From assembly GCA_015143295.1 (NCBI GenBank), contig CM026559.1:20536826-20600825 (forward strand): 64,000 nt of DNA, given 5' to 3'. Under the pieces are notes generated by a model. The model was not told the DNA's origin, did no database searches, and was given only the letters and a program-made list of their open reading frames with translations. Of this stretch, positions 1 to 64,000 are shown in pieces (position 1 is the first letter of the stretch; the number at the start of each line of letters is the position of its first letter). Made by a program: the position numbers and the translations under genes. This DNA is from Tetracentron sinense (lineage: Eukaryota; Streptophyta; Magnoliopsida; Trochodendrales; Trochodendraceae).

Positions 1-2
1 TC

Positions 3-2821
3 GCTATAGAGCTTGCTCCGGGTACCGCTCCGATTTCAAGGGCACCATATAGAATGGCCCCTATAGAGCTTGAAGAATTAAAGAAGCAGATTGAGGAGTT
101 ACAACAACTTGGTTTCATCCAACCAAGTGTCTCGCCGTGGGGAGCTCCGGTTCTCTTTGTGAAGAAGAAGGACGGGTCTATGAGGATGTGTATAGACTAC
201 CGTCAGTTGAACAAGGTAACTATCAAGAATCGTTATCCCTTGCCAAGGATAGACGACTTGTTTGACCAACTGAAGGGAGCGAGATTCTTCTCCAAATTGA
301 TCTTAGATCGGGGTATCATCAATTAAGGATCAAGGCGGAAGATGTTCAGAAGACGGCTTTCAGGACTCGGTATGGGCATTACGAGTTCCTTGTCATGCCT
401 TTTGGGCTGACGAATGCACCGGCGGCATTCATGGATTTGATGAACCGGGTGTTCCGATCTTACTTGGATCGATGCGTAATTGCATTCATTGATGACATTT
501 TGGTGTATTCCCAGACACGGGAAGATCACGCACGAGACCTCCATCTTGCTCTGGAGATGTTGAGAGAGCATAGGCTATATGCCAAATTGAGTAAGTGCGA
601 GTTCTGGCTAGAGAAAGTCGCATTTCTTGGACACGTGGTGTCGGCCGAGGGTATTTCTGTAGATCCAGCCAAGGTTGAGGCAGTCATGAGTTGGGAGAGG
701 CCCAAGAGCGTTACGGAGATACGTAGTTTCCTCGGATTGGCAGGCTACTACCGGAGATTTGTGGAGGGATTCTCCAGTTTGGCTGCACCTCTCACCTACT
801 TGACAAGAAAAAGTGCAAAGTTCAGTTGGAGTGACCGATGTGAAGTAAGTTTCCAAGAGTTGAAGAAACGCCTCACCACAGCCCCTGTCCTTACTGTGCC
901 ATCCGGACATGGTGGTTATGAGGTATATAGCGATGCTTCGCATATCGGACTTGGGTGTGTCCTTATGCAGCATAAGAAAGTCATTGCCTACGCATCAAGA
1001 CAATTGAAGGAGCATGAAAAGAATTACCCCACTCATGACTTAGAACTCGCCGCAGTTGTGTTTGCATTGAAGATTTGGCGACATTATCTTTATGGGGAAC
1101 AATTTGAGGTATTCACAGATCATAAAAGCCTTAAGTATTTGTTTTCCCAGAAAGAGTTGAACCTGAGGCAAAGAAGATGGGTAGAATTTTTGAAAGACTA
1201 TGAGTGCTCCATTCAATACCACCCGGGCAAGGCAAATGTAGTAGCCGATGCTCTTAGCCGGAAGCCTACTGGACTTTTGGCGCATATGATGCTGAAGGAG
1301 TGGAGATTGCTAGAGGATGCATCCAACCTCGACATCAGTTTTAGTCTCCCTACCTATGGGCCGGTAATGGCTAGCATCACAGTTAGGCCATTTATGTTGA
1401 GCATGATCCAAGAGTTGCAGGAAATGGATGCCGAACTACTTTCTTGCCGAGACAAGTCAGTTAAAAGTGGCAGTAAGGACTTTACGGCGAGGGAAGATGG
1501 AATTATCACTTTCAAGGGAAGAGTATGTGTCCCAGCCGATGAGAAGCTTAAGCGAGAAATCTTGTACGAGGCTCACCGGTCCAAGTACACCGTTCACCCC
1601 GGGGGTACCAAAATGTATAGGGACTTGAAGAAGCATTTCTGGTGGCGGAACATGAAGCGAGAAATAGCGGAGTATGTGTCTAAATGCTTGGTGTGCCAAC
1701 AAGTCAAAGCCGAACATAGGAGACCGGCTGGACTTTTGCAGTCCCTCCCTATTCCCGAGTGGAAATGGGAACATATCTCTATGGACTTTATCGTGGGATT
1801 GCCGAAGACGGTCAAGAAGACCGATGCTATATGGGTAGTTATTGATAGACTCACGAAGTCCGCACATTTCTTACCGTACCGGACTACATTCAACTCCAAT
1901 CAGTTAGCGGAGCTATACATCAAGGAAATAGTCCGATTACACGGGGTGCCAGTGAGTATTGTGTCGGATAGAGACTCAAGATTCACATCCAGGTTTTGGA
2001 AAAGTTTTCAAGGTGCAATGGGCTCCCGATTAGACTTTAGCACAGCTTTCCACCCACAGACCGACGGGCAAACCGAGAGGGTGAATCAGGTTATTGAAGA
2101 TATGCTCCGAGCATGTATGCTAGACTTCAAGGGAAGTTGGGAAGATCACCTACCTTTGGTGGAATTCGCTTACAACAATAGTTATCAAGAAAGCATACAA
2201 ATGGCGCCTTTCGAGGCTTTGTACGGAAGGAGTTGTAGATCCCCGTTGTATTGGGATGAAGTGGGAGAAAGAAAGATTTTGGGCCCCGAGTTAATTGAAC
2301 AAACCGCGGATAGGGTCAAGCTTATCCGGGAGAGGTTGAAGACCGCACAAGATAGACAGAAAAGCTATGCCGACAACCGAAGGAGGGATCTTGAATTCCG
2401 AGTCGGCGATTTTGTGTTTGTAAGGATTTCACCGACCAAAGGTGTTATGCGATTCGGGAAGAGAGGCAAGCTTAGCCCGAGATATGTGGGTCCGTTCGAG
2501 ATCATTACTCGAGTTGGCGAGGTGGCTTACCGTGTGGCTTTGCCCGCTCACATGGCGGCGGTCCACAACGTGTTTCATATCTCCCAGCTTCGGAAGTACA
2601 TCCCGGATCCTTCTCACGTCATCGAGCTTGATCCGGTTGAGATTCGAGAGGATCTCACTTTGGTTGAGAAGCCGGTTCATATTTTGGATAGGAGAGATCA
2701 AGTGCTTCGCAACAAGACTATTCCGCTAGTCCTCGTGCAATGGCAACATCATGCACGAGAAGAAGCCACGTGGGAGCGTGAAGCCGAAGTCAAAGCAAAG
2801 TATCCCGAGTTGTTTGAATAG
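3..2821 (+). pseudogene. pol: gypsy pol (RT-RNase H-integrase-chromodomain), one frameshift
   Basis: Polyprotein that copies and inserts the element; the open frame enters from the left edge. RT motifs seen are [39 protein letters not shown] and the catalytic YxDD-type box FIDDILVYS. RNase H begins near [16 protein letters not shown]. Integrase has an HHCC finger (ending CLVCQQ) and D-D-E residues in [16 protein letters not shown] and [13 protein letters not shown]. The C-terminal 75 residues end [16 protein letters not shown], as in chromodomain gypsy elements. A single missing base at about 294-297 breaks the frame inside RT, just after RFFSK: the first frame stops at 324-326 and the second is then open without interruption to 2821. 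Apart from this the sequence looks recent. The break may be a real mutation or a sequencing error. Confidence 0.93.
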
Positions 2822-2900
2822 ACTTGTGCATATGGCTTGTAATTTTGTTTTGATTTTGGGCATGTATGTATCGTCCAAATTTCGGGGACGAAATTTTTGT

Positions 2901-2913
2901 AAGGGGGGGAGAA
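2901..2913 (+). promoter_or_regulatory. Polypurine tract of element A
   Basis: A G-rich purine run (AAGGGGGGGAGAA) lies directly against the TG of the 3' LTR. In LTR retrotransposons this tract primes plus-strand DNA synthesis. Its position immediately before TGTAGCACC fixes the LTR start. Confidence 0.85.
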
Positions 2914-3123
2914 TGTAGCACCCCGGACTTTTTCATCCTTAATGAATAGCACCTTCGTAGCTAATTGGCCGTTTTTGTAGTCTAATTAATAACTAAGGGA
3001 GAAATCGGAAATTCCGAAACGTCAGAAATGTGCGTTTTCGAAAGACGAACCCAACGCAAGTTGAATCGTCGAAATCCGACGAACGAGTCAAAAGATATGG
3101 TCAAAACAGTCCAGACATACAGA

Positions 3124-3310
3124 GAACCGATCGCTCGGTCCAGTCAGCGATCGATCGGTCCATAACCGATCGATCGGTAGCTATCGCGCGGTCAGAAATT
3201 TTGTATGGGGAAATTTTCCAGAGAGTGAGTTTTTGACCGGTCGATCGGTCATAAACACCGATCGATCGGTAGGCAACCGATCGATCGGTCATGAACACCG
3301 ATCGCTCGGT
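3124..3310 (+). promoter_or_regulatory. Palindromic CCGATCGATCGG module in LTR A
   Basis: Seven good and one degenerate copy of ACCGATCGATCGGT or ACCGATCGCTCGGT are spaced roughly every 20 bp in two groups. The groups flank a non-repeated core containing GTATGGGGAAATTTTCCAGA (3203-3222). The module lies about 210 bp into the LTR, in probable U3. The same layout, orientation and core occur in the copia LTRs at 50549-50733 and 60405-60589. An enhancer or promoter role is inferred. Confidence 0.75.
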
Positions 3311-4294
3311 CTTCGCGTTTTTTTTTGCAGAAATTTCAGTAAGGGCTTTATCGTCTTTTGGGGGTTAAACCCTTTCTCCTTAAGGCTTGCCCGAGCCTTT
3401 AGGGCTTCATTCACAACACTTAAGGGATTTTGAGAGATAGAGAGAGAGGAGAAGGGGATTTGCAAATAGGGTTTTCCATTGGAGAAGAAATCAAAGGGGT
3501 GGAGACCCTAGATCGTCCCCAAGCACATTTTCTTCAAGATTTCAACTCAAGCTCGTGTGGGGTTCCATTCTCCAAGCTAGGGCAGCAACCCAAGCACGTT
3601 TTTGAAAGGGGTTTCTTCCCCAACTCAAGTCTCCTTCAAGCAAAGGTGTTCTTCCTTCAAGTTGGAGCTTCAATCAAGGTTTCTACCAAGGATCAAGCCT
3701 TGATTTAAGGTTAGTACACCCTACTAACTTACCCTAGCAATAAATCTAGGTTTTCCTTATGAAATGTGATTTATGCTATTATGTTTGCCTCCCATATAAA
3801 ATGTATCATCTCCAATGAACCTAAATAAGATAAGAAAAAGGTATGGATGTGTGTGGGGGTTGATGTGGCGATTGGATGCCGAGGTGTATGTTGGGTGATG
3901 TGTGTGATGGAAATGGTGGATGGGTACTTTACCAATAATGAACATACCTTGATTTTTGGATGGAAAGTAGGCACTAAAAAGAAGAAGATGAACCATTAAG
4001 GAACCTTGCATGCTATGTGTTTGATAAAATGACTAAACAAGGGATAAATGGACTTAATGAAGAAAATGGAAATAGAAATTGTGTAATTGTTCTTAGAAAT
4101 GATAAATTGCTCAAATGTGCTATATGTTGCCTAAATTTTCATACCACTATGTTAAGGATTGAAATGCCATAGTCATGTGACCCGCCCGTTCAAGTATGTC
4201 ATCATGATTACCACTATTGACAAGCACACAAGCACGCATGCATGCATGAAACCGGGTTTTTCCAAGATTGTATTTGTATATGAAATGCAAGAGA

Positions 4295-4639
4295 GAACAT
4301 GACAAGGAGGTTGGTAGCCCAAGGAAGGGTGCTAGCCTCTGGCTCACAAGAGAAATGAAGCAAGAACATGACAAGGAGGTTGGTAGCCCAAGGAAGGGTG
4401 CTAGCCTCTGGCTCACAAGAGAAACAGAACAAGAACATGACAAGGAGGTTGGTAGCCCAAGGAAGGGTGCTAGCCTCTGGCTCACAAGAGAAACAGAACA
4501 AGAACATGACAAGGAGGTTGGTAGCCCAAGGAAGGGTGCTAGCCTCTGGCTCACAAGAGAAATGGAACAAGAACATGACAAGGAGGTTGGTAGCCCAAGG
4601 AAGGGTGCTAGCCTCTGGCTCACAAGTATACAAGTCAAG
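4295..4639 (+). repeat. 69-bp tandem repeat, 5 copies, in LTR A
   Basis: Five near-identical 69-bp units begin at 4295, 4364, 4433, 4502 and 4571, each starting GAACATGACAAGGAGGTTGG and containing GTGCTAGCCTCTGGCTCAC. Because 69 is divisible by three, several frames stay open on both strands. I regard these as repeat-driven open frames, not proteins. Confidence 0.95.
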
Positions 4640-4901
4640 AACAAATCAAGACATGAAATACAAGACAAGACACGATACACATACATGATTTGACCGAGAC
4701 ACGAAAAGGGTTTCCGAGACATGAGTTTTACCGAGGTTTTTGCATTCATACACGCATGTCAAGATATGGCTATGTATCTTATGCTTTCACTATTGCTTTA
4801 AATTAATATCTTGTATTGCTCACTGTTGTTATGCTTTCGCTATTGTTATGGTTAGCTAGTAGTTTGTACTCGCTGAGTATTCCATGCTCAGCCGTACTTT
4901 T

Positions 4902-5042
4902 ATGTCGGCAGGTACTGTGGATGTCCTCGACCCCGAGCCTTGGGTCGAGGAGGAGTATGTAGAGGAGAGGGAGCCACCTATCCCATGGCAGTCTCAAGAG
5001 GATGGGGACTTGGATGTGTGGCCATACCTCGACTACTGTTGA
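4902..5042 (+). CDS. Small conserved acidic ORF inside the LTR (46 aa), hypothetical
   Basis: I do not recognise this as a named protein. An ATG-started frame of 46 codons (MSAGTVDVL..., then PEPWVEEEYVEER, then WPYLDYC and a stop) lies near the 3' end of the LTR. The diverged LTR H has the same frame at 7555-7690: it begins MSAG, keeps PEPWVEEGYEEER, DPPIP and WPYLDYC, and is broken by one TAG. Most differences between A and H leave the frame intact. The inverted copy G retains the first part, up to where element A interrupts it. The ATG lies in a GGCAGGT context that could also be a splice junction, so this may be the end of an exon rather than a free peptide. Coding is unproven. Confidence 0.35.
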   Translation: MSAGTVDVLDPEPWVEEEYVEEREPPIPWQSQEDGDLDVWPYLDYC

Positions 5043-5661
5043 GAGGAGAGTGTTAGAGAGTTCCTTTTTGTATTTTGATAGGTGGGCATGTCCACCTTTA
5101 CTTTGATTGTATTGAGTATATGTTAACTTGGAATACTATATGGAGTAATAGAAGAAAAGAAAAAGTTGGCTTATGCTTCCGCACTTATGTTTAGTTTCCG
5201 CGCTCTGATTATCATTGTATTATATTATGTTTAGCCTCTTGCATTACAGGATGGTTGACAGGTACACGTAGTCACCTCTAAAGTATCCCTTAACTCCTAG
5301 GGGGTATTTTGGGGCGTGACATCTACATACTCCTCCTCGACCCAAGGCTCGGGGTCGAGGACATCCACAGTACCTGCCGACATAAAAGTACGGCTGAGCA
5401 TGGAATACTCAGCGAGTACAAACTACTAGCTAACCATAACAATAGCGAAAGCATAACAACAGTGAGCAATACAAGATATTAATTTAAAGCAATAGTGAAA
5501 GTATAAGATACATAGCCATATCTTGACATGCGTGTATGAATGCAAAAACCTCGATAAAACTCATGTCTCGGAAACCTTTTTCGTGTCTCGGTCAAATCAT
5601 GTATGCGTGTCGTGTCTTGTCTTGTATTTCATGTCTTGATTTGTTCTTGACTTGTATACTT

Positions 5662-5937
5662 GTGAGCCAGAGGCTAGCACCCTTCCTTAGGCTACCAACC
5701 TCCTTGTCATGTTCTTGTTCCATTTCTCTTGTGAGCCAGAGGCTGGCACCCTTCCTTGGGCTACCAACCTCCTTGTCATGTTCTTGTTCCATTTCTCTTG
5801 TGAGCTAGTGGCTAGCACCCTTCCTTGGGCTACCAACCTCCTTGTCATGTTCTTGTTCCATTTCTCTTGTGAGCCAGAGGCTAGCACCCTTCCTTGGGCT
5901 ACCAACCTCTTTGTCATGTTCTTGTTTTGTTGTTGAT
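5662..5937 (-). repeat. 69-bp tandem repeat, 4 copies, in LTR G
   Basis: Four units start at 5662, 5731, 5800 and 5869 and are the reverse complement of the five-copy array in LTR A. Copy number therefore differs between LTRs of the same family. Confidence 0.93.
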
Positions 5938-6900
5938 TCATCATGTATAAATACAATCTTGGAAAACCCGATTTCATGCATGCATGTGTACTCGTGTGCG
6001 TGCCAATAGTGACAATCATGGGGACACGTGTAACAAGAGGGATATCGCATCATATTTCAATTCATAGTATAACATGTAAGCATTTAGGTGATCAACATGG
6101 CATTTGGTCAAGTCATCATTTACAAGAATAATTACATAAAGCTTACATCCATTTCCTTCATCAATTTCATTTATTATTGGTTTAGGCATATTATCAAACA
6201 TCCGGTGTGCAACATTTTAGTAGTTTTATTTCCCCTTTTTAGTGCATAAATTTCCAACACAACATCCAAGTATGTTCATTATTCATAGAGTGCCCTTCCA
6301 CCATTTTCCATACCCACATTTCACCACGTCCAACGGCATCCAATCGCCTCTACATCCACCATTCATACATACAACCCCACATTCACTTTTATCTTATTTA
6401 GGTTTAGGAAGTATAGCACATTTCAAGTAAGGGAAAATACAAGACCAACATCATAATGTCAAAGGGGAAAACTAGATTATTGCTAAAGAAAGTTAGTAGA
6501 GTGTACTAACCTTTAATCAAGGCTTGATCCTTGGTAGGGACCTTGATTGAAGCTCCAACTTGAAAGATGAAGCCTTTGCTTGAAAGAAGCTTGAGTTGGG
6601 GAAGAAATCCCTTTCAAAAACGTGAGTGAGGGCTGCCCTAGCTTTGAGAATGCACCCCACCCGAGCTTGAGTTGAAATCTTGAAGAAAACATGCTTGTGG
6701 ACGATCTAGGGTCTTCACCCCTTTGATTTCTTCTCCAAAAGCAACCTAGGTTTAGGAAACCCTTTTCTCTTCTCTCTTATCTCCCAAATCTCTCTAAGTA
6801 TAGTGAATGATGCCCTAAGGCTCGGGCAAGCCTTAAGGAGAAAGGGTTTAACCCCCAAAAGACGAAAACGCCCTTACTGAATTTCTGCAAAAACGCGAAG

Positions 6901-7085
6901 ACCGAGCGATCGGTGGTTATGACCGATCGATCGGTTGCCTACCGAGCGATCGGTGTTTATGACCGATCGACCGGTCAAAAACTCACTCTCTGGAAAATTT
7001 CCCCATACAAAATTTCTGACCGTGCGATAGCTACCGATCGATCGGTTATGGACCGATCGATCGCTGACTGGACCGAGCGATCGGT
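6901..7085 (-). promoter_or_regulatory. Palindromic CCGATCGATCGG module in LTR G
   Basis: The same two groups of ACCGATCGATCGGT-type palindromes flank the CTCTCTGGAAAATTTCCCC core, in inverse orientation to LTR A. Several half-sites differ from LTR A (CGAGCG for CGATCG), but spacing and palindromic form are retained. Confidence 0.72.
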
Positions 7086-7297
7086 GCTCTGTATGTCTGG
7101 ACTGTTTTGACCATATCTTTTGACTCGCTCGTCGGATTTCGACGATTCAACTTGCGTTGGATCCGTCTTTCGAAAACGAACATTTCTGACGTTTCAGAAT
7201 TTTCGATTTCTCCATTATTTATTAATTAGACTACGAAAACGGTCAATTAGCTACGAAAGTGTCATTCATTAAAGATGAAAAAGTCCGAGATGCTACA

Positions 7298-7966
7298 ACT
7301 CGAAAGCTCACAAGAACTCATAAGAAACTACGAGAATCATAAGCATTCATAAAAACTCACAAGCATGCATAAGACGGTTTATTTTCCATGAAAAGAACAA
7401 GTTTTATGAAATATTTTCCATGACGGAGTTTTTAAGCATGAACTTGTGATTAGTATTTCCTTACGCACTCGTAGTATATAATATTATAATTATGATAGCA
7501 TTGTTAGCTAGTAGTTTTGACTCGCTGAGTATTACATACTCAACCATACATGTTATGTCAGCAGGTCAGTTCAACATCCCCAACCCGGAGCCATGGGTTG
7601 AAGAAGGGTATGAGGAAGAAAGGGATCCACCTATCCCGATGCAGTCATAGGAGGACAGAGACCTAGATAGATGGCCGTATCTAGACTACTGCTCAGTGGA
7701 GAGATTGTGAGGTTTCTTTTTGTATTTTGATAGGTGGACATGTCCACCTCTACTTTTTGTTATGTATGTACAAACTTGGAATACAAATGATAAATAGAAA
7801 ATAAATTTTTGGGTTATGCTTCCGTACTTTGATTTAAGTTTCTGCACTTCTTTATATTTCTTTTATGTTATGTCTTGAGTATTATTGCAAGATGGTTTGG
7901 TATCGGATACGGCACATCACGAGCCAAAGTATCCCTAACTCTCAGGAGATATTTTGGGTCACGACA
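7298..7966 (+). repeat. LTR H: 3' end of a third, older LTR of the same family
   Basis: From about 7498 the sequence follows the last 480 bp of LTR A (CTCGCTGAGTATTACATACTC ... GATAGGTGGACATGTCCACCT) and ends TTTTGGGTCACGACA at the equivalent of the LTR A end. The region 7298-7497 aligns only loosely. H is more diverged than G, consistent with being the oldest layer. The beginning of H should lie left of the window if G inserted into it. Confidence 0.8.
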
Positions 7967-9020
7967 GGTTACTTGTATCATTGAACTTGTTACTCTATCC
8001 CCTTTTTTGTGGTTAGAGATCGATTCTACTACAGACAAACTCTTCTTTCTCTCTCTCTCTCTCTCTCTCAAATGACGGAATAGCTGTAGATGATGAGATA
8101 CACGTAGAGAAAATTCTAGAGGCTATGAAAATCCGCCGTGACCCCACCATTATGTAACTTAACTTCCTGTCCTCACACTTCATTTTCTGTCTTTATTAAA
8201 TATAGATGTATTACGGAAGCAATGCTTGCCGCATGGGTGGTTTGTACTAGTCCCCACTCAATTAGTCCGGGTTCCATTCCTAGAAGGTGAAGTGTTGTAT
8301 TGTCCACCTGTCCACTAACTCAGATCAGATACTAACCAATTAACCGGGTGGCGCCTAACCCGTACTGGTCAGCAAAAAAAACGACAAATAAGGTGTGATA
8401 CAGCCAACTTTGACTAGCAACCCACCGGGTAAATTTAACTACTATGGCTTTCTAAATCAATGTAAGGAGTAAGGACCAGAATGAAAAATTTTGTATCATA
8501 GTGAGGGTCGGAGCAAAAGGAGGACCCGTACGTGCCTCGCGTAAAATTTTGAAATTTTTTTTTAATTACTATAAAGAATAGCATGGGGCATGTGGTTGGA
8601 TAAGTGCCTCCCTTAATTTTTGATTTTTTAAAATAGTTTGAGGCAAAGCCATTGGCAGTTGCCCAATTAGATTTTTGTAAATAAATTTTTTTTTATCTAA
8701 TTTTATTTTATTATTTAACCGGGGATAGTCATTGGACAATGAACAACTCTTCTCCAAACTATTGAAACAAAGTTATTCTATGTTATTTAATAGGACATAG
8801 CCATTGAGCTAAGGGACATCTAAACTTTTGAAAACAAAATATATTTTTTATGATAAGCTATTTAATTATTTAATAGGTTATAGTCATAGTCATAAGACAA
8901 ATAGATAAATACTCCTCTAAACGAGGAGAAACAGTATATGTAGGATATATATAAAATATATGGAAGAAATGACCCACGAACATAGTCGTGAAAAAAAAAT
9001 TGGGGTAACTAAATTAAGAT
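7967..9020. other. Intergenic, no gene recognised; (CT)n microsatellite
   Basis: A perfect CT run lies at about 8045-8069. The rest is AT-rich with short repeated phrases such as TTGAGGCAAAGCC or GGACATAGCCATTGAG that I cannot assign. No frame with recognisable protein similarity is present. Confidence 0.6.
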
Positions 9021-9025
9021 TAACA

Positions 9026-9075
<50 letters not shown>
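9026..9075. repeat. (AT)n microsatellite
   Basis: An uninterrupted alternating TA run of about 45 bp follows ACATATATG. Confidence 0.95.
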
Positions 9076-9080
<5 letters not shown>

Positions 9081-9204
9081 GTTTCTAAAAACTAAGGATA
9101 GATGGATCCCTAGGGGTGAGTAAATCTTAACCATAATTAATGTGTTGAGAAGGGGATGTGGACCAATGAGATACACGCATTCCTTTACATAGCAGAATGC
9201 AGTC

Positions 9205-9272
9205 TCTTAAACATTTTCCTAAAAAAAGATGTTGCATTCTTAAACATTTTCCTAAAAAAAGATGTTGAGCGC
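9205..9272. repeat. 34-bp tandem duplication
   Basis: Two adjacent copies of a unit beginning CTTAAACATTTTCCTAAAAA start at 9205 and 9239. A shorter fragment, GCATTTTCC, recurs at 9312. Confidence 0.85.
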
Positions 9273-9423
9273 TCCATTCAATTGGACGATCTTTGTTAGG
9301 CAACCTATAAGCATTTTCCGGGACCATTCAATATTTTATGACAGGAAAAGATTGGCTTTGGTGGACTTCCAAGCTAGGCAGTCGGGCATCCACGAATCAT
9401 GCGTCACCCGGCGATAATTTGGG

Positions 9424-9491
9424 GGAGAAGTCATTTCATTTTCTCCCCGTGATTTTAACTTCTTCCCACTTGATATCTCCTCCCTTTTAAA
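9424..9491 (+). repeat. Copy of the GAGAAGTCATT repeat
   Basis: This 68-bp stretch (GAGAAGTCATTTCATTTTCT ... TTGATATCTCCTCCC) matches the interior of the fold-back element at 10110-10180. It is probably a fragment of the same small transposon family. Confidence 0.55.
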
Positions 9492-10029
9492 CGCCACATG
9501 CCCCCACCAGAGCCACTCTTTTGCATTTATGACCCTTGAAAAACAATGCTATTAACGAAAGCAACTCGTAGGCAATACTGGTAGACAGGCAAATCGTCTG
9601 AATTCTTCCCTTTTTGCCGCGAGTGTTGAAAGGCGATGATGAATTCACATGTACGGATTTGACAATTTTAACCACCTGTGGAGAGATCCAAGTCTTCAAA
9701 AACTTTGGGGAAGAATTGAGGGAAGAATCCAGACAAGGCGACCAAACGCATGATTACAAGTTTACAACTGGGGATTGAAATCGCGGTTTTATGCCAAAAC
9801 ATGCCTAGTTTAAGGGTGCTTTTGATAAATATTCATATATCTGAGTATCTATTAATTTTAAATATTTTGTTTTACAGTGAAATGCTAATCCAGTTTCTCT
9901 TTTCCCCACTTTCTCTATAGAGAGGTAGACGTACGTTTTTCAGCTGCTTTTGCAGTCCAAAAAGCTTCAGAATTTGAACTCTCTCCGTCCTTATTTTTAA
10001 CTGACAGCAAAACTAACCGAAAAGTATAT

Positions 10030-10292
10030 GAATACGTGGGCCTCGGATTGTCTTTAGAAAGCTGTATGGGGCAACCATAGGATAGGATAGGGGACATGTG
10101 GTGATAAAAGAAGAGAAGTCATTACATTTTCTCTGCATGATTTTGACTTCTCCCTATTTGATATCTCTCCCCCCTTTTATCTCACCACATTATCACAGAG
10201 AAGTCAAAATCATGAGCCCCCCTATCCTATGGTTGCTCCAGACAAGGGCTTTCTTGCCTCGCCAAAGGCAATCCGAGGCGTATACGTGATCC
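10030..10292. mobile_element. Fold-back (MITE-like) element with long inverted arms
   Basis: The left arm (about 10030-10095) contains GCCTCGGATTGTCTTT, AGAAAGC and GCAACCATAGGATAGG. The right arm (about 10210-10290) contains the reverse complements CTATCCTATGGTTGC, GGCTTTCTTG and AAAGGCAATCCGAGGC in mirrored order. A second inverted pair, TGATTTTGACTTCTC and GAGAAGTCAAAATCA, lies inside. No coding capacity. I could not identify a clean target-site duplication, so the exact ends are uncertain. Confidence 0.6.
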
Positions 10293-11109
10293 TCCCGTTG
10301 ACCCCAAAAAATATAAAAATTAAACATAATACTTGGGTCAATAATGTAAAAATTTTAAAGATCAGTCCTCATTCCTCACTATGACAAAGGAAGGTCGGAT
10401 ATTTGCAATTCCGTTTAGGTTTCTTCTTCTTAAGGTTCCTGGAAAAGCATGGAAGAAGGAAAACAATAGATCTTCACCTAGAAAAAGGTATTTAGGCTTC
10501 ACCTAGAAAGACTCAAGCCTCTTGCAATATTTAGGGTGCTGCAAACTTAGTCTCAGGCAATTGCCAGTTGTACTTGCAGGTTGTAACTTGGTGGTGGAGA
10601 CGAGCAGACCTTTACTATTGATTGCATTAGATCATCCAGTTTGAGGTATGTGTTCAATCCTAGACCCACGCCTAGTCAGTGTCTCCTATACTTCATGCCG
10701 TTGCCCTTCGGTGTAGATTTATTAATTTTTTCTTTTAAACATTTGCTGGCTGTACGATCTCGATCCTAGACGGTCTCACAGAAGCAAAATCCTAAAAGAA
10801 TAATGATGTGCACGTAGAACCCATCACAAGTCCATTGTCTTTTCATTTAAAAAGTCCGAGTTTACTTGGAAGCGACTTGGGTTAGCATTCTCCTTGTCTG
10901 AATTAGCTTTAAGATCAGTATTAGTGATTGATGAGTTGGTTCTTTTGTCAAATCACTTCTTTAAAAAATTTCAAAACACCTGTAGAAAACTTATAGCAAT
11001 CGCTAACAAGAGGCACACCTTTACCCTAGGGTTGATTTTTTACAATCTGGGCTGGCAGTAGGTTTTTCCTTTAATGGCATTACGTGATCCTACCGCTACT
11101 GTTACAGAA
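10293..11109. other. Intergenic, nothing recognised
   Basis: I see no convincing coding frame or repeat boundary here. ACCCATCACAAGTCC at about 10820 resembles the ACCCATCACGGGTC at the left end of element E, so part of this may be degraded LTR. Confidence 0.4.
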
Positions 11110-11520
11110 CCCATCACGGGTCAAGATCCCATCACTTCTTTATTCAAATAAACTTTGAGGAACAATTACGAAAGCACTCAATTCATCTCTCAATGAAAGC
11201 CAGAGAAGAATCTCAATCTATCCTCCCTTAAACTTTTCCACCCTTTTTATTATCTCCAACTCCAAATGCATAAGCATCACATATAGAACCCTAGACCCAT
11301 AACAACATATTTATAAGTCTAAACAAGAGACCTAGACAATTACAAAGTCCCACAATCGGAATACGAGTTTCCAAAACAAAACTGACTTGATTCTCGCACT
11401 TTTTCTGAAAAATAGTGCACCGATGATTGATCTCCCTTGGTGGGCGATCGATCGTGCACCCTGGATCTCGTTTAATTTACGCAAATTTTTAATAAATCTC
11501 TATCTCGGCAAAAATTCCGA
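11110..11520 (-). repeat. 3' LTR of element E (approximate limits)
   Basis: Shares CTTTATTCAAATAAACTTTG, CTCCCTTGGTGGGCGATC and CTTTAATTTACG-type blocks with the LTR at 13253-13570 in the same order. On the minus strand it carries a TATA box (TTATAAATA, 11316-11308). Upstream of that lies a palindromic GCGATCGATCG motif at 11444-11454. The other LTR lacks about 170 bp around this TATA box. Confidence 0.65.
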
Positions 11521-12079
11521 GATACCACCGCGACCAAGAGAACCGATTTGCTAATCACTAAGCAAACCTTCAAGATAAAATACCACATCACCCACATCTG
11601 GGAAGCACCTCCACCTCGAATCAAAATCTCTCTCAAAATTTTGTAACCCCATTTGCCAATACCGTAAAACCATTTTCAAATACCGTAAACAACTGTTTTG
11701 ACCTTGTCCGCCTCTCCACCATCTGTAAAAGAGACCCATCAGCTACACTCACCCTCAAATCCACCGCAGAAAGCACTCCACCAAATTCGATAAAACATTG
11801 TCAAAACCCATGTATAGCTTGAAAACTCATTTTTCAATTTAGAAGAATCTCGGATGAGGACATAGACTAGTCCCCTCCGTCAAAGGGATATCATCATCAT
11901 CTCCACCCTTACAAAAATCTACTGGAATACTCATCTCTGCATCGACAGCGAATAGAGTTTATGTGAGATTTATATCCTCTACACAAAATCAGGTTTTCAT
12001 TTTCCTGCAGACCTTGTAGTAGCTCCACCTACCACCGTATTCCCCTCCAGGAGATATAAACCACCACACTTCTTCCCCT

Positions 12080-13153
12080 TTATCAAAACCAAATATCCCT
12101 GCTTTCCCTACTTTATTTTGATAACTCCACCTGCAATTGTGTAGCAACAATCCTTAGAATCTAACTGCCCGAGTGATATTAAATTACCGCTCCCAAAGTT
12201 CGAATCCCTTCATCAAATATTCTTATCTTTACATTACAAAACCCTATGATTTAACATTCAGATCTATCACTCATAAACACTTTTTCCATCCCCTTTTGGA
12301 ATGTATCAAAAAATTCCACATTTGAGCAAATATGACATGAAACCCCTGAATCTAAAATCCACTTACTAGAAGAATTGTTCATACATTTGGAAACTATGAA
12401 AGCATCTCCAATGTATTCCTCCTTGTCCGTTTTTATTGTCGTAGAAGAATTTCCTCCGGAAGAATCCCTCTTTCCCTCAGCACACTTTGAACACTCCTTT
12501 TTAAAGTACCCTAATTTATTGCAATGATAGCATTGGAACCCACATTTACCCTTGGATTTGGATCTGCCCTTACCTTTTCCAGATCCTCTCTCCAAGTCCC
12601 TTTCTCCTCCTCGAGCAACCATGATATGATTATTCTCATCATGCGATGGTTTCTGCCTAATCTTGTAAGAGAATAATGCCGTCGTGACCTCCTCCATCAA
12701 CAATGTTTCTTTGTCATACATGAGGGTTGTCACCAAGTGATCATATGAGTCCGAAAGTAATATAAAAAGCTTCACGGCCTAGTCTTCTTCATCCATCTTG
12801 ACATCAACTTTGTACAGTTGATTCAAGATCTGGTTGAACATATTAATATGCTTCATGAGATCTGCACCATTTGCCATATTTAAAATATTGAACTCATTTT
12901 TCAGATATAACCTTTTGGTAAAACTCTTTTCGATGTGCAGCATTTCTAACTTCTTCCAAAGATCTGTTGCCGATTCCTCATACATAACGCTATGCATCAC
13001 GTTATCTACATGACAGAGACATATTGTGCTAATCGCCTTCGCCCCAATGTCTTCCCAATCTACATCGGGCACCTTTTCTGATTTACCAGACTCCCCTTCA
13101 AAGCTCTTGTGAGAACCCTTTGAACTAGGAGATCTTTTATCCTCCTTTGTCAT
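12080..13153 (-). pseudogene. gag: copia gag-protease remnant (element E)
   Basis: Minus-strand gag begins at 13153 (MTKEDKRSPSSKGS...) and runs as a UBN2-type capsid domain (VDWEDIGAKAISTICLCH, DLWKKLEMLHIEKS). It stops at 12779-12781 with a TAG just after KMDEED, then continues from 12775 in the same general order (LLSDSYDHLVTTLMYDKE). The zinc knuckle CYHCNKLGYFKKEC and an aspartic protease site WILDSGVSCHICS follow, and the open frame ends at 12251. Beyond it, decayed codons still resemble the protease end and the GAG-pre-integrase start. Gag forms the particle and the knuckle binds RNA. Multiple stops make it non-functional. Confidence 0.85.
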
Positions 13154-13238
13154 AGATTGAAACTCCTTTTTCCGTCAAACCTCTCCAAAGAAAATTGCTG
13201 AAAATATTTCAAATCCATTGAAAAATAATCAACCTGGA

Positions 13239-13250
13239 GCTCTGATACCA
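13239..13250 (-). promoter_or_regulatory. Primer binding site of element E (tRNA-iMet type)
   Basis: The minus strand reads TGGTATCAGAGC, the standard copia primer site complementary to the 3' end of initiator methionine tRNA. It lies two bases after the LTR end CCCAACA. Confidence 0.9.
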
Positions 13251-13252
13251 AT

Positions 13253-13570
13253 TGTTGGGAAATAACCAATAAAATACCAACAGAAAAAAAAAAAAACCAA
13301 AACAAACACACAAGAGATATACGTGATTCGCCAACAACCTGCCTACGTCCACAGGTAAAGATTTGATCACTTTTTTATTCAAAAAAACCTTGAGGAACAA
13401 GTACAAAATCCCTCAACTCACCTCACAATGATAACCCAAAGAAGAATCCCTATCTACCTTCCATTCGCCACTAGGGAGCGATCGATCGCCGGTCGGCGAT
13501 CAATCTCCCTTGGTGGGCAATCATTTGCCCACCGTGGATCTCCTTTAATTTACGTCAATTTTCAATACAT
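13253..13570 (-). repeat. 5' LTR of element E (approximate outer limit)
   Basis: The inner end is sharp (minus strand ...ATTTCCCAACA before the primer site). Homology with the left LTR fades at about 13570. It contains GCGATCGATCGCC and GGTCGGCGATC at 13476-13501, a palindromic cluster in the same relative place as in the other LTR families in this window. Confidence 0.65.
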
Positions 13571-14089
13571 GCCTCCATATGAGTTGAAATTACTTCTTAT
13601 TACATTTGATTCATGTCTCTTATCTTTCTAACTTGTCCCTCATTGTACTCAGGGATTTCCAGTTGATCTCCTCCTCCAAAAAAAAAAAATAACAGGAGCG
13701 GTATAATGGGAGTCAGTAAGTTCTTTCATTGAGGCTGTCATCATTGGACGACGCATGTTCTTCTTATCTAATAAACTTGCTCTCTAAGAAGTAGAGAATT
13801 AACCGTTCTTCTTTTCTTTTCTTTTTCTTTTTGGTTTTTTTTAACATAAATGCTAGCCAGTCGTAATCTTCCAAAGACGTAAGGTGGTGGCAAAAAATGT
13901 CTATCTACCTCCCTATTCCCTATTATGATAAGGTAGTAACACCACATGCTACACCCACTCTGCATCTTAGGGAAAAAATTGACTTAGTGGGTCTCGGGCT
14001 AACACTCCTCTATTTTTAAAGGTCAATTGTTATAATAAAAATATCATTTTAACAAATATCACATGTACTTTCGTCCCCTTTTAACTATA
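13571..14089. other. Intergenic, nothing recognised
   Basis: Poly-A and poly-pyrimidine stretches occur at about 13677-13690 and 13806-13842. No gene or clear repeat structure is visible. Confidence 0.45.
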
Positions 14090-15100
14090 GTTAACCTTAA
14101 CCTATTCAGGGTTGGGTTAGTATCTTTTTAAAAAATTGAGGTTAATTAGATGGATGAATGCTAAGGATGAGTTAATCTTAACCACAGTTACTGGATTTTA
14201 AAAGGGACACGTGACGACCTATAGAGGCAAACATTCCGCTAGAAAAAAATATTTTCCTTGTTAAAATATTATTTTGATAATGGAAATTGATTCTTTGGGT
14301 AGAATGTGTTCCTCTACAGCTCGCACGTGTCCTTTATTTACACCCACTAATTGTGGTTAAGACTCACTTCTCTAGAGGTTCATTCATCTAACCTTGGTTT
14401 TTAGATAAAAAAAAATATTAACATTAGGTTGATTAAGCTTAATCATTATTAAAGGTGGCTCTACAAGCTACCACATGTCCCTTTCAGTACTTACTAACTG
14501 TGGTGAAGATTCACTCATCGTTAGGGTTCATCCATCTAACCTTGGGTTTTAGAAGAAAATATAAAAAGAGTATTAACCTTAGGTTGATTATGCTTAACCA
14601 TAGTTAAAGAGGGCTCTATAAGCTAGCACATGTCCCTTTTAACACCCACTAACTGTGGTTAAGAGTCACTCACTCTTAGGGTTCCTCCATCTAATCTTGG
14701 TTTTTAAAAGAAAAAAATATATTAACCTTAGTTTGATTAAGCTTAAATACAATTAAAGGGAGACGAATGGGACACATGGCAGTCTGTTGAGGCATGGGCG
14801 TTCCACTAGATTAAATGCACGCATGGAAAAAATCAGGACCCTTTAATAATAATAATTTAAAAAACCTTAAAACATGAGTTTTTTTTTTGGAAATGGAAAA
14901 CGGACCCAAGCTGACCCCGTTATTGCATTGGTCCATGCCCCCTATTTACCACTCATCAACTGTGGTTAAGATTCACTCACCCTAGGGTTAAGCAATCTAA
15001 CCATGGTTTTTAAAAAAACAAAATTATTAATTTTAATTTACCCAAGCTTAACCATGGTTAAACAAGTGTTAAAAGGGCCATAGGACACTGCAGTCACCTT
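14090..15100. repeat. Array of about 140-bp MITE-like units
   Basis: Units share, in order, ATTAACCTTAGGTTGATTAA, GCTTAACCATAGTTAAA, CTATAAGCTAGCACATGTCC, CACTAACTGTGGTTAAGA, CACTCTTAGGGTTC and CATCTAATCTTGGTTTTTA. The clearest full copies are 14411-14554 and 14564-14707. Partial copies are 14328-14405, 14709-14790, 14938-15013 and 15016-15100. An inverted copy lies at about 14090-14215. The units are rich in AACC...GGTT half-palindromes. Related pieces lie near 9110-9165 and 20578-20660. No coding capacity. Confidence 0.75.
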
Positions 15101-16343
15101 AGAAGAGGACCATGTGTCGTCCAATAGGTTCCATTTGTTTTCACATAAATGGTTTTATAATGTAAATAATTTACAGGTAAGTGTTTTTACAGTTATTTTT
15201 TAACTTCCATTTGCATGTAAATAGTCTGACTATATAAATCATTAATGATGTAAGAGTTTTTATTGTAATAGATAACTTTTTACTTTTGTTTTGTTCCACA
15301 CTTGAAAATAGGGTGATAACAGAAAAATTACTTCAAAATCGTGTGTAATGTTGTTTTATTTTACTTATTTATATTCAGAATAAAAGAAAATAAAAATCTA
15401 ATGTAAAGAAATATTTTTTTTTTCATTTGAATAACACTATATAAAGAGTGTATTTTAGTTAATTAACTCCCTAATTGAACAATCGTCGATATTTAGAATA
15501 TATTGAGGGATATTTTTTCGTTATTTTAAAAAATATATGAAAATAGATATTCTTATCATTTTAAAAAATCAATATAAAAATAATATTTTTTAATTTTAAA
15601 AAACATTTTTTTTGAATATATATGTAATTTAGAAAATACATGTGGATATTGGTATTTTGTCAGTTAAAAAGATATATGTAAGAAGGGCAATATAACATTT
15701 GAAAAAAATATGAATAGGGATATTTTTATTACTTTGGAAGTACATGTGGAGGGATAATTTTATCATTCTATGGAAATATGTGGAAATGGGTACTCATTTT
15801 TTCATTTTAGAAAATAAATGTAAAGAGATGTAGTTTTTGTCATTTTGAAATGTGGCTAGAGATATTTTTTTTTATTTTGATAAATATATGCGAAGAGATT
15901 TAATTTGCTATTTTTAAACATATTTAAACAATCCGTCATTTTACATACGAATATTTAAAATGTACATCATATTTCATAAATGCTATCCATTTTCTGTAAA
16001 ATATTTCACTTTTAAAAGATTTTATGTACAAACAAATGCACCAAAAGATCACATTTTTTTTTACAAATTTCATTTTTTCCCTACATCAAAACAAACAAAA
16101 GCTTAGAAGAAGAAAAAAATTGGAAAAAACTGAACATTTTCATTTGACCAGATAGGCCTACCAATGATCCAGCCTTAGGTTTCAAAATGGATTTCATGGG
16201 TACGTTAACTATTTCCCTTTTCATTATTAACCAAACTTTCATTGTTTTAGGTGTAAGTAATAGTGAGTTTATTGGAACTTGCTATACTTTGTTGTTGTAA
16301 TATCTTTCTACATCTTACGCCCTACTTCTTTTCTTCTTACCAG
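15101..16343. other. AT-rich intergenic or 5' flank of the kinase
   Basis: Very AT-rich with many T and A runs. I looked for the extracellular and membrane exons expected upstream of an LRK10-type kinase and did not recognise them. ATGGGTACGTTAAC near 16197 could be a splice donor pairing with the acceptor at 16343, but the sequence before it has no recognisable protein. Confidence 0.4.
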
Positions 16344-17547
16344 AGGAAAAATTGGTTTTGAAATACAAGACCTATGAGAAACAAATAAAAGATTCACTCA
16401 TTGATTTGCAAACTCACTTTAGTAATCGAACTCTGGTAATTGTGCCGCCTACCTTAAATTGGGTTCATGTCCTGCCAAACGATGCAGAAACAATGGAGAG
16501 GTTCCTTGAGGACATGGCAAGGGAGAAACCCATCAGATTCTCCGCTCATGAAATCCATAGTTTAACTCAAAATAACACTACAAGGCTAGGTTCTGGAGGT
16601 TTTGGGGTAGTCTTCAAAGGAGAGTTTTCGAACGGAGTGAAGGTTGCAGTAAAGGTCCTTAAGAGGAGCTCAGATAAAAGAGTTGAAGAGCAGTTCATGG
16701 CGGAGGTGGGCACAATTGGAAGAACTTACCATATCAATCTGGTTAGACTCTATGGATACTGTTTAGATCATGCGATGATTGCACTCGTATATGAATACAT
16801 GCCGAATGGGTCGCTCGACAAGTTCTTATTTAGTAAAACACCAGAGATTGAGTGGGAGAAGTTACACAAGATTGCAGTTGGGACTGCCAAAGGAATTGCC
16901 TACTTGCATGAGGAGTGCCATCAGAGGATAATTCACTATGACATAAAACCTGGTAACATTCTCCTCGATGAAAATTTCTCACCCAAGGTTGCGGATTTCG
17001 GACTTTCGAAGCTTTCTAATAGAGACAACACTCATGTGACCTTCACAGAATATAGGGGGACTCCCGGTTATGCCGCCCCGGAGTTGTTGTTATGTAATTA
17101 TCCTATAACACAAAAAAGTGATGTTTATAGCTTTGGGATGTTGTTATTTGAGATATTGGGGAGGAGGAAGAACGCCCTTAATGGTAATTCATCAGATAGC
17201 CTAGACTGGTTTCCAAGACATGTATGGGAGAAGTATGAGAAAGGTGAATTGGTGGAATTGACAATGGCTTGTGGAATCAAAGAGAAGGATAGAGAGAAAG
17301 CAGAGAGAGTGTCTATGGTGGCCCTGTGGTGTGTTCAAGACTCGCCGGAGGCAAGACCTCAAATGAGTTGTGTGGTGAAGATGTTGGAGGACGGAGTGGA
17401 AACCATGCCGCCCCGAAACCATTTCAATATCTATACTCGCAGAGGCCATCTGTACTTGAGCTAATAGGTGGAAATGATCCTGGTTCAAGCTTCTCAACAA
17501 CTAGAGGATCTAATTCATACTGGTACAAGCAATCTACCCAATCATGA
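16344..17547 (+). pseudogene. LRK10-like receptor-like Ser/Thr kinase, kinase part only, tail frameshifted
   Basis: Protein kinase of the plant LRK10L/Lr10-type receptor kinase group; family members phosphorylate proteins at the plasma membrane in defence or stress signalling. A likely acceptor (TTCTTACCAG) precedes the frame, so this looks like the last exon. Counting from the TTG at 16352: ATP loop LGSGGFGVVFKG (79-90), catalytic Lys101 in VAVK, catalytic loop HYDIKPGNILL (195-205), DFG at 215-217 and GTPGYAAPE (236-244). The loop reads HYD instead of HRD, a non-RD form normal in this group. The frame ends early at 17464 (NIYTRRGHLYLS). The expected tail, KPFQYLYS to SSFSTTRGSNSYWYK, lies in the next frame to 17547, consistent with one C lost from the C run at 17411-17414. 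No signal peptide, ectodomain or membrane segment was found upstream. Confidence 0.85.
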
Positions 17548-19559
17548 GCAAGTATGAGATACAAATGACTAGTTCTTCATGAGGAATGCAACATTGCTGA
17601 TACCCAATTCTTTCTTCTCTTGTTCTCTTGTTAAATGTATATTTACATTTCGATTTATAGAGATATTGAATTATTCATCAACTTCTGAGACTTGGCCTTT
17701 ATTTGGTGCTTGGATGGTTTGACGGAACATTCCCTCACAATGTTTCTTATTGTAAATGCATGGAGAGCAAGAAACAGTACCATCATTTCAACCTTGAAGG
17801 GGACATTCCCTTACATTGTTCTAGTAACAAGGTACACAATATCCAAATTCATGTTCCAGATGAATTTTAGTTCATTTTTTTGGTATAGTTCATACGGTTT
17901 GGTCGCAACCTGGTTAGTAGTCTTAGTACATGTTAGTTGGTCAAACGGTGGACTTTCAAATACCACACAAACTCATGAGAATTGAACCGAGTCTACCCAA
18001 GCATGGGGATATACACACACTGCATGCCACTAAGACCAAAGGATATTAATAGAGAACGGATTGATTAAATAACTTAGATTAATGACCCATAGTATTTATA
18101 TATAGATGAGAACAACTAAAGATAGATTAATGACACAATGTTACCTAAGGGACAAAATAGTCTCATCATATACTTTATAATATATTACCCAATGCAGAAG
18201 ACAATGTGTGAATGTAAATATGCTTTTATTAATAAAATAGATTAATAGAATTCCGAAATGACTTTTGTGGGCATATGTGTCTAACACCTAGACCTCGGTT
18301 CACGTTGGTTCTTAATCCATCTCCATCTTGCAACAAATGTATTTGGAAAACCACTACCAACCATTGGAAAGATCAATAGTGAAGTAATTTGTCCTCTGGA
18401 CAATCTCAAAGAGAAGCAATTCAAAGCTTTGAATATTGCATATTTGAGTTATTGGTTATGTCATCCACAACTTCAGAGGCATACCCAGGATTCCCTCTTC
18501 CTCATGTCATCATCATCACATGGTTATTTTCCCTTCTACAACGCTTGGCTACAGGTTGTCTTCACCATTGTCGAAGAGAATATCTTTGGGCTTTGTATTG
18601 TTGAGAAATTGGTGACTTCCCTATACAAATGACCAATTTAATAACAATAAATAGTAATTGGGAATAGATAATCGCTTACCTGAGTGGCACTATGATCAAT
18701 CTTTCTTGAAGACAGACGAAGCCTCCCAGATGCAACGGAAAAGGCAACAATACCCATTGGATTCAACTCAACTCGGTGGATGACAGAATATTAAACCTCT
18801 TTCAGAATGGCTTGAAACTATATTAACTTAATCAAGTTAATTAGGGGCTGTTGGTGAAAGCAACGCTTCATGTCAGCAATTGGGGTAAAGCTATTCATCA
18901 AGCCTCTCCAATAGGTAAAATTTTGAAACTTCTTGAGGTACCTCTTAATTCTTATGGTATATAGTGTAACGATATCCATATGCAGAAACAATAAATTGAA
19001 AACCAACTACACAGGTTCTTTCTAATAGCTTGCGGTATTTCTTGAGGAGATCAACCACCGAGGAGACAAGTTATCGATATGCTGAAACGATTTAACTGAT
19101 GTTATGGGTTGTGAAATATACTCTCTATATAATTCCTTACCCTTTTCGAAGAATTCCTATGGAAAACCATCACATTTGAATCGATGATCTTGAATTCGAA
19201 TTGTATTTATAACATGATAACTATTCAAAAAATGGCTGCAATGTCCTACCAGATGATAAAAGCATATTTACCTTAGTTAGATGATCCATTTAAATTGATA
19301 AAACCTTAGGTTGATAAATAGTAGGTTAGCTTCCCTTGACTTTCAAAATTTTTACTGTAAGACAAAGTAGATCATGCAAGTTCTTGAGTGTTCTTCCTTG
19401 TTCAAACTTTTGAATGAATGATTTAATGCTAGTCCAATGGGCAACAACAATCCGCTGCAATCTAGACAGTTATGGATCGATTGGGCATAACCTGTTGATG
19501 AAAGGGATGCTGACCACTGTGTTGAAGACAACCAGTCTAATAGAGAGTTAGACCAGGAA
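17548..19559. other. Kinase 3' flank and intergenic, no gene recognised
   Basis: Probable 3' untranslated region follows the kinase to about 17680. A short frame at 18429-18632 (ending VEKLVTSLYK) has no motif I recognise. GGAACATTCCCTCACAATGT (17717) and GGGACATTCCCTTACATTGT (17799) are a dispersed pair of similar phrases. Confidence 0.4.
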
Positions 19560-19965
19560 TAATTGGGTTTGAAGGCATTATTTGAGACCACTATGGTATC
19601 CCTATCATAGCCTTCGCATGGGGTTACAGATTCTGATATTCTGAAGATGGAGATTATGGCTATCAATAGTCATCTCCAAGTTGCGAAAGATCTGGGCATT
19701 CATAACTTATCTATAGCTTCTAATTCCTTAGGTGCTTCTCGATGCCTCTCTTTGCTAGCTAGGCAAACCACCTTGGCATCTAAAAATTTGGTTTGTGCAA
19801 CCCCAAAAAAAAAAAAAGATGATAGAAGCTCTATCCAACACATTTAACAAGAATCAAATGGAGCAACTGATTTCTTGGCGAGATTTTTAAATTCTAATGT
19901 ATCTATTGTTATCTCTCCTCCGGATTTCCCCTCGGCCTTAGTTCTATTGTAGATAGAGATAAATC
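19560..19965 (+). pseudogene. LINE (non-LTR retrotransposon) RNase H-domain remnant
   Basis: Broken frames read in order: GIPIIAFAWG (about 19588-19620), then after a frameshift DILKMEIMAI, LQVAKDLGIHNLSIASNSLG and, past an A-rich insertion, GATDFLARF. This order resembles the plant RVT_3-type RNase H found at the end of LINE ORF2, including the conserved MEIMAI-type helix and the ADxLA-type end. The usual catalytic Asp of the ESDS-type motif is Asn here (ASNS). No reverse transcriptase was recognised upstream. Assignment is by motif order only. Confidence 0.5.
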
Positions 19966-20577
19966 GGGATGTAGATATCATCGTTTGTAGTCTTTTCTTC
20001 TCCTAACCCCAGCTTACCCTCGAAGAAAAATCTTGTTGATTAAGCTCAGAAATGATTTTAAAATTCATGCAAGCAATTGAAGTCTAAGTTATCACATCTT
20101 TATTTTTGAACGTCTCAACTAATATATATATATATAATTATGCACTCCGAAACTAAGCCTTGGGCTAGGACCGTTAGGTACTTTGGTTGAAAGTTGGGTT
20201 GCGTGATGATATGTATAAAATGTGTTCCAAAGTTGTTTTTCTACTTTTTAGTAAGTTATTAATCTCTACCTATACGTTGGCAACTTTGATAAGTCAAAGT
20301 TAATGATTTATGAACTAACCATTTGACCCCTATTATAAAACACAATGAAAATCTGTATTTGTTTTTCTTACTCATTCGTGAGATTTATTCATTTTTATTT
20401 CTTCCTCCTTAGTATGAAATCTTTTGGGCCATTTGAGAGAGAAGGGAGGTGTTCGATCACCTACTAACTAAAGTTTTGATGGTTCGATCGCCACTAGTAC
20501 TTTTGTTTGGAAAATAATCACCTCCTCGGTCGATGACGTGAGGAGGGGCATCTCAGCTCTCATTTTCTTGCCATGTG
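19966..20577. other. Intergenic, nothing recognised
   Basis: AT-rich sequence with a short (AT)n run at about 20122-20137. No coding or repeat structure was identified. Confidence 0.45.
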
Positions 20578-20660
20578 TCCCCCTTCTAACCCTATTTAAC
20601 TGTGGTTAAGATTCATCCACCCTTAGGGTTCACCCATCTACCTTTGGTTTTTAGAAAAAA
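20578..20660 (+). repeat. Partial copy of the MITE-like unit
   Basis: Contains TTTAACTGTGGTTAAGATTC, CACCCTTAGGGTTCACCCAT and TTTGGTTTTTAG in the same order as the right half of the units at 14.3-15.1 kb. Confidence 0.7.
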
Positions 20661-21627
20661 AATAATTAGTTTGTAATTAGACATAATAGATTTATTTTCT
20701 ATCATGATAGAAATAGATTCATTAATTTAGTTTGAACTCTAAAGTAGATAGTTTAAAATCTGATTAGTAAATTCATTAGATAGTTTAAACCTGACAATTA
20801 AATTTGTTATTAATCCATTTTGTAAGCTATTTAGTTAATAGTTATGGGTTTTAGTTTAAATATGTCTTCAAGTATTGACTACATAAATCAGTAGCCCCTA
20901 CAAAAAATTAAATGGGATTTAGTTTAATTTAGTTATGGGTTTAGGTGTTCTTTTAATTGACAAAGTAGTAAACGCAATTATAAAATAAGCTAATTAGTTT
21001 AATAATCATGGGTTTTTGTTTAAATATGATCTATGTTAGCTGATTAGATAGATTAAAATCTGATTTTATTTTGAATTGACTAGTTTATTTTGAGTTTTTA
21101 GTTAAATTAGATTAGAAATTATGATCAGATTAATTCAGTAATTAGAGTACTTAAAAATCTGTAGTTTATTCACCATAGTTGAGTATTTATGATCAGCCTA
21201 ATTGGTTTATTCACCATAAATTATATTAGAACTTATAATCAGATCGGCGCTGTAGTTAAAAATCTGTAATTAGTGTAGTTAACCTAATGTTATATATTCA
21301 ATGTTTCCAAAAGATCACTCACCATAGTTAGGCATTTAGTTCACTAACCCTTCTCTCAGTGGGGCCACAACTAAGTCGGTGATGGCAAAACCTGGATATC
21401 TAGATATAGATAAGGTTAGGGATCTGAATTAAATTAAAATGGACTAAGATATGAGAATGGATCCTGTTCAATTGTGATTGAACTCAAAAGAGTATTAAAG
21501 AATCATAAGCCCAAGCCCAAGCCCAAGTCCAAGCAAAGGCCGGACTCTCGATCACAGCCTGTGCTACTTGAGTTTGGTGTCTCCGCCTAAAGTAATCTTC
21601 TCCCCTAGTCCTTGCAATATTACTTAA
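20661..21627. other. AT-rich region with diffuse repeats
   Basis: Phrases of the type GATTAGTAAATTCATTAGATAG and TTATGGGTTTTAGTTTAAATATG recur irregularly, suggesting an old decayed tandem repeat. AAGCCCAAGCCCAAGCCCAAG (21512 on) is a short simple repeat. No gene is seen. Confidence 0.45.
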
Positions 21628-22535
21628 CTAGTAAACACCCCGTGCGATGCACGGGATTACAATAGTCTAAATTGTATAGTATTATCAACCAAAATTTACC
21701 TTAATAAGGTTAAATAAAATAACATTTAGAATAAACTACATCATGAATTAATGAAGGAGCATATATAAAAAAGCAATCATTAATCTATAATATATGATAC
21801 TAATTATGTTTGATTAGAACAATCCAACGCTAAAGAAAGATATTTTTAGTGAGTCGCATCATTCAGGAATTACTCACTAATTTAGTAACAACTAAGGGTA
21901 AGAGTGATTACATATGCACAATGTTTGAAAGCAAGTATGTGTCATGCATATGAAATTTGAAAATCAAAAATTCGGATTGACCACTTGGAATGAGAAAACG
22001 CCCATAAAATGATAGCAGCAGATCTGAAATTAATTCTTATGTGGCACAAAATTGATATTCTCTATAAAGAAATCTGGGTCTAACAAATCTATTCTAAAGA
22101 ACAAAATATCGCTGCCTCAATGGAGAAGAAGAAGGTAGCACACGCAAGTTCTCTCACTTCCGGCCCTTTAATAGGGAAGAGGGATTGAGGTTATTGGGAA
22201 CTCTAGCAAAGAGTAGTGTGGTTTGAGCGTTTTTAAAGAGAAAAACGTGATAGGGATAGGGATAGGGATAGGATGCCTAATCAACATATCTCTATTTCTC
22301 TTGAATTAAGAGATTAATACTAATCTATACTTTTGAGATAACTCTTCACAAGAGTTGTATCGTTTGAGGATAGAGGATAGAGGAAAGAGGCGGAGAGAGG
22401 TGTGTCGTTTGAGAATGAGAAGAATAAAGGTGATCAGTGTGACACGTGTCATAAGATGAGAACATTATAATCTTACGTGGCGAAAGGAGGAGGGGAGAAA
22501 AAAGTCTGCCTTATATTTAGTTAATAGATGCTTCA
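21628..22535. mobile_element. Possible small non-autonomous DNA transposon
   Basis: The left end has CTAGTAAACACCCCGTGCG followed by ATGCACGGG, a hairpin (CCCGTGC/GCACGGG) common at termini of plant small transposons. The right end has GGAGAAAAAAGTCTGCCTTA then TATTTAGTTAATAGATG. Short complementary ends (TTAACTAG near 21628 and TTAGTTAA near 22518) are suggestive. The interior has no coding frame. Class (Helitron, MITE or other) is not settled and no TSD was established. Confidence 0.35.
22250..22274. repeat. Short (GATAGG)n run
   Basis: About four hexamer copies (GATAGGGATAGGGATAGG). This is not the plant telomere heptamer. Confidence 0.85.
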
Positions 22536-23809
22536 TTTTCACGCTCGTTCAACTTTTGCTTGGGAATGAATTGGGCTGGGCCGTTGCACAAGCACAAAAT
22601 AATTTAGACATGTTATAAGGAGTCATTTTGACAAACTTACCTATTTGAAACGAGCAAAGAACTGCTCGAGACTCTAAACTCTGCAATCCTCCTGTGACAA
22701 TCAAAGAATATCCCTTCATTTGCTGTTTAAGTCAAGAAGGTTATGAACAAGTTCACCAACCTTTTGACGACTTGCCCAATAGAAGTGGTTGTCTCCTTTC
22801 TTGGGGTACTTTTTCGCTAGAAGATTCTTTGAAACCTACTCTACATCCGTCCTTCTTTCTTGAACTAATGAATCTATAAAAGTTGGGATGCATTTGTCTA
22901 GGGATAAGTTGGAGTTCCTTTATGATCTCTTCCACAAGGGGTTCTAGAGGAAGACGAAGACCAACGGCTAACTATGTAAATAAATCATAGTATGACCTGA
23001 ATGGAAAACAAGGGCAAAGATTAGAGCTACGAGGTGCAACAATGGCCGACAGACAACAAGGGCAAAGAGAAAACACGAAGGAAGATTAAGAGGGAAATTT
23101 AGTAAAGTTTCAAAATTTCTAATCCCTCAATTTTATAAGATTCCAAACTATGAATTAATTGAAGTACCCCCTTCTATCCACCCTACACATGTACAAGCTA
23201 ATTACTTGATCATCTTTTCCTCACAACCCAAGCTTCAGACGTAGTGTATTTCCTACTCCCCTTGGCAATCATGGCTCCTAGAAACCCGAACGGCGGCATA
23301 CCAACCGCATAACCTATGTTTCTCATTAATGAAGATATGATCATTAAATGTGCATGCGTAAAACTAGAATATGCTCACGCATAGCTAGCCACTAAACATG
23401 AATTTTCACCAGACAAGAATCAAATCATATTCTCAAAACCTTCAAACATACCCGAAGGTCCTGAGAGGGGAAATTGTAAGGGTAAAAATTGGTAAGAAAC
23501 CAACATGTCACCTGTCAATAACATGCAGCTCGACTTCTCATACCTGACCTACTTGAAATATGACGTTGACCAAATGACTCGACACAACTTATTGATCCTC
23601 TAACCTATTCTTACGTAAATAACACAACATTGTATATACATCTCCAAACAATGGCTCAAAATACCAAATCTTAGGTCAACAAATTGGGTTTGATCCTCTG
23701 ACCTGTTCTTAGGCAACCAGCTCGTAACATCGTATCTCCAAACAACAGCTCGTAACATCGTATCTCTGAATAACAGCACAGGTAGCTTAGAAATTTTGTT
23801 TTCTCGTAA
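22536..23809. other. Intergenic, nothing recognised
   Basis: CAGCTCGTAACATCGTATCT is repeated at 23719 and 23746. No coding frame with recognisable similarity is present. Confidence 0.45.
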
Positions 23810-23814
23810 ACGAC
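23810..23814. repeat. Target-site duplication of element B, left (ACGAC)
   Basis: ACGAC precedes the TG of the 5' LTR and is repeated directly after the CA of the 3' LTR at 62506-62510. Confidence 0.9.
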
Positions 23815-25300
23815 TGTTAGCCTAAAGGTTACAACCCTATGTATCCCAAATAATTTTGATTATGACACAATAATGCAATGAGCTTTTTGGTATTAATTGT
23901 TCTAAAAAGTGTATGTCAATTTCAGATTTAGGGAACTTTAGTTCACTTTTCAAGAAAGATTCAATATGACCAAGATGTTCCATCAAGCAAAGACAAGACT
24001 CTATGACGTAAGAGAAATCAAGACAAAAGGCTAGAAGAGCCAAATTGCCACTCAAGCTCAAGTTAAATAAGAACTCAAAGAGGAATTCCAATCATCCCAA
24101 TGTGAAGATTAAAATGAAGATTCAAAATGTCACCCAAAGTCTAAGTCGGATCATGAAGACAAAGTAAGACTTATTAAAGATCAAGATAAGACAAGTGAAG
24201 ACTCTCAAGAAGGTTTAATTGTCCTATTTAAAAGAGTCTAGGACTTATGTAAGAAGTCCTCAGTTAGTTGGAAAGTTCAAAAGCTCAAGTGACCTAGATT
24301 GACCTTAGGAAGCCTTGACCCATTTGGATAATATTTCAAGGCCCTAGAACATCTTAAAACATGACTAAAAATATGATAATGAAAAGCCCAAAGACCTATG
24401 AATTCATTTCCATCATAAAGGTCTTAAAAAAAATGAGAAATATGTGAAAATACAAAGGTGTCGTCAACCTCTGGAGAATCCAAACATCTATCGTCGACGT
24501 CTGTAATGAACAATAGCTCAGCAAATATTTTTTGCTCTATGTCGTCGACATCTGAGATACATCCAAGTGATGTCATTGATGACAAGTTGCGGGAAATGCA
24601 TATTAAACCCCCAACAGCTAGTTTTTTAACGGCTAGTTTGGCATTTAATGATCCCACAACAGGACTATTCATCCAAGCTCTATAAATATAGTTCATATAT
24701 GAATCATGGATCAACCTTTGAGATTATATTGATTATCCATCACCCACATTCAATTCTCACCAAGAAAATACGGTCAAAAACTTAGAAATCTCTTTCTCTC
24801 TTACTTGAACTTTAAACTCCCAATCCTTTGAGAGATACTCAGAGATTGTATTTCATTCTTATCTAGCTCAACAACAAGCTCAAATTTCAGATTGAAAATC
24901 CATTTCAAATTTGTATTTGAAGAAGTCAAGAGAAGGTGTTCTCTTGGATTGAAGGTTTTGATCTCATAATGAGATTATAAGAGGCGGTATCCCAGCCTGT
25001 AAGGGATTGTAAAGATTTGAGCTTCACCCGGTCAAGAAGATCGTGCGATAGTGGATTGTGTTGAACCCTATGAGCCGGAGAGCTTGAGGCTGGAAAGTAG
25101 GCTAGAATTGTCGAACCCCGATAACAATTCTTAGTGTTTGTATTCTTTATCTCTTTTCTCTTCTATATTGTTGAATTACTCATTTCAATATCTTTTTTTC
25201 TTAGCTTAACCTTAAAATTCCACAAAATAAGCTAAGTAGATTATAAAATCGGTCATAGACCCTATTCACCCCCCCTCTAGGGTTCATTTATTGGGCAACA
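23815..25300 (+). repeat. 5' LTR of element B (1486 bp)
   Basis: Starts TGTTAGCCTAAAGG, ends CATTTATTGGGCAACA directly before the primer site. It aligns with the split 3' LTR (47121-47188 plus 61120-62505) with scattered differences throughout. It contains a GTCGTCGACGTCT motif cluster and the TATA box below. Confidence 0.93.
24459..24688 (+). promoter_or_regulatory. Promoter of LTR B: CGTCGACGTCT motifs and TATA box
   Basis: TCGTCGACGTCTG (24491), GTCGTCGACATCTG (24541) and the weaker GTGTCGTCAACCTCTGG (24459) and GATGTCATTGATGAC (24569) lie upstream of CTCTATAAATATAG (TATAAATA 24681-24688). The 3' LTR has the same arrangement at 61697-61790 with TATAAATA at 61888-61895. GACGTC is a core recognised by plant bZIP factors; use by such factors here is inferred. 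Confidence 0.65.
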
Positions 25301-25302
25301 AT

Positions 25303-25314
25303 TGGTATCAGAGC
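25303..25314 (+). promoter_or_regulatory. Primer binding site of element B (tRNA-iMet type)
   Basis: TGGTATCAGAGC lies two bases after the 5' LTR end, the usual copia initiator-methionine tRNA primer site. Confidence 0.95.
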
Positions 25315-25363
25315 CTCGACTGTATATATTTTGGTTTAATCACCTAGAGTATAAGATCAATCT

Positions 25364-26432
25364 ATGGCAAACAATACTTTTACAACTAGCTTAGGAGAGG
25401 GCCAATCGACCACTAGGCCTCCATTGTTCAATGGAGAAAACTACAACTATTAGAAAACCTAGATGATATACTACAACCAAGCCCTCGACTATCAATGTTG
25501 GAAAGTAATAGTCAATGGCCCAATCATTCTAACTAAAGTTGTTGAAGAGATAGAATTATCCAAAGTTGAGGAAGAATGGACCGAGGTCGACATTAAACTC
25601 ATTCAAATTAATGCTAGGGCAATTAGTAACTTGTATTACACATTAAGCCCGCAAGAGTTTAATAGGGTGTCAGGATGTGACACGGCCAAGGAGATTTGGG
25701 ATAAACTCTAAGTCACCTATGAGGATACTAACCAAGTAAAGGAGGAGAAAATTAGTATGCTTGTACATAAATATGAATTACTTAAAATGGAAAAAAGATG
25801 AATCCATTGGTAGCATGTTTACTAGATTTACAAATATTATTAATGGCTTGAAAGCCCTTGGAGAAGTGTACTGTAATGCAGAAAATGTGAGGAAGGTGTT
25901 TCGCTCACTACCAAAGAGTTGGGCACCCAAAGTAATGGCTATTCAAGAAGCCAAGGACCTTACAAAGTTGGCTATGGATGAGCTACTAGGATCCTTAATG
26001 ACACATGAAGTCGACACATGAAGTCATCATAAAGGATCAACAAGAAGAAGAGTCTAAAGCCAAAAGGGGACTTGCCTTGAAGTCCACTCAAGAGAATGAG
26101 GATGAATAAAGTGATGAGGATGATGAAATTGCCCTTATGGCAAGAAAGTTCAAAAATTTCTTGAAGCACAAGAAGAACTACAAGAAGAGACCCTACAAGA
26201 AAGAAGTCATCAAGGAAATGGCCAAAGGAGAACCAAGCAAGAAAGAGCTCATTATATGCTTAAATGAAACTCTACTAAAGGAAAAAGAAAATTTTCAAAA
26301 AGAAATTGAATTTTTAAAAGCAAAAGAAAAAGAAGTAAATTTAGAGCCTCAAGTCTCAATTCAAGAAAACAATGATCTTAAATCCAAAGTTGGAGACTTA
26401 ACTGACATAGTCCACACATTCACTTTAGGCTA
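25364..26432 (+). pseudogene. gag: copia gag remnant (element B)
   Basis: Starts MANNTFTTSLGEGQSTTRPP after the primer site and reads as a UBN2-type capsid gene: FNGENYNY, ISNLYYTLSPQEFNRVSGCD, AKEIWDKL, then FTNIINGLKALGEVY and FRSLPKSWAPKVMAIQEAKD. It is broken by TAG codons at about 25453 and 25462, a TAA at about 25709, a frameshift in the A run near 25795 and another after a 13-bp direct duplication (ACACATGAAGTCG) at about 25997-26022. The last part (26137-26432) is lysine-rich and coiled-coil-like (KENFQKEIEFLKAKEKEVNL). The expected CCHC zinc knuckle is missing: the frame passes from KKELIICL directly into the coiled coil. Confidence 0.88.
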
Positions 26433-26452
26433 GAGGAATTTGGAAAGATTAC

Positions 26453-26932
26453 TTGGCCAACAAAGGTGTGTGTTTGGAAAAGCCAGACTTGGCTATAAAC
26501 TCTTTACCAAACAATAAATTTTATGAAGACGGTAATGAGGTAGTCAAGAAAGTTTGGATTCTCAATGGAACATTCCTTTCAAAGACTAACTGGGTTGGAC
26601 CCAAGATGGTTTGGGTACCAAAGAAAGTTACATGATGGTATCTTGTAGGTATGCTTGAAAATTAGCTCCTCCAAGACAACATGGTTTTTGGATAGCGGTT
26701 GTTCGAAGCACGTGAGTGGCAATAAGAAGTAATTCATATCTATCATTCCTAAAGATGAAGAGCGTGTGACCTTCGGAGACAACGTAAAAGGGAAGATCAT
26801 CGGCATATGTAATGTTGGTAAGAATAATTCTACTTTTATTGAAAATATTTTATTAGTAGAAGGGTTAAAACATAATCTTATTAGCATAAGTCAATTGTGT
26901 GATAAATGGTTAAATATATCTTTTAAAGCTAA
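26453..26932 (+). pseudogene. copia protease remnant (element B), interrupted by element D
   Basis: Downstream of gag, WVGPKMVWVPKKVT precedes the aspartic protease site WFLDSGCSKHVSGNKK (about 26682-26729), then an in-frame TAA and [33 protein letters not shown]. The same motifs occur in the intact pol of element F. The frame is cut at 26932 by element D and resumes at 41549 in the GAG-pre-integrase region. Confidence 0.88.
26928..26932. repeat. Target-site duplication of element D, left (GCTAA)
   Basis: GCTAA at 26928-26932 recurs at 41549-41553, directly after the right end of D. Joining across D restores the reading frame of the element B polyprotein (SFKAN then MCLLKN). Confidence 0.93.
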
Positions 26933-29252
26933 TGTGAGCATGGATTTTTCTACCCACTTTCACATTTGTGGTTTGACTAAGAGTCGCCACCTATTCAGTC
27001 TTAGGGATAGGTCCCGAATTGATTTGGATAAGGCAAATGATTTATTAGAGTTAGGGTAAGCGGTTCCGTTAAGTCATGGGGAAGGTGTTAGGCACCCCAA
27101 GACCCCCATTTTGTAATGGTTACCTACTCCCTAAATTTAAGCCAAATTTAATCTCAATATTAATTAAAATGTTTAAATGTTTAATCAAATGCTAATCCAA
27201 GAAAGAAAGAAAGCTAGATTGACTAGGGTCGAACCCGGGTTGGGTTGCCTACGTACTCATATTGGGGTGAGATCAGACCGAGCGTAGTTCTGGCACATGA
27301 GCCCGTGCCAAGGCTAAAGGTGCGTGTGTGTGTGCATAAGGTGGTCAAGGGTCTAGCCTAGGGGCTAGGGTTTAGTTGACCGGGTTGGTCAAGTGCAAGG
27401 TCTAGGTCTAACCGCGGTTAGAAGGGTGTTAACCATGGTTGAGTAGGCTAACCAAGATCTAGCAAGCATATTTTTGGTCTTTTGGTATTTTTAGATTTTT
27501 TTGGTATTTTGAGATTTTATAATGTTTTTGGTATTTCGAGATTTTATCAATTTTTCTTTGGATTTTCATATAGGTGGGATTTTGGCAAACTTAACTAAAG
27601 TCAAATTTAATTCAAGAGAAAGACTAAGGAAAAGTTAGGCTAAAAGATTATATTTAGGACATAAAGAGGGGTGTGCATTGTGAATAGTAAATGGTCTATT
27701 GTCAACACCTATTTTGTTGGATTGGTGTTGATAATAAATCAAATACCATTGTCTTTGATATGAGGCATTTTGGATAAAGTCCTCTTTAAGTCCCTAGGTC
27801 CTTAAGTCATCATTTATCAATTCAAAATAGAACATGAAGAAAAAAGAAAGAAATGAAAAAGTGACAAGTGAATAAAATGAAAACTCATCATCTCCTCTCT
27901 AATGTAGTCCCTTTACACCATTATGAATGATGTAATGAGATTCAACTATGAAAATTAGAGTGATGATGAGTTTCCCAAATGATTCTAGAAGAATGACAAG
28001 AATCAAAATGAAGAAACAAAATAAAAAGAGAGGTATAGCTTTAGCTTCCACTCTCTATGGGCCTACCCATATCCACACTAGTGGGTACATATGAAAGAAA
28101 GAAATATTTACACGAGAGAAAAAAAAAACATCTCCTTTCTTTTGAGGTGGGGTCCCTCTACACCATTAGATTGGTGTGGAGAGACCCAACTAAACTTGAG
28201 AAAAGAAAGGTCTTCCCAAATTATTCTAGAAGAAGACTACAAATAAAAAAAAAGATATGAACTAAAGAAGAAGATAAAGAATAAAAGGAGGAGTGCCTAC
28301 TCCTCCAAGACTACTTCTCCAATGCTCCAAGAGGTGATGAGTTTTTAGAGTCCACAAAGGAAGAGAGTTAGTGAAGAACTCTAGGCTTTTAGTCCTAGAA
28401 TTCTCTACACACTCTAAACCTTGGCTTCTTCTAACTTTCTTCAAGGCTAAAAAGAAATAAAAGGGGTGAGAGGAGGAAGAGCTAGGGTTTCCACTTGGGA
28501 TTTTGGAGGTAGAAGAAATGGCTTGTGAGGGTCTTGTATTTATAGAGGTTTCAAGGGGTTGTGGCAATTTGGTGATAAATAGAGGGTTGGGTGAGAAGAA
28601 GGGAGGTGATTGGTTGGTCAAATTGATGTGGTTGGTGATGTGGGGTTTGGGTAATCAAAAAGGTATGTACTTGATGAGAGGTGATTGGGTGGTCAAAAGG
28701 AGTGTAAGAGAATTAATTGTTTTGTAAGAGGTGTAAGAATGAGTGTAAGAGGTGTAAGAGAGTAAGGGAGGTGATTGGTTTGTAAAAAAGGTGTGTACTT
28801 GGTGAGAGATGATTGGGTGGCCAAAAAGGTGTGTAAACACAAAAATGGGGCTATTTGGGGTTTGAAGAAAAAATAAAAGGTCTTTTGTAAGAAAGTGGAA
28901 ATTGGGCTTGGGTTTGTGGGTCTTGGATATGGGTGGAATGGATGTGGGCATGTGAACTATATCTTATGGATCATGGGTTGTTAGTAGATGGGTCATGAGT
29001 TATGGTTATTGGACTTTGGCAATTGGGCTTGGGTTATGGTAATTAGGCTGTCGCTAAAGCAATTGAGTTTTAGCTAAGATAATTGGGTAATTAGGCTTGG
29101 CTACTTGGGCTTGGGTAATGGAATTAAGTAATTGGGCTTGATTGAGTTGTTTGGGTACAAGTTTGGCCAAATGGGCTTGGGCCTTGGGTAAACCTTGGAG
29201 CATTTGAAGAAGTCGGAAGAGGGATAGGGGGTGCGAAAATAGGGTGCTTACA
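26933..29252 (-). repeat. 3' LTR of element D (2320 bp)
   Basis: On the minus strand it runs from TGTAAGCACCCTATTTTCGC (29252) to ATCCATGCTCACA (26933). It matches the right LTR (39240-41548) closely, with few substitutions and small indels. A minus-strand TATA box (CTATAAATAC) lies at 28545-28536. The conserved hairpin motif lies at 27243-27290. Confidence 0.93.
28536..28830 (-). promoter_or_regulatory. Promoter of LTR D: TATA box and four upstream repeats
   Basis: Upstream of CTATAAATAC (minus, 28545-28536) lie four spaced copies of TTTTGACCAACCAATCACC-like sequence, near 28604, 28677, 28767 and 28806 on the plus strand (GGTGATTGGNTGGTCAAAA). At least two contain TTGACC, the W-box form bound by WRKY factors, and several contain CCAAT. 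The right LTR repeats this layout with TATA at 40839-40848. Factor binding is inferred. Confidence 0.55.
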
Positions 29253-29266
29253 GCTGCCCCTCTTTG
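29253..29266 (-). promoter_or_regulatory. Polypurine tract of element D
   Basis: The minus strand reads CAAAGAGGGGCAGC directly before the 3' LTR start TGTAAGCACC. Confidence 0.75.
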
Positions 29267-29439
29267 TCGGAGGGTGCGGGCAAGCGAACGACAAAGACTG
29301 AAATCACCACTATTTTTGCACCTTAAACCTGTGAAACTTGCAAAAATATAAGAAATAAGAATGAACTAACTTGAAACTAAGTTAAGTTTGACAAGACAAA
29401 AATGTAGAGTGCTGGAGATGAAGATGAATGCATGATGGA

Positions 29440-30360
29440 TGAGAGGAGTGAACAAGCTCCGTTTAACGGAGATGTGGTGAGGTTGCAGGTTGTACGCTAA
29501 TCACAACCCATTTCATCGCCTGGAGATGATGAGGTGAGGGTCGATAACCCAACATTTCACCAAAGATGATGTGAGGGTCAATCACAGAGGAACTCGTCCG
29601 GACGAAGCTAGATGAGGTGAGAGTCGAGTCGATTCACGAAAGCATAGCCCGTTGACTATTCACGGAGGGGGATGTGATGCGATGAGTGGGTGAGGGCCGG
29701 ACGATCACACACCGTTTTAACGAGGATAGATGAGTGAAGGTTGATCACACACATTTCACCAAGGATAATAGAAGAGGGAGGGATACACAACCATTTCCAC
29801 AGCTGAACTCTCAGCCTCGGAGGAGATCGAAGGGTCGATCCACACAAACCGTTTCATCCCCGAAGACAGATGAGGTAGGACGCCACCGGACTCGTCATAT
29901 TACCGTTTGTCACCAGTCCGATGATAGATGAGATGACGGGGCGACCCTAGTCACACACGGTCTACACCGCCAGGAACAGCAGTGCTGTGATGACGAATCG
30001 GACAGATGAGCAGAGTGCAGAGAGCGATCACACCACACCCGTTTCACGATGATACGCAGAGTGATGGATGAGGATCGAAACACGAATGAACTGTCTAAAC
30101 AAAGATAGAATGAGATGAGGTCGATCACCCAGCAACACAGATGATAGATGAGATGAGGGTCGATCACCCACAGACGAGGATAGCAAGAGAGTGAGGGGTC
30201 GACACACACAACCATTTCATCGAGGATAGATGAGTGAGGTCGATCACACAAATATTCACCGAAGATAGAGAGATGAGGGATCGATCACACAACCATTTCA
30301 TCAAAGAGGAGATGAGGTGAGTGGTCGATCACACACAACTGTTTCACCAAACGGAGTAGA
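29440..30360. repeat. Degenerate minisatellite in element D (first assembly copy)
   Basis: About twenty imperfect units of roughly 40-48 bp, of the form GATGAGGTGAGGGTCGATCA then CACAACCGTTTCACCGAGGA. Many differences between units are single-base indels. A second version lies at 33560-34320. It lies in the non-coding 3' part of element D, where Ogre/Tat elements often have variable tandem repeats. Confidence 0.8.
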
Positions 30361-32384
30361 GTGAGGTTGGAAGCAAGAATGAGTTGATGGGCGCTGGAAA
30401 GGACTAACATCCCGAGGCCGTAACTAACGTTCGATCGCATGAACGACAATACTCCTTTAATGAGTTAGTCAAGCATGGATAAGATGACGAATGCAAAATA
30501 TAAGGTGATAGGTGCTAGACTAACATCGCCAAGGCCATAACTGGTGTTCAATCTCACGAATGACAGTACTCCTTTAACAGTGAGTTAGTCAAGCAAGGAT
30601 ACAAGTGACAGGGATAAAGACAGCTGCCCGACTACTTTACCAAGAATGCAAGATGATAGGGGTAAAGACAGTCGTCCGACTGCTTCACCAAGAAATGGAG
30701 TGGGATGACAGTGTAGACAATCACCCGATTGCCTTATTGGGGATAAATTTGATGTGATGGTTGATTAGTAAGCAGGATGAACTCAGATATGCGGGGGAGA
30801 GCCGTAGCCCTGAGCCATTGCTCAAATCTTGTCTTTCTGTATGTATAGCCTGATGGATTTCACATATCCTTTGGCTTGGATGCCTTAACTGTATGTACTT
30901 GCCCCTTGGGATATATTGATCTTCAAACATCTGTATCACCCAAAATAGTTTACCGATTTTGCTTTGCCCTGGTTTCATTGCTCCTCTTGTACTAACGGAA
31001 ATGAGCTGACTTTGAACTGATCATATTGGGGAGTGATTGATGATGCATTAATAACAAGAGACCGATGGATTGACTGACAAGATATGTGACAGACTTACTG
31101 ACGGAATGACTGATAGGTGGTTTGACGATAGACTGGCGATTAACAAGTGGACTGACTGTGTCTGAGATTGCCTGCATTGGGAAACCTAGCTAGGTCCCTC
31201 TGCCTTTAGATGAATAGTTGTGCTGTATTTGATCATCCTCACGGTAGATCTGTATTTGCTGAGGATGGATGTCCGCAAAGCCTGTATTAGCTTATTTTTC
31301 CCTCTTTTGCCCTTGGGCCCTTACGGGTTTTCACCAGGACTGGGTTGTATATTTTGATCTTTGTCCCTTTTTTACCCCTGGGCCATTTCAAGTTTTCACC
31401 AGGACTAGGTTCACGTAATTTTTGCGCAATAACAGGATTGATGATTCCTTACTATGCCCGTGAAGTTTGATTTATCCCCTTTTTGTCCCTGTGCCCTTTC
31501 GGGTTTTTACCAGGACTGGGTATACAAGTTTTGCACTTTTTTCATTGTCTGCTCTTTTTTTGATAATTTTCCAGTCTTCTCTCATCATTGCCTGTCGACA
31601 GATAGAGACGAGTGCTTCTGACCATTTATGCTCAAGCCTTTTCGAAGATCAAGCAGAGCTTTTAGGACGAAACGTTGTTTGGTTAGAAACGAGATAAGGC
31701 TCAAAATTCTCTGTTTTATCAAGGGTAGGGCACCCTGTGATGTTTGTTCAGTGTTGGAATGGAACCAGCTTCTTCAGGCCTTGTCTTTTGGTACAGCTTT
31801 GCTTTGTAACCAAGTACCTTTTTCTTTATTTCTTTTTTTGTTTTTCTTCTTTTCTTTGTTTTTTTTTTTGGCACATGGTTGTCCTGTACTGTGAACATTT
31901 GCTGTGTTATACCGAACCTGATTTCAGGCTGCCTACGTACCCAAATAGGGATCAGGTCTTGACGTAGTTCGACTGGAAAGCCACTCTGTGTTGCTCTTTG
32001 TTAGTTGTTCTTTGCCTTTCATAGGGTGCCCCTGTTGGGTTTTGAAAGAGAAGAGTAATTAGGCTTAAGGTCAGCCGTGGGATCATTAGCAGGGTAAGCA
32101 TGAGCGGTTTTGTTAGCGGTTCTCAAAAGCTGCTCCGTATACATTTCCTTGATTGGTCCACGAGCATGGTGTGGCATGGCAGCATCGGTCTAGTGCGCTC
32201 TGAATGACATTGAGGGCTCCAAAGAGATCTTTCAATTGATTGGATGTTTGTGTCTGGTTTGTTTCCCATCTCCAGGAGAGCGGCATCCATCCCCTTGCTT
32301 TCCTTTAAGCATTAGACCCTAGTTCAATTCCCAAGGACTACGCATTCAGCGACTGAGGACGCTTCAAAGCGTCTTCCTTGTCTC
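30361..32384. other. Non-coding internal region of element D (first assembly copy)
   Basis: No recognisable retrotransposon protein. Three copies of a phrase containing TTTTTCACCAGGACTGGGT-like sequence (about 31310-31350, 31370-31410, 31480-31520) form a loose repeat. A conserved hairpin motif lies at 31927-31970. The segment 31471-31905 is almost identical to 35476-35909. Confidence 0.6.
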
Positions 32385-32484
32385 NNNNNNNNNNNNNNNN
32401 NNNNNNNNNNNNNNNNNNNNNNNNNNNNNNNNNNNNNNNNNNNNNNNNNNNNNNNNNNNNNNNNNNNNNNNNNNNNNNNNNNNN
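32385..32484. other. Assembly gap, 100 Ns
   Basis: Exactly 100 N characters, a conventional scaffold gap of unknown true length. Confidence 0.99.
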
Positions 32485-33382
32485 CTCTAGGCTTTTAAGT
32501 CCTAAATTCTCGACACACTCTAACCTTGGCTTCTTCTAATTTCTTCAAGGCTCAAATACATAAAAGGGTGATAGAGGAAGCACTAGGGTTTCCCTTGGGA
32601 TTTTGGAGGTAGAAAAATGGCTTGTGAGGGTCCTTGTATTTATTAGAGGTTGCAACGTGGTTGTGCAATTTGGGTGAAATACAGAGGGGTAGCTGAGAAG
32701 AAGGAGGTGATGGTTGGTCAAAATTGATGCTAGTTGGTGATTGGGTAATTCCCAAATGTATTGTACAACCACTTTGATGCGAGTTGATTGGTTGTTACAC
32801 AGGAGTGTAGATAATAAGTGTTTGTCGATTGTAACTGAGTGTAAGAGGTGTACGAGAGTAAGGAGGTGATTTGGCATTTGGTAAAAAATGTGTCCTGTGG
32901 TGAGACCTAATGATTGGGGTTGCCCCAAAACAAGGTGTGCCTCATACATCGGGCTATTTGGGGGTTTGAAGAATAAATACAAATGGTCTCGTTGTAAGAA
33001 AGTGGAAAGTCTGGGCTTGGGTTTGTGGGGTCTTGGAATAGGTGGATTGGGATTTGTGCATGTGAACTATATCTTATGGCATCATGGGTTGTTAGTGTCA
33101 ATGGGTCCTGAGTTATGGTTATCTGGACTTTGGCAATTGTGTCTTCTTGTGTGGGTCGAGCTGGTAATTAAGGCTGTCGCAAGCATTAGAAAGATTCATT
33201 AAGCCTAAGATAATGGTGATACATTTAGGCTACAGGCACTGGCTTGGTATGGAAATTACGTATATTTGGTGCTTGATGAGTGGCTTGCGGTACAGTTTTG
33301 GCCAATGGGCTTGGCCGTGGGTAAACTGGTGAGCATTGGAAGAAGTCGAAGGGATAGGGGTAGCGAAAATAGGGGGCTTTAC
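32485..33382 (-). repeat. LTR D fragment after the gap, error-rich
   Basis: Follows 28379-29252 of the 3' LTR (CTCTAGGCTTTTAAGTCC ... GCGAAAATAGGGGGCTTTACA) with frequent single-base insertions and deletions unlike the clean 5' and 3' LTRs. This is probably a mis-assembled second version of the same LTR. Confidence 0.8.
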
Positions 33383-36340
33383 AAGGCTTCCCCTCTCTTC
33401 TGCTGCGAGGTGCGGCAAGTCAACGACAAAGACTGAATCACCACTATTTTTGAACCTTTAACTCATAGAAAACTATGTCAAAAATCAGACTACAGAATAA
33501 TAACGTGAAACTAAGTTAAGTTTGATTCAAACCCAAAGGTAGAGTGCTTGGAGATAAGATGATGCATTATGGATGAGACGGAGTGAACAAGCTCCGTTTC
33601 AACGGAGACTGTGGGGTAAGGTTGAGAAACACCATTTCCACTGGTGATGATGAGGTGGGGTCTCTCACACAACCCTTTCCCAAAGATGATAAGTGAGGGT
33701 CAATCACAGAACCTGTCACCGAAGCTAGATGAGTTATAGTCCGTCCACAACCGTTCAAACCGAGGATATATATGAAGGGTGGGGTCGATCACAAACACCG
33801 TTTTTAAAAACCGAGGATAGATGAGTGACGGTGACCTCCCGGCACATAACATTTCCCAAGGATATATGAATGAGGTCCGATCACACACCGTTTTCACCTG
33901 CAAGAACAGATAGGTGAGATCTTTCACACAACCGTTTCACACCGATGATAGATTGAGATGAGGTCTAGCACACACCGTTTCATCCCGAAGACAGATGGGT
34001 GAGTATCGATCACACAACCGTTCAACCGATGAGAGATGGAGGAAGGATCGTCACATAACCGTTTCACACCCAAGATAGTGAGATAGAGTCGATCACACAA
34101 CCGTTTCATCAACCGTGATGAGAGATGAGAGAGGTCGATCACACAACCTTCACCGGAGGATAATGGATCTGGTCGATCACACAACCTTCTCGAGGATAGA
34201 TAGGTGATGGTCGATCACAAACATTTCACCGACGATAGAGAATAGGTTCTATCACACCCATTTTCATCAAAGATAGATGCGGTGAGGGTCGATCACCCCA
34301 ACGTTTTCACCAAGAAAGAGTGAGGTGGAGCAAGAATGAGTTGATGCGCAGGACTACCCATCCCGCATGCCGTCAACTACGTTGTAGTCGCTCATGAACA
34401 CCATACTCCTTTATGATTAGTCAAGCATGGATCGATGACGATATCAACTATCAGGTGATGGTGCTAGACTACATCGCCAAGGCCATAACTGGTGTTCACC
34501 TCTCGAGTCGAGTAGGGGCGTCAGGGGGTCTACTCCTTTACCATGAGTTAGTCAAGCAAGGATACAATGACATGGATCAAGACAGCTTCCCGCCTATTTA
34601 CCAAGAATGCAAGATGATAGGGGTAAAGACAATGACTCTTATACGACATGCGGTCTCTGGTCACCTCGTCCAGAATGGAGTGGGATGACAGTGTTGTAGA
34701 ACTCACCCGATTCTCTCTTTATTGGGGATTAACTTTGATGTGAATGTTTGATTAGTAAGACAGGATGAACCGCAAGATACTCGGGAGAGCCTTAGCCCCG
34801 TGAGCCTTGCTGCAAATCTTGTCTTTCTGTATGTATAGGCTGATGGATTTCACATATTCTTTGGCTCTGGATGCCTTAACTGTATGTTAGCTCACCCCCT
34901 GGATATATTGATCTCAAACACTGTATCACCCCAAAATTCGTCATAGCACTTACCGAAGTTTCGCTTGCCCGCGTTTTTCATTTGCTCCTCTTTGTACTAA
35001 CGTAAATGAGACTGACTTTGCGGAACTGATCATATTGGTCTATGATTTGGATTGCATGTAGTGCTGTGATACCGGAATTGACTGCCAATTCATGTCATGA
35101 CGACACTTACCTACAATTTGCACCTGATAGTGGTTTGACGATAGAACTGGGCAGTACAGGGGACTGAACTGTGTCCTGGAGAGGGCCTTGCAGGTAAACC
35201 CTAGCTAGGTCCCTCTCCGTTTAGATGAGATTGTGCTGTAGTGTTCATCCTCACGTAATCGGTAGGTGGCTAGGGAGGGATGTCCCGCAAAAGCCTGGAT
35301 TAGCTTGATTTTTCCCGCTTGTGGCCCTTGGCCCTTGACGGGGTTCCACCAACTGGTTGTAGATGTTGCTCTTTTCCCTTTTTTACCCCGGGCCCCTTTC
35401 TCAGTGTTCAACCAGGACATAGTTCTAATTGTTGCGCCTAACAAGGATGAGTCCTGACATGCCCGGGAAGTTTGATTTATCCCCTTTTTGTCCCTGTGCC
35501 CTTCGGGTTTTTACCAGGACTGGGTATACAAGTTTTGCACTTTTTTCATTGTCTGCTCTTTTTTTGATAATTTTCCAGTCTTCTCTCATCATTGCCTGTC
35601 GACAGATAGAGACGAGTGCTTCTGACCATTTATGCTCAAGCCTTTTCGAAGATCAAGCAGAGCTTTTAGGACGAAACGTTGTTTGGTTAGAAACGAGATA
35701 AGGCTCAAAATTCTCTGTTTTATCAAGGGTAGGGCACCCTGTGATGTTTGTTCAGTGTTGGAATGGAACCAGCTTCTTCAGGCCTTGTCTTTTGGTACAG
35801 CTTTGCTTTGTAACCAAGTACCTTTTTCTTTATTTCTTTTTTTGTTTTTCTTCTTTTCTTTGTTTTTTTTTTTGGCACATGGTTGTCCTGTACTGTGAAC
35901 ATTTGCTGTGTTATGACCGAACCTGATTTCAGGCTGCCTACGTACCCAAATAGGGATCAGGTCTTGACGTAGTTCGACTGGAAAGCCACTCTTGTTGTTG
36001 CTCTTTGTTAGTTGTTCTTTGCCTTTCATAGGGTGCCCCTGTATGGGTTTTGAAAGAAAGATTATTAGGCTTAAAGGTCTAGCTAGTGGATATATAGCAT
36101 GGGTAAGAGAGGTGTTGTGAGGGTTATCCAAAGATGGCCTCCTATCATTTCCTTGATTGGTCAAGAGCATGTATGGTCATTGCATCGTTCTTCATCTCGG
36201 CTGATGGACATTTGATGGCTCAAAGAGATCTTTAATTCTTGTATTGCTTTTGTCTAGGTTTGTTCAATCTCAGGAGGGCATCCATCAACTTCTTCCTTAT
36301 AAGCATTAGAAACTAGTTCAATTCCCAAATTAAGCATCTC
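33383..36340. repeat. Second version of the element D internal region
   Basis: Corresponds in order to 29253-32345: minisatellite (33560-34320), TTAGTCAAGCATGGAT blocks, TTTCACATATTCTTTGG, the ACCAGGACTGGGTATAC block and the hairpin motif (35932-35975). About 430 bp (35476-35909) is almost identical to 31471-31905, while the flanks are dense with small indels. No gene. Confidence 0.8.
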
Positions 36341-36630
36341 AGAGCACAATGAGGCCTGATTTCAAAGAGTCATTTCATTAAGATAATATCGGGTGAACAG
36401 ACTCAACTCGACAAAAGACAAATGAGACAAGGGCCATTAGCCACTGACCTGAATACACAACAACTGAAGTAAGGGCCATTGGCCATTGACTGACTGGACT
36501 GATGATAAAGAGACTGACATGGGCCACTGTGGCCAACTGTAAGATAAAAAGAAGAGATAGACATAAACACTGATATATGACCGAAAAGAGAACTATTCAA
36601 AGTTTAGTTATAGATACTGGTTGAAGAGCC
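36341..36630. other. Spacer between gag and the non-coding part of element D
   Basis: Contains repeated GGGCCATTGGCCATTGACTG-like phrases (36431, 36472, 36520). No pol sequence follows gag where it would be expected. Confidence 0.6.
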
Positions 36631-38212
36631 TTAGTTTACAGGAGGAGTATGATTAGGGAGGGGAGCTTGAGTGATGTCCGTGTTCCCGGGTGCAAAGCAG
36701 ATTCTGTCGGTTTCCAGTAAATCTTGAATTACGTGCTTTAGATCATAGCACCTATCTGTAGAGTGTCCTGGTGACTGATGGTATCTACAATGCTGATCTG
36801 CTCGGTAATTCTTCGGGAGATTTGTCGGTGGAGGTTGGGGCTCCTTCAATGTGATCAGTTTCTTGTCCACCAAGAAGGACAAGAGTGCCGTCGGAGAGTA
36901 TGGTAGTGGAGTAAATGCCCGGTTTCTCTTTTGTTCAAGAGTCATCTGGTGAGTGCTGAACTTGTTGGGGGCGTTGAGCTTGTTGGCGGGGCAAGTTGGG
37001 CAGCCGGACTGGTATGGCTGATACTGTGTGTCCATCTTCCTCTTTCTTTCTGTTATCTCTTTTTGGATGGATGAGAGGACGAGAGGAAGATGCACCCTTT
37101 GTTCCCTGAAAAATGTCGACTGACCCGCTATCACCCAATGTTGATTCAATTCTGGCACCGCACTTAGCCATGGTGCTGAAGTCTGAAATTGGTTATGCCG
37201 CCAGGAGAGTTTTGAGTGGATGCTTAAGGGTGCGGAGGAATGTTGTTACCAATTCTTCTTCCGGTAAAGTCGTAGTCATTTTTCCAACCATTTCCCTCCA
37301 TCGAACTGAGTATTCGATGAAGGTTTCATTGTCCCTCTGGGACATTCTCTCCAGGTCCGCTCTCTGTGGAACCAGATCCACATTGTATGAGTATTGGGCG
37401 ATAAATGTCTCACAGAGATCTTCCCATGTCTGAACTCTGTTAGGGTCCAGCTTGGTGAACCATTGTAGTGCGGGCCCCTTTAAGCTCTTCTGAAACAACT
37501 GAACCAGCAGTTTGTCCCCGTGTTCAAGCTGAAACAATTCTCCACGGTATGCCCTCAGATGTGTCTCCGGACAACCTTTCCCACTGTATTTTTTGAAGTC
37601 GAGAATCTTAAAGTCCTTTGGCATTTGAATTCCAGGATGTATGCACATATCTCTGAAATTTGTGGACTTGCGGGATCCCTGATTTTGTTTTATCAGCTCT
37701 TCTAGTTTCTCGATCCTCTCCCGGTAGGCATCCGGGATTTGGGCAGTGCTTGAAGATACATGGGCGGACCCCGTATGAGGTTCACTGCCGGCCCTAGCCT
37801 CTTCTTCCTCGTACTGGTTAATGATGGGTAGTGAGATATGGTGAGTAGGTTGGGGTTGGATTGGTGGAGGAGGGATGTTAAAGGTGGATTCCAACTGCTG
37901 TTGGTTTGATGTTGAAGGGATGTTGAGGGCGAGTAATGGTTGAACAGGTTGTGGTGTGATGTTGATGGTGGGTTGTGATGTGATAGGGTTGGTAGTAGAT
38001 GGTGGAACTAGTTGTGATGGCCTTGCTGCCTCGACCGGTAGGGAGTTGGAGGAAGAGAGGGCATGAGTCACTGCCCGCATGAAATCTTGGACAATGTTTG
38101 TCAAGTTTTCAATGCTCCGGGCATTTTCTGTTAACCTTGCTTCAAAATCCGGGACTTGAGGTTGTGATCTCGAGGTGTCAGGATCTGTCTCTTGGCCATC
38201 TCGGGGATCCAT
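36631..38212 (-). pseudogene. gag: Ogre/Tat-type gag (element D), one stop and one frameshift
   Basis: The capsid gene starts MDPRDGQETDPDTSRSQPQ at 38212. A proline/glutamine-rich N-terminus leads to the retrotransposon gag core: MPKDFKILDFKKYSGKGCPE, HLRAYRGELFQLE, LKGPALQWFTKLDPNRVQ, TWEDLCETFIAQYSYN and MSQRDNETFIEYSVRWREM. A TAA at 37193-37195 interrupts HPLKTLLAA; the same frame continues as PISDFSTMAKCGARIESTLG. After a shift near 36970 the next frame gives LPKNYRADQHCRYHQSPGHS then TDRCYDLKHVIQDLL, the C-terminal zinc-finger-like end of Ogre/Tat gag. No protease or pol follows, so the product could only serve as a structural protein, and the breaks probably abolish that. Confidence 0.88.
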
Positions 38213-39217
38213 GTTGCAATTGGTTGATCAGGTATCAACTGATTTTGTTTTTCTGATACATGCTTAACTCAGGGTCCACTCCTGAAAAGATGGCAGGTGT
38301 GGAGTAAGAGTTGGAATAGATAAGAATGAGGTAAGATGCATAGTCTAATTGACATAGAGATAATGCCCCTAGCCTGGAAGCTTAATATGACATGTAAAAG
38401 GGAGGATTTTTTGATTTTTTGATTTTTTTTGATTTTTTGATTTTTTGATTTTTTTTTATTGGGTGTGACAAGGCATATGTGATCCGATAGGAAAGACGGA
38501 CGGAAGTCCGACATGCTTTAACCCGAGTTATTGGGAACCGATGGCCTATCAGGTCAAAGTTGAGGATAGGTCTGGCGAAGACCTATCTACTTGGGATTTG
38601 AACCCCATATGCTATGTTGAGATGCAGGGTGGGGTGTATTTTATTACAAGCACAACAAAAGGCTCAGTACATGCCCCCTAGATGGGTGTTTATCTGGACA
38701 GAGCGTCCTGATATTCCACCATGGTTGGGGGACAGGTATAGGCTGCAAGCAAGTTAGGATTTTGAGTATCCCTCCCGGTAGGTTGCTTATAGAATATACC
38801 ATAGCCTTGTGTATATGTATGCATGCAGGTGTAATGCAAGGGTGTTCCTAAAAGGATAGGGTCACTTAACACCGTATATGCGACTCCCCGGTATAGAACA
38901 TACCTGAAAAGGGACGATTGGTGTAAGCGGGAGCGTTCAGAATCCTTCCCTGAGAGTAATCACTCAGCAAGAGTAATTCCGCAGACCTCTAAGACTGTTA
39001 AGCCTCTGTCACTGAGGATAGTCATCCAGCAGCCGTAAGCGTAATAAGCCTCTCTACTGGGTTTAATGGGTCATTTACACTACAATGATATGTATGAAAT
39101 GCACATTTACAAAAACACCCAAGAGATATAAAGAATTAGCAATTAATTAAGCTCTTAAGCATTTTGATTAATGTTGAGATTAATTTTGCTTAAGTTTAAG
39201 TTCCGGCTTGAACCAAA
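38213..39217. other. 5' leader of element D
   Basis: Between primer site and gag start on the minus strand. It contains a (GATTTTTT)n run at 38408-38457 and no gene. Confidence 0.6.
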
Positions 39218-39235
39218 TCCCCAGCAGAGTCGCCA
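39218..39235 (-). promoter_or_regulatory. Primer binding site of element D
   Basis: The minus strand reads TGGCGACTCTGCTGGGGA shortly after the LTR end CATGCTCACA. This is the form usual in Ogre/Tat elements, reported to use an arginine tRNA; the tRNA was not checked here. Confidence 0.75.
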
Positions 39236-39239
39236 GAGC

Positions 39240-41548
39240 TGTGAGCATGGATTTTTCTACCCACTTTCACATTTGTGGTTTGACTAAGAGTCGCCACCTA
39301 TTCAGTCTTAGGGAAAGGTCCCGGATTGATTTGGATAAGGCAAATGATTTATTAGAGTTAGGGTAAGCGGTTCGGTTAAGTCATGGGGAAGGTGTTAGGC
39401 ACCCAAAGACCCCATTTTGTAATGGTTACCTACTCCCTAAATTTAAGCCAAATTTAATCTCAATATTAATTAAAATGTCTAAATGTTTAATCAAATGCTA
39501 ATCCAAGAAAGAAAGAAAGCTAGATTGACTAGGGTCGAACCCGGGTTGGGTTGCCTACGTACTCAAATTGGGGCGAGATCAGACCGAGCGTAGTTCTGGC
39601 ACATGAGCCCGTGCCAAGGCTAAAGGTGCGTGTGTGTGTGCATAAGGTGGTCAAGGGTCTAGCCTAGGGGCTAGGGTTTAGTTGACCGGGTTGGTCAAGT
39701 ACAAGGTCTAGGTCTAACCGCGGTTAGAAGGGTGTTAACCATGGTTGAGTAGGCTAACCAAGATCTAGCAAGCATGTTTTTGGTCTTTTGGTATTTTTAG
39801 ATTTTTTTGGTATTTTGAGATTTTATAATGTTTTTGGTATTTTGAGATTTTATCATTTTTTTTTTGGGAATTTCATATAGGCGGGATTTTGGCAAACTTA
39901 ACTAAATTCAAATTTAATTCAAGAGAAAGACTAAGGAAAAGTTAGGCTAAAAGATTATATTTAGGACATAAAGAGGGGTGTGCATTGTGAATAGTAAATG
40001 GTCTATTGCCAACACCTATTTTGTTGGATTGGTGTTGATAATAAATCAAATACCATTGTCTTTGATATGAGGCATTTTGGATAAAGTCCTCTTTAAGTCC
40101 CTAGGTCCTTAAGTCATCATTTATCAATTCAAAATAGAACATGAAGAAAAAAGAAAGAAATGAAAAAGTGACAAGTGAATAAAATGAAAACTCATCATCT
40201 CCTCTCTAATGTAGTCCCTTTACACCATTATGAATGATGTATGAGATTCAACTATGAAAATTGGAGTGATGATGAGTTTCCCAAAATTCTAGAAGAAGGA
40301 CTAGAATCAAAATGAAGAAACAAAATAACAAGAGAGGTATAGCTTTAGCTTCCACTCTCTATGGGCCTACCCATATCCACACTAGTGGGTACCTATGAAA
40401 GAAAGAAATATTTACACGAGAGAAAAAAAAAAACATCTTCTTTCTTTTGAGGTGGGGTCCCTCTACACCATTAGATTGGTGTGGAGAGACCCAACTAAAC
40501 TTGAGAAAAGAAAGGTCTTCCCAAATTATTCTAGAAGAAGACTACAAATAAAAAAAAAGATATGAACTAAAGAAGAAGATAAAGATTAAAAGGAGGAGTG
40601 CCTACTCCTCCAAGACTACTTCTCCAATGCTCCAAGAGGTGATGAGTTTTTAGAGTCCACAAAGGAAGAGAGTTAGTGAAGAACTCTAGGCTTAGTCCTA
40701 GAATTCTCTACACACTCTAAACCTTGGCTTCTTCTAACTTTCTTCAATGCTAAAAAGAAATAAAAGGGGTGAGAGGAGGAAGAGCTAGGGTTTCCACTTG
40801 GGGTTTTGGAGGTAGAAGAAATGGCTTGTGAGGGTCTTGTATTTATAGAGGTTTCAAGGGGTTGTGGCAATTTGGTGATAAATAGAGGGTTGGGTGAGAA
40901 GAAGGGAGGTGATTGGTTGGTCAAAATTGATGTGGTTGGTGATTGGGTAATCAAAAAGGTATGTATTTGATGAGAGGTGATTGGGTGGTCAAAAGGAGTG
41001 TAAGAGAATTAATTGTTTTGTAAGAGGTGTAAGAATGAGTGTAAGAGGTGTAAGAGAGTAAGGGAGGTGATTGGTTAGTAAAAAAGGTGTGTACTTGGTG
41101 AGAGATGATTGGGTGGCCAAAAAGGCGTGTAAACACAAAAATGGGGCTATTTGGGGTTTGAAGAAAAAATAAAAGGTCTTTTGTAAGAAAGTGGAAATTG
41201 GGCTTGGGTTTGTGGGTCTTGGATATGGGTTGAATGGATGTGGGCATGTGAACTATATCTTATGGATCATGGATTGTTAGCAGATGGGTCATGAGTTATG
41301 GTTATTGGACTTTGGCAATTGGGCTTGGGTTATGGTAATTAGGCTTTCGCTAAAGCAATTGAGTTTTAGCTAAGACAATTGGGTAATTAGGCTTGGCTAC
41401 TTGGGCTTGGGTAATGGAATTAAGTAATTAGGTTTGATTGAGTTGTTTGGGTACAAGTTTGGCCAAATGGGCTTGGGCCTTGGGTAAACCTTGGAGCATT
41501 TGAAGAAGTGGGAAGAGGGATAGGGGGTGCGAAAATAGGGTGCTTACA
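39240..41548 (-). repeat. 5' LTR of element D (2309 bp)
   Basis: On the minus strand it starts TGTAAGCACCCTATTTTCGC at 41548 and ends ATCCATGCTCACA at 39240, next to the primer site. It is nearly the same as 26933-29252. Confidence 0.93.
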
Positions 41549-44297
41549 GCTAATATGTGTTTACTTAAAAATAAAGATAACATTAACACTATGGTTATTG
41601 CTCATCAAAATGAAAATGTGCATACTATTGATTTTGATGAATTGACTTCTCAAAACATAATTTGTCTTTCCGCTCTAAATGAGACTAGTTAGTTATGGCA
41701 TAGAAGACTATGTTATGCTAGTATGGATTTATTATCAAAACTATCTAGAAATGAACTTGTTAAAGGATTATCTAAAACTAAATTCACTAAAGATAAAGTG
41801 TGTGATTAATACCAATTAAAAAAATAAATTAAAACATCTTTTAAAAAGAATAAAGAAATTTCCACTTCTGGACCATTGGAATTATTGCATATGGATCTAT
41901 TTGGTCCTAATGATGTTGCGAGCCTAAGAGGTAACATATATGTCTTTGTAATTGTTGATGACTATTATAGATATATTTGGGTATTATTTTTATCATATAA
42001 GAGTGAAGCACATATTTTATTTGCAAAGTTTTGTAAAAGAGTGTAAAACAACAAATGCTATGCAATTAATAACATTAGAAGTGATAGAGGTAGAGAATTT
42101 AAAAATAAAGAACTAGAATTTTGTTATGAAGAAAATAACTTTAATCATAACTTTTCCGTACCAAGAACATTTCAACAAAATGGAGTTGTTAAACGTAAAA
42201 ATAAATCTCTTCAAGAAATGGCAAGAATAATGTTTAATGAACATAAACTTTCAAACTATTTTTGGGCGGAAGAAACAAATACTTCATACTATGTAATTAA
42301 TAGGGTTGTCATAAGAAATAAACTTAATAAAATACCCTATGAATTATGGAAATGAAGATCACTTATAATAGGCTACTTTAGAGTATTTGATTGAAAATGT
42401 TTTATATTAAATGACAAACACAATTTAAAGAAATTTAAAGCTAAATCTAATAAAGGTATCTTTCTAGGATATTTAACAAATAGTAAAGCCTATAGAGTGT
42501 TTAACAAGACAACTCTAGTTCTTAAAGAATCCATTCATGTAGTCTTTGATGAATCAAATCCATTTGAAAAGACTAATGAAAAGGATAATCAATAAAACCC
42601 CATTGAAGTTGAAGATAAGGATGAAAATGAACAAGAAAATAAATATCAACTTTCCAAAACTTGGAGACTAGTAAAAGATCACCCTAAAGAACTCATACTT
42701 TATAATATGGAACAGAGGGTAAGAACAAGAAGAAACATTTGTAATAATCTTGCATTCTTTTCACAAATTGAATCAAGGAATGCAATTGAAGTTAAAAATG
42801 ATGAATTATGGGCAATTGTCATGCAAGAAGAGTTAAATCAATTTGAAAGAAACCAAGTATGAGACTTAGTTCCTAGACCTTATGATAAATCTATTATTGG
42901 AACTAAATGAATTTTTAGAAACAAAAAGGATGAAAATGAAAATATCATTAAAAATAAGGCAAAATTGGTAGCCCAAGGTTACAACCAAGAGAAATGAATC
43001 GACTATGAAGAAACTTTTGCTCCGGTTGTTAGGCTAGAGGCAATAATGTTACTTGCATTTGCTAGCTATAAAGATTTCAAATTATTTTATATAGATGTTA
43101 GAAATACATTTTTTTTAATGGATATATTTCAAAGGAAGTGTATGTTGAACAACCTCCATGTTTTGAAGATCATAAAAATCCTCATGTGTTTAAATTAACG
43201 AAGACTTTATATGGATTGAAACAGGCTCCTAGAGCTTGGTATAATAAACTTAATGGATTTTTACTTGAAAATGATTTTATAAGAGGAAAAATTAACACTA
43301 TCTTATTTGTAAAAACCAAAAATAAAGAATGCTTATTGTGCAAATGTATGTTGATGACATTATTTTTGGATCTACTAATGAAAATTTGTGTCAAAAATTT
43401 TTTAAGACTATGCAGGATGAGTTCGAAATGAGCATGATAACAGAACTAAACTTCTTTCTCGAACTTCAAATCAAGCAAACCAATTAAGGAACTTTCATCA
43501 AGCAAGCCAAGTACACAAGAGAACTTCTCAAGAAATTTGGGATGAACAACTCTAAAGAAAGTGATACACCAATGAGTCCATCTACAAAGCTTGACGAAGA
43601 TGAAAAATGCATTAATATTAAAGAAAAAATATCGAAGTATGATTGGTAGCTTACTATACTAATTGCTAGTAGGTCAGACATCATGTTTAGTGTATGTATT
43701 TGTACTAGATTTTAATCTTGTCCAAAAGAGTTTCATATGATTGCTGTTAAAAGAATTTTCAAATACTTGCTAGGTACCATTGACTTAGGATTGTGGTATC
43801 CCAAGAACACCTCACTTGAACTAATTAGTTATTCCGATGTGGACTTTGTCAGGTGCAAAGTTGATCGGAAGAGCACAAGTGGTACTTGCCACTTCCTAGG
43901 ACACTCTCTTATCTCATGGTTTAGTAAGAAACAAAACTCTGTAGCTCTATCTATAGCCGAGGTTGAGTATATAGTTGCTAGAAGTTGTTGTACTCAAACT
44001 CTATACATGAAACAACAATTAGAAGACTTCAAACTATTTTATGATAAAATTTCAATCAAGTGTGATAATACTAGTACAATATGTATGACCAAAAATCTAA
44101 TACAACACTCTAGAACAAAGCATATTAAATTAAGATATCATTTCATAAGAGACCATGTTCAAAATGAAGATGTAGTGTTGGAGTTTGTTGATATAAACAA
44201 CCAACTGGTTAATATCTTCACTAAACCTGTTCAAGATGAAAGATTTAGTACTTTAAGAAGAGAATTGGGCATGGCTAGACAAAGTGAAATAAAATGA
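41549..44297 (+). pseudogene. pol: copia pol remnant (integrase, RT, RNase H) of element B
   Basis: Resumes element B coding after element D. GAG-pre-integrase: LWHRRLCYASMDLLSKLSRN (about 41692). Integrase: LLHMDLFGP, IRSDRGREF and QQNGVVKRKN; the catalytic Glu expected in GVVERKN is Lys here. RT: IIKNKAKLVAQGYNQEK, IDYEETFAPVVRLEAIM, then after a frameshift [28 protein letters not shown] and MYVDDIIFGS in a third frame. RNase H (43737-44297): RKSTSGTCHFLGHSLISWFS, SKKQNSVALSIAEVEYI and KHIKLRYHFIRDHVQNEDVV. At least ten in-frame stops and several frameshifts make it dead; many stops are TGA where the intact copy has TGG. Confidence 0.92.
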
Positions 44298-44493
44298 TAC
44301 ATGTTTGCTCAAATTGAAATTTTTGGTCTAAATGTGCTTAATGATGTTATGATTTGAATGTTTGAGAATTATGCTAAGATGTTTGAATGATTATTTGTTA
44401 TTCAAATTAAATGTTTTCATTGCTGGAAGAATGAATTAATCAAGAGAAAATCAAATTCAAGTTGAAAAATAATAAATTATCAAAATTTGTGTT

Positions 44494-44638
44494 GAGACGT
44501 CGACGAATATTGTTCATAAAGGATCAGACTTCAACAACGCAAGACATTTTTCAATTTCCAGTAACTTGCTAAGGCTTGACATCGGTGGAAGCTGATGAAT
44601 CCATCTAAGACGTCGATGATGGGGTTCGTAAGTATAAA
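44494..44638 (+). promoter_or_regulatory. Putative internal promoter before the 3' ORF of element B
   Basis: AGACGTCGACGA (44495-44506) and AGACGTCGATGATG (44608-44621) repeat the motif of the element B LTR promoter. AGTATAAACA follows (TATAAA 44633-44638). The first ATG downstream of it, at 44824, opens the 3' ORF. The layout mirrors the LTR and the internal site in element F. Function is inferred. Confidence 0.5.
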
Positions 44639-44823
44639 CATAACCTAAAATCTGATTTTTCAAAAACTTTTTAACATCATCCCCTTTCGTATTCAACTGT
44701 TCCATTCCCTCCAAACCCTATTGAAACCTCCAAATCACTCTAAATCAATCCCAAACTCAGTCTATTTGATCCTAAATCCTTCAATCCTTCCTAAACCTCA
44801 TTTCCCCAATTCTTCTGTTCACG

Positions 44824-46180
44824 ATGCCGCCAAGAGTGAAGAACCCTGGCAAGAAATTAGTGGAGATGAAGAAGACGAGTACAAAAGGAAAGGAAGCTAC
44901 GAGTTCTTCAAGGCATTCTCAGTCTCTCTTCATTTCCACCAAAGCTTTTAAGTAATATCAAACCGTGTTTGCCAAGCTTACCCCTATATACGGTAAAATC
45001 GTGCACTTTTATTTCTCTCTGAAAATGGATTAAATCTAATCCATGATTGGTTCAAATCCCTCCATTGGACCACATTCCTAGAATACAAGAAGTCCATGTA
45101 CCCTGACTTTATGCGAAAATTCTATACCAACTTCAAATATGATGAAAAGACTGCCGAAATTTCTACTCGTCTTCATACAAAGACCTTCACATTTCCTAGA
45201 AAAATCCTTGAATAGATCTTTCATCTTCCCAGTGGTGAGTTCCAAATTTACACCACAAACCAGTGGGTTGTACACTCTGGTTTCAATGTAATTGATGCTC
45301 TAAAGCATATGTGCATCAATAAAAACATTTCCAAGGCTTTCCACCTGGCCTGAAGGACCTCACCCTCAAGGCTAGATTAATCCATCATATTATTTCGTAT
45401 AATATCACTCCTAGGGGAGGTGGTAGAGACCACGTGTCTTACTTTGACATTTTCTTGATGTGGTGCATTCTCACCACCAAGCCTATTGACCTGACTTACA
45501 TTATATTCCATCAAATGTTAGAGGCTTCCAAGAAGGACAGTGGTCATCTACCTTTTGGACTTGCTTTGACCCGTCTCTTAAAATTCTTCAAAATTCCCCT
45601 TTATATCTATCTTGATAGAGTGGATGCTTCAGACAATGATTATTACTCAAAGGCTACCATCAGAAGAATAGGATATGCTTGGATCAAAGATAATCATGTT
45701 TGGGTTTCCAAACCCATTGCTCTAGCTCCTTCTCATGATCCAGCTCCTACCCCAGATCCTTCTACTTCAGTTCCTATTGACTCCATTCCTAACTCTACTC
45801 CTGCTCCCATTCCTACTCCATTTCCAGTATCTGATTCTACTCCTACTCCTGTTATCCCTACCTTAGCTCTTGTATCTTCAGATATTCCATCTTCCTCAGC
45901 AGTAGAGTCAGAGATTGAGCCAGAGAGAGACATCCCTGAGCCATCATATCAGAGAAAGGACTCGCCTCAATTTGAGAATGCAGGACAATTTGACTTTCAT
46001 GAGTCCCCGAGGAGACCTGTAATGTTAGAAGACCAGATGAGCCTGATGACTAGTCAGATAGCCTCTATGGCTACTAGTATGGAGCACTTTCAGTTAGAGA
46101 TGAGGGAGAGTCAGCTGAGATTTCAGGCTGAGATCATAGAGAGGATAGCTGCTCTTGAGGCTAGCATAGCCAAAATTTAG
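44824..46180 (+). pseudogene. 3' accessory ORF of element B (plant transposon protein-like)
   Basis: Starts MPPRVKNPGKKLVEMKKTS at the first ATG after the putative TATA box; a basic, Ser-rich start ends at a TAA near 44949. Frames further on read YKKSMYPDFMRKFYTNFKYD, LHTKTFTFPRKILE (stop) and, from 45434, MSYFDIFLMWCILTTKPIDL, HQMLEASKKDSGHLPFGLAL, a Pro/Thr/Ser-rich linker (about 100 residues) and a coiled coil (MTSQIASMATSMEHFQLEMR). The order and spacing match the intact 3' ORF of element F (FYSNF..., IDLAAHIIDLMIQAH, ALPFGSLITKLL). It resembles the domain annotated as putative plant transposon protein. Stops and frameshifts make it non-functional. It occupies the env-like position; I see no membrane segments. 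Confidence 0.72.
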
Positions 46181-47106
46181 TCAGATGAGAGAGATTCGAG
46201 GCAGTAGACCCTCGATTGGATGAGATTAGTACTAATGGGGTTGTGGTAAAGAACAAAGTAGATTCTATTCTCTCCCTGATTAAGAGAAAGGCAGTAGATG
46301 CCTTAGAGCATAGTGAGAGGTTGAGAGATGATGCCTCCAACATCAATCAAGCAGTCAAAGTTAAAGGTTCCTACCTCCATTAGATTTCATCATTAGTGGG
46401 TGCTCAGGCTCCGATCATTAGTGATACAGCTTCTTGAGTGACTTAGGTAACTGTTGAGCTTATGGATATCCAGGCTTGCATGTCACACATCTTAGTTCCT
46501 TTGGATGTAGAGGTTCTAGTGAGACCTCAAGAGAGACCCCATGCACAGACTATCTCCAGTGACAACACTCCTACTAACCCTAAGGGTAAGGTCAAGTTAT
46601 CTCAAAAGAGAAAGAGAGACGAAGGAAAATGAAGACGGTTTTTCTCTTTCTTTTTTTTTTGCTTTACCATGTGCTGAATGAATGCATTTCTTTTTGTTTT
46701 TAATTTTTCTTGGAGAAATACAAATTTTTCTTGAACACTTTTTTTCTTGGAAGGATAAACTAAGTATAATGTGCTTGTCATACTTTGGATATATATACAA
46801 TGACGATCTTTAAAAGCCTCCGTGTAATTTTTTTTTGGGCATATGTATTTTTTATAATGCCAAGGGGGAGAAGAATGAATATGACTTTGACTTGTAATTT
46901 TTGTGTGAATGCTTGTGAATGTCATACCTTGTTATGTCTCATGTATTCTTAAAAATCTTGAAATATCTAAAATATGCATATGACTTAAAATTTGTCAAAA
47001 TTTATGTAAATGCATATGTTTTGGGAGAGCCACCTCAAAAATTTTGTTTAAATTATATATTGAAGGGGAGACTTTTCCCAAGTCATTTCATTATTATGTC
47101 ATCATC
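46181..47106. other. 3' non-coding part of element B
   Basis: Glu/Arg-rich sequence continues weakly past 46180 (GAGAGAGATTCGAGGCAG), then the region becomes AT-rich with AGGGGGAGAAGAATG at 46863. No separate gene is recognised. Confidence 0.5.
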
Positions 47107-47120
47107 AAAAAAGGGGAGAT
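47107..47120 (+). promoter_or_regulatory. Polypurine tract of element B
   Basis: AAAAAAGGGGAGAT lies directly before the 3' LTR start TGTTAGCCTACCC. Confidence 0.85.
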
Positions 47121-47188
47121 TGTTAGCCTACCCTATGTACCGCAAATTGATTATGACACAATAATGCAATAAGCTTTTTGGTACTAAT
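47121..47188 (+). repeat. 3' LTR of element B, first piece
   Basis: TGTTAGCCTACCCTATGTAC ... GGTACTAAT matches the first bases of the 5' LTR and is cut by element C at 47189. The last five bases (CTAAT, 47184-47188) are the TSD of C. Confidence 0.93.
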
Positions 47189-48849
47189 TGTAAGCACCCA
47201 ATTTTTACACCCCTAGCTAACCATGGTCAAGTCCCTTAACTATGACAATCCCCAGCCAAGTCCCCTTAGCCGTAGGTAAAATCTTAACAAACCCTAGGTA
47301 TCACCCTATCCAAACCATAGGATTTAGCCCGAGTTAAGCCCTAACCCTAGGTAAACCCTAGCCTAACTTTAGGTAAACCCTAGTTTAACCCTAGGACCAA
47401 ACCCTAGTCCAAAAACTTAGGTAGAGCCGAGCCCTAGCCTAGCCCTAACTGAGCCCTATCCAAGCCCTAAACCAAGCCCTAGGCACTTAGGGCTTAAACC
47501 CTAGGTCCTCAAAGCCCTAGAAGTCCAAGATCTCGGCCTAGGCCCATGCCCAGGCCAAAAAAAATTCAAAACCAACCTGTACCACATGACTGCAAGGGGC
47601 CGAAGGCCTGTTGGTTAAAAACCAACAGTGTCGGCCAACACCCCCTGGTTTTCTCTTCTGCAGCACACCAGCTCCACTGCACAGTCAAGCACGCCTGCAC
47701 CACCACTCTTCCGACCTGCACAGCCTCTCCAGTTCATGAGAGCTCCACCAAATCCTATCCTAACGTCATGGTGTCCCCATGGCTCTCCACTATAAATGGA
47801 ATACCCCCATGACCGTGAGACCCACTACACAGACCTCACTCCGAATCCCTGTCCGAATCCAAGCATAAGCCCTAGTCCAGCACCTCTAGGCCTTCCCAAT
47901 AGCTCCACGAAGCCCTTGTCCCCTTCCTAAAGCCTGGGTAGCAACACCACCATGCTCCACCGCCTGTAGCAGTACCTCAGCCACGCACAGCGCCACCATC
48001 GAGCAACCAAGCGAAGGCAGCAGGGTAGGGCTTCCCCCTACCCATTTACTTCCTATTTTGAATGTTCATGTGAGCCCCTAGTCCATTCTAGGGGACTGGT
48101 TTCTTTCATTTTGTAGGTAAACCCATTAAAGGGTCTCCCCCACCTTCATCATAGGTGTGGGGAACCCCCTAAGGGTATAGCACCACCTTAGGTAGCTTCA
48201 GCAGGGTTCTAGAGGTCCATCAAGTCATGAGGAAACCCCTAGATATACCCCCATAGCAGCCCCATAGGGCCTCGATGCATTTCCAGAAAAATTACAGGGT
48301 GTCGGTAAACTCAGTACCGACACCCCTGAGCGTTCTATTTCAGGGCCTGTGGGCCCCACCTGAGCACTTCCAGGGCCCACTAAAAGGCCTGGGTAGGACC
48401 TCATGATATCCCCTTCATTTTACCTGAACACTTCGAGACCCGTAGTTAATTCTAACCTGGGTTAAATTTCAAAAAAACCAAAAACTGTCAGAATGTCAAC
48501 AATTAGGTTGCCGATATTCATCATTTTATATGAATGGTGACAGTGCCACTTTGGCACACTATGGGGCCCACTCCAGGCTATCATTTGGGACCACCCCAAG
48601 TTCATTTTGTTCATTGTGTTCACCTCTTCAAAACCAGGGGTCAAGCACCCCCTAACTCACCCCCTAACTCAAGTTACAGGGGTGCAAAGTCGGATAAAAA
48701 AACCCAAACTGTCGGTAATCTATCTACTGACAGTGTGGATTTTTGCATTTTCAAAGCTATACAATGGGCCCACAGCCCATGGGGACTCTCCACTAGGCCT
48801 CACCTGACCCCTGGGGTCCATTTCCAGCATGCCCAGCCCATGCCCTTGC

Positions 48850-49200
48850 CTTAAACATGGTTAACTCAACCATGATTAAGAGTTAACCATGGTTAATTGG
48901 CCAAACCAACTTGGAAAAATCTGAAAAAATTCTTAAAAATCTAAAATATTTTAAAACTTAGGGAAATGATACTTTTAAATTGCATGCTCATGCCTAACCA
49001 TGGTTAGATGAGCTTAACCATGATTAACACTTGATTTAACTATGATTAATCCCATTTAAGCCCTAAAAAATCCCAAAAATCATAGAAAATCCCAAATGGC
49101 AATATAAATCCAAATCTAACTCTGTACATTGCCCAACCTTGGTTATCTAGACTAACCATGGTTAAACATATGTCTTAACTATGGTTAGTCTATTTAACTT
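48850..49200. promoter_or_regulatory. AACCATGGTT palindrome cluster in solo LTR C
   Basis: TTAACCATGGTTAA, CTAACCATGGTTAG, ACTAACCATGGTTAAA and several one-mismatch forms (AACCATGATTAA, AACTATGGTTAG) recur through about 350 bp. LTR D also has CTAACCGCGGTTAG and TTAACCATGGTTGA near 27411-27440. A role as protein-binding sites is inferred. Confidence 0.45.
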
Positions 49201-49309
49201 GGAAAAATTTGGAGAAAATCCCTAAAAATGTTCAAACAACTAAAGGACCATAATCATACGTTGGACCTTGCCCAACCCCAGTTAGCAACTCTAAACAGTT
49301 AAACCCCTT

Positions 49310-49620
49310 TTGGCCTATCGGGTCAAACTCAAAGCCTACCGAGCCCAACTCGAAGCCTACCGGGCTTACCCTTGGTTTTTGGGCCTAACCCAAAGCCTAC
49401 CAGGCTTACCCTTGACCTCCGGGTCCATCCAAGGCCTATCAGGCCTAATCTTGACCTACCGAGCCCAACCCTTAGTCTACCGGACTAAACCCTAGCCTCC
49501 AAGCTCACACCCTTGGCCTACCGGGCCTAAATCCTAGTTTATCGGACTACCCTTTGGCCTACCCGGCCCAATACCATACACTTGACCAACCTCGGTCAAC
49601 TCAACCCTAATCTACCAGAC
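49310..49620. repeat. Degenerate CCTACCGGGC repeat in solo LTR C
   Basis: Irregular units around GGCCTACCGGGCTTACCCTT, with variants CCTACCGAGCCCAAC and CCTATCAGGCC, repeat about ten times. Confidence 0.7.
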
Positions 49621-49686
49621 TAGACCCTAAGTCATCCTTGGTGCACACACAATACTCCCCTAGCCTTGCCACGGGTTCAAGTACCA

Positions 49687-49734
49687 GAACTACACTCGGT
49701 CTGATCTCACCCCAATGTGAGTACGTAGGCAACC
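49687..49734 (+). other. Conserved hairpin motif of the Ogre/Tat LTR
   Basis: GAACTAC and CTCAC pair with GTGAG and GTAG across a CCCAAT loop, followed by GCAACC. The same block lies in both LTRs of D (27243-27290 and 39549-39596, minus) and in the D interior (31927-31970, 35932-35975, minus). Stem bases differ between copies in compensatory ways. Confidence 0.6.
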
Positions 49735-49816
49735 CAACCCGGGTTCGACCCTAGTTTAGCTTTTCCCTTCTTGGATTAGTATAAACTAAAACCTAAGGCA
49801 TTTGACTAATCATTGA

Positions 49817-51049
49817 TGAAATTTATCCAGATCAATGATCTCTAAGACCTAGAGGGGGGGTGAATAGGTCTATCTAATAATTTCTAACCAATTTTAAATT
49901 TTCAATTAATATGTTTAGAAATCAACAATTAATTCAATCAGACAATCCACACAAATCAAACACAGAAGATTTTTACGTGGAAAACCCTAACGGGAAAAAA
50001 CCACGGGACCTTGTCCAGCAATAAACTTCACTATGAAAAGATATCAAGTACAAGACAAGACCTTACCAAAACAGAAACGACGTTCCTAGGTATAGACTCT
50101 TACTCTTGATTTCCACGAACCAGCAGGTTCGATCTCCGCCTTAGCAGCTTCGGTTCCACACCGACCAAATCTTTTCAAGCAACTTCAAATCCACGATCAC
50201 ACACGATCGATCTCCTTCCACGAAGGCTCCGGATCAAACACCGGACACACACACAAGGTGTAGGGTTGTGAATCAATTTAGTAAATTTCAAACCCTAGAG
50301 GGATCTCATACAGATCTGAGATCACACAATGCAAGATCAAAGATTTTAATCTATACTTGCATTCTCTAGGATCTAAGAAAGAGGAGGGATCAACAAAGAT
50401 CTAATAAAAACAATTAGAAAAACCCTAGAAGAGTTTCTCAGACCTCTACTCTTTCAAAAATTATCAAAGACGCGAATTAGGTCTCTCAAAAGTTGTTTAT
50501 ATAGGGTTAAAAAAAGAATCCAGAAAAAGAAAAATTCTTTTTACGAGGACCGATCGATCGGTGCTCACAACCGATCGCTCGGTTCACAACCGATCGATCG
50601 GTTCTAATGACCGATCGCTCGGTCTTAAAACATCTCTCTGGAAAATTTCCCCATACAAATATTTAGTCCAGTCGATAGCCACCGATCGCTCGGTAGGCGA
50701 CCGATCGATCGGTCGCAATACCGAGCGATCGGTTGAGACAGAATTTTTGCCAAAATTAATTCATTTTATTTTTATTTGATTCAACTAATATCAAATAACT
50801 TTGGTAGGCTTAAAACTATCCTCCTAGGTATTTTTAGAGTTATCTAAGTCAAATCAAACCTAGGTAGGGGTCTCTAAGTCCATTACCTGTCTAGATCCGG
50901 AGTAGAACCTTTTTCTTCTCTTTCTTCTATCTTCTTTAAGCTTTAGCTCTTCTCTTCTTTTCGGACAAGTTGAACATGACTCGACGACTCGACTCAACTG
51001 ACCTATCTAATGATCACGGAATTTGCCAACACCTATTTAGGGATTTACA
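49817..51049 (-). repeat. 3' LTR of element F (1233 bp)
   Basis: On the minus strand it starts TGTAAATCCCTAAATAGGTG at 51049 and ends GATCTGGATAAATTTCA at 49817. It has the same length as the 5' LTR and appears identical. Confidence 0.95.
50496..50733 (-). promoter_or_regulatory. LTR F promoter: CCGATCGATCGG module and TATA box
   Basis: Seven ACCGATCGATCGGT-type palindromes (50549-50733) in groups of three and four flank a core whose minus strand includes GTATGGGGAAATTTTCCAGA. The TATA box CTATATAAA lies at 50504-50496, 44 bp downstream. Group sizes, core and orientation to transcription match the gypsy LTR A module at 3124-3310. Confidence 0.75.
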
Positions 51050-51061
51050 ATCTCCCCCTTT
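51050..51061 (-). promoter_or_regulatory. Polypurine tract of element F
   Basis: The minus strand reads AAAGGGGGAGAT directly before the 3' LTR start TGTAAATCC. Confidence 0.85.
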
Positions 51062-51593
51062 GGCAATTCCGGGACAAAACAAAACTAGGTTCAAATTTTC
51101 CCAATTGATTCAAAAATGGAAAATTGACCTTTACATGACTCAAAAATAATTACATGACTTTTGACATGTTAACTTGTCATGATTTACCAAACTTAGAACC
51201 TGTTTGCCTGCACATGCTAAATCAAAAACCTGTGAAGCATGGGAAATAACATATAGGATGAAAATATGCATAACCATTCAAAACCATTCACAATGCATAA
51301 CAGGTTAGTATTCCAAAAGCTCATCCATCATCCATAACACAATCCATAACATCTATAATACCATTCTCCCCCTTTTTGGCTCGAAATGCCAAAGGTGGAT
51401 TAGAAAAGAAAAGCAGAAACCATTGAAAGGAGATGAGATAGAAAGTAATGAGCATAAACCATTCAAATGTATACATCCATAACAAGTCAATAATTACCAA
51501 GAAGGTTTGTACTAAGTACAACCAAGACAAAATACATCAAAATGGTAAACAAAGTCTGTCACTCGACTAAAAAACAACTTCTATCACGAACCA

Positions 51594-52883
51594 TCACTCT
51601 TGCTCATCATCAGAAGTGAGCTGTGACTCATAGTAAGCTCGAAAATCTCGAACATCTCTCTGTACCCCAAGCACGGCTGCATCGAGAGATCCAAGTCTAC
51701 CACGAACCTCTATAGTAAACTCCTCGTATGAAGAAATATGAGTCCGGAGATCCATCTGCATCTCGCTCATCATCCTCCCAAGATCGTCCATAGTGGTCGG
51801 AGGAGGACGAGATGATCCAGCACCAACTTCTGCTCCCTCCTCTGTATCTCGAACTGAGGCATGTGAAAAACTCTGAGCTAGGGTCTTTTTGGTGATTGGA
51901 CCCTTAGGAACTCGAGTAGGAACACCAGGAGGAGCGATAACTCCTTGAGAACCAAGAAGTTTAGTGATGAGTGAACCAAATGGTAGGGCTCCAACTGCTG
52001 TATTAGTTTGATGGGCTTGGATCATCAAGTCAATGATGTGAGCGGCAAGATCAATATCACGCCCACGTAGAAGACTAAACAAAAATCTAGCTCTATCTTC
52101 CCTAAGGTCCGCAGTATGAACCTTGGGATGGATATTTGCACTCATAACTAGGTTTACTAGTCTAGCATCCTTAGTGAGTTTCGCCACTTCAATAAGAGAC
52201 CCAACCCAAAACGAAGGAGTACCACTTAGAAAGGTAACTACATGTTCCATGGAGTCTTTATCCTCATCAGTTTTATAATTATAAGGATAATATGCATTTG
52301 GAACTCGAGGACACCCAAGGAATTTAGAAACCAAATCAGCATTTATGACAACAGATTGTTCTAATGCTCGAGATTTGAATGACCATTTTTTCTGGTTGAT
52401 TTCAGAAAAATTAGAGTAAAATTCTCTAACTAACTGGACAGAAGCAGGACCGGATAAGGTAAGCATACCTTCCCATTGACGATCTGAAATGAGAGTAGGA
52501 AGATAATAATCACCAAAATCAGAAATATGTATGTCCCTTTCAACCATAACACCTTTCTTGCTAAAATACTCACTATAGAGTTGAGCAGCAGTAGGACTGA
52601 TAAACTGGGATAACTTACTAGACTGGGAAGATGAAGCTTTACCTTTATTTTTCCGAGTTTTATCAGCCAGAGATTTTTGACGATTCTCAATTGTAGAATC
52701 AATCATTCTACGAATTGGCCTGTCCCCAATGGAAATACCATGCCCTATTGGAGTGAAAGTAAAGGGCTCTAGGTTTTCCTCATCTTGAGGAGGATCCTCT
52801 TGGTTGTTGAGGACCAACCTCCGACGTTTGGGGATGCCAGACATGAGATAGGCAAGAAGGATTAACGACAAAACGAAAGCCAT
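51594..52883 (-). CDS. 3' accessory ORF of element F (429 aa), plant transposon protein-like
   Basis: Intact frame between pol and the 3' LTR, in the env-like position of SIRE elements. I chose ATG 52883 (MAFVLSLILLAYLMSGIPKR) because it is the first ATG after the internal TATA box; the frame itself stays open to 52928 without another ATG, and Met at 52844 (MSGIPKRRRLVLN) is an alternative. The first choice adds a 12-residue hydrophobic stretch of unknown meaning. Then come a basic/Ser-rich region, a globular core (LYSEYFSKKGVMVERDIHIS, FKSRALEQSVVINADLVSKF, IDLAAHIIDLMIQAHQTN, ALPFGSLITKLLG), a Ser/Pro linker and a C-terminal coiled coil ending ESQLTSDDEQE. It resembles the putative plant transposon protein domain. 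Biochemical function unknown. Element B has a decayed homologue at 44824-46180. Confidence 0.78.
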   Translation of the reverse strand: MAFVLSLILLAYLMSGIPKRRRLVLNNQEDPPQDEENLEPFTFTPIGHGISIGDRPIRRMIDSTIENRQKSLADKTRKNKGKASSSQSSKLSQFISPTAAQLYSEYFSKKGVMVERDIHISDFGDYYLPTLISDRQWEGMLTLSGPASVQLVREFYSNFSEINQKKWSFKSRALEQSVVINADLVSKFLGCPRVPNAYYPYNYKTDEDKDSMEHVVTFLSGTPSFWVGSLIEVAKLTKDARLVNLVMSANIHPKVHTADLREDRARFLFSLLRGRDIDLAAHIIDLMIQAHQTNTAVGALPFGSLITKLLGSQGVIAPPGVPTRVPKGPITKKTLAQSFSHASVRDTEEGAEVGAGSSRPPPTTMDDLGRMMSEMQMDLRTHISSYEEFTIEVRGRLGSLDAAVLGVQRDVRDFRAYYESQLTSDDEQE

Positions 52884-53061
52884 TGAAGAAAATGCAAGAA
52901 ATGATGCCCTAGATGAGAAAATGCACAACTCTTACCTTTTAGATGCTTGGGAAACCTTTAGAGTAGAATGGAATGTTCGTATGAAAGATTTGGAGGAGAG
53001 GAAACCGAGAGATCGCTCTGGAGATCGGAGAACAAGTGAACAAAAAAAATAGAAATGAGGG

Positions 53062-53119
53062 TTTTATAACCCTGTTCACGAAAGACCGATCGATCGGTCT
53101 TTAGCACCGAGCGATCGGT
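53062..53119 (-). promoter_or_regulatory. Putative internal promoter before the 3' ORF of element F
   Basis: A perfect 22-bp palindrome (53081-53102, centre GACCGATCGATCGGTC) and ACCGAGCGATCGGT (53106-53119) repeat the LTR F motif. On the minus strand TATAAAA follows at 53068-53062. No ATG occurs in the next 178 bp until the 3' ORF start at 52883. A promoter role is inferred. Confidence 0.55.
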
Positions 53120-54289
53120 GGTCTGAAAATTTTTCAAAAATTTTTACTGTTAAAACCTTTTCTCCCCCTCAACCAATGGAACATTTAAAATACATTTTCA
53201 CCTCAAAATGACCAACTGACCAAAAAAATGCAACATGTGATTTCATAAAAATCATAGATAATAATCACCCTAGAATTGATATATCAAGTATCGGTATAAA
53301 CAAGGATTATGAAAACATTAATTGATTTTCACCGGTGATTAAATATGGTATTTGCATCAAATTCACAATCAGAGTCAAGATACAATTAGAAGTAATGTGA
53401 GTATGAAATCAAAATTCATTACTTGACTCGTTGAATTGGTTTCCTTCCTTAATCTAGATTTTGACATTATATTTCAAATGGGACTCTAAAATTTTCAAAA
53501 GCTAGTTTTAAAACCAATAATCATCCATATTTATCTGATGAGCAATTTTTACCCCATATTTGACTAATAAATTTATTTCATTTCTTTTTCAGTCAAATTG
53601 TACTCATTATGTAAATTCTTTTTGGAGTACACATATATAGTCTCTAGCACACTGGTGACTTTCACTCAAGTGAGAAGGTAGCTCTTTCTAATGACAGTAG
53701 GGGCTTTCACACTAGCAATCCATATAGATACCTACTGTTTGTCTAGGTAGCCATTACTCACTGTTTGCATTCACTAGTAGCTATCACACAAACTCACAGG
53801 TAGTCCTCTCCATGTCAATATTTTTATATCTAGGGGGCTCACCTTATGGAATTTTTATGACATTGGTTATACTAGATTTGATTAATCTAGGGAACCATAT
53901 GGTATAATATCAGAACCTTTATATAGGAACTAAAACAATCTAAAGAATCAGTCAGAGTGCTTGTGCAAATTAGAACATCATTGTATGCTCAACTCTAACT
54001 GAGGTTAATTAGCATGACCAAATTCAATTACAAGATCGAACCAACAATTGAACTTTCCTATTTTATTCAATCCTATGATATATTTATCCTTGGATTATAT
54101 GGTTAAATATGATTTCAAGGAAATAACATTAAGCTAAAAGATAGGATAAATAAGGTCATATAAACACATTATTTTTTGCAATATTTTTCAATTTTTTGAA
54201 TGTTTTTGGATTTTTATTACTTAAAAAAAAATAGCTCTATGACTTAAATAGAACATGAAAAACACATAGGCTATGAAACCAGTACACCA
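53120..54289. other. Non-coding spacer between pol and internal promoter of element F
   Basis: About 1.2 kb of AT-rich sequence with no recognisable gene. It includes CTAGTAGCTATCACACAAACT-like short phrases repeated near 53640-53800. Confidence 0.6.
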
Positions 54290-57200
54290 TTACTCAACTC
54301 CACACAAACCGATGGATTTCCTAAGGAGTTCAAACCTAAGGGAATCTAAAGGTTTTGTGAGAATGTCCGCATATTGATTCTCTGTTTGGACATACTCAAT
54401 AGACACAACTTTTTGCTCAACAAGATCACGGATGAAGTGATGCCTAATGTCTATATGCTTTGTACGAGAGTGTTGCACAGGATTTTTGGAGATATTGATT
54501 GCACTTGTGTTATCACAATACACAATCATAGTGCTTTGATCAATCCCATAATCCTTCAACATCTGTTTCATCCACAGGAGTTGGGTGCAACAACTACCAG
54601 CTGCTATATACTCAGCCTCGGCTGTAGACAAGGAAATGGAATTCTGCTTTTTGCTAAGCCAAGCAACCAAGCAGTTTCCAATATAGAAACACCCGCCGGA
54701 GGTGCTCTTCCTATCATCAGTATTTCCAGCCCAATCAGCATCAGAATACCCCACAACAATGACATTTGTATCGAAAGAATACCAGAGGCCTAAGGACAAA
54801 GTTCCACTCACATAGCGAATGATACGCTTGACAGCAACTAAGTGAGACTCTTTGGGATTTGCTTGATAACGGGCACATGCTCCAACACTAAAGGCTATGT
54901 CGGGTCTAGTAGCAGTTAGGTAGAGCAAACTACCTATCATGCTTCTATAATTAGTCTGATCGACATCCTTCCCTGAAGTATCTTTACTAAGCTTTATAGT
55001 AGTACTCATAGGAGTCCTAGCATGCTTAGAAAAACTCATTCCAAATTTCTTCACTAAATTTTTTGCATATTTGATTTGAGATACTGAGATCCCAGAATCC
55101 AATTGCTTGATCTGAAGACCAAGGAAGAAACTTAGCTCACCAACCATGCTCATTTCAAATTCATTTTTCATTTGTTCAGCAAATGAATGAGCATGTAAGT
55201 CTAATGTGGAACCAAATACTATGTCATCAACATATATCTGGGCGATGACAATATCACCTTTCACTTTCTTTATGAAAAGGGTTCTGTCTACTCCCCCTCT
55301 CGAAAATCCGTTTTCCAAGAGATAAGTAGTCAGCCTCTCATACCAAGCTCTTGGAGCTTGTTTTAAACCATAGAGGGCCCTTTTTAGTCGATAAACTTGA
55401 TCAAGGTGATGTGGATCTTCAAACCCTTTTGGTTGTTCCACATAGACTTCTTCATGTAGAATGCCATTCAGAAAGGCACTCTTAACATCCATTTGAAAAA
55501 GTTTGAATTTCATATTACAAGCCACAGCTAGAAGAATTCTTATTGATTCTAGCCTGGCTACAGGAGCAAAAGTTTCATCGAAGTCAATACCTTCAATTTG
55601 GGTATATCCTTGTGCAACTAACCTAGCCTTATTTCTTATGATAGTACCTTTTTCATCAGATTTGTTCTTGAAAATCCATTTGGTACCTATCACATTTGTA
55701 TTATTAGGCCTAGGTACTAAATACCAAACATCATTCCTAGTAAACTGAAGTAACTCTTCTTGCATTGCATTTATCCAATTATCATCTGCAAGAGCTTCAG
55801 CTACATTCTTGGGTTCAAAAGATGAAGTATAGCAAATGTAGCTAACTTCATTTTCAATTTGTTTCCTCGTTCTCACTCCACTTTCAACATCACCAATAAT
55901 ATCAGTGGAGGTGTGAGGACTCATGACCCTAGGATGTGTAGGTTTTAATGGAGATGTTTGCTTATCAATAGGTGAAGTTGAAATAATTTCAACATCTTCA
56001 TTTTCAGCACTTTCATCATCCTCACATTGCACATTTTCAACACCAGAGTCATCCACAATTACATTTATGGACTCCATAATTGTAGAGGTTCTCAAGTTAT
56101 ACACTCGATAAGCTCTACTGTTGGTGGAATACCCAAGAAATATCCCTTCATCACTCCGGGATTCAAATTTTCCCAGTTGCTCTCTATCCTTAAGGATATA
56201 GCATTTACTTCCGAATTCTCGAAAGTACGTGACACTAGGTTTCTTGTTATTCCACAACTCATATGGGGTTTTCCTTGTTCCAGGTCTTACAAAAACTCTA
56301 TTAACTATATAGCAAGCAGTGTGAACTGCCTCAGCCCAGAAATGAGAAGCTAGATTGTTGCTATGAAGCATAACTCTAGCCATCTCTTGGAGAACCCTGT
56401 TCTTCCTCTCTACTACACCATTCTGCTGAGGTGTAATAGGTGCAGAAAATTCATGTTTGATACCAGACTCAACACAAAAGTCGTTGTACTTAGAGTTTTC
56501 AAACTCCTTTCCATGATCACTTCGAATTCGAGTGATTGGGCATCTTTTCTCATTTTGAATTTTCAGGCAAATACTTTTGAAATTGTCAAAAGCATCGGAT
56601 TTCTCTCTTATAAATGCCACCCAAGACATTCTAGAGAAATCATCAACCATGACTAGGATGTATCGCTTTCCACCTAGACTTTCAGTTCTTGTAGGACCCA
56701 TAAGGTCCATATGAATTAATTCCAGTGGATATGAAGTAGCAATACTTGAAGTCTTCTTATGTGGGGTCCTAATTTGTTTACCAATTTGACATGGCCCACA
56801 CACAGCAGTAGAAGGCTTTCCTAGTTTGGGAACACCTCTCACAAGCTCTTGCTTAGAGATTTTACATAGGTCTTTGAAGTTCATGTGACCTAGTCTTCGG
56901 TGCCACAAATCAACCTCCTCAATTCTAGTCTTATAACAGACATTTGAGGGAATAGGACTGGGAGTTAGGCCGTAGCAATTGTCAGTGGTTCTCAATCCTT
57001 CTAGAACACACTTACCTTTACCATTAATGACTAAGCATTTATTTTGGGTAAAGTGCACAGCATGATTATCATCACATAGTTGACTTATGCTAATTAAATT
57101 AGCTTTCAGTCCTTCAACAAACAAGGCATCTTTCAATTTAGGTATGCCTGGTGAATTGATGATACCCTTTCCTTTGACTAAAGACTTGCTTCCATCACCA

Positions 57201-59605
57201 AAAGTAACAGTCCCATCAGGACAGTCCTCAAATTGAATAAATAAGGACTTGTTACCTGTCATATGCCGAGAACACCCACTATCGAAGTACCACATTTCTG
57301 TGTTTTGGGCTTTCAAGGCAGTATGAATGACAAAGCACTTGAGGTCTTCCTTTCTCACATACACAGTCTTTAAACTTTGTTTAGATCTTTGATCATTAAT
57401 CTGTGTAGTAGAGACCTTTTTCCTTTTTGTCCTCCTTGACCTTTTTCTGTTTTGTTCAGTTCTAGTTTTTTGATAAGTCAAATTATTTCCTCTTGTATAG
57501 TCATTTGGAATAAATTGACCAGTCCTTGTCCTAGATATTTGAGCAATTCTGTTAACATCATCGCTCAACATTCTAGACTTTTCAGCTAGAACCTGAATCT
57601 GCCTTTGAAGAGTCCCTTGACTCAGATTTTGGTTCCATGAACCATTTCGGGGAGCTCTCCTAAATGCATTACAATTAGGTCGAATGTGACCTCTCACACC
57701 ACAAAAGTGACATGTGGGTATGAATCTTGGTAGAGGAGGAAGATTTCTTCTAACTGGAATTTGATTTCTTAAAGCATTTACTCTAGGAGCTGTATATCTA
57801 GGCTTTACAAAATTTGTATAAGCCTTAGTACTTGATGTAGAAGGTAAATTTTCTTTGGGTTCAGAATGTATTGGCTCAAACACTGCACTAGCCATTGTTC
57901 CAACAGCTAAAGGACCAGTTGGTGTGTCAACATGTCCTATCCCAGATCTACTAGAATTTGATCCATACTTTCTGACTAATTCATCTAGGCAGCTGGTGTT
58001 ACCAAACATTCTCACTTCTTTTTCAAGAGTATAGACCTTCTGAATCAAGTCAGTCTTGTCTTTAAGGGTAATTTGGTGTTCTTTTTCAAGAAATTTCACC
58101 TTATCAACAAGAGAGACTTTAAAAGTTTCCAGCTCCATTTGCAGAGTTTTTAACTCTTCAATTTCTTTCATGGAAGTGTCTCTTTCATCTTCTAATTTTC
58201 TGACCACATTAGTCAATGAGACATTCTCTTCCAAAAGACATTGAACTTTTATAACAAATGCTTCTTTTTCATTTTCCAACTGACTAACTAGTGCACTCTT
58301 CTCTTCTGCTACTAGTTTACAGATATCTCTTTCATTTTGAATGAATTTGAGTTTTTTGCTCAAAGAGATTTTTGTTTTAGTCAGTTTTAAACTTTCAGCA
58401 TACAACTTATCATAAGTTGTTTTCAAATCTTCATCACTTTCAGAGTCAGTTTGACTCTTCTGTAAGTCATCACTTGACTCAGTATGAATACTTTCATCAC
58501 TTCTATCATTTTCATCAACCGCAGAGGTAGTCTCAAGAATCCCAGATAGGGAAACAGTGAAAGCCGTATGATTTCCAGTATCTTCACTTGAAGAGGAACT
58601 GTCCGATTCTTCATTCTCGGAATCACTGTCATCCCAACAGGCATTCATCACCTTGCCCTTACTCTTCTTCTTGTTAGGACAGTTAGGTGAAATATGTCCG
58701 AAGCCATGGCATTCATAACATTGAACACCTTGGGATTTCTTGTCGCCACTTTTGGAATTTTTTTTGTTTTCCCAGGGCTTAGACTTTGACTTATCAAAAG
58801 ATTTTCCTCCCTGTTTGGGATTAAACCTCTTTTTCGTTCTAAAAAATTTTCAAAATTTTTTAACGAAAAGAGCCATTTCTTCCTCATTCATTTCTCCATC
58901 ACTGTCATCCTCATCCAAAGTTTCCTTGATGGTTTTCAAGGCTAAAGATTTATTCTTCTTGGATGGACGTAGATTGAGTTCATAGGTTTGGAGTGATCCA
59001 ACCAATTCCTCAATCTTCAGAGAGTCAACATTTTTACTCTCTTCGATTGCAGTGACTTTGGGTTGAAATCTCTCTAGGAGAGATCTAAGGACTTTTCTAA
59101 CTATTTTGGACTCAGATAATTTCTCACCTAAATTGAAACTAGCGTTGACAATGTCACTAAGTTTTGCATAGAATTCATCAAAAGTGTCATTGTCTTCCAT
59201 GTTTAAATGTTCAAATTTGGTGGTTAACATTTGGAGTTTTGAGATTTTAACAGTGGTAGTACCCTCATGGGTAATTTCAAGAATGTCCCAAGCCTCCTTT
59301 GCTGTTTCACATGAAGAAATTCGTCTGAATTCCTCAGCAGTGACTGCAGTAAAGATAGCATTGAGACCTTTAGTGTTCCATCCACTTGAATCAAGCTCTT
59401 CTCTGGTCCATTCATCAGAATATTTGACGACAGTCAAATCACCTACAGTTTTTACGGGCGTAGTCCACCCATTCTGTATAGACATCCAAATTCTCTCGTC
59501 TATAGATTTGAGAAAGGCTCTCATTCTAGCTTTCCAGTATGCATAATTATTTCCATCAAAAAGTGGGGGACGAGAGACGGATCCTCCTTCTCTTAGAGTA
59601 CTCAT
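54290..59605 (-). CDS. gag-pol: copia gag-pol polyprotein of element F, one internal TGA
   Basis: Gag starts [20 protein letters not shown] at 59605 (Met 59611 two residues earlier). A UBN2-type capsid runs to FVKKF, where TGA at 58852-58850 interrupts; the same frame then continues without another stop to 54290, about 1770 codons in all. After the stop come CCHC knuckle [14 protein letters not shown], an acidic and long coiled-coil region, and a second knuckle [14 protein letters not shown] (about residue 313 of the downstream 1453-aa frame). Then protease [13 protein letters not shown] (454), integrase with MDLMGPT (648), [10 protein letters not shown] (712) and [10 protein letters not shown] (745), RT with [11 protein letters not shown] and [10 protein letters not shown] (about 1140), and RNase H with [12 protein letters not shown] (about 1342) to LTKPLD. 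All catalytic residues are present. The stop is a CGA-to-TGA type change or a readthrough site. Confidence 0.93.
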
Positions 59606-59658
59606 GATCACGGATAATACAGGATCACACTTAAGGGATTAGCCTTATCAGTGAACTA

Positions 59659-59670
59659 GCTCTGATACCA
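59659..59670 (-). promoter_or_regulatory. Primer binding site of element F (tRNA-iMet type)
   Basis: The minus strand reads TGGTATCAGAGC two bases after the 5' LTR end. Confidence 0.95.
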
Positions 59671-59672
59671 AT

Positions 59673-60905
59673 TGAAATTTATCCAGATCAATGATCTCTA
59701 AGACCTAGAGGGGGGGTGAATAGGTCTATCTAATAATTTCTAACCAATTTTAAATTTTCAATTAATATGTTTAGAAATCAACAATTAATTCAATCAGACA
59801 ATCCACACAAATCAAACACAGAAGATTTTTACGTGGAAAACCCTAACGGGAAAAAACCACGGGACCTTGTCCAGCAATAAACTTCACTATGAAAAGATAT
59901 CAAGTACAAGACAAGACCTTACCAAAACAGAAACGACGTTCCTAGGTATAGACTCTTACTCTTGATTTCCACGAACCAGCAGGTTCGATCTCCGCCTTAG
60001 CAGCTTCGGTTCCACACCGACCAAATCTTTTCAAGCAACTTCAAATCCACGATCACACACGATCGATCTCCTTCCACGAAGGCTCCGGATCAAACACCGG
60101 ACACACACACAAGGTGTAGGGTTGTGAATCAATTTAGTAAATTTCAAACCCTAGAGGGATCTCATACAGATCTGAGATCACACAATGCAAGATCAAAGAT
60201 TTTAATCTATACTTGCATTCTCTAGGATCTAAGAAAGAGGAGGGATCAACAAAGATCTAATAAAAACAATTAGAAAAACCCTAGAAGAGTTTCTCAGACC
60301 TCTACTCTTTCAAAAATTATCAAAGACGCGAATTAGGTCTCTCAAAAGTTGTTTATATAGGGTTAAAAAAAGAATCCAGAAAAAGAAAAATTCTTTTTAC
60401 GAGGACCGATCGATCGGTGCTCACAACCGATCGCTCGGTTCACAACCGATCGATCGGTTCTAATGACCGATCGCTCGGTCTTAAAACATCTCTCTGGAAA
60501 ATTTCCCCATACAAATATTTAGTCCAGTCGATAGCCACCGATCGCTCGGTAGGCGACCGATCGATCGGTCGCAATACCGAGCGATCGGTTGAGACAGAAT
60601 TTTTGCCAAAATTAATTCATTTTATTTTTATTTGATTCAACTAATATCAAATAACTTTGGTAGGCTTAAAACTATCCTCCTAGGTATTTTTAGAGTTATC
60701 TAAGTCAAATCAAACCTAGGTAGGGGTCTCTAAGTCCATTACCTGTCTAGATCCGGAGTAGAACCTTTTTCTTCTCTTTCTTCTATCTTCTTTAAGCTTT
60801 AGCTCTTCTCTTCTTTTCGGACAAGTTGAACATGACTCGACGACTCGACTCAACTGACCTATCTAATGATCACGGAATTTGCCAACACCTATTTAGGGAT
60901 TTACA
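59673..60905 (-). repeat. 5' LTR of element F (1233 bp)
   Basis: Minus strand TGTAAATCCC (60905) to ATAAATTTCA (59673). It contains the palindrome module at 60405-60589 and a TATA box at 60360-60352, as in the 3' LTR. Confidence 0.95.
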
Positions 60906-61114
60906 ATTGACATTAACTTGGCTTATACCTAGTAAGTAGGGAACCGTTGTAAAACGGAAGCGCTGGGTGCCTAACACCTTCCCCAGGCTTAACCGAACCT
61001 CTAAGCAAACTAAGACCTTATCCATTACCTGAGACTCATCCCTACGAAATCAATAAGTGGGGACTCTAAACATAACATTATGCCAAATGTGGGTAACCAG
61101 AATCCGTGCTCACA

Positions 61115-62505
61115 CTAATTGTCCTACAAAGTGTATGTCAATTTCAAATTTAAGAAACTTTAGTCTACTTTTCAAGAAAGATTCAATATGACCAAAATGT
61201 TCCATCAAGCAAAGACAAGACTCTATGATGAAAGAGAAATCAAGACAAAAGGCTATAAGAGCCAAATTTCCAGTCAAGCTCAAGATTAATCAAGCTCAAG
61301 TCAAATAAGAACTCAAAGAGGAATTCCAATCATCCCAAGGTGAAGATTAAAATAAAGATTCAAGATATCACCCAAAGTCCAAGTCAGATCATGAAGACAA
61401 AGCAAGACTTATTCAAGATCAAGACAAGACAAGTGAACACTCTCAAGAAGGTTTAATTGTCCTAGTTAAAAGAGTCTAGGACTTATGTAAGAAGTCCTCA
61501 ATTAGTTGGAAAGTTCAAAATCTGAAGTGACCTAGATTGACCTTAGGAAGCCTTGACCCATTTGGATAACATTCCAAGGCCCTAGGACATCTCAAAACAT
61601 GGCTAAAAATAGGATAATGAAAATCCCAAAGACCTAGGAATTCATTCTCATCATAAAGGTCTTAAAAAGATGAGAAATATATGAAAATACAGTGGTGTCG
61701 TCGACGTCTGTAATGGACTGCAGCTCAACAAATATTTTTTGCTCTATGCAGTTGACGTCTGAGACACACTCAGGTGATGTCGTCGACGATAAGTTATGGA
61801 AAACGGGTATTAAACCCCCAACGGCTAGTTTTTTAACGGCTAGTTTGACATTTAATGATCCCACAATGGGGCTATTCATCCAAGCTCTATAAATAGAGCT
61901 CATTTATGAACCTTGGATCAACCTTTGAGATTATATCGATTATCCATCACTCACATTCAATTCTGACCAAGAAAATACAGTCAGAAGCTTAGAAATCCCT
62001 TTCTCTCTTACTTGAGCTTTAAACTCCCCTCATTTGAGAGAGTCTCAGAGATTGTATTCCATTTTTATCTAGCTCAACAAGGAGCTGAAATTTGGATTGA
62101 AAATTCATTTCAAATTTGTATTTGAAGAAGTCAAGAGAAGATGTTCTCTTACATTGAAGGTTTTGATCTCAAAAGGAGATTGTAAGAGGCAGTATCCCAG
62201 CTTGCAAGGGATTGTAAATGTTTGAGGTTCACCCGGTGAGAAAGCTCGTGTGATAGTGGATCGTGTTGAATCCTGTGAGACAGAGAGCTTGAGGCGGGGA
62301 AATAGGTTGGAATTGCCAAACCTGGATAACAATTCTTGGTGTTTGTATTCCTTATCTCTTATCTCTTCTATATTGTTGCATTACTCATTCCAATATCTTA
62401 CTTTCTTAGCTTAACCTTAAAATTCCGCAAAATAAGCTAAGTAGGTTATAAACTCTGTCATTGACCCTATTCACCCCCCATCTAGGGTCCATTTACTGGG
62501 CAACA
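61115..62505 (+). repeat. 3' LTR of element B, second piece
   Basis: After the repeated CTAAT (61115-61119) the sequence continues TGTCCTACAAAGTGTATGTC as in the 5' LTR and ends TTTACTGGGCAACA. Promoter motifs lie at 61697-61790 and TATAAATA at 61888-61895. ACGAC follows at 62506-62510. Confidence 0.93.
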
Positions 62506-62510
62506 ACGAC

Positions 62511-62814
62511 AACTCATAAACGACAAACAAAGAGTCAAACAAGTTTTGCAGCTTTATTGTATTAAGACCAACCTACGAATTATCTCAGATATTTGGACAA
62601 ACAATCCGACTCAATATTTATGAGATTTTCTAACTCGTTGACACCTGACTAAGACATGCATTTATGGCTATATCATTATCTTCTTAACTACAAACAATCT
62701 GAGAGTGCGACACGTGGAATGAGCCTTGTGGACAATATTAGGAGCTGTCAATAAACAGAATACTAAGCATAACTGCCCTCTGCATGCATTGAGATGTGGA
62801 CATACATTTGCTTA
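62511..62814. other. Intergenic, nothing recognised
   Basis: Host or older repeat sequence flanking element B. No coding or repeat structure is identified. Confidence 0.4.
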
Positions 62815-63625
62815 TATATATATACTAGTTGTGTGTGCATGTGCAAGGCTCATGCAAAGTTAATAATAAAATCAAGTGAATAAATTATTTTGACAAATGA
62901 AATTTTGTGAGAAATGGCAATATAGAAAATAAATTAATAGGGATATTTTGGAAAAAATAAATCTAATATGGATATTTTGGGAAATGATTGCCCTCTTTTA
63001 TAATATAGAAGATATATAGATCATAGGGGTATTTTGGGAACAAATCAATAGGGGTATTATAGGAAATAAATACATGTAGAAAGCGTATTATGAGACAATA
63101 AATTAATAGAGACATTTGGATTAAAACAAATCTAATAGGGGTATTATGAGAAATTTTGTAAGAAAGGATATTATGGGCAAATAAATTAATAGGGACATTT
63201 TGGATAAAACAAATCTAATAAGGGTATTATAGGAAAAATTGTAAGAAAGGGTATTATGGGAAAACAAATTAATAGAGAAGGGTATTATGGGAAATGATTG
63301 CCCTCTTTTATAATATAGAAGATATATAGATCATAGGGGTATTTTGGGAACAAATCAATTGGGGTATTATAGGAAATAAAAACTTGTAGAAAGGGTATTA
63401 TGGAAAAATAAATTAATAGAGACAATTGGATTAAAACAAATCTTATAAAGGTAATATAGGAAAATTTGTAAGAAATGGTATTATGGGCAAATAAATTAAT
63501 AGGGACATTTTGGATAAAACAAATCTAATAAGGGTATTATGGGAAAACTTGTAAGAAAAGCTATTATGGGATAACAAATTAATAGAGAAGGCAATTATGG
63601 AAAAATAACTTTGTTGAACCATTAT
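62815..63625. repeat. AT-rich tandem repeat with a 310-bp higher-order duplication
   Basis: Units of about 85 bp contain AAATTAATAGGGACATTTTG, AAACAAATCTAATAAGGGTA and TTGTAAGAAAGGGTATTATG. A larger block with ATTGCCCTCTTTTATAATAT and GAAGATATATAGATCATAGG is present at 62986 and again at 63296 (offset 310). The array starts after ATATATATACTAGT and GTGTGCATGTGCAAG, which resembles the left end of the candidate element at 21628. It could be the inside of a small transposon. Confidence 0.7.
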
Positions 63626-64000
63626 TTTGTCTTTATGTGAACTTGGTAATGACCATCAAGACATTTTTACCCCTGCATTAATTATTAAAATCCACTAAAG
63701 GTAAGGGTACTTTAGTCTTTTCATAGGAGACCATTCATTAAATGGATGAGTAAATACAGTTTGACTTTTCTTGCACTCATTCTCTCTCCTATTTAATGAA
63801 TTGTTCCCTTTGAAAATACCAAAATACCCTAGCATTTAATAGAATGTATTTAATACATAGGGGTAAAAAAGTCTAGTAAAGGTTAATAATTTCACACATT
63901 GAGTGGTCGTTAGCAATTTCCATATATATATATGCACGAATTAGAGGAGACAAAATGATCCATTTCCAAAACTCTGAAACCTCTGAGCAATTTTCTTAAA
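63626..64000. other. Intergenic to the right edge, nothing recognised
   Basis: AT-rich sequence with no coding frame or clear repeat boundary. Confidence 0.45.

Follow-up and report, generated by a model that had tools for sequence, protein, structure and literature searches.

Elements and features of the window

The window is the whole stretch of 64,000 nucleotides of Tetracentron sinense DNA that was analysed (contig CM026559.1, positions 20,536,826 to 20,600,825), and it holds a copia element, F, and part of a gypsy element, A; the LTRs of both carry a module in which 14-bp palindromes, here called boxes, flank a 20-bp core. The features of copia F are as follows.

49817-60905, minus strand: copia element F
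59673..60905, minus strand: 5' LTR, with no difference from the 3' LTR
54290..59611, minus strand: gag and pol, with a copia gag and a reverse transcriptase of the RVT_2 type
53085..53119, minus strand: two extra boxes (53106-53119 and 53085-53098) 5' of the env-position ORF3, then TATAAAA near 53068
51594..52928, minus strand: ORF3, 444 aa, Pfam Transposase_32, between pol and the 3' LTR
51017..51071, minus strand: Sirevirus-type junction, inverted-repeat arms CGGAATTGCCAA / TTGGCAAATTCCG around GGGGGAG AT|TG
49817..51049, minus strand: 3' LTR, 1233 bp, TG...CA
50498..50503, minus strand: TATA-like TATATAA, about 45 bp past the last box; the same lies at 60359 in the 5' LTR
49812..49816, no strand: target-site duplication ATTGA, with its partner at 60906-60910

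Copia F is a Sirevirus-type element by its junction, by the placement of its boxes and by the ORF3 in the env position; its reverse transcriptase is placed by the Pfam RVT_2 match only. At the junction, the PPT is followed by the attachment site, GGGGGAG AT|TG at 51048-51058, and the two arms of the inverted repeat pair with one unpaired base; the left arm stands beside the PPT and the right arm begins 21 nt inside the LTR, the average for the Sirevirus junction repeat being 28 nt according to the excerpts of PMC2829016. As for the boxes, seven lie upstream of the TATA motif in each LTR and two more before ORF3, with a TATA motif after both sets. The CGG-CCG palindrome signature is absent from the F box, and in the same excerpts Tnd-1 also lacks it.

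Regarding the coding part, an in-frame stop at about 58850 splits the first part of gag from the remainder, and another copy is open at this point; ORF3 had no relative at E 0.001 in the protein collection, with 7994 candidates scored. Both flanks of copia F (49573-49782 and 60906-61002) match adjacent parts of the 26933-29255 / 39240-41551 repeat family, so that the element seems to be inserted in a relative of this repeat. The stretch 26933-41551 is itself bounded by an LTR-like 2.3-kb pair, 98% identical and 12.3 kb apart, and encloses a further repeat pair (30197-36328) and a gypsy-type gag (37196-38212). A second Transposase_32 fragment, weak and under the Pfam cut-off, occurs at 43716-46180, near a segment (42768-43242) that is 68% like the F pol DNA.

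The gypsy part of the window comprises three features.

395..2818, plus strand: part of the gypsy A pol, with RT/RNase H, integrase and a weak C-terminal chromodomain match
from 2914, plus strand: gypsy A 3' LTR
from 7297, opposite strand: second gypsy LTR, A2

The pol order RT-RNaseH-integrase is clear, and the Chromo match is weak (E 1.8e-4, 21.8 bits, under the cut-off of 25.1); gypsy A is a candidate Tekay/Del chromovirus, Del and Tekay being the same group. The two gypsy LTRs point towards each other within a large inverted repeat at 2914-7297, which also contains tandem repeats of 69 bp, at about 4225-4638 and 5659-5995. Finally, a reading frame for a protein kinase, open over 370 aa, lies between repeats at 16352-17464.

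Layout of the module

The module occurs four times in the window.

3126..3310, plus strand: module of gypsy LTR A; 14-bp boxes from 3126, 3146, 3165, 3236, 3257, 3276 and 3297; core 3203-3222
6901..7085, minus strand: module of the inverted second gypsy LTR copy A2; core 6989-7008; 181/185 identical to A
50549..50733, minus strand: module of the copia F 3' LTR; boxes 50720-50733, 50700-50713, 50681-50694, 50610-50623, 50589-50602, 50570-50583 and 50549-50562
50637..50656, minus strand: core of the copia F 3' LTR, GTATGGGGAAATTTTCCAGA
60405..60589, minus strand: module of the copia F 5' LTR; core 60493-60512

Read in the direction of transcription, the seven palindromes and the core have identical offsets in gypsy A, gypsy A2 and both copia F LTRs, with no indel: boxes at 0, 20 and 39, the core at 77, and boxes at 110, 131, 150 and 171. 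The initial annotation, made from the letters alone, had described three boxes, a core and four boxes in one orientation in both elements, and position mapping and ungapped alignment confirmed it. The core is indeed common to both, and the identical run to which it belongs measures 26 bp (TTTGTATGGGGAAATTTTCCAGAGAG); the agreement reported ahead of the core, GGCTATCG, had to be corrected, since the agreeing bases are GCTATCG. The copia F box is ACCGATCGATCGGT, in the order CCG...CGG. In the gypsy A copies of the window, no consensus TATA box follows the module closely; other gypsy copies have one there, as read by eye.

Similarity inside and outside the module

In the ungapped alignment of A and F, 92 of the 98 box positions are identical, as are 27/32 in the core with its surround and 27/55 in the spacers; for the spacers, the shuffled mean was 13.5 (sd 3.2), and 27 was reached in 1/20000, so the module alignment that the initial annotation had proposed exceeds its shuffled baseline even outside the palindromes. 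The comparison was then widened to 7 of 9 copia and 23 of 37 gypsy-group copies, namely the rows with at least 4/5 of the tested boxes in register (the 2/9 copia and 14/37 gypsy-group copies below this level were excluded), and 54 spacer columns gave 52% identity, whereas permuting the columns 5000 times gave 25% (sd 4.6) and at most 43%. The spacers also agree in register, with 28.3 matches at register 0 and no more than 16.3 at shifts of 1-10 bases.

This spacer identity bears on convergence, by which both superfamilies would have had the core-and-box plan from early on, and common host factors would have imposed the same boxes on gypsy A/B/C and, independently, on copia F; the excess over the 25% expected, located outside boxes and core, speaks against it, and together with the evidence given below it makes this explanation unlikely.

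Along the LTR, the A-F similarity ends at the first and at the last box. With at most six pairs per comparison, the mean A-F identity was 0.29 upstream, 0.77 in the module and 0.37 downstream, shuffled sequence giving 0.29; homology is therefore confined to the module, with flanks near the shuffled level, and whole-LTR homology, that is, misclassified elements, was rejected. The corresponding values were 0.55, 0.90 and 0.42 for A-B, 0.46, 0.46 and 0.35 for A-T, and 0.31, 0.46 and 0.16 for F-T, where the gypsy group T is represented by a single locus, L015. In the A-B comparison the module stands well above its flanks, which suggests that selection holds the unit.

Occurrence in the genome

The genome scanned comprised 1.16 Gb in 1479 contigs. 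The exact 20-mer core had 3451 + 3447 = 6898 occurrences and its reversed control none, and the tandem pair of boxes was found at 19529 + 19270 places, again with 0 for the control; the core had 0 occurrences in viral contigs. As for the distance between core and boxes, counted with a 15-base piece of the core, the box start ACCG lies exactly 13 bp past the core at 3064 + 3093 = 6157 places, against 255 off-distance places, of which 73 + 60 (133) are at 0-12 bp and 62 + 60 (122) at 14-30 bp; several of the latter also have ACCG at 13, among the matches listed.

This nearly fixed distance of 13 bp to a core that is not itself a box is one of the points that argue against the palindromes acting as RNA or as hairpin DNA (a source of small RNA, a packaging signal or a 3' end signal) instead of as protein sites. 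The module does fold strongly as RNA, at -92 and -104 kcal/mol for the native sequences, which alone were folded, and excerpts of PMC5311732 report palindrome motifs of maize Sirevirus LTRs as hotspots of small-RNA mapping; on the other side, boxes are also present outside the LTR, before the ORF3 TATA box, and many boxes carry an off-symmetry base. On balance, an RNA or hairpin role is unlikely.

Regarding the surroundings of the module, 20 core loci of 10 kb on one contig (C1) contained 23 cores, every one beside LTR or pol sequence of gypsy or copia F. A further 20 box loci on the same contig, picked away from exact core matches, all had the plan, their core being degenerate and in two cases recognised by eye only (L056, and L055, whose core is one base shorter). 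By their flanks, 14/20 of these are gypsy LTRs and 4/20 copia F, and 2/20 (L062 and L063) match neither reference; L062 begins with TGTAGAACCCCG, as does the gypsy LTR of L015, read by eye. In total, 38/40 sampled loci are identified by flank or pol as LTRs of gypsy or copia F. At locus L026, the start of an A-type gypsy LTR lies within a copia F LTR, which indicates that the two families meet physically.

The initial annotation had offered, beside transfer between the elements, the capture of one host sequence by both, and had proposed a search for the module outside LTRs. Capture of the same host promoter found no supporting point and the search no host copy among the 40 loci of this contig, with all 20 core loci and 18/20 box loci placed in gypsy or copia LTRs; these are 40 places of thousands, and a rare host copy could escape such a sample. 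We consider capture highly improbable. As for other LTR families, in which a search had also been proposed, the core is present in gypsy T and in a Sirevirus family, S, each with other boxes.

Two further versions of the module

Locus L015, of group T, is a gypsy LTR beside pol, and has the same core and boxes like CCGGTCGACCGACT. Over 173 residues, the pol of this one T locus is 0.68-0.71 identical to that of six gypsy A/B/C loci, which share 0.75-0.97 among themselves. Twenty T relatives were taken from 40 places listed by DNA similarity; 17/20 have flanks like L015, and none was seen beside pol.

Family S was recovered from the Sirevirus attachment pattern, with 14 places taken of 641 after exclusion of F-type LTR starts. 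Two of the 14 are S, with two mismatches in the core and boxes AGGGTCGACCCT; in the other 12, defined by the attachment pattern alone, no sequence closer to the core than 7-9 mismatches was found over about 850 bp. Eight of these 12 carry other palindromes, such as TTCGTCGACGAA; boxes with a different outer half, e.g. TTCGTCGACGAA, CTCGTCGACGAG and TCGGACGACCGA, occur in L069, L071-L073, L077-L079 and L081, with no core in the fetched stretch. Another 16 S loci were taken, and 15 were anchored. An F-like gag lies upstream of one S LTR, and no other match to F pol was present in the 5.5 kb beside one S LTR. In the fetched stretches of the gypsies, ORF3 was not found.

By hand count, the box centres relative to the core start are at about -42/-41, -22/-21, 40, 62 and 84 in S and T, and at -70, -50, -31, 40, 61, 80 and 101 in A/B/C and F; the grid is about 22 bp in the former and 19-21 bp in the latter. 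That gypsy T and Sirevirus S have core and plan too, with different boxes on a common grid, favours convergence, whereas the offsets of F and A/B/C, which agree with each other yet differ from those of S and T, do not. Beside the core, F is again nearer gypsy than S: core-flank identity is 0.61 between F and gypsy A/B/C, 0.55 between F and T, and 0.44 between F and S, which places F closer to both gypsy groups than to Sirevirus S.

Relationships and direction of the proposed transfer

With 19 T modules, the mean identity was 0.45 for T-A (0.39-0.53), 0.46 for T-B and 0.44 for T-F, and in the same comparison 0.76 for A-F and 0.77 for B-F; the F module is thus nearer to that of gypsy A/B/C than is the module of gypsy T, which belongs to the same lineage as the latter. 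In a tree of 65 modules, copia F forms one clade (100/99) among the gypsy-group modules, nearest to L062 and L063, and T stands apart (100/100). When S is added, a 100/100 split separates F and gypsy A/B/C from S and T, and T no longer forms one clade. The T loci L033 and L038 were omitted from the trees; the sets for the AU tests left out 11 near-copies or long rows, and the larger S set also L095, which is poorly anchored.

Should the split of F and A/B/C from S and T be correct, it would take two or more crossings between superfamilies. However, grouping by superfamily (F with S and gypsy with T) costs 15.5 log-likelihood units and is not rejected by the AU test (p 0.28, or 0.20 in a smaller set with two S rows), a result in favour of convergence. 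The transfer of a U3 promoter unit put forward in the initial annotation is accordingly upheld in part: spacer homology, unrelated flanks and the grouping of F with A/B/C support it, and the superfamily grouping still stands beside it. As for direction, gypsy to copia is the more likely from the sequence relationships; copia may be nested inside gypsy, but both this nesting and the direction are weakened by the AU test of gypsy A/B/C as one clade (p 0.57, not rejected) and by the unmatched flanks of L062 and L063.

Interpretation

The comparisons point to the 185-bp unit as a U3 enhancer that was probably received across superfamilies by the copia F lineage, or, less likely, by the gypsy lineage. 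Such an enhancer would lie upstream of the TATA box and consist of arrays of dimer-type binding boxes, about two helical turns apart, which flank a constant core. The unit would have moved after gypsy A/B/C had split from the more distant group T, either through recombination between LTRs of co-resident elements or through template switching from one such LTR to another. The position before the TATA box, the conservation above that of the rest of the LTR, the fixed distances of about two helical turns and the boxes before ORF3 are consistent with an enhancer that a dimeric protein reads. One host protein would bind the boxes as a dimer and another the core; shared readers would switch both families on together, and copia F would produce a separate mRNA under the control of the boxes ahead of ORF3. 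Points against exchange are that the boxes may be alike through the pull of one binding protein and that 14/37 gypsy-group and 2/9 copia copies fall short of 4/5 tested boxes in register.

A broader reading is that a promoter grammar in which the core stays constant and the boxes are exchangeable passes among unrelated retrotransposons, with a changing reader that could be encoded by an element (the Sirevirus ORF3) and used by gypsies too. It builds on at least two versions, each in both superfamilies (gypsy T with Sirevirus S, and gypsy A/B/C with copia F), and from the change of the box sequence through the whole array, as if it tracked a changing reader; we regard it as unlikely. Returning to the exchange of a U3 enhancer, if it is true, retrotransposon control regions pass from one superfamily to another without the genes, and two abundant families of one genome answer to one switch.

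Comparison with known systems

U3 regulatory regions are exchanged between subfamilies of retroelements (Tnt1, retroviruses), and U3 evolves as a module; to our knowledge, the known exchanges stay within one superfamily. In the literature searched, 'GGGGAAATTTTCC' and 'CCGAGCGATCGG' had no match, CCGATCGATCGG strings gave only one bacterial and one cancer paper, both off topic by listing, and no report of an LTR module shared by gypsy and copia was among the matches listed. As far as these listings show, the colinear module, with its common core and fixed grid and with one version present in both copia and gypsy, is the new part.

On the gypsy side, the nearest system is the CpG islands of Del LTRs (Cruz et al. 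2014, PMC4029996). Its excerpts describe a CpG-rich stretch in the 5' half of the chromovirus LTR that varies between groups, like the gypsy module; in the paper 'palindrom' does not occur and 'sirevirus' occurs once, and no island is reported for the eudicot Del group.

On the copia side, the counterpart is the repeated palindromic motifs (RM) of Sirevirus LTRs, also found 5' of the env-like gene (Bousios et al. 2010, PMC2829016). According to the excerpts of that study, RM, like the copia F boxes, are dyads in several copies that precede the TATA box in the first half of the LTR and recur 5' of env, and RM are absent from the classic Ty1/copia elements compared there. The F box, CCG...CGG, has the reverse order of the CGG-CCG signature, and the gypsy T box contains CGGTCGACCG, the RM given for the Vitis Sirevirus. 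Unlike for the present module, no common core, fixed grid or gypsy is described in these excerpts. That study leaves open the purpose of the palindromic boxes, for which an exchange between superfamilies would offer a test: the parts that are kept are the parts that matter.
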